Positions 1 to 64,000 of a stretch of DNA of 64,000 nucleotides are shown here, one piece after another (positions within the stretch are counted from its first letter, which is position 1; each line of letters begins with the position of its first letter). The DNA comes from Gammaproteobacteria bacterium (GTDB lineage: Bacteria; Pseudomonadota; Gammaproteobacteria; Eutrophobiales; Eutrophobiaceae): contig JAJFKL010000032.1 of NCBI GenBank assembly GCA_021773235.1, positions 124,001 through 188,000 on the forward strand. Reading direction: 5' to 3'. The translations under genes and the position numbers were made by a program. The notes under the pieces were generated by a model. The model had not been told where the DNA came from. It worked only from the letters and a program-made list of their open reading frames with translations, and ran no database searches.

Positions 1-380
1 AAGTATTTATCGGTTCATGTACGAATTCGCGTATTGAAGACTTGCGTGCTGCAGCCATTGTCGTGAAAGGTAAAAGGGTTTCTAGCGATATTACATTAGC
101 GATGGTTGTACCTGGTTCAGGTTTGGTAAAACAACAGGCAGAAGACGAAGGTTTGGCAGATATCTTTATTGAGTCTGGATTTGAGTGGCGTGAGCCAGGA
201 TGTTCAATGTGCTTGGGGATGAACCCAGACCAACTTGAACCTGGCGAACGTTGTGCATCGACTTCCAACCGTAATTTTGAAGGTCGACAGGGGCAGGGTG
301 GACGAACACACTTGGTGAGTCCAGGAATGGCTGCTGCGGCCGCAATTGCGGGTCATTTTGTTGATATTAGAGATTTATAA
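1..380 (+). CDS. leuC: LeuC, 3-isopropylmalate dehydratase large subunit, C-terminal part (cut by left edge)
   Basis: The frame is open at the left edge (first complete codon at base 3), so only about the last 125 residues are present. LeuC and LeuD together interconvert 2- and 3-isopropylmalate in cytosolic leucine synthesis. The fragment begins with GSCTNSR and later has CSMCLGMN; in the aconitase family these supply the three cysteine ligands of the [4Fe-4S] cluster. [10 protein letters not shown] and the GHFVDIR end are also typical. leuD starts 10 bases after the stop, as in most leuCD operons. The identity is secure. Confidence 0.97.
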
Positions 381-390
381 GGAAACATTC

Positions 391-1035
391 ATGGAAGCAT
401 TTAAAACATTTACGGGTATTGTTGCACCTATAGACCGATCCAATGTGGATACTGATGCGATTATTCCAAAGCAGTATTTAAAATCAATAAAGCGCAGTGG
501 TTTTGGACCTAATTTATTTGATGACTGGCGTTATCTGGAGCAAGGCGACCCAATCAATGAAAATCAATCACGAGCTATAAACCCTGATTTTATATTGAAT
601 CAATCGCCGTATGATAAGGCAGAACTTTTGCTTGCAAGAGAAAATTTTGGCTGTGGTTCTTCCAGAGAGCATGCTGTATGGGCATTGGAAGATTTTGGTA
701 TCAAGGTTGTGTTAGCACCAAGTTTTGGTGATATCTTTTATGGTAATTCATTCAAAAATGGATTCTTACCGATTCGTTTAGCAGAAGATGAAATAGATGC
801 ACTATTCATTTCCGTAGATTCTCAAAAAGGATTTAAAGCAACGGTCAATCTTGAAGAGCAAGTTGTTGAAACTCAGGATGGAAATAGATATTCATTTGAT
901 ATTGCAGCAGGCTTGAAAGATCGTTTACTTAAAGGATTGGACGATATTGGCCTTACTTTGGCACAAGCAGATGATATCCGTCGTTATGAGAAGAATAGAG
1001 CAAAAATTACGCCTTGGATGTTTCAAGGGATTTGA
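391..1035 (+). CDS. leuD: LeuD, 3-isopropylmalate dehydratase small subunit
   Basis: A 214-residue swivel-domain subunit of isopropylmalate isomerase, within the usual 200-215 residue range. Family segments are NVDTDAIIPKQYLK near residue 20, NFGCGSSREHAVWAL near residue 85 and FGDIFYGNSFKNGFLPI after it. The frame is open upstream to 346, but the ATG at 391 is chosen because it follows a GGAA Shine-Dalgarno sequence and gives the normal MEAFKTFTG start. It is translated right after leuC and partners it. No leuB follows; a hairpin terminator and gltX come next. Confidence 0.97.
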   Translation: MEAFKTFTGIVAPIDRSNVDTDAIIPKQYLKSIKRSGFGPNLFDDWRYLEQGDPINENQSRAINPDFILNQSPYDKAELLLARENFGCGSSREHAVWALEDFGIKVVLAPSFGDIFYGNSFKNGFLPIRLAEDEIDALFISVDSQKGFKATVNLEEQVVETQDGNRYSFDIAAGLKDRLLKGLDDIGLTLAQADDIRRYEKNRAKITPWMFQGI

Positions 1036-1093
1036 TTACATGGATGTAATCAGTAGAGTCGAGTCTGGAACAGAGACCGAGAACAAATTAAAA

Positions 1094-1116
1094 AAACCCC
1101 GCTAAAAGCGGGGTTT
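1094..1116 (+). terminator. Hairpin terminator after leuD
   Basis: A perfect 9-bp stem (AAACCCCGC / GCGGGGTTT) with a 5-base loop lies 59 bases after the leuD stop. The A-run on its left side gives a stronger U-tract on the minus strand than on the plus strand, so it may work in both directions. It separates leuCD from gltX. The rest of the 271-base gap has no gene that I can see. Confidence 0.8.
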
Positions 1117-1306
1117 GCATAATGCATAAGGGATCTTGAGATTTTGTAAAGTGATTAATCTTTACAGATCGCAATATAGCATCCACATACGTTCTTCGAA
1201 TCATCAGCTGAGAGTAAATTTACTCACTTGATATATACCCTGAATTGGGTAGGTTAGCGTAAGTCATTGTATCGATTAATTAATTTTTAATATTTTAGAG
1301 AAGTTT

Positions 1307-2710
1307 ATGAAAATAAGGACACGATTTGCACCAAGCCCTACTGGTTTATTACATATTGGGGGTATAAGGACGGCCTTATTCTCTTGGTTATATGCCAAAC
1401 ACCATAAAGGACAGTTTATTCTAAGGATCGAAGACACTGATCGTGAGCGTTCTACCGATGAAGCGGTACAAGTTATTCTAGATGGTATGGCTTGGTTGGG
1501 TCTGGATCATGATGAAGGTCCGTTTTATCAGACGCAGCGGTTTGGGAGATATAAAGAAGTCATCAATGAATTACTGGAAAACGGTCATGCATACCGTTGT
1601 ATTTGTTCTAAAGTACGATTAGACAAAATACGTGATGAAGCTATGTCTCGTGGAGATAAACCTCGCTATGACGGTCTATGCCGGTCATTGAACCTGACGG
1701 ATGAGAATGCTGTTATTAGGTTTAAGAATCCTACTGATGGAGATGTTGTTGTTAGTGATCAAGTACAGGGAGACGTTATTTTTGAAAATAGTGAGCTTGA
1801 TGATTTGATTATCGCGCGCTCAGATGGATCGCCGACCTATAATCTAACTGTTGTTGTCGACGATATGGATATGGGAATTACTGAAGTGATTCGAGGCGAT
1901 GATCACCTTAATAATACGCCGAGACAAATTAATATATTTAACGCATTAGGTGCAAAAGCGCCTAATTATGCACATATTCCTATGATACTAAGTCCAGAAG
2001 GTAAAAAATTATCAAAGCGCGATGGTGCAGCCAGTGTATTGCAGTATCGTGATGATGGGATCTTGCCTGAGGCCTTGTTGAATTACCTGGTTAGGCTAGG
2101 TTGGTCTAAAGGCGACCAAGAGATATTTTCTATTGATGAAATGGTTTCAGCATTTGATATTAAGGACGTTAATAAATCGGCTTCTAGTATTAATCCCGAT
2201 AAATTATTGTGGCTAAACCAACATTATATTAAGAATGCAGAAAATAAATTACTCTTAAAACCGTTAACCGATCTGTTTCTGCTTATGAATATTAATATAG
2301 AGAATGGACCAGAAATAGAAGATTTAATTGATATTCAAAAGCAGCGTACAGAGACATTAAAGGAAATGGCTGAGCAAAGTACGTTTTTTTATAATGATTT
2401 CGAAGAATATGATGCAAATGCAGCAAAAAAGCATCTTCGGCCTGTGATTTTGGAGCCACTAAAACAACTATATGATTCATTAAAGAGTTTAGAGACTTGG
2501 GACAATGATAATATTAAAAGCGCTATCGAGAAGACTGCAAACGATCTGGAAATAAAGATGGGAAAACTTGCACAGCCTTTGCGGGTAGCCGTGACAGGGG
2601 CAGGTGTCTCTCCTAGTATTGACGACACATTGCGATTATTAGGTCAGGATAAGACCTTGAAGCGCTTACGAAAAGGCATTGAATTTATCGAAAATCGTAG
2701 TTCGTCTTGA
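1307..2710 (+). CDS. gltX: Glutamyl-tRNA synthetase
   Basis: A 467-residue class I aminoacyl-tRNA synthetase that charges tRNA-Glu with glutamate in the cytosol. The HIGH-like motif is HIGG at residues 16-19 inside RFAPSPTGLLHIGG, and the KMSKS-like motif is KLSKR at 234-238. Cys98, Cys100 and Cys125 match zinc-ligand positions of the E. coli-type enzyme. Length is normal. It is followed by tRNA-Ala and by tRNA-Glu, one of its own substrates, an arrangement seen in several gammaproteobacteria. AGAGAAG lies just upstream of the ATG. Confidence 0.98.
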   Translation: MKIRTRFAPSPTGLLHIGGIRTALFSWLYAKHHKGQFILRIEDTDRERSTDEAVQVILDGMAWLGLDHDEGPFYQTQRFGRYKEVINELLENGHAYRCICSKVRLDKIRDEAMSRGDKPRYDGLCRSLNLTDENAVIRFKNPTDGDVVVSDQVQGDVIFENSELDDLIIARSDGSPTYNLTVVVDDMDMGITEVIRGDDHLNNTPRQINIFNALGAKAPNYAHIPMILSPEGKKLSKRDGAASVLQYRDDGILPEALLNYLVRLGWSKGDQEIFSIDEMVSAFDIKDVNKSASSINPDKLLWLNQHYIKNAENKLLLKPLTDLFLLMNINIENGPEIEDLIDIQKQRTETLKEMAEQSTFFYNDFEEYDANAAKKHLRPVILEPLKQLYDSLKSLETWDNDNIKSAIEKTANDLEIKMGKLAQPLRVAVTGAGVSPSIDDTLRLLGQDKTLKRLRKGIEFIENRSSS

Positions 2711-2766
2711 CACTGATTATACTGTCACGTACAGTCGCCGCCTGTTGTTATTTCGCGGATTTTACC

Positions 2767-2842
2767 GGGGCTATAGCTCAGCTGGGAGAGCGCTTGCGTG
2801 GCACGCAAGAGGTCGGCGGTTCGATCCCGCCTAGCTCCACCA
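2767..2842 (+). tRNA. tRNA-Ala (anticodon GGC)
   Basis: A 76-base cloverleaf with encoded CCA. The acceptor stem GGGGCTA pairs with TAGCTCC (one G-U), the D-arm is GCTC/GAGC, and the anticodon stem CTTGC/GCAAG carries the loop GTGGCAC, giving GGC at 2800-2802. The T-arm is GGCGG-TTCGATC-CCGCC. It reads GCC and GCU alanine codons. Confidence 0.97.
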
Positions 2843-2886
2843 AATTGTAATTATGTAGGCTGTTTTACCGGACATATTTTAATATT

Positions 2887-2962
2887 GTCCCCATCGTCTA
2901 GAGGCCTAGGACACTGCCCTTTCACGGCGGCAACAGGGGTTCGAATCCCCTTGGGGACGCCA
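2887..2962 (+). tRNA. tRNA-Glu (anticodon TTC)
   Basis: A 76-base tRNA with encoded CCA. The acceptor GTCCCCA pairs with TGGGGAC, the anticodon loop CTTTCAC gives TTC at 2921-2923, and the T-arm is AGGGG-TTCGAAT-CCCCT. It is very close to the E. coli tRNA-Glu sequence. It lies 44 bases after tRNA-Ala and is probably co-transcribed with it and perhaps with gltX. Confidence 0.97.
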
Positions 2963-2969
2963 TATATGC

Positions 2970-2995
2970 AAAGCCACCTTTATGGTGGCTTTTTT
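2970..2995 (+). terminator. Rho-independent terminator after the tRNA pair
   Basis: A perfect 9-bp stem (AAAGCCACC / GGTGGCTTT) with a TTTAT loop is followed by six consecutive T. It starts 7 bases after the tRNA-Glu CCA and marks the end of the housekeeping block. Confidence 0.9.
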
Positions 2996-3087
2996 GTTTG
3001 TTTAAAGGATTGAGTAAGTGTTGTGTGAAATGGGGTTGTTTAACAATTTCCTCAGGGTTCTTGAGCATTATCTAGTTGACCATTCAA

Positions 3088-3096
3088 TGCTATAAT
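3088..3096 (+). promoter_or_regulatory. Extended -10 promoter for the nucleotide-sugar gene block
   Basis: TG-C-TATAAT at 3088-3096 is a consensus extended -10 element (TGnTATAAT). It lies 32 bases before the epimerase ATG at 3129 and after the preceding terminator. No good -35 is seen at 17 bases; the TTGACC at 3076-3081 is too close, and extended -10 promoters often lack a -35. It probably drives genes 3129-6756. Confidence 0.6.
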
Positions 3097-3128
3097 TCGC
3101 CTCGAATTAAAACCACTAATAATAATTT

Positions 3129-4136
3129 ATGAAATTTCTTGTAACAGGCGCTGCGGGTTTTATTGGGTCTCACACGTCACAGTATTTGCTTGATCGAGGG
3201 GATGCGGTAATAGGCATCGATAATCTGAATGATTATTACGATCCTTCCTTAAAGGAAGCGCGTCTTTTAAAATTAAAAAATAATAATAATTTTAGTTTCC
3301 ATATGATAGATATTATCGATAAGGATGCTATCGATAATGTTTTTAAATCAGAATCTCCTGACTATGTCATTCACTTAGCAGCTCAGGCGGGTGTACGGTA
3401 CTCACTTGAAAATCCGTATGCTTATATAGATTCAAATATTACGGGTTTTATGAACATTCTAGAAGCTTGCCGATATTACCCGGTTAAGCATCTGGTATTT
3501 GCCTCTTCCAGTTCAGTGTATGGCGCGAACACACTAATGCCTTTTAGTGTAAATCATAATGTTGACCACCCGCTTTCAATTTACGCTGCAACAAAAAAAT
3601 CAAATGAGTTGATGGCGCATACGTATAGCCACTTATATGACATACCTGTCAGTGGTCTGCGATTCTTTACAGTCTATGGTCCTTGGGGTAGGCCTGATAT
3701 GGCATTGTTTATATTCACCAGGAAAATACTTAATGGTGAACCTATAGATGTTTTCAATAATGGTCAGCACAAACGTGATTTTACTTATATCGATGATATC
3801 GTTGAAGGCGTTGTACGTGTATCTGATAACATCGCCACCAGTAATACTGATTGGGATAGTGATGAACCTGATCCTGCAACCAGTAAAGCGCCTTATCGTT
3901 TATATAATATAGGTAATAATTCTCCGGTTGAGTTGATGTATTTCATCGAACAAATCGAAAAGAATCTGAATAAAAAAGCAGAAATAAATTATTTGCCATT
4001 ACAAGCGGGTGATGTGCCAGCGACCTATGCAGATGTAAATGCCTTGATTGAGTATGTCGACTATTCACCTTCAACTTCGGTTGAATCAGGGATAGAAAAA
4101 TTTATTAACTGGTATAAAGAATATTACAAAGGATGA
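3129..4136 (+). CDS. UDP-glucuronate 4-epimerase family protein (CapI/LpsL type SDR)
   Basis: A 335-residue extended short-chain dehydrogenase. The Rossmann motif is GAAGFIGSH at residues 7-15 and the YxxxK pair is in YAATKK. The segment [17 protein letters not shown] is characteristic of the CapI/LpsL group that converts UDP-glucuronate to UDP-galacturonate. UDP-glucose dehydrogenase, which makes the substrate, is two genes downstream. The stop overlaps the next start by 4 bases (ATGA), implying translational coupling. The family assignment is strong; the exact sugar is inferred. Confidence 0.88.
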
Positions 4137-5425
4137 ACAAGGACATGAACCGGAATATCTCCGTTATAGGATTAGGTTATGTAGGACTGCCTGTTGCAGT
4201 TGCATTCGGACAAACTTCGAAAGTGATTGGTTTTGACACGAATCAGCAGAGAATTGATGAACTGAATGATGGAATAGATAGAACAGGTGAAGTTGTCACT
4301 TCCGAACTTAAGTCTTCTAGTATCAACTTTACATCAGACTTAAGTGAATTGTCTAAAGCTGACTTCCATATTGTTGCAGTTCCAACACCAATAGATAATT
4401 CTAAAAAACCAGACTTGAAACCGCTTTTATCAGCGTCTATAACAGTGGGAAAAATATTAAAAAAAGGCGACATCGTAGTTTATGAATCTACGGTTTACCC
4501 TGGGGCAACAGAGGATGAATGCGCCTCTGTTCTAGAAAAAGAATCCGGATTAATAAGTGGTAAAGATTTTTTTCTGGGATATTCTCCGGAACGCATCAAC
4601 CCAGGTGATAAAAAACATACCTTCAAAACAATTAAGAAAGTTGTTTCTGCACAAGATGAAGATACTTTGGATACCGTGGCAGAAGTGTATTCTTCAGTAG
4701 TCGATGCAGGCGTATTTAAAGCCGCTTCAATAAAAGTAGCTGAAGCCGCAAAGGTAATTGAAAATACACAACGCGATCTGAATATTGCATTGATGAATGA
4801 ACTGGCTGTTTTATTTAAGCGAATGGATATAGATACACATGATGTGTTGGAAGCAGCAGGTACTAAGTGGAATTTCCTGCCATTCGAACCAGGTTTGGTC
4901 GGCGGGCATTGTATTGGGGTAGATCCATATTACTTAACACATAAATCAGAATCATTAGGTTATTCTCCTCAAGTTATTCTTTCAGGTAGAGAGATTAATG
5001 ACAGCATGGGTAAATATATTTCAGATACACTTATAACTGATTTAAAGAAAGAAAATAAAAAGCTCGATGAAACTGTTATAACAATACTAGGCATTACCTT
5101 TAAAGAAAATGTTCCAGATATCCGTAATACCAGAGTGGTCGATATAATAGCTGAGCTTAGCCGTTATCCTGTAACAATCCAGCTTTATGATCCTTGCGTT
5201 GATGCTACAGATGTTCGAGATGAATATCAGCTTGAATTGACTGAGTATGAAGATCTTAAAAAGGCTGACGCAGTGATATATGCCGTCCCACATGATGAAT
5301 TTGTCAGTCGTGGTTGGGAGCTCATTTCTGAATTGTTAAATTCTGATGACGGTACCGTTTATGATATCAAGAGCATTCTTGATAGAAATAATAAGCCTGA
5401 AAATATTAAACTCTTTCGTTTATGA
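4133..5425 (+). CDS. Nucleotide-sugar dehydrogenase, TviB/WbpO type (UDP-GlcNAc/GalNAc to uronic acid)
   Basis: A 430-residue UDP-sugar 6-dehydrogenase that oxidises C6 in two NAD+-dependent steps. GLGYVG is at residues 13-18 and the catalytic cysteine is C260 in [13 protein letters not shown]. The [13 protein letters not shown] and [10 protein letters not shown] segments fit the TviB/WbpO/WbpA group that acts on UDP-HexNAc. A second in-frame ATG at 4145 is possible. The product could feed the WlbA-like 3-dehydrogenase at the right edge of the window (inference). Which HexNAc it uses cannot be read from sequence. Confidence 0.88.
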
Positions 5426-5451
5426 TAATTTATGCGGACTGTAATAAATAA

Positions 5452-6756
5452 ATGAAAGTCACAATACTAGGCTGTGGTTATGTTGGCCTTGTCTCTGGTG
5501 CATGTTTTGCAGAATTTGGCGCCAATGTTACCTGTTTTGATATCGACAAAACGAAAGTCGATAAATTATTGAACGGAAAAATCCCAATTTATGAGCCCGG
5601 TCTTGATGCATTGGTTAAAAAAAATGTAAAACAAGAGCGTCTTTCTTTTTCGAATAATTTGAATGATTGCATTTCTGATTCCGATCTTGTTTTTATAGCA
5701 GTAGGTACTCCAACGAGACGGGGAGATGGCCATGCTGATTTAAGTTACGTGTATCAAGCTGCACAGGATGTTGCACCATTCTTAAAAAATTATACGGTTG
5801 TCGTTGATAAATCGACTGTGCCCGTTGGTACGGCAAGAAACGTTAAGCGGCTTATTGCGGAAACAAATCCAAATGCTGATTTTGATGTTGCTTCAAACCC
5901 TGAATTTCTTCGAGAAGGTGCAGCAATCACAGACTTTATGCGCCCGGATCGGATTGTTATTGGGATAGAAAATGAACGTGCGGAAAATGTATTAAGAGAG
6001 CTCTATCGCCCCATTAATTTGATCGATTTGCCAATATTATCAACTGATCTAGAAAGTGCTGAATTGATAAAATATGCATCGAATGCATTTTTGGCAACAA
6101 AAATAAGTTTTATCAATGAAATGTCTGTGCTTTGTGAGGCAATTGGTGCTGATGTTCATGCAGTGTCAAAAGGTATGGGCATGGATGGACGGATTGGTCG
6201 CAAGTTTTTACATCCGGGACCGGGTTATGGAGGCTCCTGTTTTCCAAAAGATACCAAGGCACTAGTAAGAATAGCTCAAGAACATGGTGCTTCAAGTAGA
6301 ATTGTTGAAACAGTAATTGAAGTCAATGAAGCTCAAAAAGCAAGAATGATAAAAAAGATCCGCAACGCGCTGGGTGGAAATGAAAGTGGTAAAATCATAG
6401 CTGTCTTAGGTCTGACGTTTAAACCTGAAACGGATGATATGCGTGATGCACCCTCACTCGCTATATTGCCAAAGTTGATGGAAAACGGTTGTCAGGTAAA
6501 TGCTCATGATCCACAAGGCGTCCATGAAGCAAAGTCATTGCTCCCTACCGATGTAAATTACTATGAAGATATTTATACTGCAATAGAGGGAGTAGATGCT
6601 GTCGTTCTAATGACAGAATGGAATATGTATCGGAATCTGGATATGAATTTAATAAAAGAGAAAATCAATCAACCGGTATTTGTTGATCTGCGAAATGTCT
6701 ATGAACCCGATACGATGAAATCGCTTGGTTTTGATTATCATTGCATAGGTCGATAA
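5452..6756 (+). CDS. ugd: UDP-glucose 6-dehydrogenase
   Basis: A 434-residue enzyme that oxidises UDP-glucose to UDP-glucuronate with 2 NAD+. GCGYVG is at residues 7-12, the catalytic cysteine is C263 in GYGGSCFPKDTKAL, and IYEPGLDALV and STVPVGTA are standard for the family. It supplies substrate to the 4-epimerase at 3129. The start follows the previous stop by 26 bases. Length and motifs are normal. Confidence 0.95.
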   Translation: MKVTILGCGYVGLVSGACFAEFGANVTCFDIDKTKVDKLLNGKIPIYEPGLDALVKKNVKQERLSFSNNLNDCISDSDLVFIAVGTPTRRGDGHADLSYVYQAAQDVAPFLKNYTVVVDKSTVPVGTARNVKRLIAETNPNADFDVASNPEFLREGAAITDFMRPDRIVIGIENERAENVLRELYRPINLIDLPILSTDLESAELIKYASNAFLATKISFINEMSVLCEAIGADVHAVSKGMGMDGRIGRKFLHPGPGYGGSCFPKDTKALVRIAQEHGASSRIVETVIEVNEAQKARMIKKIRNALGGNESGKIIAVLGLTFKPETDDMRDAPSLAILPKLMENGCQVNAHDPQGVHEAKSLLPTDVNYYEDIYTAIEGVDAVVLMTEWNMYRNLDMNLIKEKINQPVFVDLRNVYEPDTMKSLGFDYHCIGR

Positions 6757-6916
6757 GTCTCATTTATCTAATACATCAATTAGAATACTAACAGACTATC
6801 TGATTTTAATTATCTTTAATAAGTAATATGAGTAAGGCTAACTTAGATGACTGTATTGAAAAATTATTTTGTTATCTCAAAGATAGACACATTATTACAT
6901 TAGGCAGTAGTTAATT

Positions 6917-7417
6917 ATGAAATCCTGGTATCTAATACAAGCCAAACCAAAGTCTGAGAAGTCAGCGAAAGAAAACCTTGAAAGACAAGGATACGTAACA
7001 TACCTTCCTCTTATACTTGGTAGAACAAAGAGGCGCGGAAAAACAATTAAAGCCATTCAACCGATGTTCCCGAGATATCTATTTATTCATCTTAGTGATC
7101 AAACAGACGACTGGGGACCTATTCGTTCAACACTTGGGGTTTCAAATTTAGTACGGTTTGGTATTACACCTGCAAAAGTACCGGAGGCTCTAATAAACTC
7201 ATTAAAACAAAATGAAAATAATCTGGGGATTTACGAGCTTCCGAGTAAAATCTTATCTCATGGGGATAAACTTTTGATTGTTGAAGGACCGTTTGAGGGC
7301 TATGAAGCAACCTTATTTAGTCAAAAATCAGATGATCGTGTTATTGTACTTTTAAAAATAGCTGAAAAATTTGTAAAAGTTAAACTAGAGAAGTCTCTTA
7401 TTGAACCATTAAACTAA
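6917..7417 (+). CDS. rfaH: RfaH, NusG-family transcription antiterminator
   Basis: A 166-residue NusG paralogue. The N-terminal NGN domain (about residues 1-100) begins MKSWYLIQAKP, followed by LERQGY, PMFPRYLF and GVSNLVRFG, as in E. coli RfaH. The C-terminal KOW domain (about 108-160) has GPFEGYEA. In the family, RfaH binds RNA polymerase paused at an ops element, blocks pausing and Rho termination, and recruits ribosomes. A perfect ops element lies at 10733, so this copy is probably dedicated to the adjacent polysaccharide operon. The 160-base upstream gap shows no convincing promoter. Confidence 0.93.
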   Translation: MKSWYLIQAKPKSEKSAKENLERQGYVTYLPLILGRTKRRGKTIKAIQPMFPRYLFIHLSDQTDDWGPIRSTLGVSNLVRFGITPAKVPEALINSLKQNENNLGIYELPSKILSHGDKLLIVEGPFEGYEATLFSQKSDDRVIVLLKIAEKFVKVKLEKSLIEPLN

Positions 7418-7491
7418 TTCTGCACTATAAAACGTAATGGTTTTTCATTATATCAAATTATGCATTATGTCTCTCACTCACTGACTCAAAA

Positions 7492-8733
7492 ATGATTAAC
7501 AAATTATCTATCTGGTTAAAAGAATATTGGCCTTGCATATTAATTTTACTAACAATAATAGGGTTTGTTAGTAAGTCGCTCTACAACTACCCGATGGGGA
7601 TAATGGCCGTAATAGGTTTATACCGAGTCACACAATCAGCAAAATCTATTTGGAACGATCAAGTACAAAAAACATTTGTTATTGTATTTTTATGTTTATG
7701 GTTGCCACTATTGCTGTCATTCCCAGATGCCGTTAATCAATCGCATTCAGCCAAAACTATCTTTCCCTACCTCAGATTTCTATTTGCCGGGCTATTTATT
7801 ATTCAGGAATTATCGAAAGATAAAAAACGATTACAGTTTATTGTTTATGCTGTATTTATTATTGTGACGTTTTGGTGTGTCGATGCTGCCCTACAATTTT
7901 TTATCGGGCATGATTTGTTCGGATATCTGTATGCTAAACAATTTAGTATATCTGGCATGTTTTACCCGAGAAATACTATTTCTCACATATGTTCAATACT
8001 CTCTGCTTTTTGTTTTTTTACGGTATACCAAAATACACATAAAGATAAATGGCTATGGTTGACGCTTATGCCGCTTTTCTTTGTGGTTCTTATAAGTGGT
8101 AGGCGAGCTGCATGGGTAATGTTGGCGCTATCTTCTTTCGGTTTTTGTATTTATCTTTATTTATATTCTAATAATAAAAAAATGATATTAAAAATAACCG
8201 GGGTTATTACTCTTGCTATCAGTATTGCGCTTAGTTCAACGATTATATTACATAAACCCACTAATGATCGCTTTAAGGAAACATTAGGTCTGTTTAGTAA
8301 TAATTATAATTCTATTAATGTTGCTACAGCAATACGGCTGCCGATATGGGGAACTGCTTATGCAGCTTTTAAAGCCAACCCAATTAATGGTATAGGACCT
8401 AGAGGCTTTCGCCATGTCTACAAGGAATACGCATCAAAAGATAATTACTTTAAAAGTCAGACTCATCCGCATCTCCTCATTCTTGAAATCATGACCGAAA
8501 CAGGTTTGATTGGCATGCTGGGTTATTTTGTTTTATTATTTCTATTAGTAAAAGATCTGCTAAAGAGAAAAAGATTAAAGAATGATTTCCCTTATATATT
8601 GCCAGTGTTAATTGCTATATTTCCCTTTAATGCGCATATGGCATTTTATGGATCGATATGGTCAACTATGATCTGGTGGTTAATGGCGATTTACTTTTCA
8701 ACCATTCATTTAAATGAACAACAAAAAATATAG
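7492..8733 (+). CDS. O-antigen ligase/polymerase family membrane protein (Wzy_C domain)
   Basis: A 413-residue inner-membrane protein with roughly ten or more hydrophobic segments and a large periplasmic loop around residues 255-330. Signature pieces are RLPIWGTAY, GIGPRGF and THPHLLILEIMTETGLIG, which match the Wzy_C region where ligases carry a key histidine. WaaL transfers lipid-linked O-antigen to lipid A-core; related proteins polymerise repeats (Wzy) or glycosylate proteins. No other Wzy-like gene is in the window, so either role is possible. It sits next to rfaH and outside the ops-led array. Confidence 0.82.
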   Translation: MINKLSIWLKEYWPCILILLTIIGFVSKSLYNYPMGIMAVIGLYRVTQSAKSIWNDQVQKTFVIVFLCLWLPLLLSFPDAVNQSHSAKTIFPYLRFLFAGLFIIQELSKDKKRLQFIVYAVFIIVTFWCVDAALQFFIGHDLFGYLYAKQFSISGMFYPRNTISHICSILSAFCFFTVYQNTHKDKWLWLTLMPLFFVVLISGRRAAWVMLALSSFGFCIYLYLYSNNKKMILKITGVITLAISIALSSTIILHKPTNDRFKETLGLFSNNYNSINVATAIRLPIWGTAYAAFKANPINGIGPRGFRHVYKEYASKDNYFKSQTHPHLLILEIMTETGLIGMLGYFVLLFLLVKDLLKRKRLKNDFPYILPVLIAIFPFNAHMAFYGSIWSTMIWWLMAIYFSTIHLNEQQKI

Positions 8734-8761
8734 CAAACGATTTTATATTCGAATTATACAC

Positions 8762-9472
8762 TTACAAGTTTTCATGTTTTTCTCGCATTCGCTGATTATA
8801 TCTTTCTAGGGCCTCAAATCTATCAGGCTCTGAATCTTTAAAATTCTCTTTAGTTCGTTGTTCATAGCGTTCCATGGCATCCAACCGACCTGCTTCATAT
8901 GCATTTTTATACCAAAGTTTGGAAATATCATTTGAAGATTGAAATGCAAATTCGGCGAGATAAAACATATCGTGTTTATATTCTTGGCCTAAGTTTTGTT
9001 TCATTTTATCCGTTAAGAAACTTTCCATCATCTTCGCTCCTCTATAATGGACAAATAATTCATTCCTGATAATCACAGTCGGCGCACTCAAATAGTGCTT
9101 CGCTAGTTTCAGTTTCCATTTTTCTTGATCATCTTTGTCCGCCGTCAATAGTTTAAAAACCAAATCATTTCGATGTTTTTCAAAAGCTGTAATCTGGTTG
9201 TATTCTGGAATAACCTTAGTAAGTCCAAGCCAAATAATTAATAGAACATAAATACACAAGAAAACAATGAAACGGCCATTTGTAAAACCGGCTTTTCTGT
9301 TTTCAGATATTATAAATTGAATAAGAATAGATAAAAAAATAGAAATTATCGCAATATAAAATAAATCAATGGTTACTGCGCGCAACGAAGCAATAAGAAC
9401 AGACAGGATGCAGGCGATTAATCCAGATATCCCGATTATCCAGGGTAGTTTTTGGGATGATGAATTGGGCAT
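8762..9472 (-). CDS. Unknown membrane protein with a duplicated C-terminal motif
   Basis: A 236-residue protein of no family I recognise. Three hydrophobic segments lie at about residues 12-30, 32-54 and 68-84, followed by a charged cytosolic or periplasmic part. The C-terminus repeats a short motif: RLDAMERYEQR and then RFEALERYNQR about 22 residues later. AEFAFQSSNDISKLWYKNAYEAGRLDAM resembles a degenerate Sel1/TPR-like helix pair, but this is weak. It converges on the ligase-like gene with a 28-base gap. No Shine-Dalgarno is visible before the ATG (complement of 9470-9472). Confidence 0.6.
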   Translation of the reverse strand: MPNSSSQKLPWIIGISGLIACILSVLIASLRAVTIDLFYIAIISIFLSILIQFIISENRKAGFTNGRFIVFLCIYVLLIIWLGLTKVIPEYNQITAFEKHRNDLVFKLLTADKDDQEKWKLKLAKHYLSAPTVIIRNELFVHYRGAKMMESFLTDKMKQNLGQEYKHDMFYLAEFAFQSSNDISKLWYKNAYEAGRLDAMERYEQRTKENFKDSEPDRFEALERYNQRMREKHENL

Positions 9473-9546
9473 GATTTGAATAGTATTAATTTGAAGAGAA
9501 TGAAGAATAATAATCCTTTTTTCTAAAGTCCATGATTATTGATGAG

Positions 9547-9755
9547 TATTTTACCCATCCGTATGCGTTATGAGGACGGGGAATAATGGATATACAATCG
9601 CGTTGATTAGTCAGTGCTTTCCCAAGAGCATAGATTCAAATCAAGTTATTTATGATGTCGTTACTGATGTGATGGAACGCTTGATTTATTGTCCCTCTAA
9701 TGCGGAGCTAGACTACATATAGCCCCCGGAAGTCCTGATTAATTTATTTGAAACA
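9547..9755 (+). pseudogene. Decayed IS30-family transposase, C-terminal remnant
   Basis: Reading from 9547 gives YFTHPYAL-stop-GRG; after a frame change near 9600 it gives ISQCFPKSIDSNQV, VMERLIY and, after a stop at 9720, PPEVLINLF. This follows the order of the conserved C-terminus of IS30-type DDE transposases (YF-HPYASWERGTNENTNG, LIRQYFPKGTDF, VMERLNNRPRK, TPxEVF). At least two stops and one frameshift mean it is dead. No inverted repeats or target duplication were found. It is a trace of past insertion at the border of the polysaccharide locus. Confidence 0.6.
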
Positions 9756-9861
9756 AAATGGAAATTGTTTAGGAATAAATAAGTATGAGAACTAGTCTCT
9801 ATCTGCTGAAGTTAAGCTATTGATTAATAAGCATTATAGAGGCATGAAGCGACATATATAG

Positions 9862-10002
9862 CTAAAACTGGATAATCATGTTAGTGCGCACATAAAAGTT
9901 GCTGAAATTTACAAAATAACATATAGAACAATTACTTACCTACTCGATCCAGTGACCTTCGATAGTGGATTGAAAAGCTATAGAATAAATAATCGAGCAT
10001 AA
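9862..10002 (+). pseudogene. Possible second transposase scrap (TFDSGL patch)
   Basis: A 46-codon open stretch ending in TAA at 10000-10002 contains LLDPVTFDSGLKSYRINNRA. It resembles the TFDNGxEFxxHxxI block around the second catalytic aspartate of IS30-type transposases. It lies downstream of the C-terminal remnant, so it would belong to another copy or a rearranged one. The match is short and weak. The remainder of 9473-10029 shows no other gene or RNA that I can support. Confidence 0.3.
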
Positions 10003-10029
10003 TTTAGTTTAAATTCACTATATCTTGTG

Positions 10030-10074
10030 GTTCATTATATGAACACTCTGCTATATACTGTTCAGATTATGAAC
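10030..10074 (+). promoter_or_regulatory. Twin palindromic operator-like sites over the regulator start
   Basis: Two inverted repeats of the form GTTCA-N5-TGAAC occupy 10030-10044 (arms GTTCAT / ATGAAC) and 10060-10074 (arms TGTTCA / TGAACA counting flanking bases). Their centres are exactly 30 bp apart, about three helical turns, so two dimers would sit on one DNA face. The second overlaps the ATG at 10069. A -10-like TATACT at 10054-10059 lies between them. Autoregulation by the winged-helix protein encoded here is the simplest reading. Confidence 0.55.
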
Positions 10075-10668
10075 AGCAAATTAAAAGAAGATACGGCGAC
10101 ACTAGAAATTCTTCAAACAATTGAAAAGCAGGATGATGTTACACAACGACATCTGGCTTTCAAACTCGATGTTGCGCTTGGACTTGCAAATTCATATCTA
10201 AAACGATGCGTCAATAAAGGCTTGATAAAAGTACAACAAGCACCTGCCAATCGCTACCTCTATTATTTAACTCCCAAGGGTTTTACAGAAAAGAGCAGGC
10301 TCACTGCAGAGTATCTGAGTTCATCATTTAATTATTATCGAGGAGCTAGTGATAGCCTCAATCAAATATTCCATGCATGTAAAGAAAACAAACAAACACA
10401 TATATTATTCTGCGGCGTATCTGAGCTTGCGGAGATAGCCTCTATTCGTGCTCAGGAGCATGACATAGAAATAGTTGGAACTTGGGATCCTAATTTCGAC
10501 AAAAAAACATTTCTTCATCTACCTGTCTGGAGTTCGCTATCTAAAACAGACGGGTATGACGCTGGTTTATTGACTTCACTGAACAATACGGTAGAGCTGC
10601 TAAGTCAATTTGAAAGCTGTAATGGACGAGTAAAAATACTGATCCCATCAATACTAGGGGTAAGTTAA
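10069..10668 (+). CDS. Winged-helix transcriptional regulator of the EPS-associated MarR-like type
   Basis: About 199 residues from the ATG at 10069; GTG at 10027 and ATG at 10039 are alternative starts. Residues 1-80 form a winged helix: LEILQTIEKQDDVTQRHLAFKL, then LANSYLKRCVNKGLIKV as recognition helix, then RYLYYLTPKGF as wing. This layout matches regulators found at the head of exopolysaccharide loci. The C-terminal half (about 100-199) looks like a small Rossmann-type alpha/beta domain (ILFCGVSELAEIAS) and may sense a ligand. The 10069 start fits homologue-like N-termini and the operator layout. It precedes the ops-led operon. Confidence 0.72.
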   Translation: MNSKLKEDTATLEILQTIEKQDDVTQRHLAFKLDVALGLANSYLKRCVNKGLIKVQQAPANRYLYYLTPKGFTEKSRLTAEYLSSSFNYYRGASDSLNQIFHACKENKQTHILFCGVSELAEIASIRAQEHDIEIVGTWDPNFDKKTFLHLPVWSSLSKTDGYDAGLLTSLNNTVELLSQFESCNGRVKILIPSILGVS

Positions 10669-10688
10669 GTAGAACACTGGTTTTAGAT

Positions 10689-10703
10689 AGAGATTAAATC
10701 TCT
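10689..10703. promoter_or_regulatory. 15-bp perfect palindrome in the operon leader
   Basis: AGAGATT-A-AATCTCT is a perfect 7-bp inverted repeat with a single central base, 20 bases after the regulator stop and 29 bases before the ops element. It could be an operator or part of the promoter region. It does not share the GTTCA arms of the sites at 10030-10074. With a one-base centre it would not form a good RNA hairpin. Confidence 0.35.
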
Positions 10704-10732
10704 TATTTCGCTGCGACATTTTGACGTGGTAT

Positions 10733-10744
10733 GGCGGTAGCGTG
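10733..10744 (+). promoter_or_regulatory. ops element (RfaH recruitment site, JUMPStart core)
   Basis: GGCGGTAGCGTG is identical to the E. coli 12-base ops element and lies in the non-coding leader, 49 bases upstream of the first gene of the array (10794). In known systems RNA polymerase pauses here and the exposed non-template strand recruits RfaH. The following CCTGAATG resembles the tail of JUMPStart sequences. With rfaH 3.8 kb upstream, this is a strong case for RfaH-dependent transcription of the downstream operon. Confidence 0.88.
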
Positions 10745-10793
10745 CCTGAATGTCTTTAGCTATTTAGAAAGTATATAGGACAAAATTTAATAC

Positions 10794-12566
10794 ATGAACA
10801 AGGTTTCTACACCCAAAAAGCTATGGCATATTCTTTCGACTCAGCAGCGGATGATGTCTTTCACTCTGATTGTACTTATGTTTTTGGGAATGATACTGGA
10901 AACATTAGGTGTTGGCTTAGTTATCCCACTAATAGCTTTCATAACCAAAGATGACTTACATATCAAGTATCCGATTATTCAAGAATGGTATATTTATATG
11001 GGGAATCCTTCGCGAGAAGAGTTGATAATTATAGTAATGATTGCTTTCGCTACTATTTATACTGTCAAGGTTGTTTTTTCAGGTTTCTTTGCATGGTATC
11101 AAGCTAAGTTTATTGCCGATTTGCAAGTCAGTTATTCGCAAAAGTTGTTTACGGGATATCTCCGGCAACCTTATACGTTTCATTTGCAAAATAATTCTGC
11201 TCAATTAATACATAACGTAACAACTGAAGTAGGTATGTTTATTAGTGCAACTCAATCTTCGCTTGCGATCATGACCGAAGTGTCAGTTGCTATCGGCATA
11301 TCGATATTACTATTATCTGTTGAACCCCTAGGTGCATTGTTAATTATAATTACTCTTGGATTAGGTGGTGCGATTATATATAAATCGACTCGGGGAATAA
11401 TCTTAAAATGGGGACAAGGGCGTTTGGAGCACAATGGTTTTCGAATGCAACATTTACAACAAGGCTTTGGTAGTACGAAAGATATTAAATTGCTAGGCCG
11501 TGAAGAGGAATTTATTGATCAATATAATTTTCATAACTATATAGAATCAAAAATAACCCAGAAATGGGCTACGATGAAAGCAATGCCGCGTTTGCTCTTA
11601 GAGCTTCTTGCAGTAATATCATTGGTTTCAGTGGTTTTAACTATGATAATTCAGGGTTCAAAGGCAGATGAAATTCTTCCTATTTTGGGGTTGTTTGCCG
11701 CTGCTGCATTTAGATTAATGCCATCAACCAACAGAGTGCTTTCTGCTTTTCAAAGTGTGCGATTTGCATTACCAGCAATTAATAAGTTGTACGATGAATT
11801 TATGAAAATAGTCGAACATTCGGACAAACGGGATTCTTCTGCTGACGACCTGATCTTTGATGAACATATAAAACTAAATAGTATTAGCTTTAGCTATCCT
11901 AATACTATAACGCCTGTTTTGGAAAATATGCATCTAACTATTAACAAAGGTGCGACTGTAGGTTTTATAGGAAAAACTGGCGCAGGTAAAAGCACATTGG
12001 TTGATACACTCTTGGGCTTATTAACCCCTTCTAATGGTGATATTTTAATTGATGGAATCAATGTTCAAGATAATCTTCGTGGATGGCAAAACCACATAGG
12101 ATATGTGCCGCAATATATTTATATTACTGATGACTCGATACGTAGAAATATTGCATTTGGTTTGTCAAATGAAAAAATTAATGATGACGCTATATGGAAG
12201 TCAATTCGTTCTGCCCAGCTTGAAGATTTCATTAATGAACTACCAGATGGACTCAACACAATATTAGGAGAGCAGGGAGTTCGTCTGTCAGGCGGGCAGC
12301 GACAAAGAATTGGTATCGCACGTTCTCTCTACCACTCACCAGATATTCTTGTGCTGGATGAAGCTACTAGTTCGTTAGATATATCTACCGAGCGAGATGT
12401 GATGGATACAATTAAAGGACTTCATGGGCAAAAAACAATTATTATAGTTGCCCATCGACTATCGACAGTTGAAGGTTGTGACTGGCTATATCGTCTGGAG
12501 AAAGGACGAATTGTTGATGAGGGTACCGTTGAGGATGTGCTTAAAGTAAGTGCAATCAATACTTAA
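10794..12566 (+). CDS. ABC transporter, fused permease and ATPase (PglK/MsbA-like flippase)
   Basis: A 590-residue type IV ABC half-transporter with an N-terminal transmembrane domain (about 1-330) and a C-terminal ATPase. Walker A GKTGAGKST is at 393-401, signature LSGGQ at 498-502, Walker B ILVLDEA at 518-524, and the switch histidine is H554. ELPDGLNTILGEQGVRLSGGQ is typical of this group. PglK-like proteins flip lipid-linked oligosaccharides. No Wzx is present in the window, so this is the best candidate for export of the repeat unit. It is the first gene behind ops. Confidence 0.88.
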   Translation: MNKVSTPKKLWHILSTQQRMMSFTLIVLMFLGMILETLGVGLVIPLIAFITKDDLHIKYPIIQEWYIYMGNPSREELIIIVMIAFATIYTVKVVFSGFFAWYQAKFIADLQVSYSQKLFTGYLRQPYTFHLQNNSAQLIHNVTTEVGMFISATQSSLAIMTEVSVAIGISILLLSVEPLGALLIIITLGLGGAIIYKSTRGIILKWGQGRLEHNGFRMQHLQQGFGSTKDIKLLGREEEFIDQYNFHNYIESKITQKWATMKAMPRLLLELLAVISLVSVVLTMIIQGSKADEILPILGLFAAAAFRLMPSTNRVLSAFQSVRFALPAINKLYDEFMKIVEHSDKRDSSADDLIFDEHIKLNSISFSYPNTITPVLENMHLTINKGATVGFIGKTGAGKSTLVDTLLGLLTPSNGDILIDGINVQDNLRGWQNHIGYVPQYIYITDDSIRRNIAFGLSNEKINDDAIWKSIRSAQLEDFINELPDGLNTILGEQGVRLSGGQRQRIGIARSLYHSPDILVLDEATSSLDISTERDVMDTIKGLHGQKTIIIVAHRLSTVEGCDWLYRLEKGRIVDEGTVEDVLKVSAINT

Positions 12567-12620
12567 TAGTAAAATTTCTACACGATATATATTTAACGTT
12601 TTTTATAGCAAATAAACATT

Positions 12621-13193
12621 ATGCAAACACTTATTAATTCATATACAAAGAGATTAACAAAAGTATTAACAGATAAGGCAATGGAACAAGTGCCTGTGCT
12701 TGGAGAAGCTATACTGAAAGCATGGAAAAATGAACGGACTGTGTATTTCTGTGGCAATGGTGGTAGTGCTGGTAATGCTATACATCTTGCAAATGATTTT
12801 TTATACGGAGCAGGCATCAATAATGAAAAAGGAATAAGAGTTGAGTCATTAAGCGCAAATCCTGCAGTGTTAACTTGTTTAGCAAATGACTTGGGGTACG
12901 AAGATATATATTCAGAGCAACTCAGAGTTAAGGCAAACAAAAATGATGTCTTAATTATTCTTTCTGGCAGCGGCAATTCTCCCAATGTTATAAAAGCTCT
13001 AGAAAAGGGAAACGAGATAGGAATGAAGACATTTGCGATTTTGGGATATAAGGGTGGTGCATGCAAAAATATTGCGCAGCATCCCATTCATTTTGAGATT
13101 GAAGATATGCAGATTTCGGAAGATTTACAACTAATTATTGGCCATATGTGTATGCAATGGCTTTGTAACCAAAATATCTCAGAAGGAAAATAG
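12621..13193 (+). CDS. SIS-domain isomerase, GmhA-like
   Basis: A 190-residue sugar isomerase fold protein, the length of GmhA (sedoheptulose-7-phosphate isomerase). FCGNGGSAGNAIHLANDF is the phosphosugar-binding segment, LSGSGNSPNV the second loop, and EDLQLIIGHM carries the glutamate and histidine positions typical of GmhA. It probably converts a ketose-7-phosphate to an aldose-7-phosphate for a dedicated heptose. The transketolase pair at 16850-18591 could supply such a ketose (inference). Divergence from core GmhA is noticeable, so the exact substrate is open. Confidence 0.8.
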   Translation: MQTLINSYTKRLTKVLTDKAMEQVPVLGEAILKAWKNERTVYFCGNGGSAGNAIHLANDFLYGAGINNEKGIRVESLSANPAVLTCLANDLGYEDIYSEQLRVKANKNDVLIILSGSGNSPNVIKALEKGNEIGMKTFAILGYKGGACKNIAQHPIHFEIEDMQISEDLQLIIGHMCMQWLCNQNISEGK

Positions 13194-13197
13194 TTTA

Positions 13198-14181
13198 ATG
13201 AAATCATTAGTTACCGGGGGCGCAGGATTTATTGGAAGCCACCTTGTCGATAAGCTTCTTGAGCTTGGTCATGAGGTTACCGTTTTAGACAATTTTAGTA
13301 CGGGTCATAGAGGAAATTTAGAGCATGTTAAAGATAAAATTAATCTTGTTGAATGTGACTTGTCGGTTGTAAGTGGCTGGACTAAAGAGTTTAAAAATGT
13401 TGATTGGGTATTTCACCTTGCTGCGCTTGCAGATATTGTTCCTAGTATTCAAAACCCAGATAGTTACTTTCGTTCAAATGTTGATGGGACATTTAACGTT
13501 TTGCAGTCGAGTTATGCGGCAAATGTAAAACGGTTTGTCTATTCCGCATCATCATCTTGTTACGGCATTCCAGAGATTTTTCCAACACCGGAATCTACTG
13601 ATATGTGTCCGCAGTATCCTTATGCATTAACGAAACGGATTGGCGAAGAGCTGGTTTTGCATTGGGCACAAGTATATAAACTTCCAGCATTGTCATTAAG
13701 GTTTTTTAATGTTTATGGGACACGTTCTAGAACTTCGGGCACCTACGGTGCTGTATTCGGTGTTTTTCTTGCACAAAAGCTGGCAGATCAGCCATTAACG
13801 ATAGTTGGGGATGGTAAACAAACACGTGATTTTACTTATGTTACCGATGTTGCTGGTGCCTTAGTCACTGCAGCAGGAAGTGATAAAGCAAACACTGTCT
13901 ACAATGTTGGAAGCGGTAAAACCGTTTCAGTAAATCGTTTAGTCGAACTTCTTAGTACGAACAAAACATTTATTCCCAAACGCCCTGGCGAACCTGATTG
14001 TACTTTTGCTGATATAGAAAAAATAAAAAAAGAGTTGGGTTGGCAACCAGAAGTGTCAATCGAAGAAGGCGTTTCTGAAGTGGTAAAAAACATAGAATAC
14101 TGGCGTGATGCTCCGGTGTGGGTCCCGGAAAGTATTGCGGCAGCAACAGAAGATTGGTTTAAATATTTGAGCGATGACTAA
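13198..14181 (+). CDS. NAD-dependent sugar epimerase/dehydratase (SDR)
   Basis: A 327-residue extended SDR. The start is the ATG at 13198 after AAGGAAAA, although the frame is open from 13138. VTGGAGFIGSH opens the NAD site and YPYALTKRIGEE holds the YxxxK pair. SASSSCYGIPE and RFFNVYGTRS resemble the UDP-glucose/UDP-GlcNAc 4-epimerase (WbpP/Gne) branch. It probably epimerises or dehydrates a nucleotide sugar. It starts 4 bases after the isomerase stop, inside the operon. Confidence 0.85.
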   Translation: MKSLVTGGAGFIGSHLVDKLLELGHEVTVLDNFSTGHRGNLEHVKDKINLVECDLSVVSGWTKEFKNVDWVFHLAALADIVPSIQNPDSYFRSNVDGTFNVLQSSYAANVKRFVYSASSSCYGIPEIFPTPESTDMCPQYPYALTKRIGEELVLHWAQVYKLPALSLRFFNVYGTRSRTSGTYGAVFGVFLAQKLADQPLTIVGDGKQTRDFTYVTDVAGALVTAAGSDKANTVYNVGSGKTVSVNRLVELLSTNKTFIPKRPGEPDCTFADIEKIKKELGWQPEVSIEEGVSEVVKNIEYWRDAPVWVPESIAAATEDWFKYLSDD

Positions 14182-14249
14182 TCGTAATTTAGACAAAAAT
14201 ATATTTAAATCGATATCAGACGAATCAATAATAACGAAATGGAAAAAAG

Positions 14250-15230
14250 ATGAGTAAAATATTTATTACCGGTGGTGCTGGTTATGTAGGTGCAATGCTT
14301 GTTCCTCGACTCTTGAAAGAGGGGCACGAGGTAACGGTTTTCGATTTGATGATTTACGGGGAAGATGTCTTACAATCAGACCCTAAATTAAATGTCATCA
14401 AAGGAGACATAAGAGACAAAACATTGCTTGAACAATCCATCCCTGGACATGATGCGGTGATACACCTTGCGTGTATTTCAAATGACCCTAGTTTTGAATT
14501 AAACCCTGACCTTGGAAAATCGATAAATCTTGACTCTTTTAGACCTCTCGTAGAAATTAGTAAGGCCGTTTCAATACGGCGTTTTATTTATGCATCCTCA
14601 TCTTCAGTATATGGTGTAAAAGATGAAGAAAATGTACATGAAGATATGCTACTAGAACCATTAACAGATTATTCAAAATTTAAAGCAGATTGTGAATCTA
14701 TCTTGGCTGAGTATCAGTCTGATGACTTTACTACGGTTACGATTAGACCGGCTACAGTTTGTGGTTATTCTCCAAGACAGCGGTTAGACGTTGTTGTAAA
14801 TATTCTTACAAACCTGGCTTTTCATAAACGACAAATTACAGTTTTTGGTGGATCTCAACTACGACCCAATATCCATATTGCAGATATGGTCGATGCTTAT
14901 ATTGCATTATTAGCGGCACCGGATGAAAAAGTCGCGGGTGAAGTATTTAATGCTGGCTATGAAAATCAGTCTGTCTTGGAATTAGCAGAAACAGTTAAGA
15001 GTGTTATAGGCGATGATGTTCAGCTAGTTCAATCTGAAACGGATGATAATCGCTCATATCATATCTCTTCAAAAAAGATTGCAGATAAAATTGGTTTTGA
15101 AACAACGCATACTATTCAAGATGCTGTTGAAGACTTGAAGGTTGCTTTCGAAAAAGGTTTGTTACCAAATTCTTTTGATGATGAACGTTATTTTAATATA
15201 AGACGTATGCAAAATTTAGAGCTTTCCTAA
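14250..15230 (+). CDS. NAD-dependent epimerase/dehydratase (SDR)
   Basis: A 326-residue extended SDR with ITGGAGYVGAM at residues 5-15 and YSKFK as the YxxxK pair. [12 protein letters not shown] and RPATVCGYSPRQRLDVVVN are typical of a broad group of sugar-nucleotide epimerases found in EPS and LPS clusters. The conserved CISNDP after HLA is shared with that group. Substrate unknown. It is followed after 4 bases by the HAD/APH fusion. Confidence 0.82.
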   Translation: MSKIFITGGAGYVGAMLVPRLLKEGHEVTVFDLMIYGEDVLQSDPKLNVIKGDIRDKTLLEQSIPGHDAVIHLACISNDPSFELNPDLGKSINLDSFRPLVEISKAVSIRRFIYASSSSVYGVKDEENVHEDMLLEPLTDYSKFKADCESILAEYQSDDFTTVTIRPATVCGYSPRQRLDVVVNILTNLAFHKRQITVFGGSQLRPNIHIADMVDAYIALLAAPDEKVAGEVFNAGYENQSVLELAETVKSVIGDDVQLVQSETDDNRSYHISSKKIADKIGFETTHTIQDAVEDLKVAFEKGLLPNSFDDERYFNIRRMQNLELS

Positions 15231-15234
15231 CCCA

Positions 15235-16875
15235 GTGATAATTGGGATTGATTTTGATAATACAATCGCTTGTTATGATCATGTTTTTTCACATGTTGCT
15301 AGTGAAACAGGACTATTAGAACGAGGTGTATTCTTTACAAAGAGTGAAGTCAAAGAACAAATTCTTCGACAGAATGAAGGTGATTTGTTGTGGCAAAAAC
15401 TTCAGGGGAAGATATATGGTAAATATATGCATCTTGCCTCAATATTTCCCGGGTTTGTTGAGTTTCTACACCTATCAAAAATAAGAGATTGTCGTTTATA
15501 CCTAGTGAGTCATAAGACAGAGTTTGGACATTTTGATGAAGAAAAAATCCCTTTAAGAGACGCTGCACTCAGTTGGTTAGGGGATAATGGATTGATAGAT
15601 GGCACACTCTATTCTTTTAATGAAAATGAAATCTATTTTGAATCTACACGCGAATCAAAGATCAAACGAATACAAGAGATACAATGTGATTATTATATCG
15701 ATGACTTATCAGAAGTTTTAACTGACACATTGTTTCCTGAGAGCACAGAAAAAATACTCTTTAACTCTTTGGCGGAAGATTTACCGAAGTCTATTAAAAG
15801 TATTAAATCATGGCGTCAAATAACACAGTATATTCACAAGGGTTGGGATGAGGCAGAAATTAGCAGTACGATAGATCATTTTTTTACTGGATTAGAAACA
15901 AAACAAGCAAAATTAGTTAATGGTCGGGGTAATAGTCGTATATACCAATTAACTAATATGAACGACGCTTGTTATGCTCTAAAAATTTATCCAGACATTC
16001 ATTTAGATACACGACCGCGACTTGATGTAGAGTACGCTGCAAGTGATTTTTTAACGAAATCTAAACTTCCAGTTGCTTGCCCCATTGCAAAAGATACAAA
16101 ATTAAACTGGGCAATATATGACTGGGTATCTGGTTCACCAATTACAGAGCCAGATAAGTATTTTATTGATGAAGCGGTTCAGTTTGTTAAATTACTCATT
16201 AATAAAAGTCGACATTCAATCACAGGCACTGACTTTTCGCTTGCTTCCGAGGCCTGTTTATGTGGCAAAGATATCGTCGGGCAGATTAAGTCAAGATTAC
16301 TTTTATTTGAAAAGACAGACTCAGTAGAACTTAACCATTATCTCAATAATGAGTTTATACCCAGTGTTGAAAAAATTTCTCAATCTTCATCCATGCAGAC
16401 TGGAGAACTATTTGAATTAGTGCTGGATAAAAGGTTACAAATATTGAGTCCTTCAGACTTTGGCTCTCATAATACTGTTATGAAAGAAACAGGAGAAACA
16501 GTCTTTATTGATTTTGAATACTTTGGCTGGGATGATCCTGTAAAACTAGTTAGTGATTTTTATTGGCATCCAGGAATGAATTTATCATTAGAATTAAAAC
16601 AATATTGGTTAAATAGTATAAAATCTGTTTTTATTAAAGATGAAGCATTCGCAAAAAGACTCAATGCTTATTTACCACTTTATGCATTGAGGTGGTGCCT
16701 GATAGTACTAAATGAATTTTTACCAGATAGATTAGCCAAGCGGCTACATGCTAGTAATCAGAATGAAATTGATAATGACATTCTTTTATCAAATCAACTT
16801 AAAAAATCAAAAAATCTACTACATCAAGTCATAAAGGATCTTCCAAATCATGGACCAACGTTCCAAACATCTTAG
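15235..16875 (+). CDS. HAD-like hydrolase fused to an APH/choline-kinase-like phosphotransferase
   Basis: A 546-residue protein with a GTG start. Residues 1-200 are HAD-like: IGIDFDNTIACYD has the DxD nucleophile pair and YIDDLSEVL the distal acidic site. Residues 215-520 look like an aminoglycoside phosphotransferase/choline-kinase fold: NGRGNSRIY in the nucleotide loop, SPSDFGSHN in place of the usual HGDxxxxN catalytic loop, and FIDFEYFGWDDP for the metal site. The loss of the His in the catalytic loop is notable, though the Asp and Asn remain. It could phosphorylate and dephosphorylate a sugar in the adjacent pathway. Confidence 0.78.
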   Translation: MIIGIDFDNTIACYDHVFSHVASETGLLERGVFFTKSEVKEQILRQNEGDLLWQKLQGKIYGKYMHLASIFPGFVEFLHLSKIRDCRLYLVSHKTEFGHFDEEKIPLRDAALSWLGDNGLIDGTLYSFNENEIYFESTRESKIKRIQEIQCDYYIDDLSEVLTDTLFPESTEKILFNSLAEDLPKSIKSIKSWRQITQYIHKGWDEAEISSTIDHFFTGLETKQAKLVNGRGNSRIYQLTNMNDACYALKIYPDIHLDTRPRLDVEYAASDFLTKSKLPVACPIAKDTKLNWAIYDWVSGSPITEPDKYFIDEAVQFVKLLINKSRHSITGTDFSLASEACLCGKDIVGQIKSRLLLFEKTDSVELNHYLNNEFIPSVEKISQSSSMQTGELFELVLDKRLQILSPSDFGSHNTVMKETGETVFIDFEYFGWDDPVKLVSDFYWHPGMNLSLELKQYWLNSIKSVFIKDEAFAKRLNAYLPLYALRWCLIVLNEFLPDRLAKRLHASNQNEIDNDILLSNQLKKSKNLLHQVIKDLPNHGPTFQTS

Positions 16876-17647
16876 AACATTAATTGTTAAAGCACTCGAA
16901 GGCGGAGGTAGAGGACATCTTGGTTCGTCTATGTCGCTAGTTGAAATAATGAGAGTGCTTTTCGATTCATATTTAAATTATAAGTCCGATGAGCCTCAGT
17001 GGGATAACCGTGATCGGTTAATTTTAAGCAAAGGACATGGCTGTCTTGCTCTTTATGCGATCTTGGCAGATAAGGGCTTCATTGATGAATCAGAACTAGT
17101 TACATTTTGTAAGTCTGACTCACGAATTGGGGGGCACCCAGAACGAAATAAAATACCTGGTGTTGAAGCATCAACAGGTGCTTTGGGACATGGCTTGCCT
17201 ATTGGGGTTGGTGTTGCTCTTGCCGCTAAAATGCGTAAGCAGGATTATCGTGTTGTTGTTGTGGTCGGTGATGGTGAGATTAATGAAGGCTCTGTCTGGG
17301 AGGCAGCAATGTCAGCGGCTAAGCACAAGTTATCTAATTTAACTCTAATGATTGACTACAATAAATTGCAATCATATGGACCCACTAAAGAGGTATTAGA
17401 TCTTGAACCACTAGCAGATAAGTGGCGAAGTTTTGGCTTTGCAGTAGACGAGGTCGATGGCCATGACGTTGATTCCTTAGATGCTTCTACTAAACGCTTG
17501 CCACTTAATAAAGATAAACCAACGGCAATTATTTGCCACACTATAAAAAGCAAAGGCTTTCCTTTTGCTGAAGGTAAAGCAGAGTGGCACCATAAATCTG
17601 GTTTAAAACCAGAAGAAATTAAAGCCATGTATGATTGCCTAATTTAA
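16850..17647 (+). CDS. Transketolase, N-terminal (ThDP-binding) subunit
   Basis: A 265-residue split transketolase subunit. GHLGSSMSLVEI, LILSKGHGCLALYA, GALGHGLPIGVG and GDGEINEGSVWEA (the ThDP pyrophosphate/Mg motif) are all present. With the next gene it would move two-carbon ketol groups between phosphosugars. It overlaps the HAD/APH gene by 26 bases. The setting in a sugar operon suggests it makes a special ketose rather than serving the pentose phosphate pathway. Confidence 0.92.
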   Translation: MDQRSKHLRTLIVKALEGGGRGHLGSSMSLVEIMRVLFDSYLNYKSDEPQWDNRDRLILSKGHGCLALYAILADKGFIDESELVTFCKSDSRIGGHPERNKIPGVEASTGALGHGLPIGVGVALAAKMRKQDYRVVVVVGDGEINEGSVWEAAMSAAKHKLSNLTLMIDYNKLQSYGPTKEVLDLEPLADKWRSFGFAVDEVDGHDVDSLDASTKRLPLNKDKPTAIICHTIKSKGFPFAEGKAEWHHKSGLKPEEIKAMYDCLI

Positions 17648-17661
17648 AAGAGATATTATCA

Positions 17662-18591
17662 ATGCGTAAAACTTCATTAGACCATGTTTATAAACTAGCC
17701 AAACAGGATGAGCGAGTTGTCTTTATCGGTTCAGATCTTGGGCCGGGTGTATTAAAAGAAATGAAAAGCGAAATGCCGGAACGTTTTTATATGGAAGGTG
17801 TTAGCGAGCAACATGTCGTTGGGATGGCAGCAGGTATGGCAATGGAAGGTTATATTCCTTATGTTAATACTATTGCAACATTTTTGACGCGAAGGTGCTA
17901 CGAACAGGTAGTGCTAGATGTTTGCTTGCAAAATTTACCTGTACGTTTGATAGCCAACGGTGGTGGACTCGTTTACGCACCACTCGGCCCAACTCATTTA
18001 GCAGTGGAAGATATTTCTATAATGAGGGCATTACCCAATATGACAGTGGTTGCTCCATGTGATGCAGATGAAATGGCTCGGTTTATGGAAAAGACGATAG
18101 ATTGGCCTTTCCCAATATATATTAGACTTGCAAAAGGGTATGACGAAATTGTGAGTAAAGAAGATTTTGGTTTTGAAATTGGAAAGGCAATTCTTATGCA
18201 GGAACCGAAAGAAGGTCTATTTATAACCACAGGTGTAATGACCCAGATCGCCTTACAAGCATGTGAAAAACTAGAGAGTATGGGTATCCATTGTGGAATA
18301 ATGCACATGCATACAATAAAGCCACTCGATCATGATGCATTAGAAGAATGGATCCCCAAAGTTAATGGTGTTGTAACTGTAGAAGAGAACACACGTATTG
18401 GAGGATTAGGTTCTGCTGTTCTCGAGTATTGTAGTGATGAGATGCCAGAACAAACAAAGAAAGTATATCGAATGGGACTTTCTGATAATTTTGCACAAGA
18501 GTATGGCAGTCAGGACTCGTTATTAAGTTACTTTAATTTAACTGTAGACTCATTATGTGAGACTATGAAAAAACAATTAAACAATGTTTAA
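17662..18591 (+). CDS. Transketolase, C-terminal subunit
   Basis: A 309-residue partner carrying the pyrimidine-binding and C-terminal domains. YMEGVSEQHVVGMAAGMAMEG contains the catalytic glutamate that activates ThDP, followed by RLIANGGGLVYAPLGPTHLAVED. The ATG at 17662 is preferred to a TTG at 17635 because a purine-rich AAAAGAGAT precedes it. It completes the split transketolase encoded just upstream; the two together have the content of one normal enzyme. Confidence 0.92.
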   Translation: MRKTSLDHVYKLAKQDERVVFIGSDLGPGVLKEMKSEMPERFYMEGVSEQHVVGMAAGMAMEGYIPYVNTIATFLTRRCYEQVVLDVCLQNLPVRLIANGGGLVYAPLGPTHLAVEDISIMRALPNMTVVAPCDADEMARFMEKTIDWPFPIYIRLAKGYDEIVSKEDFGFEIGKAILMQEPKEGLFITTGVMTQIALQACEKLESMGIHCGIMHMHTIKPLDHDALEEWIPKVNGVVTVEENTRIGGLGSAVLEYCSDEMPEQTKKVYRMGLSDNFAQEYGSQDSLLSYFNLTVDSLCETMKKQLNNV

Positions 18592-19378
18592 GACAGAAGC
18601 AGAAAAGATTCTATCGCTTGAATATTTAGAAAAGGGCTACGTAATACGTGCTGCATCTGACCTTGATGCGTTAGATTGGATAAGAAATCAGTTTGATAGA
18701 ATTATAAGGGAATTATTGAATAATGTTAGTGATGTAAGTACGGAAAATTTATTAAATAATATACATTCTTATGTGCCCGTTTCACAATTAAACGATTTTA
18801 GATTAAGTGTGATTCGTGAAATTAATGCCATAGATAAATTTAGAGAAATGTATTATCGCGTTGCTATGGATTACCTCGATGCATTGGTCGGTAATGAGCT
18901 AGCAATGCAACTTCGTATTAATCTTAGTATCCAACTACCGGGCGATGATAGCTCATTGTTGCCTGTACATGCAGATGTCTGGTCTGGAGATTCCCCGTAT
19001 GAGGTAGTTTTGTGGATACCTTTAGTCAATTGTTACAAATCAAAGGCTATGTATATATTGCCGCCAAAGTCTTCTGATGAACTCAATCAAGAATTTTCTA
19101 AAAAAGCGAATGCAAGTAGTGAAGGCTTATACCAATCTATAAAAGGTCAAGTAGAGTTTCTAGAAGTACGTTATGGAGAAGTACTTATATTTGACCAATC
19201 ATTACCTCATGGTAATAGATTGAATGATGAAGAAGAAACAAGGTGGTCTATGAATTGTAGATTTAAGGGTGTATTCACTCCATATGGTGATAAAAAGATT
19301 GGTGAATTTTTTGAACCAATTACATTAAGAGCCGCATCCCATAGAGGAATGAGTTTCAAGTTGCCAGAATTAAAATGA
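18584..19378 (+). CDS. 2OG-Fe(II) oxygenase of the sporadic carbohydrate cluster type
   Basis: A 264-residue protein with a jelly-roll iron site: H129 and D131 in VHADVWSGDSPYEVVLW, distal H209 in SLPHGNR, and R220 as probable 2-oxoglutarate anchor. It matches the oxygenase family that accompanies LIC12192-type proteins in scattered carbohydrate clusters. It may hydroxylate or desaturate a sugar or nucleotide sugar. Overlaps of 8 bases upstream and 4 bases downstream (ATGA) tie it to its neighbours. Confidence 0.82.
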   Translation: MFKTEAEKILSLEYLEKGYVIRAASDLDALDWIRNQFDRIIRELLNNVSDVSTENLLNNIHSYVPVSQLNDFRLSVIREINAIDKFREMYYRVAMDYLDALVGNELAMQLRINLSIQLPGDDSSLLPVHADVWSGDSPYEVVLWIPLVNCYKSKAMYILPPKSSDELNQEFSKKANASSEGLYQSIKGQVEFLEVRYGEVLIFDQSLPHGNRLNDEEETRWSMNCRFKGVFTPYGDKKIGEFFEPITLRAASHRGMSFKLPELK

Positions 19379-19770
19379 AGAAGGTTCGTGGCTATATATT
19401 TAGTAGACCATTTATGGGCGAACGAGTACCTCAACATATTCAAAACCTTGTTATTAGAGACTATTGCAATAGGAATAATCTACAATATTTGTTAAGCGCA
19501 ACTGAATATGCCATGGAAAATAGTCACTTAATCCATGAACAGTTGATGAGAGACCTGACTGAGGTTGATGGAATTGCAGCATACAGTATTTTTCAACTTC
19601 CAGAAAATGAAACTGAGAGAAGTAAGATCTATCGACAAGTATTAAATCAGGGAAAAACTTATCATTTTGCTGTTGAAAGCTTGTGTTTTAATGATGAGGA
19701 TAGTTCTGCTCGCATTGAAACCATATGGAAAATAAAAAAAACATTACCAAACTGCTATTTATTTGATTAA
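19375..19770 (+). CDS. LIC12192-family sporadic carbohydrate cluster protein
   Basis: A 131-residue protein of unknown function. RGYIFSRPFMGERVPQHIQN followed by LVIRDYC near the N-terminus is the hallmark of the small LIC12192-type family that travels with the 2OG oxygenase just upstream. SIFQLPENETERSKIYRQVL is in the middle. No catalytic motif or membrane segment is evident. Its fixed pairing with an oxygenase suggests a helper or a second enzyme of the same step (inference). Confidence 0.82.
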   Translation: MKKVRGYIFSRPFMGERVPQHIQNLVIRDYCNRNNLQYLLSATEYAMENSHLIHEQLMRDLTEVDGIAAYSIFQLPENETERSKIYRQVLNQGKTYHFAVESLCFNDEDSSARIETIWKIKKTLPNCYLFD

Positions 19771-19782
19771 AGAGAGATAGAG

Positions 19783-20847
19783 ATGTCTACATATTATAGT
19801 TCTTTGAAGTTTCTTCAGTTTAATGATCAGTTACAGTCATCAGCTAACGGTAATGTAGTTGCTCCGGTTCATGTACGGGTAAAGCCTACTAATTGGTGTA
19901 ATCATAAATGCTGGTTTTGTGCTTACAGAACTGATGATTTACAACTTGGTGGACAAATGCGGGAACAGGACAGTATCCCTGAAGGAAAAATGCTTGCACT
20001 GGCCCATGAATTTGTTGAATTGGGTGTGAAAGCTGTAACGTTTTCAGGCGGTGGTGAACCTTTGCTTTACAAACCGTTACCAAAAGTTATTGATATCCTA
20101 GCCGCTGGTGGAATAAAAATAGCGGCATTAACTAATGGTAGCAATCTAAAAGGACGCATGGCTGATGCCTTTGCAGCACATGGGACTTGGATTCGCATTT
20201 CACTGGATGCCTGGGATGATGCCAGTTATGTAAAGAGTCGAGGGGCAAAAAATAATGAATTTACTAGGCTTATTGATAACATTCGTTCTTTTACAGAGCG
20301 AAAAAGTCATTGTGTTCTGGGAGTAAGTTTTATCGTCGGCGACGATAATTACCAACATATTTCAGAGGTCTGCGCTTTGCTGAAAGATTGTGGCGTCAAT
20401 CATGTGAAAATAACGGGCGCAGTAGTCAGTAACGATATTCAGGGCAATAATCAATATCATGGAAAAATAAAAAAGCATGTTGGCCAACAAATCAAGGAAG
20501 CAGGTGATTTGGCTGATAATGAATTTAAGATACTTGATCACTATCACGATCTAGATGAGCGTTTTGAAAAGAACTACCATACTTGTTCATTCCTGCGCTT
20601 TTTAACTGTAGTTGGGGCTGATCAGTATGTATATACCTGTCAAGATAAGGCTTATACAGAAACTGGTCGAATGGGCTATATCGGTGATAAAACGTTTAAG
20701 GAATTCTGGTTTTCTGATGAAAATCGTGAGTTTCTAAATTCATTTAATCCAAGTATACAATGTCCCCATCATTGTGTTTCACATTCAAAAAATCTTGCGA
20801 TTAATGAATATATGACATTGGATACTGAGCATTCTAGTTTCGTCTAA
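19783..20847 (+). CDS. Radical SAM protein with SPASM-like C-terminus
   Basis: A 354-residue radical SAM enzyme. The [4Fe-4S]-binding CxxxCxxC is C39, C43 and C46 (WCNHKCWFC), followed by VTFSGGGEPLLY as the GGE motif. Further cysteines near the C-terminus (FLTVVGADQYVYTC, CPHHC) could hold an auxiliary cluster. AGAGAGATAGAG before the ATG is a good ribosome site. In this cluster it may catalyse a radical epimerisation, rearrangement or carbon addition on a sugar (inference). Target unknown. Confidence 0.86.
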   Translation: MSTYYSSLKFLQFNDQLQSSANGNVVAPVHVRVKPTNWCNHKCWFCAYRTDDLQLGGQMREQDSIPEGKMLALAHEFVELGVKAVTFSGGGEPLLYKPLPKVIDILAAGGIKIAALTNGSNLKGRMADAFAAHGTWIRISLDAWDDASYVKSRGAKNNEFTRLIDNIRSFTERKSHCVLGVSFIVGDDNYQHISEVCALLKDCGVNHVKITGAVVSNDIQGNNQYHGKIKKHVGQQIKEAGDLADNEFKILDHYHDLDERFEKNYHTCSFLRFLTVVGADQYVYTCQDKAYTETGRMGYIGDKTFKEFWFSDENREFLNSFNPSIQCPHHCVSHSKNLAINEYMTLDTEHSSFV

Positions 20848-20865
20848 AATTGATAATAAGACATT

Positions 20866-21531
20866 ATGGGCAATCTTAAAAACTTTGTAACATCATTACA
20901 TCAATCGAGTAATAGAGAATATCTTCCTCGTATGCAAGATGAAAAAGTATCCTGTATGCATGTTGCGAAGAAATACGGCGCTGAATATTGGGATGGTGAC
21001 CGTCGTTATGGCTACGGTGGATATAAATATATTCCAGGTCGTTGGGAATCTGTTGCAAGAAAACTTATCGAAACGTATGGGTTAATGTCCGGCTCCAAAG
21101 TATTGGATGTGGGGTGTGGTAAAGCTTATCTCTTATATGAAATGCTTTTGCTAGAACCCGGGTTGTTAGTAAAAGGTTTTGATGTTTCTGAGCATGGAAT
21201 AAATGATTCAATAGATCCAGTGAAGCAGAATCTTTTTTTACATAAAGCACAAGAAGAATTTCCTTTTGACAATAATGAATTTGATCTGGTTATTTCTTTA
21301 GGGACTTTGCATAACCTAAGGCTGCCTGAATTAAAGACTTCTCTCGAAGAAATAGAACGAGTTGGAAAACAAGGCTATATCATGTTGGAGAGTTATCGGA
21401 ATGAGATGGAGCTCTTCAATTTACAATGTTGGGCATTAACATGCGAATCATTTTTTGATAAAGAAGAATGGGTATGGCTATATGGTGAGTTTGGTTATAC
21501 TGGCGATTATGAATTTATTTATTTTGAGTAA
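20866..21531 (+). CDS. SAM-dependent methyltransferase (class I)
   Basis: A 221-residue methyltransferase fold protein with VLDVGCGKAYLLYEM as SAM motif I, FDLVISLGTLHNL as motif IV, and a sugar-cluster type N-terminus (YGAEYWDGDRRYGYGGY). Probably acts on a sugar made by the preceding oxygenase/radical SAM block. It lies 18 bases after the radical SAM gene. The 231-base gap that follows has only a tiny, unsupported ORF. Confidence 0.82.
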   Translation: MGNLKNFVTSLHQSSNREYLPRMQDEKVSCMHVAKKYGAEYWDGDRRYGYGGYKYIPGRWESVARKLIETYGLMSGSKVLDVGCGKAYLLYEMLLLEPGLLVKGFDVSEHGINDSIDPVKQNLFLHKAQEEFPFDNNEFDLVISLGTLHNLRLPELKTSLEEIERVGKQGYIMLESYRNEMELFNLQCWALTCESFFDKEEWVWLYGEFGYTGDYEFIYFE

Positions 21532-21762
21532 ACATGATTTGAAGAGTGAATACATAACGAAGAATTCTCTTTTTAATGCATCAAATAATGATGTTATATT
21601 GCTGTTTAAATAAATGGTGTGTCTGCATATAAGCTTATTAAGCTAGAGTTGTTTTATAAAATGAAACTCACTCGGAAGGAACGATTTTTGAACAAAAACG
21701 AGGAAGATTAATATCTATTAAAGAGTTTTGCTTTCTCAGCGTATAAAATATTATCTTAAGCT

Positions 21763-23289
21763 ATGTCATTTTATTCTAAATTAAAATCAATATTAAAAAT
21801 ATTTCTTCCCTCATGGTTAACAAGAAGGATGTCGTGTTTTTTTTCAAAGGTGGATTCATTATTCTTCCCTTATAAAAAGGTAATTTTGGAATTATATATT
21901 ATGATTCTACCGAGGAGCCATAAAGGATACGAAAGGTTGCTCTCTCAAATATATAAGTACCGATTTAAAGATGTGGTTGCTTATTCAAAACTTTATATAT
22001 CGTATTATGAGAAATATAAGTTAATTAACCCCAAAGCTGTGTTGAATACAGGGAGGCCAGCAACACGATGCTATTTATTTTTGCATGATATAAAAGCACT
22101 TGAAGAAACAATGGATGAATATTACAGCATCCAAGAAGAAGTATTAAATAGTACAAATCTATCGGAATTAAATATTCAGTTTATAAATGGCAATATTTTC
22201 TCAGGATATAACGTACATGCATACTTGGACACCCATATTAAGGCAATGGAATTAGGTTGGAAGAGTAAAAAGCGTTTGGTTCAACTTTCTGGCTCTAATG
22301 AAACAATATCTAATCCAATTATGTTTCGTTATTGGAGAAAATACGTAACTTTTATTGATGACGAGAAATTAGCAAAAGAATTATTGCCTTTAAGTAGGTA
22401 TTTAGAGCAGGATATTAGTTTCGTCGCTAATTTAAAGGGAAAGTATAAATATATTGAGCATGCAAAATGTGTCGTTCAAAAAGAATGGGAAAAGCAGAAA
22501 CGTAAGCCACTTTTTGAACTAGATGATGAAGATATTTCATTTGGTAGAAATAAACTTTTAGAGAAGGGAATTCCTGGAAATGCTTGGTTCGTTTGTTTGC
22601 ATGTTAGAGATTCGGGCTATAAAACAGGTTCACACTTAAATGAAGAACTATATGATTCATATCGAAATTCAGATATAGATACATATAAATTGGCAATTAA
22701 AGAAATTGTGAAGCGAGGTGGGTATGTGATACGTGTTGGTGACGCCAACATGAAACCTGTCGATGAAATGGAAGGTTTGTTTGATTATTCTCATAGTGAT
22801 ATTCGATCTAATAGAATGGACATATACCTCTTTTCTCAATGCCGTTTTTTTGTAGGAGTCTCTTCTGGCCCAGTTTTAACACCAGTATTATTTGGTGTGC
22901 CAGTAGTGATGTCTAATTTTGCACCCATATCGGGTCGGCCGCATGCAGGTAATTGCCTGTTTATCCCGAAAATGTTGTGGTTAAAGGAAGAAGAACGCTA
23001 TGCGTCGTTTGAAGAAGTACTTTCATCGGATATAAGCAGAATATTCACCTCTGAGGGTTATGAGGATCGCAATATTAAGTTGGTTGATAATTCTGAAGAA
23101 GAGTTAAGAGATGTTGTAATAGAGATGATGGATAAATTGGATGGTAAAATGAGTTATACAGATGAGGATGAGCAACGGCAAAATAAATTAACAAAACTAT
23201 ATCAGGAATATAGCGGTTATGGGGATATGGGAAGAATAGGCAATACATTTATTAAAAAGTATGCAGACCAAGGTTTACTATCAATCTAA
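21763..23289 (+). CDS. Putative glycosyltransferase, TIGR04372-type
   Basis: A 508-residue protein. FVCLHVRDSGY, then DIDTYKLAIKEIVKRGGYVIRVGD, then a DIYLFSQCRFFVGVSSGPV block followed by PVLFGVPVVMSNF, match the TIGR04372 putative glycosyltransferase family seen in Leptospira-like surface carbohydrate clusters. The fold is GT-B-like; no membrane span beyond weak N-terminal hydrophobicity. It probably adds one residue of the repeat unit. A paralogue lies at 32194. Confidence 0.8.
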   Translation: MSFYSKLKSILKIFLPSWLTRRMSCFFSKVDSLFFPYKKVILELYIMILPRSHKGYERLLSQIYKYRFKDVVAYSKLYISYYEKYKLINPKAVLNTGRPATRCYLFLHDIKALEETMDEYYSIQEEVLNSTNLSELNIQFINGNIFSGYNVHAYLDTHIKAMELGWKSKKRLVQLSGSNETISNPIMFRYWRKYVTFIDDEKLAKELLPLSRYLEQDISFVANLKGKYKYIEHAKCVVQKEWEKQKRKPLFELDDEDISFGRNKLLEKGIPGNAWFVCLHVRDSGYKTGSHLNEELYDSYRNSDIDTYKLAIKEIVKRGGYVIRVGDANMKPVDEMEGLFDYSHSDIRSNRMDIYLFSQCRFFVGVSSGPVLTPVLFGVPVVMSNFAPISGRPHAGNCLFIPKMLWLKEEERYASFEEVLSSDISRIFTSEGYEDRNIKLVDNSEEELRDVVIEMMDKLDGKMSYTDEDEQRQNKLTKLYQEYSGYGDMGRIGNTFIKKYADQGLLSI

Positions 23290-23312
23290 ATTGAATACTG
23301 GATAACATCAAG

Positions 23313-24005
23313 ATGACGCAAAAGTATACGAAAGAAGAACAATATCAATTCATGCTAGATATGATGAAAGAAAAAGGGAATGCCAAGATGAGTCTCCGGG
23401 CTAGCGTAATGTGGCGACTTGATCCCAAACTAATGGCATTTACTTTGGCCAGGCATAAATTTGTTGCAAAAATGTTAAAAGGATATTCTCGAGTGTTGGA
23501 AGTTGGTTGTGGCGATGCTTATGCGAGCCGTGTTATTCATCCTGAAATTGACCATCTTTACGGGATTGATTTTGACCCGGTTTTTATTGAAGAAGCTGGT
23601 AAACATATTGAATCCGATTGGCCGGTAACATTAGCAACACACGATATATTATCTGGGCCTTACAGAAACGGTGAACTATTTGATGCGGCATTTTCTCTAG
23701 ATGTGATTGAACATATACAACAAGAAAATGAAGAGATATATCTTCAAAACATATGTCAATCGATTAAACCTGGGGCTGTATTTATTTGTGGTGCGCCTTC
23801 ACTAGAGTCACAAGAGTATGCCTCCCCACCTAGTAAGGAAGGACACGTTAATTGTAAGTCGGGGTATGATTTGAAGGCATTATTAGAAAAATATTTTGAA
23901 CATACATTTCTTTTTGGTATGAATGACGAAGTATTACACACAGGCTTTGCTCCTATGTGTCAGTATCTCTTTGTGCTTGCAACTGGCAATAAGGTAGGTA
24001 GCTAA
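23313..24005 (+). CDS. SAM-dependent methyltransferase (class I)
   Basis: A 230-residue methyltransferase with VLEVGCGDAYASRVI (SAM motif I), LYGIDFDPVFIE (motif II acidic residue) and FDAAFSLDVIEHI (motif IV). Sequence style matches sugar or small-molecule O-methyltransferases. It sits 23 bases after the glycosyltransferase and 6 bases before an SDR gene. Substrate unknown. Confidence 0.82.
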   Translation: MTQKYTKEEQYQFMLDMMKEKGNAKMSLRASVMWRLDPKLMAFTLARHKFVAKMLKGYSRVLEVGCGDAYASRVIHPEIDHLYGIDFDPVFIEEAGKHIESDWPVTLATHDILSGPYRNGELFDAAFSLDVIEHIQQENEEIYLQNICQSIKPGAVFICGAPSLESQEYASPPSKEGHVNCKSGYDLKALLEKYFEHTFLFGMNDEVLHTGFAPMCQYLFVLATGNKVGS

Positions 24006-24011
24006 GAAGCA

Positions 24012-24893
24012 ATGACAGCAGGCATTAACAGGGTAGTTCTTCTTGGCCATTCAGGTTTTATCGGGACACATATAGAGAAAAGACTATCTCAGAACAATAA
24101 ACTTGAGATTGTTGGAAAATCATTACCAGACATAGACCTTACTAATGAGGAAAGCGCTCTTCAGCTAATCGATTATTTCGATAAAAAAACTACTGTTATC
24201 TTATTAGCCGCTGTAAAGCGACAGTTCGGAGATACATTGGAAGCATTTAGAAAAAATATGCTGATTGTGGAAAATGTTTGTAAATTATTGGGACAGCATC
24301 CCATCAAAAAAATTATTTTTTTAAGTTCTGCAGCTGTTTATGGAGAGGAGACTGAGAACACCCGTATTTGTGAATCAAGTCCTATAAACCCCACATCGTA
24401 TTACGGTATTGTAAAATACAGTGCGGAGAGGTTACTAAAAAAAGCCTGTGCTGATAATCAGTTCACTTCTTTGGTTTGTCTTAGGCCTCCTCTGATATAT
24501 GGAGCCGGTGATAAAGGCAGAACATATGGGCCAGCTGGTTTTACTGCGGCTGCCTGTGAAGGCTCTGAGATTACTTTATGGGGAGACGGAACAGAATTAA
24601 GAGAATTTGTTTATGTAGATGATTTATGCACTTTGATTGAAGTTCTATTAAATAATAACTTTAATGGCGAGCTTAATGTTGTTAGTGGTAAAAGATATTG
24701 TTTTGCCGATATCATCGATACGCTTAAAATTAGATTTCCAGAATTGGTTGTAAATTCAAAACCAAGAAGTAAAGATAAGGCAGATAATGCTTTTGTTACA
24801 GGTAAAATAAGGACCATATTACCAACAGATTTTAAATTCACTGACCTTGAAACGGGAGTGAATAAACTCATTGAATGTAACCAAGAGAACTAG
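24012..24893 (+). CDS. NAD-dependent epimerase/dehydratase (SDR)
   Basis: A 293-residue SDR. The dinucleotide motif is LLGHSGFIGTHI and the YxxxK pair is in YYGIVKYSAE. LSSAAVYGEET and LRPPLIYGAGDKG are typical of sugar epimerases/reductases. It is adjacent to a methyltransferase pair and an aminotransferase, consistent with a deoxysugar branch. Substrate unknown. Confidence 0.8.
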   Translation: MTAGINRVVLLGHSGFIGTHIEKRLSQNNKLEIVGKSLPDIDLTNEESALQLIDYFDKKTTVILLAAVKRQFGDTLEAFRKNMLIVENVCKLLGQHPIKKIIFLSSAAVYGEETENTRICESSPINPTSYYGIVKYSAERLLKKACADNQFTSLVCLRPPLIYGAGDKGRTYGPAGFTAAACEGSEITLWGDGTELREFVYVDDLCTLIEVLLNNNFNGELNVVSGKRYCFADIIDTLKIRFPELVVNSKPRSKDKADNAFVTGKIRTILPTDFKFTDLETGVNKLIECNQEN

Positions 24894-26114
24894 ATGGTAG
24901 ATATCTCCAAGTTTTCAAATCTCGAATTAGCAGACGAGGTATTTATCGATTTTGGAATGCAACCCATTTCAAACAGATTTTTATCAGCCAATTGTTTAAA
25001 GGAAGTTCCAAAGTATCCATTAGAGCTTCGTATATGTCGAGACACAGGCATTATTCATCTTTCAAGACCATTTCCGATAGAAGAAGTCAAGCCACAATAT
25101 GACTGGTTAACCTGCTTTGAGCCAGAAGACCATCTGGATGAACTAGTTGAAACAATTATTAAGCTTCCAGGAATTAAAAAGGATTCCTTGTTTGGTGCGT
25201 ATAGTTTTAAAGATGATTCAACACTTGAACGTTTAATTAAACATGGTTATACGAATACATGGAGAATTGATCCAGTAGAGCAGCTTGGTATAAGAGATAA
25301 CTGCGCAAATGTAGAAACTTATCAATCAACATTCTCTGAAGAAGTTGCTAATAAAATTAGAGAAGAAAGTGGTGCCGCTGATTTATTGATAGTCAGGCAT
25401 GTTGTTGAACATGCTTATGACCTGCCAAGTTTTATACGAAACCTTTCTAAGTTAGTTAAAGAAAATGGTTATATTGTTTGGGAACTACCTGATTGTGAAA
25501 GGCCTATCGCTTTAGGTGACTGTACAACAGTTTGGGAAGAACATGTCTATTATTTTACTGGCTTTACGTTTAAACGACTTTTACATTTAGCTGGTTTTGA
25601 AATTGTTCATTTTGAATCAGTGCCATATCCTCTGGAAAACTCAATTATTGCGATTTCAAAAACAGGTACAAACAACAGTTTCAATCGAGAACATGATCAG
25701 GAATCTCTTAAAAAAGAACTTATCCGTGCAGAAGGATTTGCAAGTGCTATTGAACGCAGGCAATCAATCATACGTAACAAGCTCGAGTCTATACACAAAC
25801 AAGATAAAACTATTGCTTTGTTTGGTGCAGGGCATCTATCCGTCGCATTTTTATCTTTGATGGGAATTACGGATTTAATTGATTATGTAATTGACGATAA
25901 TAACAATAAAAAAGGGATGAAAATGCCGATCGGCAATCTTGAAATTATTGGTTCAGATGCACTATATGATAAAAATATTTCTGTCTGTTTATTGGGACTG
26001 AACCCTCAGAACCAGCCTAAGGTTATTAAAAAACACGAACATTATGTCGAGCATGGAGGAATCTTTGTTTCAATATTTCCAGGGAGTAATGCCTACTTGG
26101 AGGACGTTCTTTGA
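24894..26114 (+). CDS. C-methyltransferase-like protein with a degenerate zinc domain
   Basis: A 406-residue protein with the three-part layout of sugar 3-C-methyltransferases (TylCIII/NovU type): N-terminal domain, central methyltransferase (LLIVRHVVEHAYDLPSFI, WELPDCERPIA, WEEHVYYFTGFTF) and C-terminal Rossmann-like domain (IALFGAGHLSVAFL). The four zinc cysteines are largely lost: the usual CxxC ends as ICRDTG and the first pair is absent. It may act on a branched sugar or only bind one. It starts directly after the previous stop. Confidence 0.75.
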   Translation: MVDISKFSNLELADEVFIDFGMQPISNRFLSANCLKEVPKYPLELRICRDTGIIHLSRPFPIEEVKPQYDWLTCFEPEDHLDELVETIIKLPGIKKDSLFGAYSFKDDSTLERLIKHGYTNTWRIDPVEQLGIRDNCANVETYQSTFSEEVANKIREESGAADLLIVRHVVEHAYDLPSFIRNLSKLVKENGYIVWELPDCERPIALGDCTTVWEEHVYYFTGFTFKRLLHLAGFEIVHFESVPYPLENSIIAISKTGTNNSFNREHDQESLKKELIRAEGFASAIERRQSIIRNKLESIHKQDKTIALFGAGHLSVAFLSLMGITDLIDYVIDDNNNKKGMKMPIGNLEIIGSDALYDKNISVCLLGLNPQNQPKVIKKHEHYVEHGGIFVSIFPGSNAYLEDVL

Positions 26115-26626
26115 TTTCTGTTTATAAAGAAAGCGATGAAGTTCTTTATCCAGAAGAAGAGATCGTCAGTATTAATAAACAAGACATGCAACAATTAAAA
26201 GACATGGCTGTTTTAAATCCTCGACAAAGAATCAGGTTATGCACGCATAAAACACCATCAGATAAGCTGCATGAAATGTTCATAATTCATACGTCTGAGT
26301 GCTATGTCAGACCTCATAAACATGTAGGCAAGATTGAATCTATGTCAATCATGGAAGGTGAGGTCGATGTGGTTCTGTTTAATGAGAATGGGGAGATTAA
26401 CAAGGTATTTAATATGGGAGCTCCTGATACAGGGAAGCTTTTTTATTATCGCTTGAAAGGACCTATCTATCATATGCTGTTAATTCGTTCGCCCTTTCTT
26501 GTTTTTCATGAAATTACAGAAGGGCCCTTTTTAAGACAACAGACGATCTTCCCTGAATGGGCTCCTGAAGAACAATGTCAGGACAGAGATGCTTTCATCT
26601 CAAGAGTAGAATCTTTAATCCAATAA
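26111..26626 (+). CDS. WbuC-like cupin metalloprotein
   Basis: A 171-residue cupin. YVRPHKHVGKIESMSIMEGE supplies the metal-binding histidines and glutamate, and RIRLCTHKTPSDKLHEMFI precedes it, as in WbuC-type proteins from O-antigen clusters. Function of the family is unknown. The start is a TTG whose TTGA overlaps the previous stop by 4 bases. Probably cytosolic. Confidence 0.78.
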   Translation: MISVYKESDEVLYPEEEIVSINKQDMQQLKDMAVLNPRQRIRLCTHKTPSDKLHEMFIIHTSECYVRPHKHVGKIESMSIMEGEVDVVLFNENGEINKVFNMGAPDTGKLFYYRLKGPIYHMLLIRSPFLVFHEITEGPFLRQQTIFPEWAPEEQCQDRDAFISRVESLIQ

Positions 26627-26649
26627 TCAAATAATCAAATAAAAAAATT

Positions 26650-27906
26650 ATGAATAATAAAGTCCTGCGCCATGATACGTATTGTAGAATTTGTAGCAGT
26701 GAAAAAATAAAAACGGTTTTGCGCTTAGAAGATACTCCCCTTGAAGATCAATTTTTGCGAGAAGAATACAAAGAACAGAAGCAGCCTGTATATCCTCTTG
26801 AGTTGGCATTATGTGAGGATTGTGGTTACCTGCATTTGCCATATATAGTTAACCCTGAAGCAAGTTATGCTGATTATGTGTATGAAAGTAGTGTAACGGT
26901 AGGCTTAAGAAATCACTATGATGATTATGCTAGACAGATTGTTGATGATTTTAAATTAGTCAAAGACTCTCTTGTTGTTGACCTTGGTAGTAATGATGGT
27001 TCGATGCTGGCATCGTTTAAAAAAACAGGAATGAGAGTCTTAGGTGTTGAGCCAGCAAGCGCGATAGCCACGCAAGCTAACCAAAATGATTTACCAACGA
27101 TTAATGACTTTTTTACTGAAAATGTTGTTTCGAATATTTTACAGGAACATGGTAAGGCAAATGTTGTAACTGCTAATTATATGTATGCAAATATAGATGA
27201 TGTTATGTCATTTACCCGTTCAGTGGCTAAGTTATTATCGGAAGATGGTATTTTTGTGATCCAAACAGGATATCACCCAGAACAGATGAAGATTAAAATG
27301 TTTGATTATATTTACCATGAACATTTCTCCTATTTTACAGTTAGAGTACTCAATAACATTTTTAATCTGTGCGGTCTTGAGCTAATACAGGCCATAAATA
27401 TTTCTCCAAAAGGAGGATCAATTCGCGTTATTGGACAACTAAAAGGCGGGGGTAGGAAGGTTGATTCGTCAGTGAGCATGTTAATTGAAAAAGAAAATAA
27501 ATATGGCATGCATGATTCTTCTGTATATGAAACGTTTGCTGAAGAAATACAAGCTGCAAAAAATAAATTACTGGTGGAACTTAATGCTATAAAATCAACT
27601 GGAAAAAGAATTGTTGGTATTGGGGGATCACATAGTACGACAACATTAACATATCACTTTGAACTCTCTCCATTCATGGAATATATCGTAGATGATAATT
27701 CTCTAAAACATGGAAGTTATTCTCCAGGCTACCATTTGCCAGTATATCCAACAAAAAAATTACATGATGACATGCCCGATTACGTGATAGTTTTGGCTTG
27801 GCAACATGGTAATAGCATTCTGAATAAGCATAAAGAGGTATTGGATAAAGGAATTAGCTTTATTCTGCCACTACCAGAATTGCAAATTATAGATGAATTA
27901 AGTTAA
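26650..27906 (+). CDS. Sugar C-methyltransferase (TylCIII/NovU type)
   Basis: A 418-residue enzyme with complete domains. The N-terminal zinc site is C12, C15, C55 and C58 (YCRIC, CEDCG). The SAM domain has VVDLGSNDGSMLASF and the putative catalytic YHEHFSYFT. The C-terminal domain has RIVGIGGSHSTTTL. This family adds a methyl branch at C3 of 4-keto deoxysugars. It is a distant paralogue of the gene at 24894. The aminotransferase that follows overlaps its stop by one base. Confidence 0.87.
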   Translation: MNNKVLRHDTYCRICSSEKIKTVLRLEDTPLEDQFLREEYKEQKQPVYPLELALCEDCGYLHLPYIVNPEASYADYVYESSVTVGLRNHYDDYARQIVDDFKLVKDSLVVDLGSNDGSMLASFKKTGMRVLGVEPASAIATQANQNDLPTINDFFTENVVSNILQEHGKANVVTANYMYANIDDVMSFTRSVAKLLSEDGIFVIQTGYHPEQMKIKMFDYIYHEHFSYFTVRVLNNIFNLCGLELIQAINISPKGGSIRVIGQLKGGGRKVDSSVSMLIEKENKYGMHDSSVYETFAEEIQAAKNKLLVELNAIKSTGKRIVGIGGSHSTTTLTYHFELSPFMEYIVDDNSLKHGSYSPGYHLPVYPTKKLHDDMPDYVIVLAWQHGNSILNKHKEVLDKGISFILPLPELQIIDELS

Positions 27907-28985
27907 TGCAATTCAATATTAGCTGGTGGCGAACCAGTTTTAATAATGGTGAAGCTGCTGCTATTGCAGATGCACTAGCGAATGAGCATGTAAGCCAGGG
28001 GCCTTTAGTCAAAGAACTTGAGCAGCAATTAGCTGATTATCTTGGTGTGCCTTATGTTGTTACAACTACTAGTGGCAGTATGGCTTTATTAATGAGTTTA
28101 TGGGGCGCTGGAATTAAATCTGGTGATGAAGTGATTATTCCGAACCGGACATGGATCGCAACGGCTCATGCAGCATTAATGTTAGGTGCAAAAGTTAAAT
28201 TAGTCGATGTAGAATCAGGCAGACCAATAATTGATGTGAATAAAATTGAAAGTGCAATTACAGATAAAACTAAAGCTATTATGCCTGTGCACATGTGTGG
28301 TCGAGCAGCCAATATGCATGAAATAAATGGACTTGCAGCTAAACATAATATAAAGGTAATTGAAGATGCGGCTCAGGCACTAGGCTCTTGTAATGATATT
28401 GGTTATCTTGGCACTCAATCTGATATGGGCTGTTTTTCTTTTTCTGTAGCTAAAGTAATATCAACTGGGCAAGGTGGATTTATTGCCACTCGAAACAAGG
28501 CATATTATGAGAGTCTTATAAAAATACGAACCCAAGGAGTTGGGGATATTATTAAAGCCGATTGGGAACAACCTGGTTTTAATTTTCGTTTTACAGACAT
28601 TCTTGCAGCAATAGGTATACAGCAATTAAAAGTGCTACCTGAAAGGTTAGAAAAACTTAAGCAGATCTATACTTTGTATGCTGAAGGTTTGAGCACGCTT
28701 GATTTTATAGACTTAATTCCAGTTAATCTTGAAGCAGGGGAGGCTCCAGTCTATATTGAAGCGCTATGTGACAGAAGAGATGAACTGATCAAGTTTATGC
28801 AACACCGTAGTATACAATGTAGGCCTTTTTATCCAGACCTTAACAATGCAAAATATTTTAATGATTCAAGTGTTTATCCTGAATCGAAAATTTATGGTGA
28901 AAATGGACTGTATCTTCCGTCTGGTCCGGAACAACCATTATCTAACATACAAAAAGTCATCGAATCATTGAAGCAATTCATTTAA
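27906..28985 (+). CDS. DegT/DnrJ/EryC1-family PLP sugar aminotransferase
   Basis: A 359-residue PLP enzyme of fold type I. TTTSGSMALLMSLWGAGI binds cofactor phosphate, VIEDAAQALGS holds the ring-binding aspartate, and K183 in FSVAKVISTGQGG is the Schiff-base lysine. It probably aminates a 3- or 4-keto nucleotide sugar. The following genes include a formyltransferase, which would act on the new amino group. Confidence 0.88.
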   Translation: MQFNISWWRTSFNNGEAAAIADALANEHVSQGPLVKELEQQLADYLGVPYVVTTTSGSMALLMSLWGAGIKSGDEVIIPNRTWIATAHAALMLGAKVKLVDVESGRPIIDVNKIESAITDKTKAIMPVHMCGRAANMHEINGLAAKHNIKVIEDAAQALGSCNDIGYLGTQSDMGCFSFSVAKVISTGQGGFIATRNKAYYESLIKIRTQGVGDIIKADWEQPGFNFRFTDILAAIGIQQLKVLPERLEKLKQIYTLYAEGLSTLDFIDLIPVNLEAGEAPVYIEALCDRRDELIKFMQHRSIQCRPFYPDLNNAKYFNDSSVYPESKIYGENGLYLPSGPEQPLSNIQKVIESLKQFI

Positions 28986-29015
28986 TACCAATAAATAATA
29001 TTTGTTTAGTTCGTT

Positions 29016-29969
29016 ATGAGAATAATTGCACTTGGTACCTCGAGTTTTTTGATGTCCGTTGTCGAAGGTCTAGCCGATTCAGGTCACGAAATTATATGTT
29101 TAGTTTCTCAACCTACAAAGTCGCTTCCGGTAAATTCTGTAAATATTAAAAAACATTCAAGATCTCTAAATATAAACTATTTTGAAATAGAAAATATTAA
29201 TTCAGATGAATCAATTAATTATTTAAAGGCATTAGAACCGGAACTTATTTTCTCGGCATGGCCAAAGCTGATAAAAAAAGAAGTTCTTCTGATTCCTAAA
29301 CATGGGGTAATTGGTTCTCATCCTACATCATTACCATACAATAGAGGACGCCACCCTTTACATTGGGAAATTGTATTAAAAATAAAAAAATCTATGCTGA
29401 GTTTTTTTATAATGGATGAAGGGCTTGATTCAGGTCGGATATTATTGCAAAAACCATATAATATTTACTCAGGTGATAATATAAAGTCATTGTCTATTCG
29501 TATAGATAAATTGGCAGTGAAGGCTTCTAGAGAATTAGGAGTTCTTCTTCATGAAAAGACTTTTCCAATAGGGAAAGTACAAAACCACAAGGTTTCTAAT
29601 ACTTGGAGAAAAAGAACTTTATATGATGTAACTATTGATTTTAGAATGAATGGAAATAATATTATCTCTCTTGTGAAGTCTTTCACTGAGCCATTTTCAT
29701 ATGCCATGATTTGTAATCAAGATAAAGTTCTTTATATTACTGATGCTTATAAGACACCAAAAGAAGCATTGCCTAATAATGTTGATAATATTGAGCCTGG
29801 CAAAATATTATATATGGAAGAAAAGTTATTGAGAGTTAAAACATCTGATAGCGTAGTCGATTTTCTGTTATTAGATAAATTAGACAGTAAAATAAAAATG
29901 CAAAAATATTTACATCCTCCAATTAAGTATTTAATTGAGAATCCTTCGCTGAAAAAATATTATATATAA
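29016..29969 (+). CDS. Formyltransferase-like protein lacking the usual catalytic Asn
   Basis: A 317-residue protein of the methionyl-tRNA/sugar formyltransferase fold. SHPTSLPYNRGRHPLHW carries H102, and D138 is in MDEGLDSGRI, but the Asn of the NxH triad is G100. Related formyltransferases with RGRHPxxW also lack this Asn, so activity is not excluded. Residues 200-317 form a smaller C-terminal domain. It follows a sugar aminotransferase and may N-formylate its product. Confidence 0.75.
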   Translation: MRIIALGTSSFLMSVVEGLADSGHEIICLVSQPTKSLPVNSVNIKKHSRSLNINYFEIENINSDESINYLKALEPELIFSAWPKLIKKEVLLIPKHGVIGSHPTSLPYNRGRHPLHWEIVLKIKKSMLSFFIMDEGLDSGRILLQKPYNIYSGDNIKSLSIRIDKLAVKASRELGVLLHEKTFPIGKVQNHKVSNTWRKRTLYDVTIDFRMNGNNIISLVKSFTEPFSYAMICNQDKVLYITDAYKTPKEALPNNVDNIEPGKILYMEEKLLRVKTSDSVVDFLLLDKLDSKIKMQKYLHPPIKYLIENPSLKKYYI

Positions 29970-29970
29970 T

Positions 29971-31407
29971 ATGCTTAAAGTATTTGTATCAGGAGCATTT
30001 AATGTACTCCACCCTGGCCATCTTCGTTTACTACGCTTCGCAAAAGAATGTGGTGATTACTTGATTGTTGGAGTTCATTCTGATCAGCTTGCAGTAAATG
30101 GTGCACATGTTCCTGAGAAACTAAGACTAGAGGGGGTTCAAAGTAATAGTTGGGTTGATGAATCTTTTATTATGTATGAACCTGTAAGTAACATTGTTTC
30201 GGATATCAAGCCTGATATAGTTGTTAAGGGCAAAGAGCACGAGTCGCGTTTTAATTCTGAATTAGATGTGCTGGAGAATTATGGCGGAAAATTACTTTTT
30301 AGTTCAGGTGAAACAGTTTTTTCATCAGTAGATTTAATTCAAAAAGAGTTTTATAACTCAGATCCAAGATCGATAAATACATCAAGTGAATATTTAGAAC
30401 GACATGGAATAGCACAGGAACGTTTGTGTGAACTTTTAAAAAGTTTTTCAAAACGCAAGGTGTGTGTCATTGGTGATCTTATTGTGGATGAATATATTAC
30501 TTGTCAACCATTGGGAATGTCTCAGGAAGACCCTACAATAGTGGTAACACCGATTGATACAACGCAATTTGTAGGAGGTGCTGGTATTGTCGCAGCGCAT
30601 GCTGCAGGTTTAGGTGCTTCAGTAGAATTTTTTTCAGTTACTGGTAATGATAAAACACATGACTTTGCCAGTGAAAAATTGGCGGCATCAGGAGTAAAAG
30701 CACACTTATTTAAAGATGAAAGCAGACCAACCACTTTAAAGCAACGCTATCGCAGTAAAGGTAAAAGCTTATTGCGAGTAAGTCATTTACATCAAGGAGC
30801 GATCTCTTCAGCATTACAAGAAAAAATGTTGAATGAGATTATAGACTGTATAAATGATGCCGATTTATGTGTTTTTTCAGATTTCAATTATGGTTGTTTG
30901 CCGCAAGAATTGGTCGACAAAATTATTCTAGCGACAAAAAATACTGATATCATTTTTGCAGCAGATAGTCAGTCATCATCTCAAATCGGTGATATCAGCC
31001 GCTTCACAGGAATGAATCTACTAACACCTACAGAACATGAAGCAAGGATAAGTACCCGAAATCATGAAGATGGTCTGGTTATACTAGCCGAATTGTTAAA
31101 AAAGCAGTCTGCTTCAAAAAATATTCTTTTAAAACTTGGTGATGAAGGATTATTGATCCATGCAGATAGCGGTAAAGTAGGTGATTGGTTGACTGATCGG
31201 ATTGGCGCATTGAATTCCGCTCCGAAAGATGTTGCTGGTGCAGGAGATTCATTGTTAATTACTAGCGCATTAACACAAGCAAGTGGCGGTGATATCTGGG
31301 AAGCAGCCTACATGGGCTCTCTTGCTGCCGCCGTGCAGGTAAGTCGAGTGGGTAATACTCCGATCAGGATGAAAGAATTAATGTTCGAATTAAAATCACA
31401 TAAATAA
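29971..31407 (+). CDS. Bifunctional nucleotidyltransferase/PfkB kinase, HldE-like with reversed domain order
   Basis: A 478-residue fusion. Residues 1-130 are a cytidylyltransferase-type domain with HPGH at 14-17 and VKGKEHE near 86, like the RfaE2/HldE adenylyltransferase. Residues 155-475 are a PfkB kinase with VGGAGIVAAHAAGLGA and catalytic D426 in VAGAGDS. E. coli HldE has kinase first and transferase second; here the order is swapped. It likely phosphorylates and activates a heptose-like sugar. Confidence 0.85.
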   Translation: MLKVFVSGAFNVLHPGHLRLLRFAKECGDYLIVGVHSDQLAVNGAHVPEKLRLEGVQSNSWVDESFIMYEPVSNIVSDIKPDIVVKGKEHESRFNSELDVLENYGGKLLFSSGETVFSSVDLIQKEFYNSDPRSINTSSEYLERHGIAQERLCELLKSFSKRKVCVIGDLIVDEYITCQPLGMSQEDPTIVVTPIDTTQFVGGAGIVAAHAAGLGASVEFFSVTGNDKTHDFASEKLAASGVKAHLFKDESRPTTLKQRYRSKGKSLLRVSHLHQGAISSALQEKMLNEIIDCINDADLCVFSDFNYGCLPQELVDKIILATKNTDIIFAADSQSSSQIGDISRFTGMNLLTPTEHEARISTRNHEDGLVILAELLKKQSASKNILLKLGDEGLLIHADSGKVGDWLTDRIGALNSAPKDVAGAGDSLLITSALTQASGGDIWEAAYMGSLAAAVQVSRVGNTPIRMKELMFELKSHK

Positions 31408-31432
31408 TATAGCTCTAAAAGTTGATATATAT

Positions 31433-32131
31433 ATGCGAGCTATATTATTAGCAGCTGGTTACGGAACCCGATTAAAACCACTTACTGATAATCTTCCCAA
31501 GTGTCTGGTGCCAATTAAACATAAGGCATTATTAGATATATGGTTAAAGCAGTTAAGTAACGCACAAGTTGGTCCTTTCCTAATTAATACACATTATTTA
31601 TCTGAAAAAGTTGAAAAATTTATCAGTAAAACAAAATACTATAAACAAACAGAAATAGTTTATGAGCCAATATTATTAGGCACCGCGGGTACACTTATTA
31701 AAAACATTGAATTCTATAATGATAATGACGGTATGTTGATACATGCCGATAATTATTGTATGGCTGATTTTAATGAATTCATAAAGGCACATACTCAAAG
31801 GCCAAAGGAATGCTTATTAACGATGATGACATTTAGAACGGACACTCCTTCATCCTGTGGTATTGTAGAATTAGACACAAAAGGAATCGTGACTGGTTTT
31901 TATGAAAAAGTAGCTTCTTCCCACGGAAATATTGCAAACGGGGCTATTTATATTTTATCTTCAGAATTAATGACTGATATTAAAATAAAATACCAAGGGG
32001 CTAAAGAGTTTACCACAGATATATTGCCACATTATTTAGGGAAAATTTATACGTATCATACTAATAAAACATTTATGGATATTGGTACCCCAGAATCCTA
32101 TGCGTTAGCAAATTCGTTAACAATTACTTAG
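31433..32131 (+). CDS. Sugar-1-phosphate nucleotidyltransferase
   Basis: A 232-residue nucleotidyltransferase with LLAAGYGTRLKPLTDNLPKC as the NTP-binding loop, LLGTAGTLI, HADN for the metal-binding acid, and FMDIGTPESY at the end. The group includes HddC-like GDP-heptose and mannose-1-phosphate transferases and MurU. Context with GmhA-like and kinase/NT genes fits a heptose, but the nucleotide and sugar are not determined. Confidence 0.82.
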   Translation: MRAILLAAGYGTRLKPLTDNLPKCLVPIKHKALLDIWLKQLSNAQVGPFLINTHYLSEKVEKFISKTKYYKQTEIVYEPILLGTAGTLIKNIEFYNDNDGMLIHADNYCMADFNEFIKAHTQRPKECLLTMMTFRTDTPSSCGIVELDTKGIVTGFYEKVASSHGNIANGAIYILSSELMTDIKIKYQGAKEFTTDILPHYLGKIYTYHTNKTFMDIGTPESYALANSLTIT

Positions 32132-32193
32132 ATGAACATTTAAATAATATATTAAATTAGTTTTAATATACTTGTTGATTTAATTTTAATCGA

Positions 32194-33387
32194 ATGAATT
32201 TAAAAAATAATAATTCAATATACTTTGATATAGTTAAAGCAATTATATTACTTCCAATTGTTCTTGTAGTAATGGCTTTGAAGCCAATTATATTAATTCG
32301 GTTTGGTGTCATTGATTCCTCACGAATTGGTCATTTATGTTGTGCGTCTGGTTATATCGGTTTAGACAATGCGAGTAAAAATGATAAGAGGGTTGTTGAT
32401 ATACTTAGTTATTCCAACATTATTAGTAATAAATGCTTGCAAAAAATAATTAATAGATACATCTCGCCTTTACCAATAACTGGTTTTAGCAAAAGAATAA
32501 TATGGGCAATTAAATTCTGGAATAAAAATGATGTGCATGTGGTTAATTTTCCAGTCCGTGATTTACGTCTTGTCCATGATGAAAAAAGTAAAATAAGGTT
32601 TTCAGTTAGTGAAAATAAGAAAGGTCTTGAGCTGTTAGAAAAATTGGGGGTTTCGGAGAATGCGAATTGGGTTTGTATTCATAACCGTGACAGTAGTTAT
32701 CTTAAATCGGTAATGCCTGATTACGATTGGTCTTATCATGATTTTAGGGATTTTAGTGTGGAAAGCATGCTGCTAGCAGCAGAAGAATTGGCTTCACGTG
32801 GGTACTACGTTATTAGAATGGGCGCGGTTAGTAAAGATACTATGGCTTCTAATAATGTGAGAATAATTGATTACGCTAATTGTGTTGAAAGAAGTGAGTT
32901 TGCAGATATCTATTTGTTGGGTAATTGTCATTTTTATTTGGGAAGTGATTCAGGTATTTTTGCTGTATCAACGATATTTAACCGACCCTTTTCATTTGTT
33001 AATTTTCCTGTACCGGAACCTATAGGCACGAATTATTACTGGAATAGCACCCCCTTTATCTTTAAGCATTTTTATTTAGAAAATGAAAAACGTCGATTGA
33101 GTTTAAGGGAAATATTCGAATTAGGTTTAGCAAATACGTCAGATTCAAAATGCTTTGAGTCAGCAGGTGTTGAGCTAATAGAAAACACATCAGAAGAAAT
33201 TCGTGATCTTGCTATTGAAGTCGATGAACGAATTAAAGGTGAATGGCAAAGTTCAAATGGTGATGATGAACTACAGGCTGCATTCTGGAGTATATATAAT
33301 CAATATTACCCTTTGAAAGATAAAGAGTTGTTTAAAGCAATAATTGGGTCTTCTTTTCTTCGCAACAATCAATACCTTTTGAACTAA
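32194..33387 (+). CDS. Putative glycosyltransferase, TIGR04372-type (second copy)
   Basis: A 397-residue relative of the protein at 21763. Shared landmarks are WVCIHNRDSSYL, YYVIRMGAVSKD, and a DIYLLGNCHFYLGSDSGIF block. An N-terminal hydrophobic stretch (about 17-33) may anchor it to the membrane. It is shorter by about 110 residues. It probably adds a different sugar of the same repeat. Confidence 0.77.
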   Translation: MNLKNNNSIYFDIVKAIILLPIVLVVMALKPIILIRFGVIDSSRIGHLCCASGYIGLDNASKNDKRVVDILSYSNIISNKCLQKIINRYISPLPITGFSKRIIWAIKFWNKNDVHVVNFPVRDLRLVHDEKSKIRFSVSENKKGLELLEKLGVSENANWVCIHNRDSSYLKSVMPDYDWSYHDFRDFSVESMLLAAEELASRGYYVIRMGAVSKDTMASNNVRIIDYANCVERSEFADIYLLGNCHFYLGSDSGIFAVSTIFNRPFSFVNFPVPEPIGTNYYWNSTPFIFKHFYLENEKRRLSLREIFELGLANTSDSKCFESAGVELIENTSEEIRDLAIEVDERIKGEWQSSNGDDELQAAFWSIYNQYYPLKDKELFKAIIGSSFLRNNQYLLN

Positions 33388-33392
33388 ATAAT

Positions 33393-34304
33393 TTGAATAA
33401 AGTATTAATAACTGGCGGTTCTGGCTTATTAGCATTAAATTGGGCGCTAACCATTAGAGAAGAATGCAGTACTATTCTCGGTCTGCACAAAAGAGAAGTT
33501 GCATTAGATAGCGTAGGCTCATGTTTTATAGAGTTAGATACTATTGGTAGTATAGAAAAAGCTATAGATAAAATTAATCCAGATATTATTATCCACACTG
33601 CTGGTTTAACCAGTATTGAGCAATGTGAATCAAGCCCTAAACTAGCTGAAAGCATTAATACAACACTAGCGGCAAATATGGCAAGTGTTGCTGCAAAATT
33701 TAACAAAGTACTTGTCCATATTTCAACAGATAATTTCTTTTCAGGTTTTGCTTCATTAGCAGATGAGACTGCCAAACTAAATCCAATTAACAAGTATGGT
33801 CAAACCAAAGCTTTAGCAGAAAATGCTGTGCTTGAAAATAATCCTAATGCCTTAATTGTCCGGACAAATTTTTATGGTTGGGGACCAAGTTATCGTGATT
33901 CTTTTAGTGATATGATTATCAATACATTAAGAAATGGAAACAGTTTGGACTTATTTGAAGATGTTTTTTACACGCCAATACTAATTGAGCGTTTAGTTGG
34001 TGCTGTTCATGAATTAATTGAGTTAAATGTAACAGGTATTTGTAATGTGGTGGGGGATAATCAAATTTCTAAATACGATTTTGGTTTATTGATTGCAAAA
34101 GAGTTTGAGCTAGACTCAAATTTAATTAGATCAAGTCAATTGTCAGAGTTAACTGGAATTGTTCAGCGCCCAAATGAAATGGGGTTGTCAAATAAAAAGG
34201 TAACAAAATTAATAGGGGAAAAGATAGGGGGTGTTGAAGGGCATATCGTGAGATTAAGGGAGCAGGAAAGATTTGGTGTCACTAAAGAGATAACTTCACT
34301 GTGA
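33393..34304 (+). CDS. RmlD-like NAD(P)-dependent sugar reductase (SDR)
   Basis: A 303-residue SDR with a TTG start. ITGGSGLLALNW has an alanine where the third glycine of GxxGxxG normally lies. HTAGLTSIEQCE, HISTDNFFSG and YGQTKALAE (YxxxK) fit the dTDP-4-dehydrorhamnose reductase branch. It likely reduces a 4-keto sugar. It is the last plus-strand gene before the inverted acyltransferase. Confidence 0.78.
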   Translation: MNKVLITGGSGLLALNWALTIREECSTILGLHKREVALDSVGSCFIELDTIGSIEKAIDKINPDIIIHTAGLTSIEQCESSPKLAESINTTLAANMASVAAKFNKVLVHISTDNFFSGFASLADETAKLNPINKYGQTKALAENAVLENNPNALIVRTNFYGWGPSYRDSFSDMIINTLRNGNSLDLFEDVFYTPILIERLVGAVHELIELNVTGICNVVGDNQISKYDFGLLIAKEFELDSNLIRSSQLSELTGIVQRPNEMGLSNKKVTKLIGEKIGGVEGHIVRLREQERFGVTKEITSL

Positions 34305-34328
34305 AACAACTAATAAACGAAATAATAT

Positions 34329-36242
34329 TTATTCAGTTCTAAACCAATTTCTTTCATGTATTTTTTTCCCTATATACTTTGCGCCCTTTACTGAAGAGTG
34401 ACCATAATCAAACAGAATTTTTTCGCTATTATTAGTTAATACATCACAGCTTTCTGTCTTATTACTGCATAAGTAATCAAATTTATTAAGATATATTAAG
34501 TTGTTATTGTTTGAGAATGCCATCAATTTTTTATTAAAGTAGTCTGTTTTTATTAGATTAAGATTGTTGAAATAATTTTTTTCTATTTTTATTAATTCTA
34601 TTTCATTTGGCAAACGGTTTTCTGTGAGTACAAATTGATCAATCAATGTGGTGCCGCTTAATGTTATAAACTCTGGGGCATTTGATGTGATGATAAGTTT
34701 TTTTCTGTGATAGTTAGCAAGAGATAATATATCTTCTAGTGCATTGATGTCGTTATCAGACCATTGTGTGCTGAGTAATAATGTGTCTGCATTTGCAAAA
34801 TTATTTAGATGTATTTTTCTTTCATTATTAGCAGTTTCTAAACTTTTCTCACACTTGGTTTTGTTTATGAAATGTAAGAAACACTCTATGTCTGCAGGCA
34901 ATACAGAGAATTCAAATGTCTTTAACAAATGTTGGTTGCTATAAAGAAAGTTGAATGTGTCTCTGGCATGAGAGTCTCCTACTATTAATATTTTTTCTTT
35001 TGTGACGTCTTTGATTGACGGTATGATTTCAGCAGACTCAATCCATTTGTTTAGTAGTAACTTATTATCCAATTCAAAATCTTCGGATATATAGAATCTA
35101 TCTCTAAAACCATGATTAGTGATGACTGTTATTGAAATGACACCTAATGTAATGATAAGTATAGATAGTATGGTTAGTAGTTTTCTTGTTGATATAACCG
35201 ATTGTTGTCTGCATGGTTTTTCAATGTATCTGTAGCTAAGAATTGAAAGAGTGAAGATTAATAAAATGACATATAATAATTCTATAGTAATATTATTTCG
35301 AAATTCTATGAATTTTTCTAATGCTAGAATTGGAAAATGCCATAGATAAAGTGAGTAAGAGATTAATCCGGTGCCGACAAATAATTTGTTTGAAAGTAAC
35401 TTAACTATGCGCTGGTTTTGATTCGCAAACCAAATATATAACATGGTTCCTGATACAGGTATAACTGTATAGAAAGATGGGTTAGGTGTACCATAATTGA
35501 AGAAAGCGACAGAATAAGCGATTAGAGCTATACCTAATATTGGTATTGATTGATAATATCCTGCGTAATTATTTCTTCCATAAGTCAACTCAGCTTTTGC
35601 TAAAATCACTCCGGCTAATAATTCCCACATTCTTGTAGGAATAGTATAAAAACTTAAAGAATAATCCTGCTTAGTATACCAATGAGCAAAACATAGGCTG
35701 ATTAGAGCGGTGGTAAAAAATATAGCCAATAAATCCTTTTTAAAATATTTATTAGTTGTTATTACTAACAGTGGAAAGAAAATGTAAAATTGTTCTTCAA
35801 CGGATAATGACCATGTGTGAAGGAGAGGTTGTAGTGTCGGATCAGTGCCATAAACTTGTCCAGTGAAGTAAAAATATAAATTTGATGAAAATAAGATTGA
35901 TGACAAGATTGATTCAGCAAAATTGACAAATGGAGTTGGTAGTAAAAAAAACCAGGCGAAGGGCATAAAAAAAACTATAACGGTGAGTAATATGGGAATT
36001 ATCCTTCTAATTCTCCGCTTGTAGAAATCAAAGTATGAAAACTTACCTGTCACATTTAGTTCTTTTAATATTAATAACGAAATTAGATACCCTGAAATCA
36101 CAAAAAAAACATCAACGCCAACATAACCTCCTCGGAAGAGGTGAAGGCCAAATATAGTTGCTTCAGCATGATGAAATATAACGGCCAAAACAGCTATTGC
36201 ACGAAGAAAATCAATTTCTGCACGGTATTTAATTTTAATCAT
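34329..36242 (-). CDS. OafA-type acyltransferase with SGNH domain
   Basis: A 637-residue membrane protein. Residues 1-350 are an acyltransferase-3 domain with about ten membrane spans: YRAEIDFLRAIAVLAVI, FHHAE, GGYVGVDVFFVISGYLIS and HTWSLSVEEQFYIFFPLL. Residues 390-637 are a periplasmic SGNH-like domain with ILIVGDSHARD and, near the end, DYGHSSVKGA. Such proteins O-acetylate surface polysaccharide in the periplasm. It is the only minus-strand gene inside the array and probably has its own promoter, suggesting separate insertion. Confidence 0.9.
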   Translation of the reverse strand: MIKIKYRAEIDFLRAIAVLAVIFHHAEATIFGLHLFRGGYVGVDVFFVISGYLISLLILKELNVTGKFSYFDFYKRRIRRIIPILLTVIVFFMPFAWFFLLPTPFVNFAESILSSILFSSNLYFYFTGQVYGTDPTLQPLLHTWSLSVEEQFYIFFPLLVITTNKYFKKDLLAIFFTTALISLCFAHWYTKQDYSLSFYTIPTRMWELLAGVILAKAELTYGRNNYAGYYQSIPILGIALIAYSVAFFNYGTPNPSFYTVIPVSGTMLYIWFANQNQRIVKLLSNKLFVGTGLISYSLYLWHFPILALEKFIEFRNNITIELLYVILLIFTLSILSYRYIEKPCRQQSVISTRKLLTILSILIITLGVISITVITNHGFRDRFYISEDFELDNKLLLNKWIESAEIIPSIKDVTKEKILIVGDSHARDTFNFLYSNQHLLKTFEFSVLPADIECFLHFINKTKCEKSLETANNERKIHLNNFANADTLLLSTQWSDNDINALEDILSLANYHRKKLIITSNAPEFITLSGTTLIDQFVLTENRLPNEIELIKIEKNYFNNLNLIKTDYFNKKLMAFSNNNNLIYLNKFDYLCSNKTESCDVLTNNSEKILFDYGHSSVKGAKYIGKKIHERNWFRTE

Positions 36243-36319
36243 ATTATTGTTTTTAAGTTTCTATATTAATACTTGAATGCTAACTGGGATATATTAATGA
36301 AATTGATTGAATTTGAGAA

Positions 36320-36325
36320 TATAAT
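36320..36325 (+). promoter_or_regulatory. Possible -10 box for the pseC module
   Basis: TATAAT lies 24 bases before the pseC GTG in the 107-base divergent gap. No matching -35 is seen at 16-18 bases, so support is weak. A local promoter would make sense because an opposing gene lies directly upstream. Confidence 0.3.
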
Positions 36326-36349
36326 TTTACTTAATGGGAAGGTCGTACA

Positions 36350-37522
36350 GTGATACCGTATGGTAGACATCATATTGATGAAGATGATATAGAGGCTGTT
36401 TCTGAAGTTTTAAGAAGCGGAGTATTAACACAGGGGCCTGCGGTTGAAGCTTTCGAGCGAGCTATAGCCGAATATGTTGGTGTCAAATATGCCGTCGCTG
36501 TTTCAAGTGGGACGGCCGGTTTACATCTTGCGGCATTAGTTGCCGGCATTACTGAGGGAAAAAAATTAATAACATCTCCCATTACCTTTGTTGCCAGCGC
36601 TAATTCCGTGCTTTATGCAGGAGGGGATCCACTTTTTGCAGATATTGATCCTGAAACCATTAATTTATCAGCTGATAAATTAAATATAGCATTAATTAAT
36701 GATTCAGAAATTAGAGGCATTATGCCGGTACATTTTTCTGGGTTGACTTGCGACATGGTTGCTATTGCTGAAGCAGCTAATAAATATGATGCAATTGTTA
36801 TTGAAGATGCAGCACATGCGCTCGGCGCAAAATATGCAGATGGCAGTAAAGTGGGGAGTTGCAAGAATTCTTTGATGACTGTATTTTCTTTTCATCCTGT
36901 TAAAGCCATCGCAGCAGGTGAAGGAGGCATGGTCACAACAAATGACGAGAATATATACCGAAGACTATTACGGTTACGAAGCCATGGGATCAATAAGCTT
37001 AATGACCCTTATGAGTTTCCACAACAGTCGGTAGAAAATAGTATTCCAAGCCCATGGTACTATGAGATGCAAGAGTTAGGTTTTAATTACCGTATTACTG
37101 ATATTCAATGTGCTTTGGCGTTATCACAATTGAAAAAGATTGAAAAATTTATTTCACGCAGAAGAGACCTTGTCAGAAGATATAATTCAGCGTTTTCAGA
37201 GTTTGAGAATTGTAGGCCTGCTCAAGAAAGCGAATGCGAACGAAGTGCGCATCATCTATATGTGTTGAGGATAGATTTTAATAAAATTAAGCTGAGTCGT
37301 TCAGAGTTAATGCTTGAATTAAGAGTGAGAAAAATTATTACACAAGTTCATTATATCCCACTGCCTGCTCAACCGTACTATAGAAAACTTGGGTTTAATC
37401 CAGAAGATTATATGTGTTCGCAGGAATACTATTCGCAAGCATTAAGTATCCCTTTGTATTATGACCTTAGTGATGAGCAACAGGGTTATGTGATTCAAAC
37501 TTTAAGGGAATTGCTTGTTTGA
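36350..37522 (+). CDS. pseC: PseC-type UDP-4-keto-sugar C4 aminotransferase
   Basis: A 390-residue PLP enzyme starting with GTG. MIPYGRHHIDEDDIEAV, VSSGTAGLHLAALVAG and FSFHPVKAIAAGEGGM (K185 binds PLP) are characteristic of PseC, which aminates UDP-2-acetamido-2,6-dideoxy-arabino-hexos-4-ulose in pseudaminic acid synthesis. The dehydratase PseB, usually next to it, is not in the window; the inverted acyltransferase lies where it would be expected. The aldo/keto reductase start overlaps the stop by 4 bases. Confidence 0.88.
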   Translation: MIPYGRHHIDEDDIEAVSEVLRSGVLTQGPAVEAFERAIAEYVGVKYAVAVSSGTAGLHLAALVAGITEGKKLITSPITFVASANSVLYAGGDPLFADIDPETINLSADKLNIALINDSEIRGIMPVHFSGLTCDMVAIAEAANKYDAIVIEDAAHALGAKYADGSKVGSCKNSLMTVFSFHPVKAIAAGEGGMVTTNDENIYRRLLRLRSHGINKLNDPYEFPQQSVENSIPSPWYYEMQELGFNYRITDIQCALALSQLKKIEKFISRRRDLVRRYNSAFSEFENCRPAQESECERSAHHLYVLRIDFNKIKLSRSELMLELRVRKIITQVHYIPLPAQPYYRKLGFNPEDYMCSQEYYSQALSIPLYYDLSDEQQGYVIQTLRELLV

Positions 37523-38385
37523 AACTAGCAATAGGTACTGCTCAGTTTGGTTGTGATTATGGAATAGCAAATCAGCACGGGTGTGTTTCTGAAAATGAAG
37601 TCAGAAATATATTGAACTATGCAGAAAACAATAATATTTCTATGTTGGATACAGCAATAGCCTATGGTGAAAGTGAAAGCAAACTTGGTAAATTAGGTGT
37701 GAATGATTGGAATATCGTCACCAAGATAACAATATTGAATAATAGAGAAAAAGATAAAATAGTCTCTGTTAAAGAACAGGTAAATGCTTCTTTGAAAAGG
37801 CTCAAAGTAGATAAATTATACGGGGTTTTATTACATAACCCAGAGTGTTTGTTAGAAAATAATGGTGATGAAATATACTCAATCATGAATGAATTAAAAG
37901 CGTCTGGTATTGTTGAAAATATTGGCATATCTATTTATTCTCCTCTTGAGCTTGACGAGCTCTGTGGTCGATATGAGTTTGGTATTATTCAAGCGCCAAT
38001 AAATATTTTTGATCGAAGAATAATTGAATCTGATTGGCACCAATGTTTGCATAAAAAAGGTATCGAGTTACATGCCCGTTCTGTTTTTTTACAGGGATTG
38101 TTGTTAATGACGGCAGAAAAGCGGCCGAGAATATTTAATAAATGGTCTTCGCTTTGGTCTATTTGGGATGAATGGGTGAAAAATAATGAATTAACGTATT
38201 TGCAAGCATGTTTACGATACGTTTTTTCAATTACTTCAGTCAAAAAGATTGTTATAGGTGTTGATAGTTGTCAACAACTGAAGGAAATTATTGATGCTAT
38301 CGATGGAGAATTGCCAGCGATTCCTAATGAATTGAAATGTGATGATGCTGCATTACTCAATCCATCATTTTGGGAGCATCTTTGA
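37519..38385 (+). CDS. Aldo/keto reductase-family protein of nonulosonate clusters
   Basis: A 288-residue TIM-barrel reductase. It begins LAIGTAQFGCDYGIAN, with MLDTAIAYGESE (the Asp/Tyr catalytic pair), LLHNPECLLE for the catalytic His region and IGISIYSP. It lies between PseC and the cytidylyltransferase, a place where aldo/keto reductase genes are often found in pse-type loci. The reaction there is not established. It starts with TTG overlapping pseC by 4 bases. Confidence 0.82.
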   Translation: MKLAIGTAQFGCDYGIANQHGCVSENEVRNILNYAENNNISMLDTAIAYGESESKLGKLGVNDWNIVTKITILNNREKDKIVSVKEQVNASLKRLKVDKLYGVLLHNPECLLENNGDEIYSIMNELKASGIVENIGISIYSPLELDELCGRYEFGIIQAPINIFDRRIIESDWHQCLHKKGIELHARSVFLQGLLLMTAEKRPRIFNKWSSLWSIWDEWVKNNELTYLQACLRYVFSITSVKKIVIGVDSCQQLKEIIDAIDGELPAIPNELKCDDAALLNPSFWEHL

Positions 38386-40409
38386 ACGTTATTGCTGTTG
38401 TTCAAGCTCGAATGGGCTCTACACGCTACCCCAAGAAGGTGATGGCATGCGTCAATGATGTTCCTTTAATCGAATTGTTGCTTGAGCGTTTATCTAAAGC
38501 AAAATTAGTCGATGAAATAATAGTTGCGACTTCATCTAATGTGAACAATGAACCTTTGGTAAAACATGTAACCAAGCTTGGATGTCGTGTTTTTCAAGGG
38601 GATGAAAATGATGTTCTAGATCGTTATTATCAAGCAGTAAAGTATACTAAGCCTGATGCGATTGTTCGTATAACCGGAGACTGCCCCTTAATTGATCCCG
38701 AGATAGTGGATGAGGTTATTAATGCATTTCTTGATTCACAAGTTGACTATGCGAGCAATATTTACCCTCCTACTTATCCTGATGGTTTGGATGTCGAGGT
38801 TTTTTCATTTACGGCTTTAGAAAAAGCTTGGCGAGACGCTGTACTTCCTTCGGAAAGAGAACATGTCACTTCTTATATCAGTGAAACAGGTCAATTCCAA
38901 ACAGTTAATGTTTCGAATAATGAGGATAATTCTTGTGAGCGATGGACGGTGGATGAACCTGAAGATTTTGAAGTGGTATCTGCAGTGTTCACGCATTTTT
39001 TGCCGAAAGTTGATTTCTCCTGGAAAGAAGTATTACAGTTTAAGAATGAACATCCGGAGAGTTTCCTAGCAAATAAACATATGATACGTAACGAAGGTTC
39101 AGCTATGAGTGAAGGTGCTAAACTTTGGAAACGCGCAAAGAAAGTTATTCCTGGTGGCAATATGTTGCTATCCAAACGTCCTGAGATGTTTCTTCCAGAA
39201 CAATGGCCAAATTACTTTAGTAAGGCGAAAGGCTGTAAGGTTTGGGACCTAGCTGACAGAGAATATATTGATGTCAATATTATGGGGGTAGGGACGAATA
39301 TTCTTGGTTATGGACATCCTGAAGTGGATGCAGCAGTGCAAAGAACGGTCGTACAAGGAAACATGTCGACGTTGAATTGTGCGGAAGAAGTTTATTTAGC
39401 TGAAAAAATAATAGAAATGCACCCTTGGGCACAAATGGTGCGTTTAGCAAGAACTGGTGGTGAAGCAAACGCAATTGCTATAAGAATTGCACGCGCCGCA
39501 ACGGGAAAAGATAAGGTTGCTATTTGTGGTTATCATGGCTGGCATGACTGGTATCTATCTGCGAATTTAAATGATGACAAAAACTTGGATGGTCACTTAC
39601 TTCCGGGACTTGAACCTAAAGGAGTACCTAGAAACCTACAGGGAACGGTCTATCCTTTTGAATACAATGATTACGATACCCTCGAAAAGCTGGTAAACGT
39701 ACATGACATTGGTGTTATTAAAATGGAAGTCTCTCGTAACGAAGGACCTATTAATCAGTTTCTTGAAAAAGTACGGCGGCTAGCGACTGAAAAAAACATT
39801 ATCTTGATGTTTGATGAGTGCACTTCAGGTTTTCGACAAACCTTTGGTGGACTACATAAGCAATATGGCATTGAACCGGATATGGCTATATTCGGCAAGG
39901 CGTTAGGTAATGGTTATGCCATCACCGCCGTTGTTGGTAAAGAGGAAATTATGCAAATTGCCCAGAGTACGTTTATTAGTAGTACTTTCTGGACCGAACG
40001 AATTGGACCTTCAGCGGCATTGAAAACTCTGGAAGTAATGGAACAGACACGTTCATGGGAAAAGATAACGCAAATTGGAAAAGATATTGCTTCCAAATGG
40101 ATGGTATTAGCAGAGAAGCATGAACTTTCGATAGAGACTTATGGCTTGCCTGCCTTAACTGGATTTTCATTTAATAGTTCTAAGGCGTTAGCTTACAAAA
40201 CGCTGATTGCGCAGGAAATGTTATCAAAGGGCTTTTTAGCTGGAACAAATGTATATGTTTGCATCGAACATACCGAAGAGATAATTTCTGCCTATATAGA
40301 AAATCTCGATCCTGTATTTGCGATGATTAAAGAATGCGAAGAAGGTCGAGATGTGATGAGCTTGCTTAATGGTCCGGTATGTCATGATGGTTTTAGGAGA
40401 TTAAATTAA
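38382..40409 (+). CDS. Fusion of PseF/SpsF-type cytidylyltransferase and class III aminotransferase
   Basis: About 675 residues from a TTG at 38382, which overlaps the preceding TGA. Residues 1-230 are a CMP-sugar synthetase-like domain (VVQARMGSTRYPKKV, RITGDCPLIDP, YPDGLDVEVFS). Residues 245-675 are a glutamate-1-semialdehyde-aminotransferase-like enzyme (NIMGVGTNILGYGHP, ARTGGEANAIAIRIAR, MFDECTSGFR), with the PLP lysine K506 in FGKALGNGYAI. An ATG at 39105 preceded by GAAGG could also start the aminotransferase alone. It would activate and aminate a nonulosonic acid or precursor. Confidence 0.88.
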   Translation: MNVIAVVQARMGSTRYPKKVMACVNDVPLIELLLERLSKAKLVDEIIVATSSNVNNEPLVKHVTKLGCRVFQGDENDVLDRYYQAVKYTKPDAIVRITGDCPLIDPEIVDEVINAFLDSQVDYASNIYPPTYPDGLDVEVFSFTALEKAWRDAVLPSEREHVTSYISETGQFQTVNVSNNEDNSCERWTVDEPEDFEVVSAVFTHFLPKVDFSWKEVLQFKNEHPESFLANKHMIRNEGSAMSEGAKLWKRAKKVIPGGNMLLSKRPEMFLPEQWPNYFSKAKGCKVWDLADREYIDVNIMGVGTNILGYGHPEVDAAVQRTVVQGNMSTLNCAEEVYLAEKIIEMHPWAQMVRLARTGGEANAIAIRIARAATGKDKVAICGYHGWHDWYLSANLNDDKNLDGHLLPGLEPKGVPRNLQGTVYPFEYNDYDTLEKLVNVHDIGVIKMEVSRNEGPINQFLEKVRRLATEKNIILMFDECTSGFRQTFGGLHKQYGIEPDMAIFGKALGNGYAITAVVGKEEIMQIAQSTFISSTFWTERIGPSAALKTLEVMEQTRSWEKITQIGKDIASKWMVLAEKHELSIETYGLPALTGFSFNSSKALAYKTLIAQEMLSKGFLAGTNVYVCIEHTEEIISAYIENLDPVFAMIKECEEGRDVMSLLNGPVCHDGFRRLN

Positions 40410-41092
40410 TGATGAAATCTGTTCTTGTCATTGCAGCCCATCCCGATGATGAAGTATTGGGATGTGGTGGTACTATTGCTCGTCTTATAAACGAAGGCTC
40501 AATTGTGAACATTGCTTTTCTGGCTGATGGAGTTATGTCTCGTGGAGAGAGTAAAGAAGAAAAAAATGAAGATTTAGAAATACGTCGTGCAGCGGCAAAA
40601 AAAGCTTGTGGTATATTGGGAACCAAGTCAGTCTCTTTTAGGGATTTTCCCGATAACTGTATGGATACGGTTGCCTTATTAGATATTGCTAAAGTAGTTG
40701 AAGCACTTATAGAGCAATATCAGCCTGATACTATTTTTACACATCATTTTAGTGATTTAAATATTGATCATAGATTGACTAATCAAGCGGTCATAACAGC
40801 GTGCCGACCACAGCAAGATAGTTCAGTCAAAACGATCTTATCTTTTGAAGTGCCATCAAGTACAGAGTGGCAAATTTCAGGGAATAATGGCATTTTTAAT
40901 CCAAATTGGTTTGTGGATATCACAGAAACATTAGATGTCAAACTCTCGGCTTTAGATGCCTATGCTGACGAATTAAGAGACTGGCCGCACCCACGCTCAC
41001 ATAAAGGCGTTGAATCTCTAGCTCGTTGGCGCGGCGCTACAGTAAGTATGCGAGCAGCAGAAGCTTTTATGTTAGGCAGACATTTAAAGTGA
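40409..41092 (+). CDS. PIG-L/LmbE-family N-deacetylase
   Basis: A 227-residue zinc deacetylase. AAHPDDEVLGCGG gives H11, D13 and D14, and a later THHFSDLNIDH gives the third ligand. The family removes N-acetyl groups from GlcNAc-type sugars. Here it may expose an amine on the nonulosonate or its precursor for formylation by the enzyme at 45201 (inference). It starts at the base where the fusion gene ends. Confidence 0.88.
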   Translation: MMKSVLVIAAHPDDEVLGCGGTIARLINEGSIVNIAFLADGVMSRGESKEEKNEDLEIRRAAAKKACGILGTKSVSFRDFPDNCMDTVALLDIAKVVEALIEQYQPDTIFTHHFSDLNIDHRLTNQAVITACRPQQDSSVKTILSFEVPSSTEWQISGNNGIFNPNWFVDITETLDVKLSALDAYADELRDWPHPRSHKGVESLARWRGATVSMRAAEAFMLGRHLK

Positions 41093-42162
41093 GAGTTATT
41101 TTTCGTGTAGATGCATCTGAAAAAATTGGTAATGGTCATTTCTATCGTTGTTTGAGTCTTGCTGAAGGATTAATTGAACGAGGTGCAGAGACGCAGTTTA
41201 TTTGTAAAGACCTGGATAGAAACCTCAATGATCTTTTGAAAGATAAATCGATACCTGTTTTATCGTTGATAAACACGAAAAAAAAAAGCGAGTTGAACAA
41301 CGAAAGTTATGCTGATTGGCTAGGAATATCACAAAAGGAAGACGCAGAAGAAACAATTTGTGCGTTACAAGGGAGTAAGCCTGACTATTTAATAGTCGAC
41401 CATTATGCGCTTGATGCAAAATGGGAAGGACAAATTAAGAAACATGTTAAACGTCTTATTTTAATTGATGATTTGGCAGAGAAACAACATCTTTGTGATA
41501 TTGTCATCAATCAAGGTTACTTTTCAGCCAAGGAAGATTATCTCAAGCTTATTCCTGAAAACTGTCAGTTATTATTAGGGCCGGACTATGTTTTACTTTC
41601 CGCGGCATACAAACAAGCCCTAAAGAAAATGGTTGTGCGACAAGGTAAGCTAGAGCATCTACTGATATTTTTTACAGCAGGAGATGATAATGGAGAAACA
41701 TTAAAAGCGCTTAAAGGTTTAAGTCAAGGATTTAAATTTAGTCATGTGGATGTTGTTGTTGGTAAAAACAATTACGATAGTGATGACATTAAAAATATAT
41801 GTATACATCAAGGTTGGCAGTTTCATTGCCAAATCGATTATATGGCAGAACTCATTTTAGAAGCAGATTTGGTCATTGGAAGTGCAGGTGCAAATAGTTG
41901 GGAGAGGTGCGTCTTGGGGGCGCCAGCATTAGTAACGATAATGGCTGACAATCAACAAGCGAATGCAACTGCATTAGAGAAAATGAATGCCATCGTCTGT
42001 ATTGGTGATTATAAAAGTACAAGTCCTGAGACTTACCGTAATGCCTTGCTGAAAATTAATAATAATAAATTGCAGGCTATGTCCTCTTCAGCGGGAAAAT
42101 TGATTGATACTAATGGTGTCGATCGAATATGTGATTATTTGTTATCTGATATGAAACATTAA
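41089..42162 (+). CDS. pseG: PseG-type UDP-sugar hydrolase
   Basis: A 357-residue GT-B-fold hydrolase. The GTG at 41089 overlaps the previous stop as GTGA and gives MRVIFRVDASEKIGNGHFYRC, with the catalytic H17. LIVDHYALDAKWE, ILIDDLAEKQHLCDIVINQG and SAGANSWERC are also PseG-like. PseG releases 2,4-diacetamido-2,4,6-trideoxy-altrose from UDP before condensation with PEP. It supplies the NeuB-like synthase immediately downstream. Confidence 0.88.
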   Translation: MRVIFRVDASEKIGNGHFYRCLSLAEGLIERGAETQFICKDLDRNLNDLLKDKSIPVLSLINTKKKSELNNESYADWLGISQKEDAEETICALQGSKPDYLIVDHYALDAKWEGQIKKHVKRLILIDDLAEKQHLCDIVINQGYFSAKEDYLKLIPENCQLLLGPDYVLLSAAYKQALKKMVVRQGKLEHLLIFFTAGDDNGETLKALKGLSQGFKFSHVDVVVGKNNYDSDDIKNICIHQGWQFHCQIDYMAELILEADLVIGSAGANSWERCVLGAPALVTIMADNQQANATALEKMNAIVCIGDYKSTSPETYRNALLKINNNKLQAMSSSAGKLIDTNGVDRICDYLLSDMKH

Positions 42163-42167
42163 ATATA

Positions 42168-43226
42168 ATGTCATTTTCTAAAACTATTAATATCGGTGGT
42201 TATGAAATAATACCTACCGGTGCCTGTTTCATCGCAGCAGAGATTGGTATAAATCATAATGGTGATATGGGTCTTGCAAAAAAGGCAATTGATGCAGCTA
42301 AAGAAGCAGGAGCGACCAGCGTAAAGTTTCAAAACTATAAAACAGAAGATTTTGTACAGAATAAAGAATTGGTATATACCTATAAAAATGCAGGTAAGTC
42401 GATTACTGAATCACAATGGGAAATGTTTAAACGGTGTGAACTATCAATAGAGCAACTCATCGAATTAAAGAAATACAGTGACAGATTAGGTATTTTATTC
42501 TTCACGACGCCGACTAGTAAGAAAGGTATTTCAGACCTTCAAAAAATAGGCGCACCATTAATAAAAAATGGTTCCGACTTCCTCACTAATCTAGAATTGA
42601 TTAGTGAGATGGCAAAGACAGGTTTGCCGACCGTGTTGTCTACCGGGATGGCAACAGAGGATGAAATTGAAGATGCGGTCAATATATTTAAGAAAGCAGG
42701 GGGCAGGGAGCTTGTTTTGTTGCATTGTACATCCAGTTACCCAACCCCGGTTGAAGAAGTTCATCTAAATAAAATAATAACTTTGGCAGAGACTTTTGAC
42801 TGTTTGTCAGGGTTTAGTGATCATAGTGAAGGAACTACAGCAGCTATTGGAGCAAGAATAATGGGTGCATGTTTCATTGAAAAGCATTTTACTTTGGATA
42901 AAACGCTTCCAGGTCCAGACCATTATTTTTCTGCTGATCCGAAAGAGTTTAAAAAGATGATTGATAATGTGCGTTATGTTGAAGTAGCAATGGGAGACCG
43001 TGAGTTAGGTCCTTCACTTTCAGAACAAGAAAGTCGCTTACAATTTCGGTTGTCATGTATTGCCGCTAAAGATTTACCTGCTGGAACAAAATTAAAAAAA
43101 GAGCACATAAGGTTTGGTCGGCCAGGAACGGGGATTTTGCCAAAGAATGTAGAACTGTTAATTAATCGTGTTTTGAAAAAGAATCTTACTCAAAACAAGC
43201 CCTTTAACTTGGATGAATTAATATGA
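42168..43226 (+). CDS. NeuB-family nonulosonic acid synthase
   Basis: A 352-residue enzyme that condenses PEP with a hexosamine. The barrel domain (1-280) has IAAEIGINHNGDM, SVKFQNYKTEDFV, LIKNGSDFLTN and GFSDHSEGTTAAIGA; the C-terminal SAF/antifreeze-like domain (about 285-352) has IAAKDLPAGTKLKKEHI. The motifs resemble the NeuB/LegI branch more than PseI, although its neighbours are PseC and PseG types. Product is therefore a sialic-, legionaminic- or pseudaminic-like acid. Confidence 0.9.
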   Translation: MSFSKTINIGGYEIIPTGACFIAAEIGINHNGDMGLAKKAIDAAKEAGATSVKFQNYKTEDFVQNKELVYTYKNAGKSITESQWEMFKRCELSIEQLIELKKYSDRLGILFFTTPTSKKGISDLQKIGAPLIKNGSDFLTNLELISEMAKTGLPTVLSTGMATEDEIEDAVNIFKKAGGRELVLLHCTSSYPTPVEEVHLNKIITLAETFDCLSGFSDHSEGTTAAIGARIMGACFIEKHFTLDKTLPGPDHYFSADPKEFKKMIDNVRYVEVAMGDRELGPSLSEQESRLQFRLSCIAAKDLPAGTKLKKEHIRFGRPGTGILPKNVELLINRVLKKNLTQNKPFNLDELI

Positions 43227-44524
43227 AAAAAGAGAAAGTAATCGTCGTTGGTGCTGGGATTGCTGGAATTGCAGCTAGTTATTTTGAAGCAATTAAAGGC
43301 AATGAAGTGCAATTAATTGAAACTGATAGTGTTCCAGGAGGCTTGTTAAAAAGTGATTTTAATGGAAAAACTTATTTTGATTATGGAACGCATATTTTGC
43401 CAGAAGTGCAAGTAGAGGAAATAGATAAATTTCTTTTTGGCGATTTAACTGATGAGGATTATTTAAAGACTAAATTAATATCAGCTGGTAATTTTTATAA
43501 CAATAGGCTTAATGAGAAAAGCTGTTATGTAGATATTTCAGAATTATCCGATGAACTATATAAAAATAGTTGTTTAGAGTTATTAGAAAGTGATGATTCA
43601 AAAAGAGAGAATCTTTCTGATTTTTTTATTCATCGATATGGAAAAACGATCTATGAATATATTTTCAAGGAAGTGATAATTAAATATATGGGCGAAGATC
43701 CTCAAAACCTGGATTATTCTATAGGTTATTTTTTTGATATGTCACGTGTATTAGCATTTGATCAAAAAATCGTCGATAACTTAAATCAATTGGATTTGTA
43801 CAATAAAATTCTTGGGCATCATAAACGCACTGAAGGTGTAATGAAGTATTACCCTAAAGTCGGTGGGGTCGGAGCATTAATTAATCATCTTGTTGAAAAA
43901 ATTAGTAAGGTTGGTGTTCATGTCATGACAGGCACAACCATCAAAGATCTTGAAGTCAATAACAAGAATATTTCCAAGCTTATTACAGACAATGGTTGTT
44001 ACGAATGTGACAGGTGCATATGGTCTGTGCCATTAATTTTTTTAGCCAATCTTGCAAAGATTCAAAGAAAATCAATAAGGCCTATATTTAGGAAAACAAT
44101 GTTATATGATTTTTCATTTAACAAACCACTCAATACAGATTGTTGTTTCATTAATGTGTATGAACCATCAATGCAATCTGGGAGAATTACAGTTTATCAA
44201 AATCTGGGAGCTAAAGACGAGTCAGGATTTAGTTGTACTGTTGAAGTCTTATCTGATGAGGTGCCCACAGATGAAGAAATACTTAATGAATTAATGAAAA
44301 TGAATTTGATTGATGGTCAGGCAACATGCTGTTTTAAACAGACAAGAGAAGTTAAAAATGGATTTCCTGTTTTAACTACTGATTATGTACAAAGCTCAAA
44401 AGAAAATAATCATTATTATCGAGATCAATTTGAGAATGTTATGTTCATTGGCAAAGCTTCAGAAGATGCATTTTTCATGACTGATGTGTTGAGAGATGCG
44501 TATATGAAGATTATTTCATTGTGA
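43223..44524 (+). CDS. FAD/NAD(P)-binding oxidoreductase (amine-oxidase-like fold)
   Basis: A 433-residue flavoprotein-like protein. VIVVGAGIAGIAASYFEA is the dinucleotide motif and LIETDSVPGGLLKS the ribose-binding acid with the GG pair, as in protoporphyrinogen-oxidase or UDP-galactopyranose-mutase relatives. MKYYPKVGGVGALINHLV and NVMFIGKASEDAFFMTDVL at the end fit this fold. It overlaps the synthase by 4 bases, so it probably modifies the same acid. Reaction unknown. Confidence 0.75.
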   Translation: MKKEKVIVVGAGIAGIAASYFEAIKGNEVQLIETDSVPGGLLKSDFNGKTYFDYGTHILPEVQVEEIDKFLFGDLTDEDYLKTKLISAGNFYNNRLNEKSCYVDISELSDELYKNSCLELLESDDSKRENLSDFFIHRYGKTIYEYIFKEVIIKYMGEDPQNLDYSIGYFFDMSRVLAFDQKIVDNLNQLDLYNKILGHHKRTEGVMKYYPKVGGVGALINHLVEKISKVGVHVMTGTTIKDLEVNNKNISKLITDNGCYECDRCIWSVPLIFLANLAKIQRKSIRPIFRKTMLYDFSFNKPLNTDCCFINVYEPSMQSGRITVYQNLGAKDESGFSCTVEVLSDEVPTDEEILNELMKMNLIDGQATCCFKQTREVKNGFPVLTTDYVQSSKENNHYYRDQFENVMFIGKASEDAFFMTDVLRDAYMKIISL

Positions 44525-44534
44525 TCATTGCTTT

Positions 44535-45197
44535 ATGAGTAATGACTTTTGGGAAGAAAAATATAGTCATGGTTTTATTCAACGTTATCCATGGGATGCT
44601 GTCATTAGTTTTGTTTTTAATAATATGCCGGCTGAAAAATTAAGACATGATATCTGCATATTAGAAGTAGGATGTGGAACAGGCGCAAATTTATGGTTCG
44701 CAGCTCGCGAGGGATTTAATGTTACTGGTATTGATTGTTCAGTAACTGCAATTAATATAGTAAAAAAGAGATTTATTAAAGATAGCTTAGTAGGGAACTT
44801 TAATACTGGTGATTTTGCGAGTCTACCTTATGATGATAGTACGTTTGATCTGATTATTGACCGTGGATCTATAACCCATGTCGGCCTATCTAAGGCAAAG
44901 GATACGATGGCTGAAATATATAGGGTTATGAAATCAGGGGGAAAGTTATTTTTTAATCCATACTCAGATAAGAGTACCAGTTCTTATTCTGGTAAAAAAA
45001 TTGAAGATGGCTTAACTATAAACATAAGCGAAGGGTCATTGAAGAATGTAGGACAATTATGTTTTTACAATAAAGAACATATAGTTTCCCTTCTCAAGTT
45101 GTTTAAAATAAAAAGCATGGTTCACTTAAGTAAAGAGGAAATGCTTTTAAAGCAGAGTGGTACTCATGCAGAGTGGCATGTTATCGCCCAGAAATAA
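44535..45197 (+). CDS. SAM-dependent methyltransferase (class I)
   Basis: A 220-residue methyltransferase: ILEVGCGTGANLWFAAREG (motif I), GIDCSVTAINI (motif II), FDLIIDRGSITHVG (motif IV). FWEEKYSHGFIQRYPWDAVI at the N-terminus is common in sugar-cluster enzymes. Likely methylates the acid made by this module. Neighbour spacing is 10 and 3 bases. Confidence 0.83.
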   Translation: MSNDFWEEKYSHGFIQRYPWDAVISFVFNNMPAEKLRHDICILEVGCGTGANLWFAAREGFNVTGIDCSVTAINIVKKRFIKDSLVGNFNTGDFASLPYDDSTFDLIIDRGSITHVGLSKAKDTMAEIYRVMKSGGKLFFNPYSDKSTSSYSGKKIEDGLTINISEGSLKNVGQLCFYNKEHIVSLLKLFKIKSMVHLSKEEMLLKQSGTHAEWHVIAQK

Positions 45198-45200
45198 CTC

Positions 45201-46103
45201 ATGAAGATAGTATTTTTAGGAAATCATACGGTTGGTGTGGAGTCGTTATCGGTCATTTTAAATAGTAATGTTGATGTCGCAGGAGTTGTCGCCCATCCTT
45301 TAGACCATAATGATGGAGTAGTTTATAAATCAGTTTATGATTATGCCATTGAGAAAAATATTCCTGCCTTGAGAGGTAAAGCCACAGACTCAAAAACATT
45401 AGAATTTATAAATCAAAAAAGTCCAGATCTGATATGGGTTGTGGACTACAAATATTTATTACCGAACGCAGTATTAAATGCCGCTAGACTTGGTGCAATT
45501 AATTTACACCCGTCACTTTTACCAGAATATCGAGGTCGTGCACCTGTCAATTGGGCAATAATAAATGGTGAAACAGAACTTGGTTTAACAGCTCATTTTA
45601 TTGATGATGGAGTTGATTCAGGAGATATTTTGGTGCAAAAAAAGTATATGTTGGCTAATACTGAAGATATTAATGATGCTTTAGAAAAACTATATCCACT
45701 CTATCGTAACATCACATCAGAAATATTTGGATTGTTAAAAAAAGACAAAATTATTAGAATAAAACAATGTATTACTGACTCAACATTATACCCAGCCCGT
45801 AAGCCAGAAGATGGTTTGATCGATTGGAATATGCCAGCAAAGTCTATATTAAATCTAATCCGGGCAGTTGCAAAACCGTATCCAGGCGCATTTTCATATT
45901 ATTATGATACTAAAATAATAATATGGAAAGCTTCAGTTATCACAGAAAAAATTAACAGTCCCGTTGGGACTATAATATATTTTAAAAAAGACAAGCCAGT
46001 AATTAGTTGTGTGAATTCTTCTTTGTTAATAGATGAATATGAGGTTACTAACAATAAGGCTGTTAAATTAAATAAAGGTGAAATGTTTTTAAGTAATGGA
46101 TAG
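45201..46103 (+). CDS. Sugar N-formyltransferase (methionyl-tRNA formyltransferase-like)
   Basis: A 300-residue enzyme with an intact triad: N101 and H103 in INLHPSLLPEYRGRAPVNW, and D139 in DDGVDSGDIL. The C-terminal part (about 205-300) has PARKPEDGLIDW and LIRAVAKPYPGAF, as in sugar formyltransferases like ArnA or VioF. It would use 10-formyl-tetrahydrofolate to formylate an amino sugar. Together with the PIG-L deacetylase it suggests an N-formyl in place of N-acetyl group. Confidence 0.86.
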   Translation: MKIVFLGNHTVGVESLSVILNSNVDVAGVVAHPLDHNDGVVYKSVYDYAIEKNIPALRGKATDSKTLEFINQKSPDLIWVVDYKYLLPNAVLNAARLGAINLHPSLLPEYRGRAPVNWAIINGETELGLTAHFIDDGVDSGDILVQKKYMLANTEDINDALEKLYPLYRNITSEIFGLLKKDKIIRIKQCITDSTLYPARKPEDGLIDWNMPAKSILNLIRAVAKPYPGAFSYYYDTKIIIWKASVITEKINSPVGTIIYFKKDKPVISCVNSSLLIDEYEVTNNKAVKLNKGEMFLSNG

Positions 46104-46713
46104 GGATGAAGAAAATTATACCGTTAATCATTTTTCAAAATTATTTGAAAAACATGATGATTCATTTAAATCACTAGATTGGGGTAGTAGTGAATCACAA
46201 AATCTACGATTCGAAGTATTAGCAAATATAGCAAATTTACAAGGAAAAAGTGTTTTAGATGTTGGGTGCGGTCTTGGTGACTTTTATAAGTGGCTGGTTA
46301 AAAACAATATAAACATTGAATATTCTGGTCTTGATATTACTCCTCATTTTATTAAAAGGGCTATAAGTCTTTATGAAAAACCAAGTTTTTTCGAAGGCAA
46401 TATTCTTGATGCATCTATATTTAGCGGTCAAAAATTTGATTATGTAATGGCAAGTGGAATATTTTCTACATATAAAGATGGTGGTTATGATTATATGGAG
46501 TCGTGTATTGACAGATTTTGGCAGCTTTCAAATAAGGGCATTGCTTTTAATAGTCTTTCAAAGTGGGCTAAAGATAAAGATAAAGATAAAAATGAATTTT
46601 ATGCTGATCCGTCATTAGTTATAGATATCGTTAAAAAATATACTACTAAAATTATCTTTAGACATGATTACCATCCTCGTGATTTTACTATTTACGTGCT
46701 AAGAGATTATTAA
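46096..46713 (+). CDS. SAM-dependent methyltransferase (class I)
   Basis: A 205-residue methyltransferase with VLDVGCGLGDFYKWL (motif I), YSGLDITPHFI (motif II) and FDYVMASGIFSTY (motif IV). The start overlaps the formyltransferase by 8 bases. A run of AAAGAT units at 46570-46590 encodes KDKDKDK in a loop. Substrate unknown. Confidence 0.8.
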   Translation: MDRDEENYTVNHFSKLFEKHDDSFKSLDWGSSESQNLRFEVLANIANLQGKSVLDVGCGLGDFYKWLVKNNINIEYSGLDITPHFIKRAISLYEKPSFFEGNILDASIFSGQKFDYVMASGIFSTYKDGGYDYMESCIDRFWQLSNKGIAFNSLSKWAKDKDKDKNEFYADPSLVIDIVKKYTTKIIFRHDYHPRDFTIYVLRDY

Positions 46714-46715
46714 AC

Positions 46716-47408
46716 TTGATACTTTCCATTAATCAACCCGCTTATCTTCCATGGCTAGGATACTTTGAACGTATTGCACGAAGTGATTTACACATTGTGC
46801 TTGATGATGTGAAAATCGAAAGAAACACAAAGACTTCATTTACTAATAGAAATAAAATTAGAACGACTCAAGATTGGAGCTGGTTAACTGTTCCTGTCAG
46901 TCGTGGTGAAACATTAGAAGATGAGATTATTAAAAACGTTAAGACAGATAATATTCATTGGAAAAAAAAACATCTCCGATCTTTAAATCAATCGTATACT
47001 CGCACCCCATTTTATCAAGAGCATCAACCATGGTTTGAAGAGTTTTATGCGCAGCAATGGACATATCTTGCGCCAATGTTGAAAGCATCAACAGAGAATC
47101 TATTAGATACCTTAGGAATTAAAACACCTTTACTCTACAGTTCTGAAATGAATGTAGGCGGTCATAAAAGTGAGCTGGTTTTAAATTTTTGTAAAGAAGT
47201 TGGCGCAGATACTTATGTTTCAGGACCGTTTGGCAGGGATTATCTTGATTTAGAAAGTTTTTCCGAAGAAAACATTGATGTTGAATTTTCAGAATATATT
47301 CATCCTGAATATAAACAATATCATGGTGAATTTATTCCATACATGAGTATTGTAGATCTGATTTTTAATCACGGTTCAGAGTCATTAAATATTTTAATGA
47401 GTGACTGA
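46716..47408 (+). CDS. WbqC-family protein
   Basis: A 230-residue protein with a TTG start. ILSINQPAYLPWLGYFERIA, VLDDVKIERNTKTSFTNRN and ENLLDTLGIKTPLLYSSEM match WbqC, a family common in O-antigen clusters. The biochemical role is unknown. No membrane segment. It follows the methyltransferase by 2 bases. Confidence 0.85.
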   Translation: MILSINQPAYLPWLGYFERIARSDLHIVLDDVKIERNTKTSFTNRNKIRTTQDWSWLTVPVSRGETLEDEIIKNVKTDNIHWKKKHLRSLNQSYTRTPFYQEHQPWFEEFYAQQWTYLAPMLKASTENLLDTLGIKTPLLYSSEMNVGGHKSELVLNFCKEVGADTYVSGPFGRDYLDLESFSEENIDVEFSEYIHPEYKQYHGEFIPYMSIVDLIFNHGSESLNILMSD

Positions 47409-47482
47409 TTCCTTTCTCTCAAAAGAGATTAAAAGCTTACTTGTATCTAATCATTATTATCCTATATAGAGTTTAATTTTAA

Positions 47483-48319
47483 ATGAAAAATATTATTCAA
47501 TTATTATCCCGTATTGCATTTTATCCTTTACCTTTAAGAGTACATTTTTTTAAAACTCTTTTAAAGATTAATAAATGGTTGCCATATTCAACACGATTAG
47601 AATTTGATGCGTTAGTCCGACCAAACTATGGTTTTTGTATCTACAATGCTGCTCAGCTTGCGAAATCATTAGGTCTAAAAAGAATTAGTATCATTGAATT
47701 TGGTGTTGCAGGAGGCAATGGACTTGTTAATCTCGAACAGCATGCTGAAGAAATTAGCAAAGCATTAGATATTGAATTCGAAATTTACGGTTTCGACATG
47801 GGATCTGGATTGCCAAACCCCATGGGCTTTCGTGATATGCCATATATGTGGGCTGAAGGGTTTTACAAAATGGACTTAAATTTATTAAAAAGTCGATTGA
47901 AGTTTTCTAAATTAATAATTGGTAATGTAAAAAAAACATGCACAACGTTTTTTGAAGACTATACTCCAGCACCGATCGGCTGCGCTATGTTCGACTTAGA
48001 TTACTATTCATCTACTATTGATTCATTTAATATATTTAATGCTGATGAAACTAATTATTTACCACGCATTTATTGTTATTTTGATGATATTGCAGGCAGT
48101 GCTCTTCGTGCAATGAATAATCATGTTGGTGTTTTAAGAGCGATTGAAGAATTCAATGAGACAAATTCATCAAAAAAAATTGCTAGAATAGAAGGCTTAT
48201 CTACCTCAAGAAAAATAAAATCAACATGGAATAATCACATTTATGTTGTACATGATTTTGAACATGCCGAATATGAAACATTTATTGGAAACTCTCATCA
48301 GTCATTAGATTTAATTTAA
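47483..48319 (+). CDS. Unknown protein with a methyltransferase-like glycine motif
   Basis: A 278-residue protein that I cannot place. IIEFGVAGGNGLVNLEQHA resembles SAM motif I, and CAMFDLDYYSSTIDS and YCYFDDIAGSALRAMNNHVG suggest a Rossmann-like domain as in TylF-type methyltransferases, but the fit is loose. The N-terminus is basic and hydrophobic without a clear signal peptide. It lies between WbqC-like and GNAT genes, after a 74-base gap. Confidence 0.55.
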   Translation: MKNIIQLLSRIAFYPLPLRVHFFKTLLKINKWLPYSTRLEFDALVRPNYGFCIYNAAQLAKSLGLKRISIIEFGVAGGNGLVNLEQHAEEISKALDIEFEIYGFDMGSGLPNPMGFRDMPYMWAEGFYKMDLNLLKSRLKFSKLIIGNVKKTCTTFFEDYTPAPIGCAMFDLDYYSSTIDSFNIFNADETNYLPRIYCYFDDIAGSALRAMNNHVGVLRAIEEFNETNSSKKIARIEGLSTSRKIKSTWNNHIYVVHDFEHAEYETFIGNSHQSLDLI

Positions 48320-48366
48320 ATGGAAATAATCTAACTCTTTCATGCATAACGATATTTAAGAAATCA

Positions 48367-48894
48367 GTGACAATAACTTTAACTACGAAAAGGTTTGTTC
48401 TGCGTGAAATTGATGAGAAAGATGTAACAGATCAATATTTAGCATGGTTCAATGATGAAGAAGCTAAAAAGCACATTTATTATTCCGCAAATAAAAAAAC
48501 ATTAAATGAACTCAAGACCTATGTTTGCGAACGCGTAAACAGAGAGGATATTTTATTCCTCGCTATTTTTGATAAAGCAAGAAAAATACATATTGGCAAC
48601 ATTAAATATGAGCCTATTAGTGTAGGTGAAGGTTATGCAATTATGGGAATATTTATAGGTGAGAAAGCATATAGAGGCATAGGCGTGACTCAGGAGGTGT
48701 TTGAAATTAGTTCACGATGGCTAATGGATAATAGAAATATAATATATATATATTTGGGTGTTGATCTGGAAAATAAAAATGCAATTAAAGCATATGAAAA
48801 GTCAGGATTCAGTCAAACAAAAACGCATTTAATCGATGATGGAACGAATAAATCTGTCGCAATGGTTTTCAATATGCGTAGTGAATATGATTAG
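48367..48894 (+). CDS. GNAT-family N-acetyltransferase
   Basis: A 175-residue GNAT starting with GTG. LTTKRFVLREIDEKDVTDQY opens the fold; IMGIFIGEKAYRGIGVTQEV holds the acetyl-CoA loop (RGIG in place of R/QxxGxG/A); KNAIKAYEKSGF closes it. It resembles PseH-like sugar acetyltransferases in general form and is the only GNAT in the window. It may acetylate an amino sugar of the nonulosonate or another branch. Confidence 0.82.
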   Translation: MTITLTTKRFVLREIDEKDVTDQYLAWFNDEEAKKHIYYSANKKTLNELKTYVCERVNREDILFLAIFDKARKIHIGNIKYEPISVGEGYAIMGIFIGEKAYRGIGVTQEVFEISSRWLMDNRNIIYIYLGVDLENKNAIKAYEKSGFSQTKTHLIDDGTNKSVAMVFNMRSEYD

Positions 48895-48902
48895 TTGACG
48901 CA

Positions 48903-50555
48903 ATGATAAAATCTATTGTGTCTGAATATTTGAAAAGTATTGCACGAAAAAAACTGCGTAAAGCTATGCGTGGTTATAGATATTTAAAAAATGAAAATAA
49001 GTTGGATGAAATTTCCAACATAAAAAGAGATGTAGCTGCGCATAAAATAATTGCTGAGAATTTATACCCGTCAAAATTTATTTTTGGTGCAGGATTAGCG
49101 AATGCTGAAATTGTTATTAGACAATATCTACTCGAGCGTTTTCGATATATTAAGTTTAATGAAGAACTCCTTTCTTATTTTGGAGGAAAGGCTTCTATCA
49201 TAAACTATCCAATGCCGAAAGAATGGCAAGAGCTTCTGATTAATAAAGGCTTTATTGTAAACAAAAGAATGTGCTCCTTAAAATGGAATTTATATATTCT
49301 CATGTACTTTTTTAAAGGTGTGCTAACTGTTCTTAAGAGTATAGTCTTAGTAGTTAAATCTAATTTAGATGATTCATTAAAATTCTCGGGTAAACACACA
49401 TTTTTTATTGGACTGTCAGCTGGGAATCTTCCACAGAACCAAGAACAGAAGAAAAGCTATGACATTGTTTCATGGTATGAGCAATGGTCAGGTAGAGTTA
49501 AAGATATTGATGCAATTTGTCATGATGTTAAAGATGTACCTATAGGGAGTATTAATGAATTGTCTGTTGTGAGTCTGTCTTCACCTATTCCTTATGATTT
49601 AACTATTGGAAAAACATTTGATTATATAATATGGGCGCTAAGAGCATGTTGGATATCCTTAACTGATATATTTAAGGGTAAATGGTATCACGCACTTATT
49701 TTAAGTGAAGCCGCGATTGCTGCGATTATTCGTATACAAAATGGGAATAAACTTGCTTCTGAGTATATGTTTGGAACTACGGGAGTCATCTATCGACCGC
49801 TCTGGACATATGAAGCTGAAAAATTAGGAGCAAAAATATCACTGTATCTTTATTCGATTAATTCGGGAGGGTGGAAAACAAAAAAAGGGTATCCCGTCAC
49901 AGCTCCAGGATGGAAGCCAATGACATGGCAATATTATTTAGTTTGGGATGAGTATCAAGCAGATTTCGTGCGTCGCGAAGTAGGTGAGTCTGCGGGTGTT
50001 TTAACTGTAGGACCAATATGGTTCCATGAGAGTGAAAATGAAATAGACCCATGCCCAGTAAATTTCATAGCTGTTTTTGATGTGCAACCCTTTAGGGATT
50101 CACGTTATCAATTATTAGGGGTTCCGGAAGAATACTATACTCCTGTAGTTGCGAATAAATTTTTAGAAGATATACATTCAGTTGCATCAAAACTTAATGT
50201 TAGTGTTGCGTTTAAACGGAAGCGCGATATAGGAAAGTTATTGCATCCAAAATATAATAAATTTCTGGATGAATTATGTAAGGCGGAAGATTTTATCTTG
50301 GTTCCTTCCGAGACAAGTGCATTACGAGTTATTAAAAAATGTTCAGTAGTTATATCAATGCCATTTAGTTCGCCTGCTGTGCAAGCTAGAGAATTAGGTA
50401 AACCCTCAATATTTTATGATCCTTTTGCGTCTTTACAAAAAGATGATCGATCTGCGCATGGAATAGAAATAATATCAGGCGTTAAAAACCTGGAGGAATG
50501 GCTATTTAAAACCTACTGCAATATAACGAAACAAGAAAAGAATTCCATAAACTAG
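48903..50555 (+). CDS. Polysaccharide biosynthesis PFTS-motif protein
   Basis: A 550-residue protein with a basic N-terminus and a hydrophobic stretch near residues 135-155. The C-terminal PFSSPAVQARELGKPSIFYD followed by HGIEIISG is a PFSS variant of the PFTS motif that names this family of carbohydrate-cluster proteins. FGTTGVIYRPLWTYEAEKLGA and VTAPGWKPMTWQYYLVWD are further conserved-looking blocks. The architecture suggests a GT-B-like glycosyltransferase, unproven. Confidence 0.72.
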   Translation: MIKSIVSEYLKSIARKKLRKAMRGYRYLKNENKLDEISNIKRDVAAHKIIAENLYPSKFIFGAGLANAEIVIRQYLLERFRYIKFNEELLSYFGGKASIINYPMPKEWQELLINKGFIVNKRMCSLKWNLYILMYFFKGVLTVLKSIVLVVKSNLDDSLKFSGKHTFFIGLSAGNLPQNQEQKKSYDIVSWYEQWSGRVKDIDAICHDVKDVPIGSINELSVVSLSSPIPYDLTIGKTFDYIIWALRACWISLTDIFKGKWYHALILSEAAIAAIIRIQNGNKLASEYMFGTTGVIYRPLWTYEAEKLGAKISLYLYSINSGGWKTKKGYPVTAPGWKPMTWQYYLVWDEYQADFVRREVGESAGVLTVGPIWFHESENEIDPCPVNFIAVFDVQPFRDSRYQLLGVPEEYYTPVVANKFLEDIHSVASKLNVSVAFKRKRDIGKLLHPKYNKFLDELCKAEDFILVPSETSALRVIKKCSVVISMPFSSPAVQARELGKPSIFYDPFASLQKDDRSAHGIEIISGVKNLEEWLFKTYCNITKQEKNSIN

Positions 50556-50630
50556 TGATTCGGTTTCTAAATTAGAATTAATTATTGATTCGTACGTATA
50601 AAACGTTGTGCCAGCTATGCAATTAAAATC

Positions 50631-51317
50631 ATGAATGGAAAAAATATAATTAAATTTTCTGCACAAAAAGACCTTTTAAATTACGCAATTAATCGCTTAG
50701 AAAAAACGTCCTATGAGGCAATTAAGTTGAAAGGAATATATAATGTTGTCCTTTCTGGCGGGGCAACACCGAAATTTATTTATTCTGAATTGACGAATAT
50801 TAGTACTGATTGGGATAAATGGTGTTTTTGGTTTGGTGATGAAAGATGTTTTGATATGGAACATAATGATTCAAACCATAACATGGTGAAAAAGGCCCTT
50901 TTTCAACATGTTCCAATACCTTCTTGTAATATCCGGCGCATAAAAGTGGAACTAGGAATAGAGCGAGCTGTAAAAGAATATGGAAAGGACATAGAAAGTG
51001 TGGACATATTTGATCAAGTTTTACTTGGATTAGGAGAAGATGGTCACACTGCTAGTCTTTTCCCAGAGCATGATATTGGAGTTGATGAAAAAGCAGATGA
51101 TGTGCTTGCTGTATATAATTCCCCTAAGCCACCTAATGAAAGAGTCAGTCTTTCTGTGAAACGGTTAAATCGATCACGTGAGATTATATTCATTTGTACA
51201 GGAAAAAATAAAAAAAAAGCAATTGAAAAATTCAAGAATAATAGTGATATACCTGCGAATAAGATTAAAGGATTAGAACGTACTACTTTACTTTATTGCC
51301 CTGAAAATATTATATAA
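50631..51317 (+). CDS. 6-phosphogluconolactonase-like protein
   Basis: A 228-residue protein of the NagB/6PGL fold. VVLSGGATPKFIYSEL, FGDERCFDMEHNDSNHNM and LGLGEDGHTASLFPEH are the classical 6-phosphogluconolactonase motifs. The normal enzyme hydrolyses 6-phosphoglucono-lactone in the pentose phosphate pathway. No zwf or edd is nearby; the neighbours are a hydroxyacid dehydrogenase, an SDR, a HAD phosphatase and an aldolase. It may open a different sugar lactone. Confidence 0.88.
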   Translation: MNGKNIIKFSAQKDLLNYAINRLEKTSYEAIKLKGIYNVVLSGGATPKFIYSELTNISTDWDKWCFWFGDERCFDMEHNDSNHNMVKKALFQHVPIPSCNIRRIKVELGIERAVKEYGKDIESVDIFDQVLLGLGEDGHTASLFPEHDIGVDEKADDVLAVYNSPKPPNERVSLSVKRLNRSREIIFICTGKNKKKAIEKFKNNSDIPANKIKGLERTTLLYCPENII

Positions 51318-51327
51318 GACTATAAAA

Positions 51328-52257
51328 ATGGAAAAAATATTAATTACAACATCTAGCTTTAATCTAGATAATTTTGACGATTTAGCGTTGATTGAAGAAA
51401 GAGGGTATGAAATTTCATTAAATCCATATGGAAAGCGTTTAACAGAGCCTCAAATAGCTGGAATGCTTGATGAAAATGTTGTTGCTATAATTGCTGGTTT
51501 AGAACCATTAAATAAAAATGTATTACAAAACGCACCAAACCTTAAAGTTATTTCTCGATGTGGGATTGGTATGGATAACGTTGATCTTGAGTATGCTGAC
51601 TTAAATGGGATTAGTGTATTTAATACGCCTGATGCACCCAGTAAAGCTGTTGCAGAATTAACGCTTGCACATATTTTTTCTTTGTCCAGAAAAATAGTAG
51701 AGGCAGGTATAAATATAAAAAGTGGTAAATGGAAGCCATTGATGGGCAGGCTGATCTCTCAACAAACATTAGGTGTGATTGGATATGGGCGCATTGGTAA
51801 GTTAGTAGCTCAATCATTAAGTATGTTAGGGACTAAAGTGCTTGTGCATGATAAAGAAAATATTGAGAAAGCATGTGATTTTGAAATCGTTGGATTAAAT
51901 TATCTATTGAAAAATAGTGATATTGTTTCCTTGCATATGCCTTATACCACAGAAACTCATAATATGATTGATGCTGATTCTTTAGCATTATTTAAAAAAG
52001 ATGCATTGCTTATTAATGTTGCACGAGGTGGACTTGTTGATGAAGCGGCATTATATGAAGCATTAAAAAATGATAATCTTGGCGGTGCTGCTATAGATTG
52101 TTTTGCAGTAGAACCATATGAAGGAAAGTTGCTTGAGTTGAATAATGTTCAAGTAACATCACATATGGGCTCCTATGCAATTGAATCAAGATCAATGATG
52201 GAGGCAGAAGCCTGTTCTGAATTAGTTAAAGGAATGAAAAAACATGGATTGTTATAG
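51328..52257 (+). CDS. D-2-hydroxyacid dehydrogenase (phosphoglycerate dehydrogenase-like)
   Basis: A 309-residue NAD-dependent dehydrogenase. ISRCGIGMDNVDLEYA, LGVIGYGRIGKLVAQSL (GxGxxG), LINVARGGLVDEAALYEAL (active-site Arg) and VTSHMGSYAIESR (His) are family motifs. It lacks the ACT domain of SerA. It could oxidise or reduce a 2-hydroxy/2-keto sugar acid in this module. Confidence 0.87.
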   Translation: MEKILITTSSFNLDNFDDLALIEERGYEISLNPYGKRLTEPQIAGMLDENVVAIIAGLEPLNKNVLQNAPNLKVISRCGIGMDNVDLEYADLNGISVFNTPDAPSKAVAELTLAHIFSLSRKIVEAGINIKSGKWKPLMGRLISQQTLGVIGYGRIGKLVAQSLSMLGTKVLVHDKENIEKACDFEIVGLNYLLKNSDIVSLHMPYTTETHNMIDADSLALFKKDALLINVARGGLVDEAALYEALKNDNLGGAAIDCFAVEPYEGKLLELNNVQVTSHMGSYAIESRSMMEAEACSELVKGMKKHGLL

Positions 52258-52295
52258 TGTAATAATGAATATACTCAAACAATATATAAATAACT

Positions 52296-53183
52296 ATGTC
52301 AATTAAACAAATACTTGTTATTGGTGGTTCAGGATTTTTAGGAAGCCATGTGGCGGATGTTTTGTCAGATGCAGGCTATAAAGTCAGGATTCTAGATAAG
52401 GTCGATTCTCCTTATAAGAGAAAAGATCAGGAAATGATTGTCGAAGATTTTATGAGTTTAGAAGTTTTGGATGATGCTATAAGCGATTGTGATGTTGTTT
52501 ACAATTTTGCAGCTATTGCTGACTTGGATATTGCTTTGAAATTGCCAGTTGAAACAGTAAGAGTGAATGTTTTAGGTAATGCGCAAGTATTAGACGCATG
52601 TGTAAAGCATAATATACAACGATATATCTTCGCCAGCACAGTCTATGTTCATAGTAGAGAGGGTGGGTTTTATAGATGCAGTAAATTCGCTGCAGAGAAT
52701 TATGTAGAAGAATACTCTCAAGCATTTAATCTTAATTATACTGTATTGCGGTATGGCTCTTTATATGGGCCGAGATCTGATGGACACAATGGTGTTTGGA
52801 GGATCATTAATCGTGCTATAGAAAATAATGAAGTCAGTTATGAAGGAAGTATAGAGGCGATGCGTGAATATATTCACGTTGTTGATGCAGCAGTAGCAAG
52901 TGTTGCTGCCTTAAATGATGAGTTTTGTAATCAGCATGTCGTATTAACAGGACAAGAACCAATGCGGGTTATGGATTTTTTGAAAATGATAGCAGAAATT
53001 CTTGGTTTGAATCAGGATGTTAGATTCATAGAAAGTAAACAATCTGGACATTATATACGTACACCTTACGCGTATCAGGCTAAGTTTGGCCGTAAATATG
53101 TTCCTTCTATGCATGTCGATCTAGGGCAGGGGTTGTTGGAATTAATTGCTGAGATAAAACAAAATGGTAATCAAGAGTCATGA
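52296..53183 (+). CDS. NAD-dependent epimerase/dehydratase (SDR)
   Basis: A 295-residue SDR with VIGGSGFLGSHVADVL and the YxxxK pair in YRCSKFAAENY. FASTVYVHS and LRYGSLYGPRSDGHNGVW resemble UDP-sugar epimerases. The FkbM gene overlaps its stop by 4 bases. It may generate or epimerise the aldehyde precursor of this module. Confidence 0.82.
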   Translation: MSIKQILVIGGSGFLGSHVADVLSDAGYKVRILDKVDSPYKRKDQEMIVEDFMSLEVLDDAISDCDVVYNFAAIADLDIALKLPVETVRVNVLGNAQVLDACVKHNIQRYIFASTVYVHSREGGFYRCSKFAAENYVEEYSQAFNLNYTVLRYGSLYGPRSDGHNGVWRIINRAIENNEVSYEGSIEAMREYIHVVDAAVASVAALNDEFCNQHVVLTGQEPMRVMDFLKMIAEILGLNQDVRFIESKQSGHYIRTPYAYQAKFGRKYVPSMHVDLGQGLLELIAEIKQNGNQES

Positions 53184-54040
53184 TTAAAAAATGTTTAATA
53201 ACTATTAAGCATGTGTTGAAGCTAACTCTAGATAAGATTGTGTTCTTCAGTCGAAAAACCAGAGTTGGTCAATATATACACTATATAATCGTGACCCTCT
53301 CGATGAATGAAGTGAAGGAAGTTACACACGACGGAATAGACTTAATATTATCAGTTCCAAATCGTTTATGTCTTTGGCGAGCTAATACATTTTCCACCAA
53401 AGAACCTGAAACGCTCGCATGGATAGATTCATTGCCAGAAGATTCAACGTTTTGGGATATAGGTGCAAACGTAGGCTTATATTCATTATATGCAGCCAAA
53501 AAAAGGAATATGCAGGTTTGGTCATTTGAACCATCAGTATTTAATCTTGAAATACTTGCTCGTAATATATATTTAAATAAGCTCACAATGAATATCTGTA
53601 TTCTACCTTTTGCTTTGAGTGACGAAAACGGAAGTAGTAAAATGCATTTAACTACAACCGAATGGGGCGGAGCTCTATCAACATTTGGTAAAACATTTGG
53701 TTGGGATGGTAAAGAAATTCGTCAAACTTTTGAATATAAAACTTACGGTATAAAAGCAGATGATGTTGCAAATATACTTTCCATACCAATACCGGAATTC
53801 ATAAAAATGGATGTAGATGGACTTGAGCATTTTATTTTAAAAGGTGGCACGAATGTTCTGAAGAACATCAAGGGAATATTGATAGAAGTAAATGATGATT
53901 TTACAGAACAAGCAGATGATTGTGAAAAATTATTGACTGAAGCAGGATTGATTTTAAAAGAAAAATCACATTCTGATATTATTGCTTCGTCAACTACAGG
54001 ATTTCAAAATACATACAATCAGATTTGGATACGGCCGTGA
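53180..54040 (+). CDS. FkbM-family methyltransferase
   Basis: A 286-residue protein whose methyltransferase region has FWDIGANVGLYSLYAAKKRN (motif I), VWSFEPSVFNLEILARNI, and IKMDVDGLEHFILKGG, the FkbM signature. An N-terminal extension of about 50 residues is basic. O-methylates a hydroxyl, probably on a sugar. Overlap with the neighbours indicates coupled translation. Confidence 0.85.
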   Translation: MIKKCLITIKHVLKLTLDKIVFFSRKTRVGQYIHYIIVTLSMNEVKEVTHDGIDLILSVPNRLCLWRANTFSTKEPETLAWIDSLPEDSTFWDIGANVGLYSLYAAKKRNMQVWSFEPSVFNLEILARNIYLNKLTMNICILPFALSDENGSSKMHLTTTEWGGALSTFGKTFGWDGKEIRQTFEYKTYGIKADDVANILSIPIPEFIKMDVDGLEHFILKGGTNVLKNIKGILIEVNDDFTEQADDCEKLLTEAGLILKEKSHSDIIASSTTGFQNTYNQIWIRP

Positions 54041-54681
54041 ATGCACATGAAGAAATTAAAAATGCTAAATTGATATTTTGGGATTTTGATGGGGTAATTA
54101 AAGATTCTGTCGATGTTAAAACAAAAGCGTTTATGCAGTTGTTTGAATCTTATGGATCAACAATAGTTGAAAAAGTGAAAATCCATCATGAGGCTAATGG
54201 AGGTATGTCTAGGTATAAAAAGATACCTTTATACATGGACTGGGCAGAAGAACCCTATGATCAAGATTTATTAGATTGTTTATACAGTAAATTCAGTGAT
54301 TTGGTATTGAATAGCGTCATAGCATCTCCGTGGGTGCCCGGTGCGGAACAATATATTCGAGAAAACACATGTCAACAGGATTATGTGCTCGTATCTGCAA
54401 CGCCAGATGATGAACTTTGTATAATTCTTGAAGAACTTGATATATATAAACATTTTTCTGGAATATTCGGCGCATCTTTAAGCAAGAAAAATGCGATTAA
54501 AAAAGTACTAAAAGAAAGAAATATAAAATCATTAGATTGCATCATGGTGGGTGATGCAACTGCTGACATGGAAGCTGCAAAAGAAAACAAGGTGAAATTT
54601 GTACTAAGAAAACATAGTTCTAATGCAGATGTATTCAATAATTCAGATGTTCTAACAATCGAAAATTTTAATACTTTATGA
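54037..54681 (+). CDS. HAD-superfamily phosphatase
   Basis: About 214 residues from a GTG overlapping the FkbM stop (GTGA); a TTG at 54025 is an alternative. LIFWDFDGVIKDSVDVKTKA is HAD motif I with cap domain after it, VLVSATPDDEL motif II, KKNAIKKVL motif III lysine and CIMVGDATADMEAAKEN motif IV. It resembles phosphoglycolate or beta-phosphoglucomutase-type HADs. In context it could dephosphorylate the product of the adjacent aldolase. Confidence 0.84.
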   Translation: MNAHEEIKNAKLIFWDFDGVIKDSVDVKTKAFMQLFESYGSTIVEKVKIHHEANGGMSRYKKIPLYMDWAEEPYDQDLLDCLYSKFSDLVLNSVIASPWVPGAEQYIRENTCQQDYVLVSATPDDELCIILEELDIYKHFSGIFGASLSKKNAIKKVLKERNIKSLDCIMVGDATADMEAAKENKVKFVLRKHSSNADVFNNSDVLTIENFNTL

Positions 54682-55448
54682 ATCGAAACGATAAAATAAA
54701 TGCTATCAGGTCTTCCTTGTCAAACGGAAAGCCATCGATAGGTAGCTGGATGCAAATTCCTAATTCTTCAGTCGCTGAGATTATGGGGCAAGCTGGATAT
54801 GATTGGGTTGCTGTTGATCTTGAACATGGCTCAGTTTGTGTACATCAACTCCCAAATATATTTCGTGCAATTGAACTCGGTGACACATTGCCATTAGCAC
54901 GGCTTGCTAATGGTCACGCAAAGGAATGTAAGCAAGTATTAGATGCAGGAGCAGGTGGGGTTATTGTTCCAATGATTGAAAGTGCAGAGCAACTTATTCA
55001 AGTGCGTGATGCATGCCGTTGGCCTCCTGCTGGGAAACGAGGGGTAGGATTTTCTCGAGCTAATCTATTTGGTAAACACTTCGAAGATTATACCAAAGAA
55101 GCACAATCTCCATTATTAGTGGCCATGATTGAAAATATAAGTGCCATCGAAAATCTTGAAGAAATTCTTGCTGTAGATGGGCTCGATGCAATATTTATTG
55201 GACCTTATGACCTCTCAGCATCTATGGGCCTTACTGGGAAGTTTGAGGATTTTGAATTCTTATCAGCAATGGAAAAGATACATAACCTATGTAAAAAGTA
55301 CAAAGTTCCTGGTGGAATTCATGTGGTGTCTCCTGATCCGGATAAATTGAAAAAGTGTATCGCTGAGGGATACAAATTTATAGCATATTCGATTGATGCA
55401 GTGATCCTTCATGAAAATTCATCATTACCATCGATTATAGGAAAATAA
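54678..55448 (+). CDS. HpcH/HpaI-family class II aldolase
   Basis: A 256-residue metal-dependent aldolase. H50 in DLEHG, R75 in LARLANG, E152 in MIENI and D178 in GPYDLS correspond to the catalytic His, Arg and metal-binding Glu and Asp of HpaI. Family members condense or cleave pyruvate with an aldehyde, giving 2-keto-3-deoxy or 4-hydroxy-2-keto acids. Next to a HAD phosphatase and a KdsB-like CMP transferase, it is well placed to build a keto-sugar acid. Confidence 0.88.
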   Translation: MNRNDKINAIRSSLSNGKPSIGSWMQIPNSSVAEIMGQAGYDWVAVDLEHGSVCVHQLPNIFRAIELGDTLPLARLANGHAKECKQVLDAGAGGVIVPMIESAEQLIQVRDACRWPPAGKRGVGFSRANLFGKHFEDYTKEAQSPLLVAMIENISAIENLEEILAVDGLDAIFIGPYDLSASMGLTGKFEDFEFLSAMEKIHNLCKKYKVPGGIHVVSPDPDKLKKCIAEGYKFIAYSIDAVILHENSSLPSIIGK

Positions 55449-55451
55449 CTA

Positions 55452-56195
55452 ATGGAGAATGTAGGTCAATCAAAACAGCGAAATACAAAATACAAAGATA
55501 AATTTAACCGTGAGCGACTTCTACAAGAGCTCACTGTTAATAGTAAGCCATTAATTTTTGATATTGGTGCTCATCATGGTGAAAGCGTGAACTATTTTAA
55601 AAATATTCTTCCCGATGCTAATATTTATTCTTTTGAACCTGACCCTGATTCATTTTCCATATTGACATCTAAAAATGTAAAAGAAGTTTTGTATTTTAAT
55701 CTAGCACTGTCAGATAAAGATGGTAAAGAGACTTTTTATAGGAATAATATTTCTCATACAAACAGTTTACTAAAAGTGAATATTAGCAGCAAAGATTCAA
55801 TTGGCATTTCACAGGCAGCTATAGAAAATGATGCCCAATATTTTGATTCGTTTAATAATGAAATTAGTGTCGATACAATGCGGCTTGACAGTTTTATAAA
55901 AGAACATTCCATAAACAAAATAGATATTCTAAAAATCGACGTTCAAGGTGCCGAATATCGAGTGTTATGTGGTGGAAATGCAGCATTGGCAAAGACGAAA
56001 GTAGTAGTTATGGAATTAAGTTTTTTTGATTATTACGAACATCAAACTACTTTTCTAGATGTTGAAAAAATACTTGTTCCATTAGGGTTTCGTTTATTCA
56101 GTATCAGTGAAATTTCGAATAACCCTATGAATGGGCGAACAGATTGGGCAGAAGTAATATATACAAAAGTTGACATAGGCAATGGGTATGCCTGA
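55452..56195 (+). CDS. FkbM-family methyltransferase (second copy)
   Basis: A 247-residue FkbM-type enzyme: LIFDIGAHHGESVNYFKN (motif I), IYSFEPDPDSFSIL, IDILKIDVQGAEYRVLCGG. It lacks the long N-terminal extension of the copy at 53180. It starts 3 bases after the aldolase stop. Likely O-methylates a sugar of this module. Confidence 0.85.
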   Translation: MENVGQSKQRNTKYKDKFNRERLLQELTVNSKPLIFDIGAHHGESVNYFKNILPDANIYSFEPDPDSFSILTSKNVKEVLYFNLALSDKDGKETFYRNNISHTNSLLKVNISSKDSIGISQAAIENDAQYFDSFNNEISVDTMRLDSFIKEHSINKIDILKIDVQGAEYRVLCGGNAALAKTKVVVMELSFFDYYEHQTTFLDVEKILVPLGFRLFSISEISNNPMNGRTDWAEVIYTKVDIGNGYA

Positions 56196-56198
56196 CTA

Positions 56199-57176
56199 AT
56201 GAAAGAAGAAGAAATACGCCCAGAAAAGATATTTAACAAATACCTTCAGCTAGCAAAAAATGATATTAAGAAATATTTTAAAGTTGCAAAAAGAGAACCT
56301 ATAACTTGCCCTGCATGTGATAGAAGTGGTGAGTATGCATTCACTAAGAATGGATTTATCTACGAAGAATGCCATGAATGCCTAACATTGTTTGTGAGTC
56401 CAAGACCTGATGCCGAATCATTTTTTGAATTCTACGAAAAATCGGATTCTGTGAATTATTGGGCTTCAACCTTCTATAAAGAAACTGCAGAAGCTCGACG
56501 GGATAAAATCTGGAAACCTAAAGCAAAAATGATAAATGATATTATCAAACAGCATGGAGCAATGTCATATGAAATAATTGATATCGGTGGTGGCTTTGGA
56601 ATGTTTTCTCAAGAATATGAAAAAGAATTTCAAGAAAAGGTGACAGTTATCGAACCAGGTCACGCATTAGCCGCTGCATGTCGTGAGAAAGGAATTGTGG
56701 TGATTCAAAACTTTCTAGAAGATATTAAAGCAGAACAATTAAGCTCGCGTCCGAAAATATTCGTTAGTTTTGAATTGTTTGAACATCTTCATAGCCCACA
56801 GAACTTTTTAAAAAATTTACTATACCTGATGAAATCAGGTGATTTATTTGTTTTTACGACACTTTCTGGTGTTGGTGTCGATATTCAAGCCCTTCAGAAA
56901 CATTCGAAATCAGTGTCTCCACCTCACCATATCAATTTTTTCAATCCAAAGTCTGCTAGCATATTACTAAAAAATACCGGGTTTGATGTGTTAGATGTAA
57001 GAACACCTGGAAAATTAGATATAGACATACTTACTAATAATCTGAATAAGATAAAAGATAAGTTTTGGCATTCATTTATAGTCCAATCCACTGAAGAGGA
57101 AAAAGAAAATATGCAAAAATTTATTTCAGATAATGGGTGGAGTTCTCATATGCTAGTTGTATGTAAAAAACCATGA
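56199..57176 (+). CDS. Methyltransferase with N-terminal zinc ribbon
   Basis: A 325-residue protein. A zinc ribbon near residues 35-65 has CPACDR and CHECLTLFVSPRP. The SAM domain follows with IIDIGGGFGMFSQEY and FVSFELFEHLHSPQNFLKNL, then PPHHINFFNPKSASILL. The type is frequent in surface polysaccharide clusters. The KdsB-like gene overlaps its stop by 4 bases. Confidence 0.83.
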   Translation: MKEEEIRPEKIFNKYLQLAKNDIKKYFKVAKREPITCPACDRSGEYAFTKNGFIYEECHECLTLFVSPRPDAESFFEFYEKSDSVNYWASTFYKETAEARRDKIWKPKAKMINDIIKQHGAMSYEIIDIGGGFGMFSQEYEKEFQEKVTVIEPGHALAAACREKGIVVIQNFLEDIKAEQLSSRPKIFVSFELFEHLHSPQNFLKNLLYLMKSGDLFVFTTLSGVGVDIQALQKHSKSVSPPHHINFFNPKSASILLKNTGFDVLDVRTPGKLDIDILTNNLNKIKDKFWHSFIVQSTEEEKENMQKFISDNGWSSHMLVVCKKP

Positions 57177-57925
57177 ATGACAATCATACAAAGAAAATTC
57201 TTGCTGTAATTCCAGCAAGAATGGGAAGTAGCAGGTTCCCTGGAAAACCTATGGCACTAATTAATGGCAAGCCAATGATCGGGCATGTTTATGAGCGTGT
57301 GTCTCAGTCTTCCGAATTAGATATTACTGCTGTCGCTACTTGCGATTGCGAAATATTTAATTATATTGAATCAATTGGTGGCGTTGCCGTTATGACTAGC
57401 GCTAAACATGAGCGAGCATCAGATCGATGTGCAGAGGCACTAATTAAATTAGAAAATAATAATAATACCACTTATGACATTGTGGTAATGGTGCAAGGTG
57501 ACGAGCCTATGACACACCCAGAAATGATCTCTGAAGCTATTAAACCTATGATTGATGATGAAAGTATTCAAATTGTAAATTTATTAGGAGAAATAGATGA
57601 CGTATTTGAATTTGAAGATAGAAATTGTATAAAGGTAGTTTGCGATTTGGAAAATAACGCATTGTTTTTTTCGCGTGAGCCAATACCCACAAGATCAAAA
57701 GTAAATAATATCACTATGCAGAAACAAGTATGTATCATTCCTTTTCGAAGAAATTTTCTTTTGAAATATAATGATCTGAAGCCTACTCCACTTGAAGTAG
57801 CTGAATCAGTAGACATGATGAGAGTTCTTGAACATGGCTACAAAGTGAAAATGGCACCAACAAAACATAAAACATATGCAGTGGACACGCCAGAAGATTT
57901 GAAAAAGGTTGAAAAATACATTTGA
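57173..57925 (+). CDS. KdsB-like CMP-ketosugar-acid synthetase
   Basis: A 250-residue cytidylyltransferase. IPARMGSSRFPGKPMALING is the CTP-binding loop, followed by ERASDRCAEAL (the KdsB TSxRxSxR-like region), VVMVQGDEPMTHPEM and YAVDTPEDLKKVE. KdsB activates Kdo as CMP-Kdo. Being in this operon and diverged from housekeeping KdsB, it probably activates the product of the aldolase/phosphatase pair upstream. Confidence 0.85.
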   Translation: MNDNHTKKILAVIPARMGSSRFPGKPMALINGKPMIGHVYERVSQSSELDITAVATCDCEIFNYIESIGGVAVMTSAKHERASDRCAEALIKLENNNNTTYDIVVMVQGDEPMTHPEMISEAIKPMIDDESIQIVNLLGEIDDVFEFEDRNCIKVVCDLENNALFFSREPIPTRSKVNNITMQKQVCIIPFRRNFLLKYNDLKPTPLEVAESVDMMRVLEHGYKVKMAPTKHKTYAVDTPEDLKKVEKYI

Positions 57926-57954
57926 GCTCTTCAATAATTTGTGAAGTTTGATTG

Positions 57955-59856
57955 GTGAAAGCAGAAATAAAAAAAAATGTTTTTCTTATCTGGGACTCAG
58001 GAAATGTTCCTTCTTCAAAAAGACAAAAAGTGTTTATTTGGAATAATATTCATCATGAATATGACCCATCCTATATTTCTATTCCAAAATTAGTAGATGA
58101 AAATGCTGAGAAACTGAAGTCAAGATATCTGGAGTGGATATATGATTTAGGTGAGTCCAATGTAGCGGGCAAGAAAGTAATAGACCACCTCGAAGTGCGT
58201 AAAGGATTTAGTTATTGGTGGATGACATCAATAGCTCAAAAATTTAATGCATCTGACTCTTCCGAAGTAAATAATGTAATTAAATTACTGCAATTTGAAT
58301 CATTAGTTAACAATAACCCGCCTTCATCTATTGAGCTAGTTACAGAAAACAAAAGACTCATTTTAGTGCTTAAGGATTATTGCGAACGACGTAAATTAGA
58401 CTTTAATTATTCTTTAATTACAAAGCCGATAGAAAAAGAACCTATTGTCAAAGCTATATATAAAGCAATGCCTTATTATTTTCAGGCTTTTATATATTTT
58501 ATATGGACTATTATTAATAAATTACCTTATTTACTCAAATTTAAAAAAAGCAGTAACTCTCCTGAGTTTAAAATCTGTTTTATTGATGTATTTAATCATT
58601 TAGATGAGAAATCTATAGAGACGGGTAAATTTATATCTAATTATTGGACTATTTTAGCTGAAAAATTATTTTCTTCGAAAAATAAAATAACTTGGAATCA
58701 TAACTACACCGGTTCAAAGTCATTTCCAAATATAGGCTGTGCATCAAAATTAAATAAAAAATTTAATGAAACAGGCGCAAGCATGCAAGAGCACTATATT
58801 ATTGATGAATATTTAAATATATTTGTTTTATTAAAAATGGTTCGAGATTATTTTAAAATAAATTTAAAAATATTTAGAGATGAACAGTTTAAAAAACTAT
58901 TTCATGTGAATGATTCTTCTATTTGTTTATGGTATCTTTTTTGCGATGAATGGCATGATTCGATTAAAGGCAGAGGTGCCATAGTTAATTTATTGAAGCT
59001 TGCGCTTTTTGAATATTATTTTTCAACGTTCAAGAAGCAAAAAGTAGGTGTTTATGTTCAGGAAAATCAACCATGGGAAATGGCGTTGGTTTACGCATGG
59101 AAGATGAATGGGCATGAAAAACTAATTGGCGTTCCGCATACTACAGTTCGATTTTGGGATTTGCGATATTTTTATGATCCGAAAACCTATACTAATGGGT
59201 CGTTAAATAAATTACCGACACCTGATTTTATTGCTGTTAATGGACCTGTAGCTAAGAAGATATATGCTGACAATGGATTTCCAAAAACTAGTTTAGTAGA
59301 AGCTGAGGCTCTTAGGTACTTTCATTTAAATAAAAAAATCAGTAATTCAAATACTGCCACTAAGAAAAATAATGAAGTCACTGTTTTGATTAGCGGAGAC
59401 TTTCTTTTATCAACCACGCATGTGATGTTGAACATGTTGTCTACTGTTTGCGAAAATTCAAATATTAATTTAAATTTAATTTTTAAGCCTCATCCTGGGC
59501 AACATGTAAATCTTGAAAAGTATTCAGATTTAAATATATCTGTGTCAAATGACTCGTTAAGTAATTTATTCGAGATATGTGATGTTGTGTTTTCTAGTAA
59601 TATAACGTCAGTAGCAATAGATGCCTATTATCAGCAATTGCCGCTAATCCAAATCAATGATAGAAACGGCTTTAATATGAGTCCTTTGAGAAATATGAAG
59701 GATGTTATATATGTAAATAATAGCTCAGAGTTTAAAAAAGCATTGTTCAGCTTTGAAAAAAAGACTGAACAAAAAGAACGTGATGCGAATGAATATTTTT
59801 TTCTCAATAAAGACTTGCCTAAGTGGGAAAAAATATTGGATATTAACTTATTATAA
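57955..59856 (+). CDS. LIC13510-type surface carbohydrate biosynthesis protein
   Basis: About 633 residues from a GTG at 57955 (a TTG at 57952 is possible). VFLIWDSGNVPSSKRQKVFI at the N-terminus, YVQENQPWEMALVYAWK, then a PHTTVRFWDLRYFYDP block and FKPHPGQHVNLEKY are landmarks of the TIGR04326-type family described from Leptospira O-antigen loci. The C-terminal half looks GT-B-like. Two hydrophobic stretches lie near 165-195. Probably a transferase for the acidic sugar activated just upstream (inference). Confidence 0.76.
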   Translation: MKAEIKKNVFLIWDSGNVPSSKRQKVFIWNNIHHEYDPSYISIPKLVDENAEKLKSRYLEWIYDLGESNVAGKKVIDHLEVRKGFSYWWMTSIAQKFNASDSSEVNNVIKLLQFESLVNNNPPSSIELVTENKRLILVLKDYCERRKLDFNYSLITKPIEKEPIVKAIYKAMPYYFQAFIYFIWTIINKLPYLLKFKKSSNSPEFKICFIDVFNHLDEKSIETGKFISNYWTILAEKLFSSKNKITWNHNYTGSKSFPNIGCASKLNKKFNETGASMQEHYIIDEYLNIFVLLKMVRDYFKINLKIFRDEQFKKLFHVNDSSICLWYLFCDEWHDSIKGRGAIVNLLKLALFEYYFSTFKKQKVGVYVQENQPWEMALVYAWKMNGHEKLIGVPHTTVRFWDLRYFYDPKTYTNGSLNKLPTPDFIAVNGPVAKKIYADNGFPKTSLVEAEALRYFHLNKKISNSNTATKKNNEVTVLISGDFLLSTTHVMLNMLSTVCENSNINLNLIFKPHPGQHVNLEKYSDLNISVSNDSLSNLFEICDVVFSSNITSVAIDAYYQQLPLIQINDRNGFNMSPLRNMKDVIYVNNSSEFKKALFSFEKKTEQKERDANEYFFLNKDLPKWEKILDINLL

Positions 59857-59880
59857 AATAATCATTTTCGAATAATAGAT

Positions 59881-60684
59881 ATGAATATAATTAATAAAAA
59901 ATACCATGCACTGTCTGGATATGTAGAAGAGTTTAAAAAAGCAAAACCCTTCCCATATATTGTCTTAGATGATTTTTTAGATGAAGAATACTTTAGAGGA
60001 TTAGCATGTAGTTATTCTGATGAAAACAACCTGAAAGATGGAAAGGCATTTGATTCAGATGTGGAAACAAAAAAATGGATAAGTTTAAATACAGAAATTC
60101 CAGATGCAATCAGGGAAATAGTTAATGAACTTAATTCTAATGAATGGGTTGAAAACTTAAGATGCATGACCGGCATTGACACGCTAATTCCCACCCAATC
60201 AGGCAATACAAAACTTGCAAATTATCATGAGATGCATGCTAATGGTTTTTTAGCTCCTCATGTCGATCATTCAGCAGAGCCTGAGACGGGTTTGCCTCAT
60301 GTTTTAAACATCATTGTTTACCTGACGGAAGAATGGGGGGGCGAGAATGGTGGCGCGACATTACTTTATGATGACAAGGGTAAAAATATAATATCAAAGG
60401 TTAATTATAAGCCAAACAGAGCAATTATATTTTTACATACACCCTATAGCTTTCATTGTGTAGAAAGAATAAAAGATGACTTAAACATCATGAGAAAAAG
60501 TCTGTACGTCGATTACTATAGCGAATCATTTGAGCCATATATTAATTATGAATTTAGTTTTCCAAATAGGTGGTTTAAGCATGGCACTACGTTTAAATTA
60601 AATCATTATTTTGATTATATAAAATGGAAGAATATTAATTATACAAAGGCATATTTAAGATATCTTTTTAATAAATATATTTAA
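59881..60684 (+). CDS. 2OG-Fe(II) oxygenase (prolyl-4-hydroxylase-like)
   Basis: A 267-residue oxygenase. H127 and D129 in APHVDHSAEPETG, H192 in YSFHCVERI and R205 in MRKSLYVDYY form the iron and 2-oxoglutarate site. EEWGGENGGATLLYDDKG is the usual intervening loop. It is not closely similar to the oxygenase at 18584. It may hydroxylate a sugar, lipid or protein. It lies before two glycosyltransferase genes. Confidence 0.83.
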   Translation: MNIINKKYHALSGYVEEFKKAKPFPYIVLDDFLDEEYFRGLACSYSDENNLKDGKAFDSDVETKKWISLNTEIPDAIREIVNELNSNEWVENLRCMTGIDTLIPTQSGNTKLANYHEMHANGFLAPHVDHSAEPETGLPHVLNIIVYLTEEWGGENGGATLLYDDKGKNIISKVNYKPNRAIIFLHTPYSFHCVERIKDDLNIMRKSLYVDYYSESFEPYINYEFSFPNRWFKHGTTFKLNHYFDYIKWKNINYTKAYLRYLFNKYI

Positions 60685-60693
60685 TCATAAAAA

Positions 60694-61590
60694 ATGAAAA
60701 CAGATTTATCTGTTGTAATACCAACATTGGGTGACAACTGTTTGAAAGAAACAATCGCTCAGTTAAACAACGGGACGACAACACCTGCAGAAATTATTGT
60801 GTGCATCCCGGAAGAATATTTGTTTCGGTTAGATGGTTATGTTGTTTCTAATCTTGTGATCATTGGTACAGATATGCGTGGTCAGGTTGCGCAACGTGCA
60901 GTTGGTTTTAAAAATGCGCAATATGATAATGTCATGCAACTGGATGATGATGTTCTTGTGGACAAGTATTGTATAGAACGACTTTTAAAAACACTGAAGG
61001 CCAATGGAACTATGGCAACTGTTGGAGCTTCATTGCATTGCGTGTCATCAGGAGAATCGGTATATAAGAAACCTAATAAAAATAAAGTCGCTTTGAAAGT
61101 ATATTATTGGTTGTTAAATGGACGAGATGGGTACCGCCCTGGAATAATAGATAAATCAGGAGTGAATATAGGTATTGATTTGTATGGAAACGATCAAGAA
61201 TTGATTAATGTCGAATGGTTGGCCGGTGGTTGTATAATGCACTATAATAATAATCTGATATTAGATAATTACTATCCTTTAGAAGGTAAAGCATATAGCG
61301 AAGATTTGATTCATTCATATTTGCTGAAGAAAAATGGGTGTAGATTATTAATAGACACATTAGCAAAATGCTCTATAGAAACGGAGCAATCTTCAGATTA
61401 CAGTTTAAAAGAATTTACAAGTATTATCGTTAGTGATTACCGGGCCCGAAAATACTTTGTTCGCCTCTCTGGCCGTAGTATTTTTAGAATGAATATTTAT
61501 TATATTGCGTGGTCTATAAGCTACACGTCAAATAAGATTGCATCATGGTTTAATCGTTCTGTAATAAAAAATAAGAAAATCAGCCAATAA
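60694..61590 (+). CDS. GT2-family glycosyltransferase
   Basis: A 298-residue GT-A enzyme. LSVVIPTLGDNCLKETIAQL opens the fold, MQLDDDVLVDKYCIERLL has the DxD-type metal site, and VEWLAGGCIMHYNN with YSEDLIHSYLLKKNG holds the acceptor and ED motifs. A C-terminal basic/hydrophobic tail suggests membrane association. Adds a sugar to the lipid-linked unit. Confidence 0.87.
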   Translation: MKTDLSVVIPTLGDNCLKETIAQLNNGTTTPAEIIVCIPEEYLFRLDGYVVSNLVIIGTDMRGQVAQRAVGFKNAQYDNVMQLDDDVLVDKYCIERLLKTLKANGTMATVGASLHCVSSGESVYKKPNKNKVALKVYYWLLNGRDGYRPGIIDKSGVNIGIDLYGNDQELINVEWLAGGCIMHYNNNLILDNYYPLEGKAYSEDLIHSYLLKKNGCRLLIDTLAKCSIETEQSSDYSLKEFTSIIVSDYRARKYFVRLSGRSIFRMNIYYIAWSISYTSNKIASWFNRSVIKNKKISQ

Positions 61591-61598
61591 ATTATATT

Positions 61599-62369
61599 AT
61601 GAATTGTCCTCTTGTTAGTGTAGTTATTCCATTTTTTAATCGCATAGAAATGACTGAGAGGGCGGTAGAATCAGTTCTATCTCAAACATATAAAAATATT
61701 GAAATAATACTGGTGGACGATTACTCAAGTGTTGACGATTCAGCACTATTAAAGTTTATCTCAAGTCATAATAATATCATTCACATTAAGCTTGAAAAGA
61801 ATGTAGGTCCCGGTGAAGCTAGAAATATAGGTATTAAAAACGCAAGTGGCGAGTATATTGCTTTTTTAGATTCGGATGACGCATGGGAGAATGAAAAGTT
61901 AGAAATTCAAATTGGTAAAATGCAAGAAAATCAATGGGAGTTTTCTCATACATCATATTATCGATATAATTATGTGTTAGATGAGACGGTTGTTGTAAAC
62001 AGCGCATTAAGTGTAAACATTTACCCATTTATTGCATTTCATTGCCGTATAGCAACGCCATGTGTTGTTGTGACTAAGAAGGTTTTAGATGAAACCCCGT
62101 TTAATGCATCTCTTAGAGTCAGTGAGGATACGCTGTTGTGGTTGGAACTCTCCAGAAAAATAGCATTGCATGGTATTAATATACCGTTAGCCCGTATAAA
62201 CATAGGTCATCAACCACATTTTGGAGATCCAGCCGGAAAAGAACATGGTTTATATGTTATTGGTAGAGAAGCCTTTTCTCACAATAGGCCATTGTACCTT
62301 CTCCATTCGTTGTACCGCATGATCAGGATCTTTTTAAGAAGGTATGTATGGGATAAGTTTAAGATTTAA
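61599..62369 (+). CDS. GT2-family glycosyltransferase
   Basis: A 256-residue GT-A glycosyltransferase with VSVVIPFFNRIEMTERAVES, ILVDDYSSVDDS, GPGEARNIGIKNASGEYIAF and LDSDDAWENEKLE (DxD region). SEDTLLWLELSRKI is the ED motif. It sits 8 bases after the other GT2 gene. Acceptor unknown. Confidence 0.9.
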   Translation: MNCPLVSVVIPFFNRIEMTERAVESVLSQTYKNIEIILVDDYSSVDDSALLKFISSHNNIIHIKLEKNVGPGEARNIGIKNASGEYIAFLDSDDAWENEKLEIQIGKMQENQWEFSHTSYYRYNYVLDETVVVNSALSVNIYPFIAFHCRIATPCVVVTKKVLDETPFNASLRVSEDTLLWLELSRKIALHGINIPLARINIGHQPHFGDPAGKEHGLYVIGREAFSHNRPLYLLHSLYRMIRIFLRRYVWDKFKI

Positions 62370-62439
62370 GTCTCGTATGTTAAATTGTGAAAATTAAAGG
62401 AACATTAAAAAGTTTACATTTAAGTTAGGTATACAGAAA

Positions 62440-63543
62440 ATGGAAAATGAGAAAGTAAAGCAACCTGTAAATTTCCAAATCATACAGGAGAACCATAATA
62501 ATGAGATTAATCTGTACGGTATGTGGCAGATATTAAATCGTTATAAATACTATCTCATCATAACTACTGTACTATGTGTAGTGATAGCATATATTTACTT
62601 ATCAACACTTTCTCCAGTATATCGGGCTAACGCCTACATTCTTTCTCCTGCAGAGGAAGATATTGCTAATCTTAATATTGTTAATCTTAATTTTGATGAT
62701 AATAAAAAAGAGTCACAAGCCTACTATTCTGTAGCAAGCGTTTATCAAGAATACATTAAAACTTTCAATTCCGGGTCTACTCGTAGCCTGTTTCTTGAGC
62801 AGGATGAATTGTCATTTAAAGGGTGTGTAGGTTTAACTATAACTACTGCAGAAGACAAGACAATAAAACAGCATAGAGGCGTAGCAAGTTTTTCTTCAGG
62901 TGATGCGGAGTTTTCTGCTAAATGTCTAAATAAATATGTGGGTTTTACTCATCGGTTAACAATCGATCGTTTAAAATATGTGGTTAAAGAAAAGACTATT
63001 GTAAAGAAAAAAGTGTTATCAGAAGAAATTAGCGTATTACGTGAAATTGCAAATAAAAATAAAGAAAAGGCCATCATCGTTTTGACAGAAGCATTAGAGA
63101 TAGCGGAAAAGCTTGGGTTGACACAAATAGTCATAACGGAAAAAGTGGTTTTTCCATCAGTAAAGCCAGAAGGCATGACGCCTTCTTTACAGATGGAAAT
63201 GTTATACCGGAAGGGCACGATGGCATTATCACTTGAGCTGGATGCATTGAAAAATAGAAAAAATAATGATCCTTACACACCTGGCTTGATAGAGCTTGAG
63301 CAAGAAATCAATTATTTGGACGCTAAATTAAATGGCTTGTCTGGCAGTGTGGTCAACGCCATAGAAATTGAACAAGAGGCAACTGTGCCTGCCCCGGTTA
63401 AGCCAAAAACTAAATTGATTATACTTCTTGGGTTAATATCAGGGTTGATGCTGGGTCTGTTCCTCATCTTTTTATTAACTGTGTTTAATAAAATACGTGA
63501 GCAATCGTCGAATGAACAGAAAATGGATTCAATACAGCAATAA
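62440..63543 (+). CDS. wzz: Wzz-type polysaccharide chain-length determinant
   Basis: A 367-residue inner-membrane protein with the two-span Wzz layout: TM1 at about 37-55 (YYLIITTVLCVVIAYIYL), a periplasmic region with coiled-coil tendency near 185-230 and 265-295, then the proline-rich PAPVKPKTK and TM2 near 325-350. Wzz sets the modal length of polymer made by Wzy. No Wzy is seen inside the array, so the ligase/polymerase-like protein at 7492 or a gene outside the window would be its partner. Confidence 0.88.
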   Translation: MENEKVKQPVNFQIIQENHNNEINLYGMWQILNRYKYYLIITTVLCVVIAYIYLSTLSPVYRANAYILSPAEEDIANLNIVNLNFDDNKKESQAYYSVASVYQEYIKTFNSGSTRSLFLEQDELSFKGCVGLTITTAEDKTIKQHRGVASFSSGDAEFSAKCLNKYVGFTHRLTIDRLKYVVKEKTIVKKKVLSEEISVLREIANKNKEKAIIVLTEALEIAEKLGLTQIVITEKVVFPSVKPEGMTPSLQMEMLYRKGTMALSLELDALKNRKNNDPYTPGLIELEQEINYLDAKLNGLSGSVVNAIEIEQEATVPAPVKPKTKLIILLGLISGLMLGLFLIFLLTVFNKIREQSSNEQKMDSIQQ

Positions 63544-63621
63544 CTGCACAGAAGTGATTCTTATTTCTGATCAAGCTGTGGTGTCACCATATTATTATCA
63601 AAGTAAATTATCGGAATTTTT

Positions 63622-64000
63622 ATGTATAGATCTCCATATTTAATTACAGATAGAAAAATCAAGTTTGCTATTCTTGGATGCGGCCGTATATCGCAACAAC
63701 ATATCAAGTCAATTGAACTACATAAGGAAAATGCAGAGTTGGTTGCTGTTTGTGATACTGATGAGTCTGTCTTGGAAAGTGCGATAAAGGAAAACAATGT
63801 GGAAGGATTTTTGTCGCTTGAGGATATGCTGAATAAAAGTGATTTTGATGTGGTGGCAATTTGTACCCCAAGTGGCTTGCATTCTGAACAGTCAATCATG
63901 GTGTCTAAAGCTGGACGACATGTAATTACTGAAAAGCCAATGGCAACCAGGATGGTTGACGGTAAAAATATGGTGAGAACGGCTGATGAAGAAGGTACGC
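63622..64000 (+). CDS. Gfo/Idh/MocA oxidoreductase, WlbA/WbpB-like (cut by right edge)
   Basis: The first 126 residues only; the frame runs off the window. KFAILGCGRISQQHIKSIEL is the NAD motif, followed by AVCDTDE, CTPSGLHSEQS and RHVITEKPMATR, as in WlbA/WbpB, which oxidise C3 of UDP-GlcNAc-uronic acid. The dehydrogenase at 4133 could make that substrate. If so, WbpE- and WbpD-like genes should follow. Confidence 0.82.
   Translation, partial: MYRSPYLITDRKIKFAILGCGRISQQHIKSIELHKENAELVAVCDTDESVLESAIKENNVEGFLSLEDMLNKSDFDVVAICTPSGLHSEQSIMVSKAGRHVITEKPMATRMVDGKNMVRTADEEGT

What the first reader, a model, noticed from the sequence alone, without database searches (positions are those of the whole stretch)
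50631..57925. Candidate aldolase-based pathway to a CMP-activated keto-sugar acid
Seen: consecutive same-strand genes for a 6-phosphogluconolactonase-like protein, D-2-hydroxyacid dehydrogenase, SDR, FkbM, HAD phosphatase, HpaI-type aldolase (H50, R75, E152, D178 all present), FkbM, methyltransferase and KdsB-like transferase, mostly overlapping. Known: Kdo and nonulosonates are made by PEP synthases (KdsA, NeuB), then CMP-activated. Inferred: here a pyruvate aldolase replaces the PEP synthase, a HAD enzyme removes phosphate, KdsB-like activates, and O-methylation follows. No KdsA- or NeuB-type gene lies in this block. This could be an undescribed route to a methylated ulosonic acid.
Basis: partly seen in the sequence, partly recalled or inferred. 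Interest (0 to 1): 0.78.

Follow-up and report, generated by a model that had tools for sequence, protein, structure and literature searches.

The report
Aldolase-based CMP-sugar-acid gene module
A conserved set of genes appears to build and activate an unusual acidic sugar for the cell surface using an aldolase in place of the usual synthase, and the same set occurs in a fixed order in almost every genome examined from a family of ammonia-oxidising bacteria in which the standard lipopolysaccharide sugar genes were not found.

Summary
Both refutation conditions were tested and not met. The genome has a separate housekeeping KdsB and a KdsA. The window's KdsB-like protein belongs to another clade (98/97 support), which keeps the CTP/metal residues but changes the positions of His181, Tyr185, Glu210 and Gln211 of E. 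coli KdsB. KdsB-like, HpaI, SDR and HAD, often with a SerA-like dehydrogenase, recur together in other Gammaproteobacteria, Desulfovibrio, Nitrospirota and Bacteroidota. The main new finding concerns the Nitrosomonadaceae: 59 of 61 sampled genomes carry the KdsB-like/HpaI pair, and in 58 of those 59 loci the order is KdsB-like-HpaI-2HADH-SDR-HAD within about 4 kb. None of the 61 has KdsA, KdsD, WaaA or LpxC above cut-off. Best reading: an undescribed aldolase route to a CMP-activated 2-ulosonic acid other than Kdo. The chemistry is inferred; acceptor and product are unknown. A NeuB-type set lies 7 kb upstream of the block; methylation looks accessory.

The parts
50631..51317 (+). 6-phosphogluconolactonase-like protein (PGL); optional lactonase step
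   Evidence: PF01182, TIGR01198 over cut-off; next to the module also in L015, L016, L020 and in 22 of 59 Nitrosomonadaceae loci
51328..52257 (+). SerA-like D-2-hydroxyacid dehydrogenase (2HADH)
   Evidence: PF00389/PF02826; G152, G154, G157 and R233, E262, H279 invariant in 6 of 6 aligned (roles recalled); present in 14 of 20 loci and 59 of 59 Nitrosomonadaceae loci
52296..53183 (+). extended SDR (NAD-dependent epimerase/dehydratase family)
53180..54040 (+). FkbM-type methyltransferase, accessory
   Evidence: PF05050/TIGR01444; relatives in some but not all module loci
54025..54681 (+). HAD-IA phosphatase, candidate dephosphorylation step
   Evidence: PF13419; D20, D22, K154, G176-D177, D181 invariant in 7 of 7 aligned
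54678..55448 (+). HpaI-type class II aldolase, candidate C-C bond forming step
   Evidence: PF03328; 170 bits to TIGR02311, below its cut-off; D47, H50, R75, E152, D178 in 16 of 16 module rows; Y177 in 16 of 16 module and 0 of 8 other rows
55452..56195 (+). second FkbM-type methyltransferase, accessory
   Evidence: PF05050; 54% identical neighbour at the same place in L013
56199..57176 (+). class I methyltransferase, accessory
   Evidence: PF13489; 57% identical neighbour in L013
57173..57925 (+). KdsB-like CMP-sugar synthetase of a separate clade
   Evidence: PF02348, NF009905 over cut-off; clade 98/97; sugar-side residues switched, CTP/metal residues kept
57952..59856 (+). TIGR04326 surface carbohydrate protein, candidate GT-B glycosyltransferase for the product
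   Evidence: TIGR04326 470.6 bits over 250; directly follows KdsB-like here and in L013; model of moderate quality (pLDDT 62.9) with Foldseek matches to GT-B proteins, best E 4.6e-8
42168..43226 (+). NeuB-type synthase of what looks like a second, separate CMP-sugar set upstream
   Evidence: TIGR03569 340 bits, below its cut-off of 399.65
38370..40409 (+). cytidylyltransferase fused to a glutamate-1-semialdehyde-aminotransferase-like domain, likely partner of the NeuB set (inference)
   Evidence: PF02348 107 bits; NF004856 243 bits, below its cut-off of 486

Best explanation
The block is a CMP-ulosonic-acid module. An HpaI-type class II aldolase joins a 2-keto acid (pyruvate, or hydroxypyruvate) to a phosphorylated aldehyde, doing the job that KdsA or NeuB does with PEP elsewhere. 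The HAD enzyme removes the phosphate (KdsC-like role). The divergent KdsB-like enzyme activates the free 2-keto sugar acid with CTP. SDR, 2HADH and, where present, PGL or cyclase make the acceptor or donor or adjust the product. The FkbM-type and class I methyltransferases decorate it in this lineage, and the TIGR04326 protein is a candidate transferase. The sugar is probably not Kdo. Shown: gene content, conserved order, separate KdsB clade, kept catalytic residues, switched residues on the sugar side, and presence in genomes where no KdsA was found. Inferred: every reaction, the order of steps and the product.
For: Order KdsB-like-HpaI-2HADH-SDR-HAD in 58 of 59 Nitrosomonadaceae loci (the 59th is a 4 kb contig holding the first three), span 3.9-4.3 kb. 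HpaI is present in 7 of 8 named loci with KdsB-like and in 0 of 6 without (one-sided Fisher 0.0023, loci treated as independent). Aldolase active-site residues the same in 16 of 16. KdsB-like clade apart from 7 housekeeping KdsB, 98/97, with five genomes carrying both kinds. In 32 KdsB-like rows against 9 KdsB/KpsU rows, R10, K19, Q98, D100 and D235 stay and R157 stays in all but one KdsB row, while H181 becomes Q (32 of 32), Y185 I (31), E210 D (31) and Q211 M (32). A table in PMC12058783 lists His, Glu and Gln at what I take to be the positions of H181, E210 and Q211 among KdsB active-site residues (passages seen); PMC2901514 names Q98, D100 and D235 as metal-binding (passages seen). In 61 Nitrosomonadaceae no KdsA, WaaA, LpxC or KdsD reaches cut-off. 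A Leisingera plasmid has another kind of aldolase directly beside a KdsB relative and a HAD relative; in that annotated stretch no 2HADH is listed and the SDR genes listed are GDP-fucose genes.
Against: No substrate or product is known. A variant has SDR, HAD and sometimes 2HADH (3 of 5) with a NeuA-like transferase and no HpaI in the stretch read (L014, L023, L024, L026, L029), so those genes are not tied to the aldolase. L018 has KdsB-like without HpaI, though its contig ends 3 kb on. L016 has HpaI without an adjacent KdsB-like. L021, L022 and L027 have no 2HADH in the stretch read. The L017 aldolase counted among the seven is only 30% identical to the window's. The HAD resembles phosphoglycolate phosphatase and beta-phosphoglucomutase models, below their cut-offs, and is not of the KdsC type (recalled). 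The block is patchy near home: of 369 genomes of the class, 5 including the window's own had the HAD, the one other genome of the window's genus had none, and a genome of its family (G119) has the NeuA-like variant. Order within one family may partly reflect descent. Loci were picked by SDR or HAD, so co-occurrence with the picked gene is by construction.
Confidence: 0.55

Rival explanations
1. Hydroxypyruvate version: 2HADH oxidises 3-phosphoglycerate or glycerate, HAD frees hydroxypyruvate, and HpaI uses hydroxypyruvate as donor, giving a 3-hydroxylated 2-ulosonic acid that the KdsB-like enzyme activates.
For: The 2HADH profile's best solved match is a phosphoglycerate dehydrogenase. The HpaI profile matches a chain named hydroxyketoacid aldolase; that it uses hydroxypyruvate is recalled. 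The residues on the sugar side differ from KdsB.
Against: L021, L022 and L027 have HpaI, KdsB-like, SDR and HAD without a 2HADH in the stretch read, though a SerA elsewhere in the genome could serve. In Leisingera a HAD relative sits beside KdsB and an aldolase with no 2HADH annotated nearby. It gives SDR and PGL no role.
Confidence: 0.17
2. Oxidative version: SDR oxidises an aldose phosphate to a lactone, PGL or cyclase opens it, 2HADH oxidises C2 to a 2-keto aldonate phosphate, HAD removes phosphate and the transferase activates it; the aldolase is secondary (for example resetting C3/C4).
For: PGL and PF04199 cyclase were not found in the same locus (0 of 20) although each occurs in several. 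A probable 2-ketogluconate reductase is among the solved relatives of 2HADH. Loci without HpaI exist.
Against: HpaI accompanies KdsB-like in 10 of 11 loci and in 59 of 59 Nitrosomonadaceae loci. SDR scores better against sugar-nucleotide epimerase and dehydratase models than against the SDR-type glucose-6-phosphate dehydrogenase model, and its best solved matches are epimerases.
Confidence: 0.1
3. KdsA-independent route to Kdo itself: the aldolase makes Kdo-8-phosphate from arabinose-5-phosphate and pyruvate, HAD replaces KdsC and KdsB-like makes CMP-Kdo.
For: In the Nitrosomonadaceae sample no KdsA reaches cut-off, yet a KdsB relative is kept.
Against: KdsD, the arabinose-5-phosphate source, is over cut-off in 0 of 61 and WaaA is found in 0 of 61. 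Residues on the sugar side are switched across the clade. Six genomes with the module or a part of it have KdsA as well.
Confidence: 0.06
4. The KdsB-like enzyme serves the NeuB-type synthase upstream and HpaI is an unrelated catabolic enzyme caught in the region.
For: A NeuB-type gene ends 7.4 kb before the block and 11.5 kb before HpaI.
Against: A cytidylyltransferase fusion lies closer to NeuB. HpaI and KdsB-like are adjacent in L015, L019 and L020, where no relative of the window's NeuB was found in the stretch read, and lie together in 59 Nitrosomonadaceae genomes.
Confidence: 0.04

Closest known systems
Kdo pathway (KdsD-KdsA-KdsC-KdsB)
   Same: A C-C bond-forming enzyme, a phosphatase and a KdsB-family CTP transferase would act in series; the KdsB-like protein keeps the CTP and metal residues
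   Different: HpaI-type aldolase in place of the PEP synthase KdsA; HAD-IA in place of KdsC; extra SDR, 2HADH and PGL; sugar-side residues switched; present in genomes where KdsA, KdsD and WaaA were not found
NeuB/PseI/LegI nonulosonate pathways with NeuA-type transferase
   Same: 2-keto sugar acid then CMP activation in surface-polysaccharide loci; some relatives of this module carry a NeuA-like transferase
   Different: No NeuB relative found in the stretches around the compact cassettes L015, L019, L020; KdsB-type rather than NeuA-type transferase in the HpaI form
HpaI/YfaU/GarL catabolic 2-keto-3-deoxy acid aldolases
   Same: Family and active-site residues
   Different: Below the HpaI, YfaU and GarL equivalog cut-offs; separate side of a small tree with moderate support 81/88; Y177 where the eight sampled others have A, G, S or N; sits with a CMP-transferase
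KpsU/KdsB pairs (capsule and LPS CMP-Kdo synthetases)
   Same: A second KdsB family member beside the housekeeping one
   Different: KpsU keeps the H, Y, E and Q of KdsB at the four positions, the window protein does not

Membership tests
Housekeeping KdsB (CMP-Kdo synthetase) | groups with KdsB of the Kdo pathway | tested here: not met
   32 KdsB-like rows on one side (98/97), 7 housekeeping rows on one side (98/95) of 40 rows; several long branches
Housekeeping KdsB (CMP-Kdo synthetase) | CTP and metal residues R10, K19, Q98, D100, D235 | tested here: met
   invariant in 32 of 32 module and 9 of 9 KdsB/KpsU rows
Housekeeping KdsB (CMP-Kdo synthetase) | sugar-side residues H181, Y185, E210, Q211 | tested here: not met
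   Q 32, I 31, D 31, M 32 of 32; H, E and Q as active-site residues from PMC12058783 passages, numbering matched by me; that Y185 touches the sugar is recalled
Kdo pathway | KdsA present in the genome with the module | tested here: inconclusive
   0 of 61 Nitrosomonadaceae over cut-off; over cut-off in G000, G338, G016, G370, G374, G375, 6 of 11 genomes searched
Kdo pathway | WaaA Kdo transferase | tested here: not met
   0 of 61 Nitrosomonadaceae, not even at E 0.001; not searched in the window's genome
HpaI-type class II aldolase | HpcH_HpaI domain with D47, H50, R75, E152, D178 | tested here: met
   PF03328; 16 of 16 module rows; activity not testable
HpaI-type class II aldolase | equivalog scores of HpaI, YfaU or GarL | tested here: not met
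   170, 147, 139 and 133 bits against cut-offs of 369-441
NeuB-type nonulosonate pathway | NeuB-type synthase in the cassette | tested here: not met
   none in the nine-gene block and no relative of the window's NeuB found in L015, L019, L020; one 7.4 kb before the block in the window
CMP-ulosonate biosynthesis (function) | CMP-2-keto sugar acid formed | not testable with these tools
   needs enzyme assay

The most novel reading that the evidence does not exclude
In the Nitrosomonadaceae, where KdsA, KdsD, WaaA and LpxC were not found, this operon makes the founding sugar acid of an outer-membrane glycan that takes the place of Kdo-lipid A. The window's bacterium carries the same kind of sugar as an extra surface antigen. 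An aldolase route to CMP-ulosonates would then be the mainstay of a whole family of ammonia oxidisers.
Probability: 0.2. Interest if true: 0.9.

Novelty: new variant of a known kind. Interest (0 to 1): 0.7.

Why it matters
CMP-activated 2-keto sugar acids are, as far as I recall, made by PEP-dependent synthases in the characterised bacterial cases. A pyruvate- or hydroxypyruvate-aldolase route would be a second solution. The module's KdsB-like gene is also the best KdsB-type match in 59 of 61 sampled genomes of a family in which no lipid A or Kdo gene searched for was found. It gives a testable handle on what covers the outer membrane of these ecologically important bacteria; that lipid A genes are missing in Nitrosomonas europaea was reported in 2010 (PMC3087551, passages seen).

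Tried and rejected
Considered and rejected: that the KdsB-like gene is the housekeeping copy; that the block is peculiar to this genome; that it serves only the upstream NeuB; that it makes Kdo. Led nowhere: sequence searches of solved structures with the TIGR04326 profile and with the nitrosomonad neighbour protein gave only matches at E 0.21 or worse. The model of that neighbour (two sequences, mean pLDDT 46.7) was too poor to search. Of the 18 plasmid records with a HAD match three were opened: Acuticoccus holds the module with a NeuA-like transferase, Leisingera an aldolase-KdsB-HAD triple, Azospirillum B510 neither; fifteen were not opened. Ten paper searches were answered; no listed title or abstract opening describes this module. 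Only the top rows were listed (20 of 1,293; 20 of 66; 12 of 189; 12 of 37; 10 of 63), and most subscription papers are not held. Limits: several long branches; 23 of 59 nitrosomonad loci were offered to it, and the KdsB-like genes of L021 and L022 were not in it. In one search one of five chosen nitrosomonad rows (L178) was not recovered by the ORF caller. In one search second PF02348 matches in the Nitrosomonadaceae (136 bits or less) were not classified, apart from the 136-bit one, which falls in the module clade.
Full report
Observation. Four of the eight junctions overlap by 4-16 bases and four are gaps of 3-38 bases. The window is part of G000 (2.87 Mb, 50 contigs, 80.9% complete). That genome has a strong second KdsB at C15:33779-34414 (213.5 bits) and a KdsA at C10:61190-61957 (414.6 bits over a cut-off of 314).

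Wider setting. The block sits in a long run of surface-polysaccharide-type genes (naming of most of these is by eye). Upstream lies what looks like a different CMP-sugar set: a cytidylyltransferase fused to an aminotransferase-like domain (38370-40409) and a NeuB-type synthase (42168-43226). Directly downstream of the KdsB-like gene is a TIGR04326 protein (57952-59856; 470.6 bits over 250). Its model (mean pLDDT 62.9, pTM 0.64) matches GT-B proteins such as NeuC, MurG and BshA (best E 4.6e-8, TM 0.37 on the query). It is a candidate transferase, not a demonstrated one.

Conservation outside the genome. A search with the HAD protein in 369 genomes of the class found it at E <= 1e-20 in 5, the window's own included; the one other genome of the window's genus in the sample (G235) had no match. 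Stretches around the other four were read. G338 has 2HADH-SDR-x-HAD-HpaI-FkbM-methyltransferase-KdsB-like followed by TIGR04326. G323 has KdsB-like-HpaI-2HADH-SDR-HAD-PGL. G016 has 2HADH-SDR-HAD-HpaI-PGL without an adjacent KdsB-like. G119, of the window's own family, has 2HADH-cyclase-HAD-SDR-NeuA-like without HpaI. An Acuticoccus plasmid has HpaI, a NeuA-like transferase, 2HADH, HAD and an SDR in a row. A Leisingera plasmid has another kind of aldolase next to a KdsB relative and a HAD relative.

Named relatives. Fourteen match at 40-61% and the rest at 32% or less. The fourteen come from Nitrosomonadaceae (three), SAR86, Desulfovibrio (two), Magnetococcales, Omnitrophota (two), Anaerolineales, Magnetomicrobium (Nitrospirota), Bacteroidota, Nanopelagicales and Desulfamplus. 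A tblastn map of 20 loci shows, in the stretches read, a HAD of this type in 13 of the 14, 2HADH in 8, KdsB-like in 8, HpaI in 7 (one of them, L017, at only 30%), and a NeuA-like transferase nearest to that of L014 in 4. HpaI occurs in 7 of 8 loci with KdsB-like and 0 of 6 without (one-sided Fisher 0.0023). Over all 20 loci it is 10 of 11 against 2 of 9 (0.0032). Loci are treated as independent there, though some are from one family or genus. The two loci with HpaI and no KdsB-like are Acuticoccus and G016. Because loci were chosen by SDR or HAD, co-occurrence with the chosen gene is by construction. PGL and the PF04199 cyclase were not found in the same locus (0 of 20).

Nitrosomonadaceae. 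In G323, Nitrosospira multiformis Nl18 (L019) and a Nitrosomonas MAG (L020), the module's KdsB-like gene is the only PF02348 match above 74 bits. The family of G323 was sampled: 61 genomes, 51 of them at least 90% complete and at most 5% contaminated. It includes N. multiformis, whose stretch L202 is identical to L019 over 16,001 of 16,001 bases. KdsA: 0 of 61 over cut-off; 51 have weaker matches, best 111 bits against 314, in open frames of 343 aa or more that look like DAHP synthases (inference). WaaA (PF04413): 0 of 61 even at E 0.001. LpxC (PF03331): 0 of 61. KdsD (TIGR00393): 0 of 61 over cut-off; 57 have weak matches of at most 56 bits against 203.7. Some of the 14 named control genomes are over cut-off for each of the four families in the same calls (4, 3, 4 and 3 of 14). 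The module's HpaI is in 59 of 61 at 66-100% identity, among them all 51 near-complete genomes. G415 has it in two pieces; the two misses, G398 and G406, are 89% and 74% complete. A PF02348 match of 147-175 bits is in the same 59. Stretches from all 59 give the order KdsB-like-HpaI-2HADH-SDR-HAD in 58 (G415 counted with its split HpaI); the other is a 4 kb contig with the first three. PGL follows in 22, and a divergent uncharacterised protein lies upstream in 53. The five genes span 3,857-4,311 bases in the 58. In the order at large, 100 genomes of at least 90% completeness include three of this family with a match at 72-100% to the module's KdsB-like, 92 others at 32-41%, and five without a match. 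That N. europaea has only lpxK, and N. multiformis only lpxA, of the lipid A genes was reported by Opiyo et al. 2010 (PMC3087551; passages seen). What is added here is the extent in the family sample and the module.

The KdsB-like protein. Of 48 KdsB-type ORFs recovered, 9 duplicates were dropped and a Leisingera sequence added, giving 40 rows. The 32 module rows form one side of a branch (98/97) and the 7 housekeeping rows one side of another (98/95). Five genomes (G000, G338, G370, G374, G375) have one of each. Several branches are long, so finer placement is unsure. In the alignment (32 module rows, 9 KdsB/KpsU rows) R10, K19, Q98, D100 and D235 of E. coli KdsB are the same in both sets. 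H181 becomes Q in 32 of 32, G183 C in 32, Y185 I in 31, E210 D in 31 and Q211 M in 32. PMC2901514 names Q98, D100 and D235 as metal-binding and Q98 as sugar-contacting (passages). PMC12058783 lists Lys74, Gln98, Arg157, His185, Glu214 and Gln215 as active-site residues of a KdsB model on 3DUV; matching the last three to H181, E210 and Q211 of E. coli is my inference (passages). A CTP-using enzyme with a changed sugar pocket is the natural reading.

The aldolase. Module HpaI proteins form one side of a 24-row tree against eight other HpaI proteins from plasmids, with moderate support (81/88). D47, H50, R75, E152 and D178 are the same in all 24 rows. Y177, beside D178, is found in 16 of 16 module rows and 0 of 8 others. 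Scores are far below the equivalog cut-offs for HpaI, YfaU and GarL.

Mechanism. Best supported: aldol condensation, dephosphorylation by HAD, CMP activation by the KdsB-like enzyme, with SDR, 2HADH and PGL/cyclase preparing or tailoring, then transfer by a glycosyltransferase and, in the window and L013, methylation. I put this at 0.55. The hydroxypyruvate version (0.17), an oxidative version (0.10), Kdo itself (0.06) and service to the upstream NeuB (0.04) are rivals. None of the reactions has been shown.

Novelty. Ten paper searches were answered: nine looked for the module, its sugar or the nitrosomonad setting, and for KdsB active-site residues. No listed paper describes the module, judged from titles and openings of abstracts in the rows listed, and from passages of PMC3087551, PMC3149649, PMC7717453, PMC12058783, PMC2901514, PMC13171606 and PMC11766843. 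The library lacks most subscription journals, so prior description cannot be excluded. I rate it a new variant of a known kind, CMP-ulosonate biosynthesis. Failing the KdsB and Kdo-pathway membership tests lowers 'it makes Kdo', not 'it works like a CMP-ulosonate pathway'.

Noticed in passing
38370-44524: What looks like a second CMP-sugar set: cytidylyltransferase-aminotransferase fusion and a NeuB-type synthase scoring below both the NeuB and PseI cut-offs, with a PIG-L-type and a PseG-like ORF between them (named by eye).
   Followed up: partly
L014, L023, L024, L025, L029: A sister form of the module: SDR and HAD with a radical SAM/SPASM protein (all five loci), a NeuA-like transferase (all but L025) and, in L024, L025 and L029, a HisC-like aminotransferase, but no HpaI in the stretches read.
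   Followed up: partly
L011:7631-10633: Leisingera plasmid with a protein annotated 'aldolase catalytic domain-containing' directly followed by a KdsB relative and a HAD relative, another possible aldolase-based ulosonate set.
   Followed up: no
L015:3973-5256, L019:5785-7134, L020:2243-3529: An uncharacterised protein of about 430-450 aa, divergently transcribed next to the module in 53 of 59 Nitrosomonadaceae loci; the L015 copy is weakly like a BFO_1060 family glycosyltransferase (21 bits, below cut-off). A candidate transferase.
   Followed up: partly
L017:14472-15997: A Nitrosomonadaceae MAG (SP263) with a second, more distant KdsB-like and HpaI-like pair (45% and 30% to the window) besides the standard operon.
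   Followed up: no
window, L015, L016, L020, L023 (PGL); L014, L028, L030 (cyclase): PGL and PF04199 cyclase were not found in the same locus (0 of 20); they may be alternative lactonases.
   Followed up: no
48903-50555: TIGR04417 PFTS-motif polysaccharide protein (334.5 bits over 100) just before the block.
   Followed up: no
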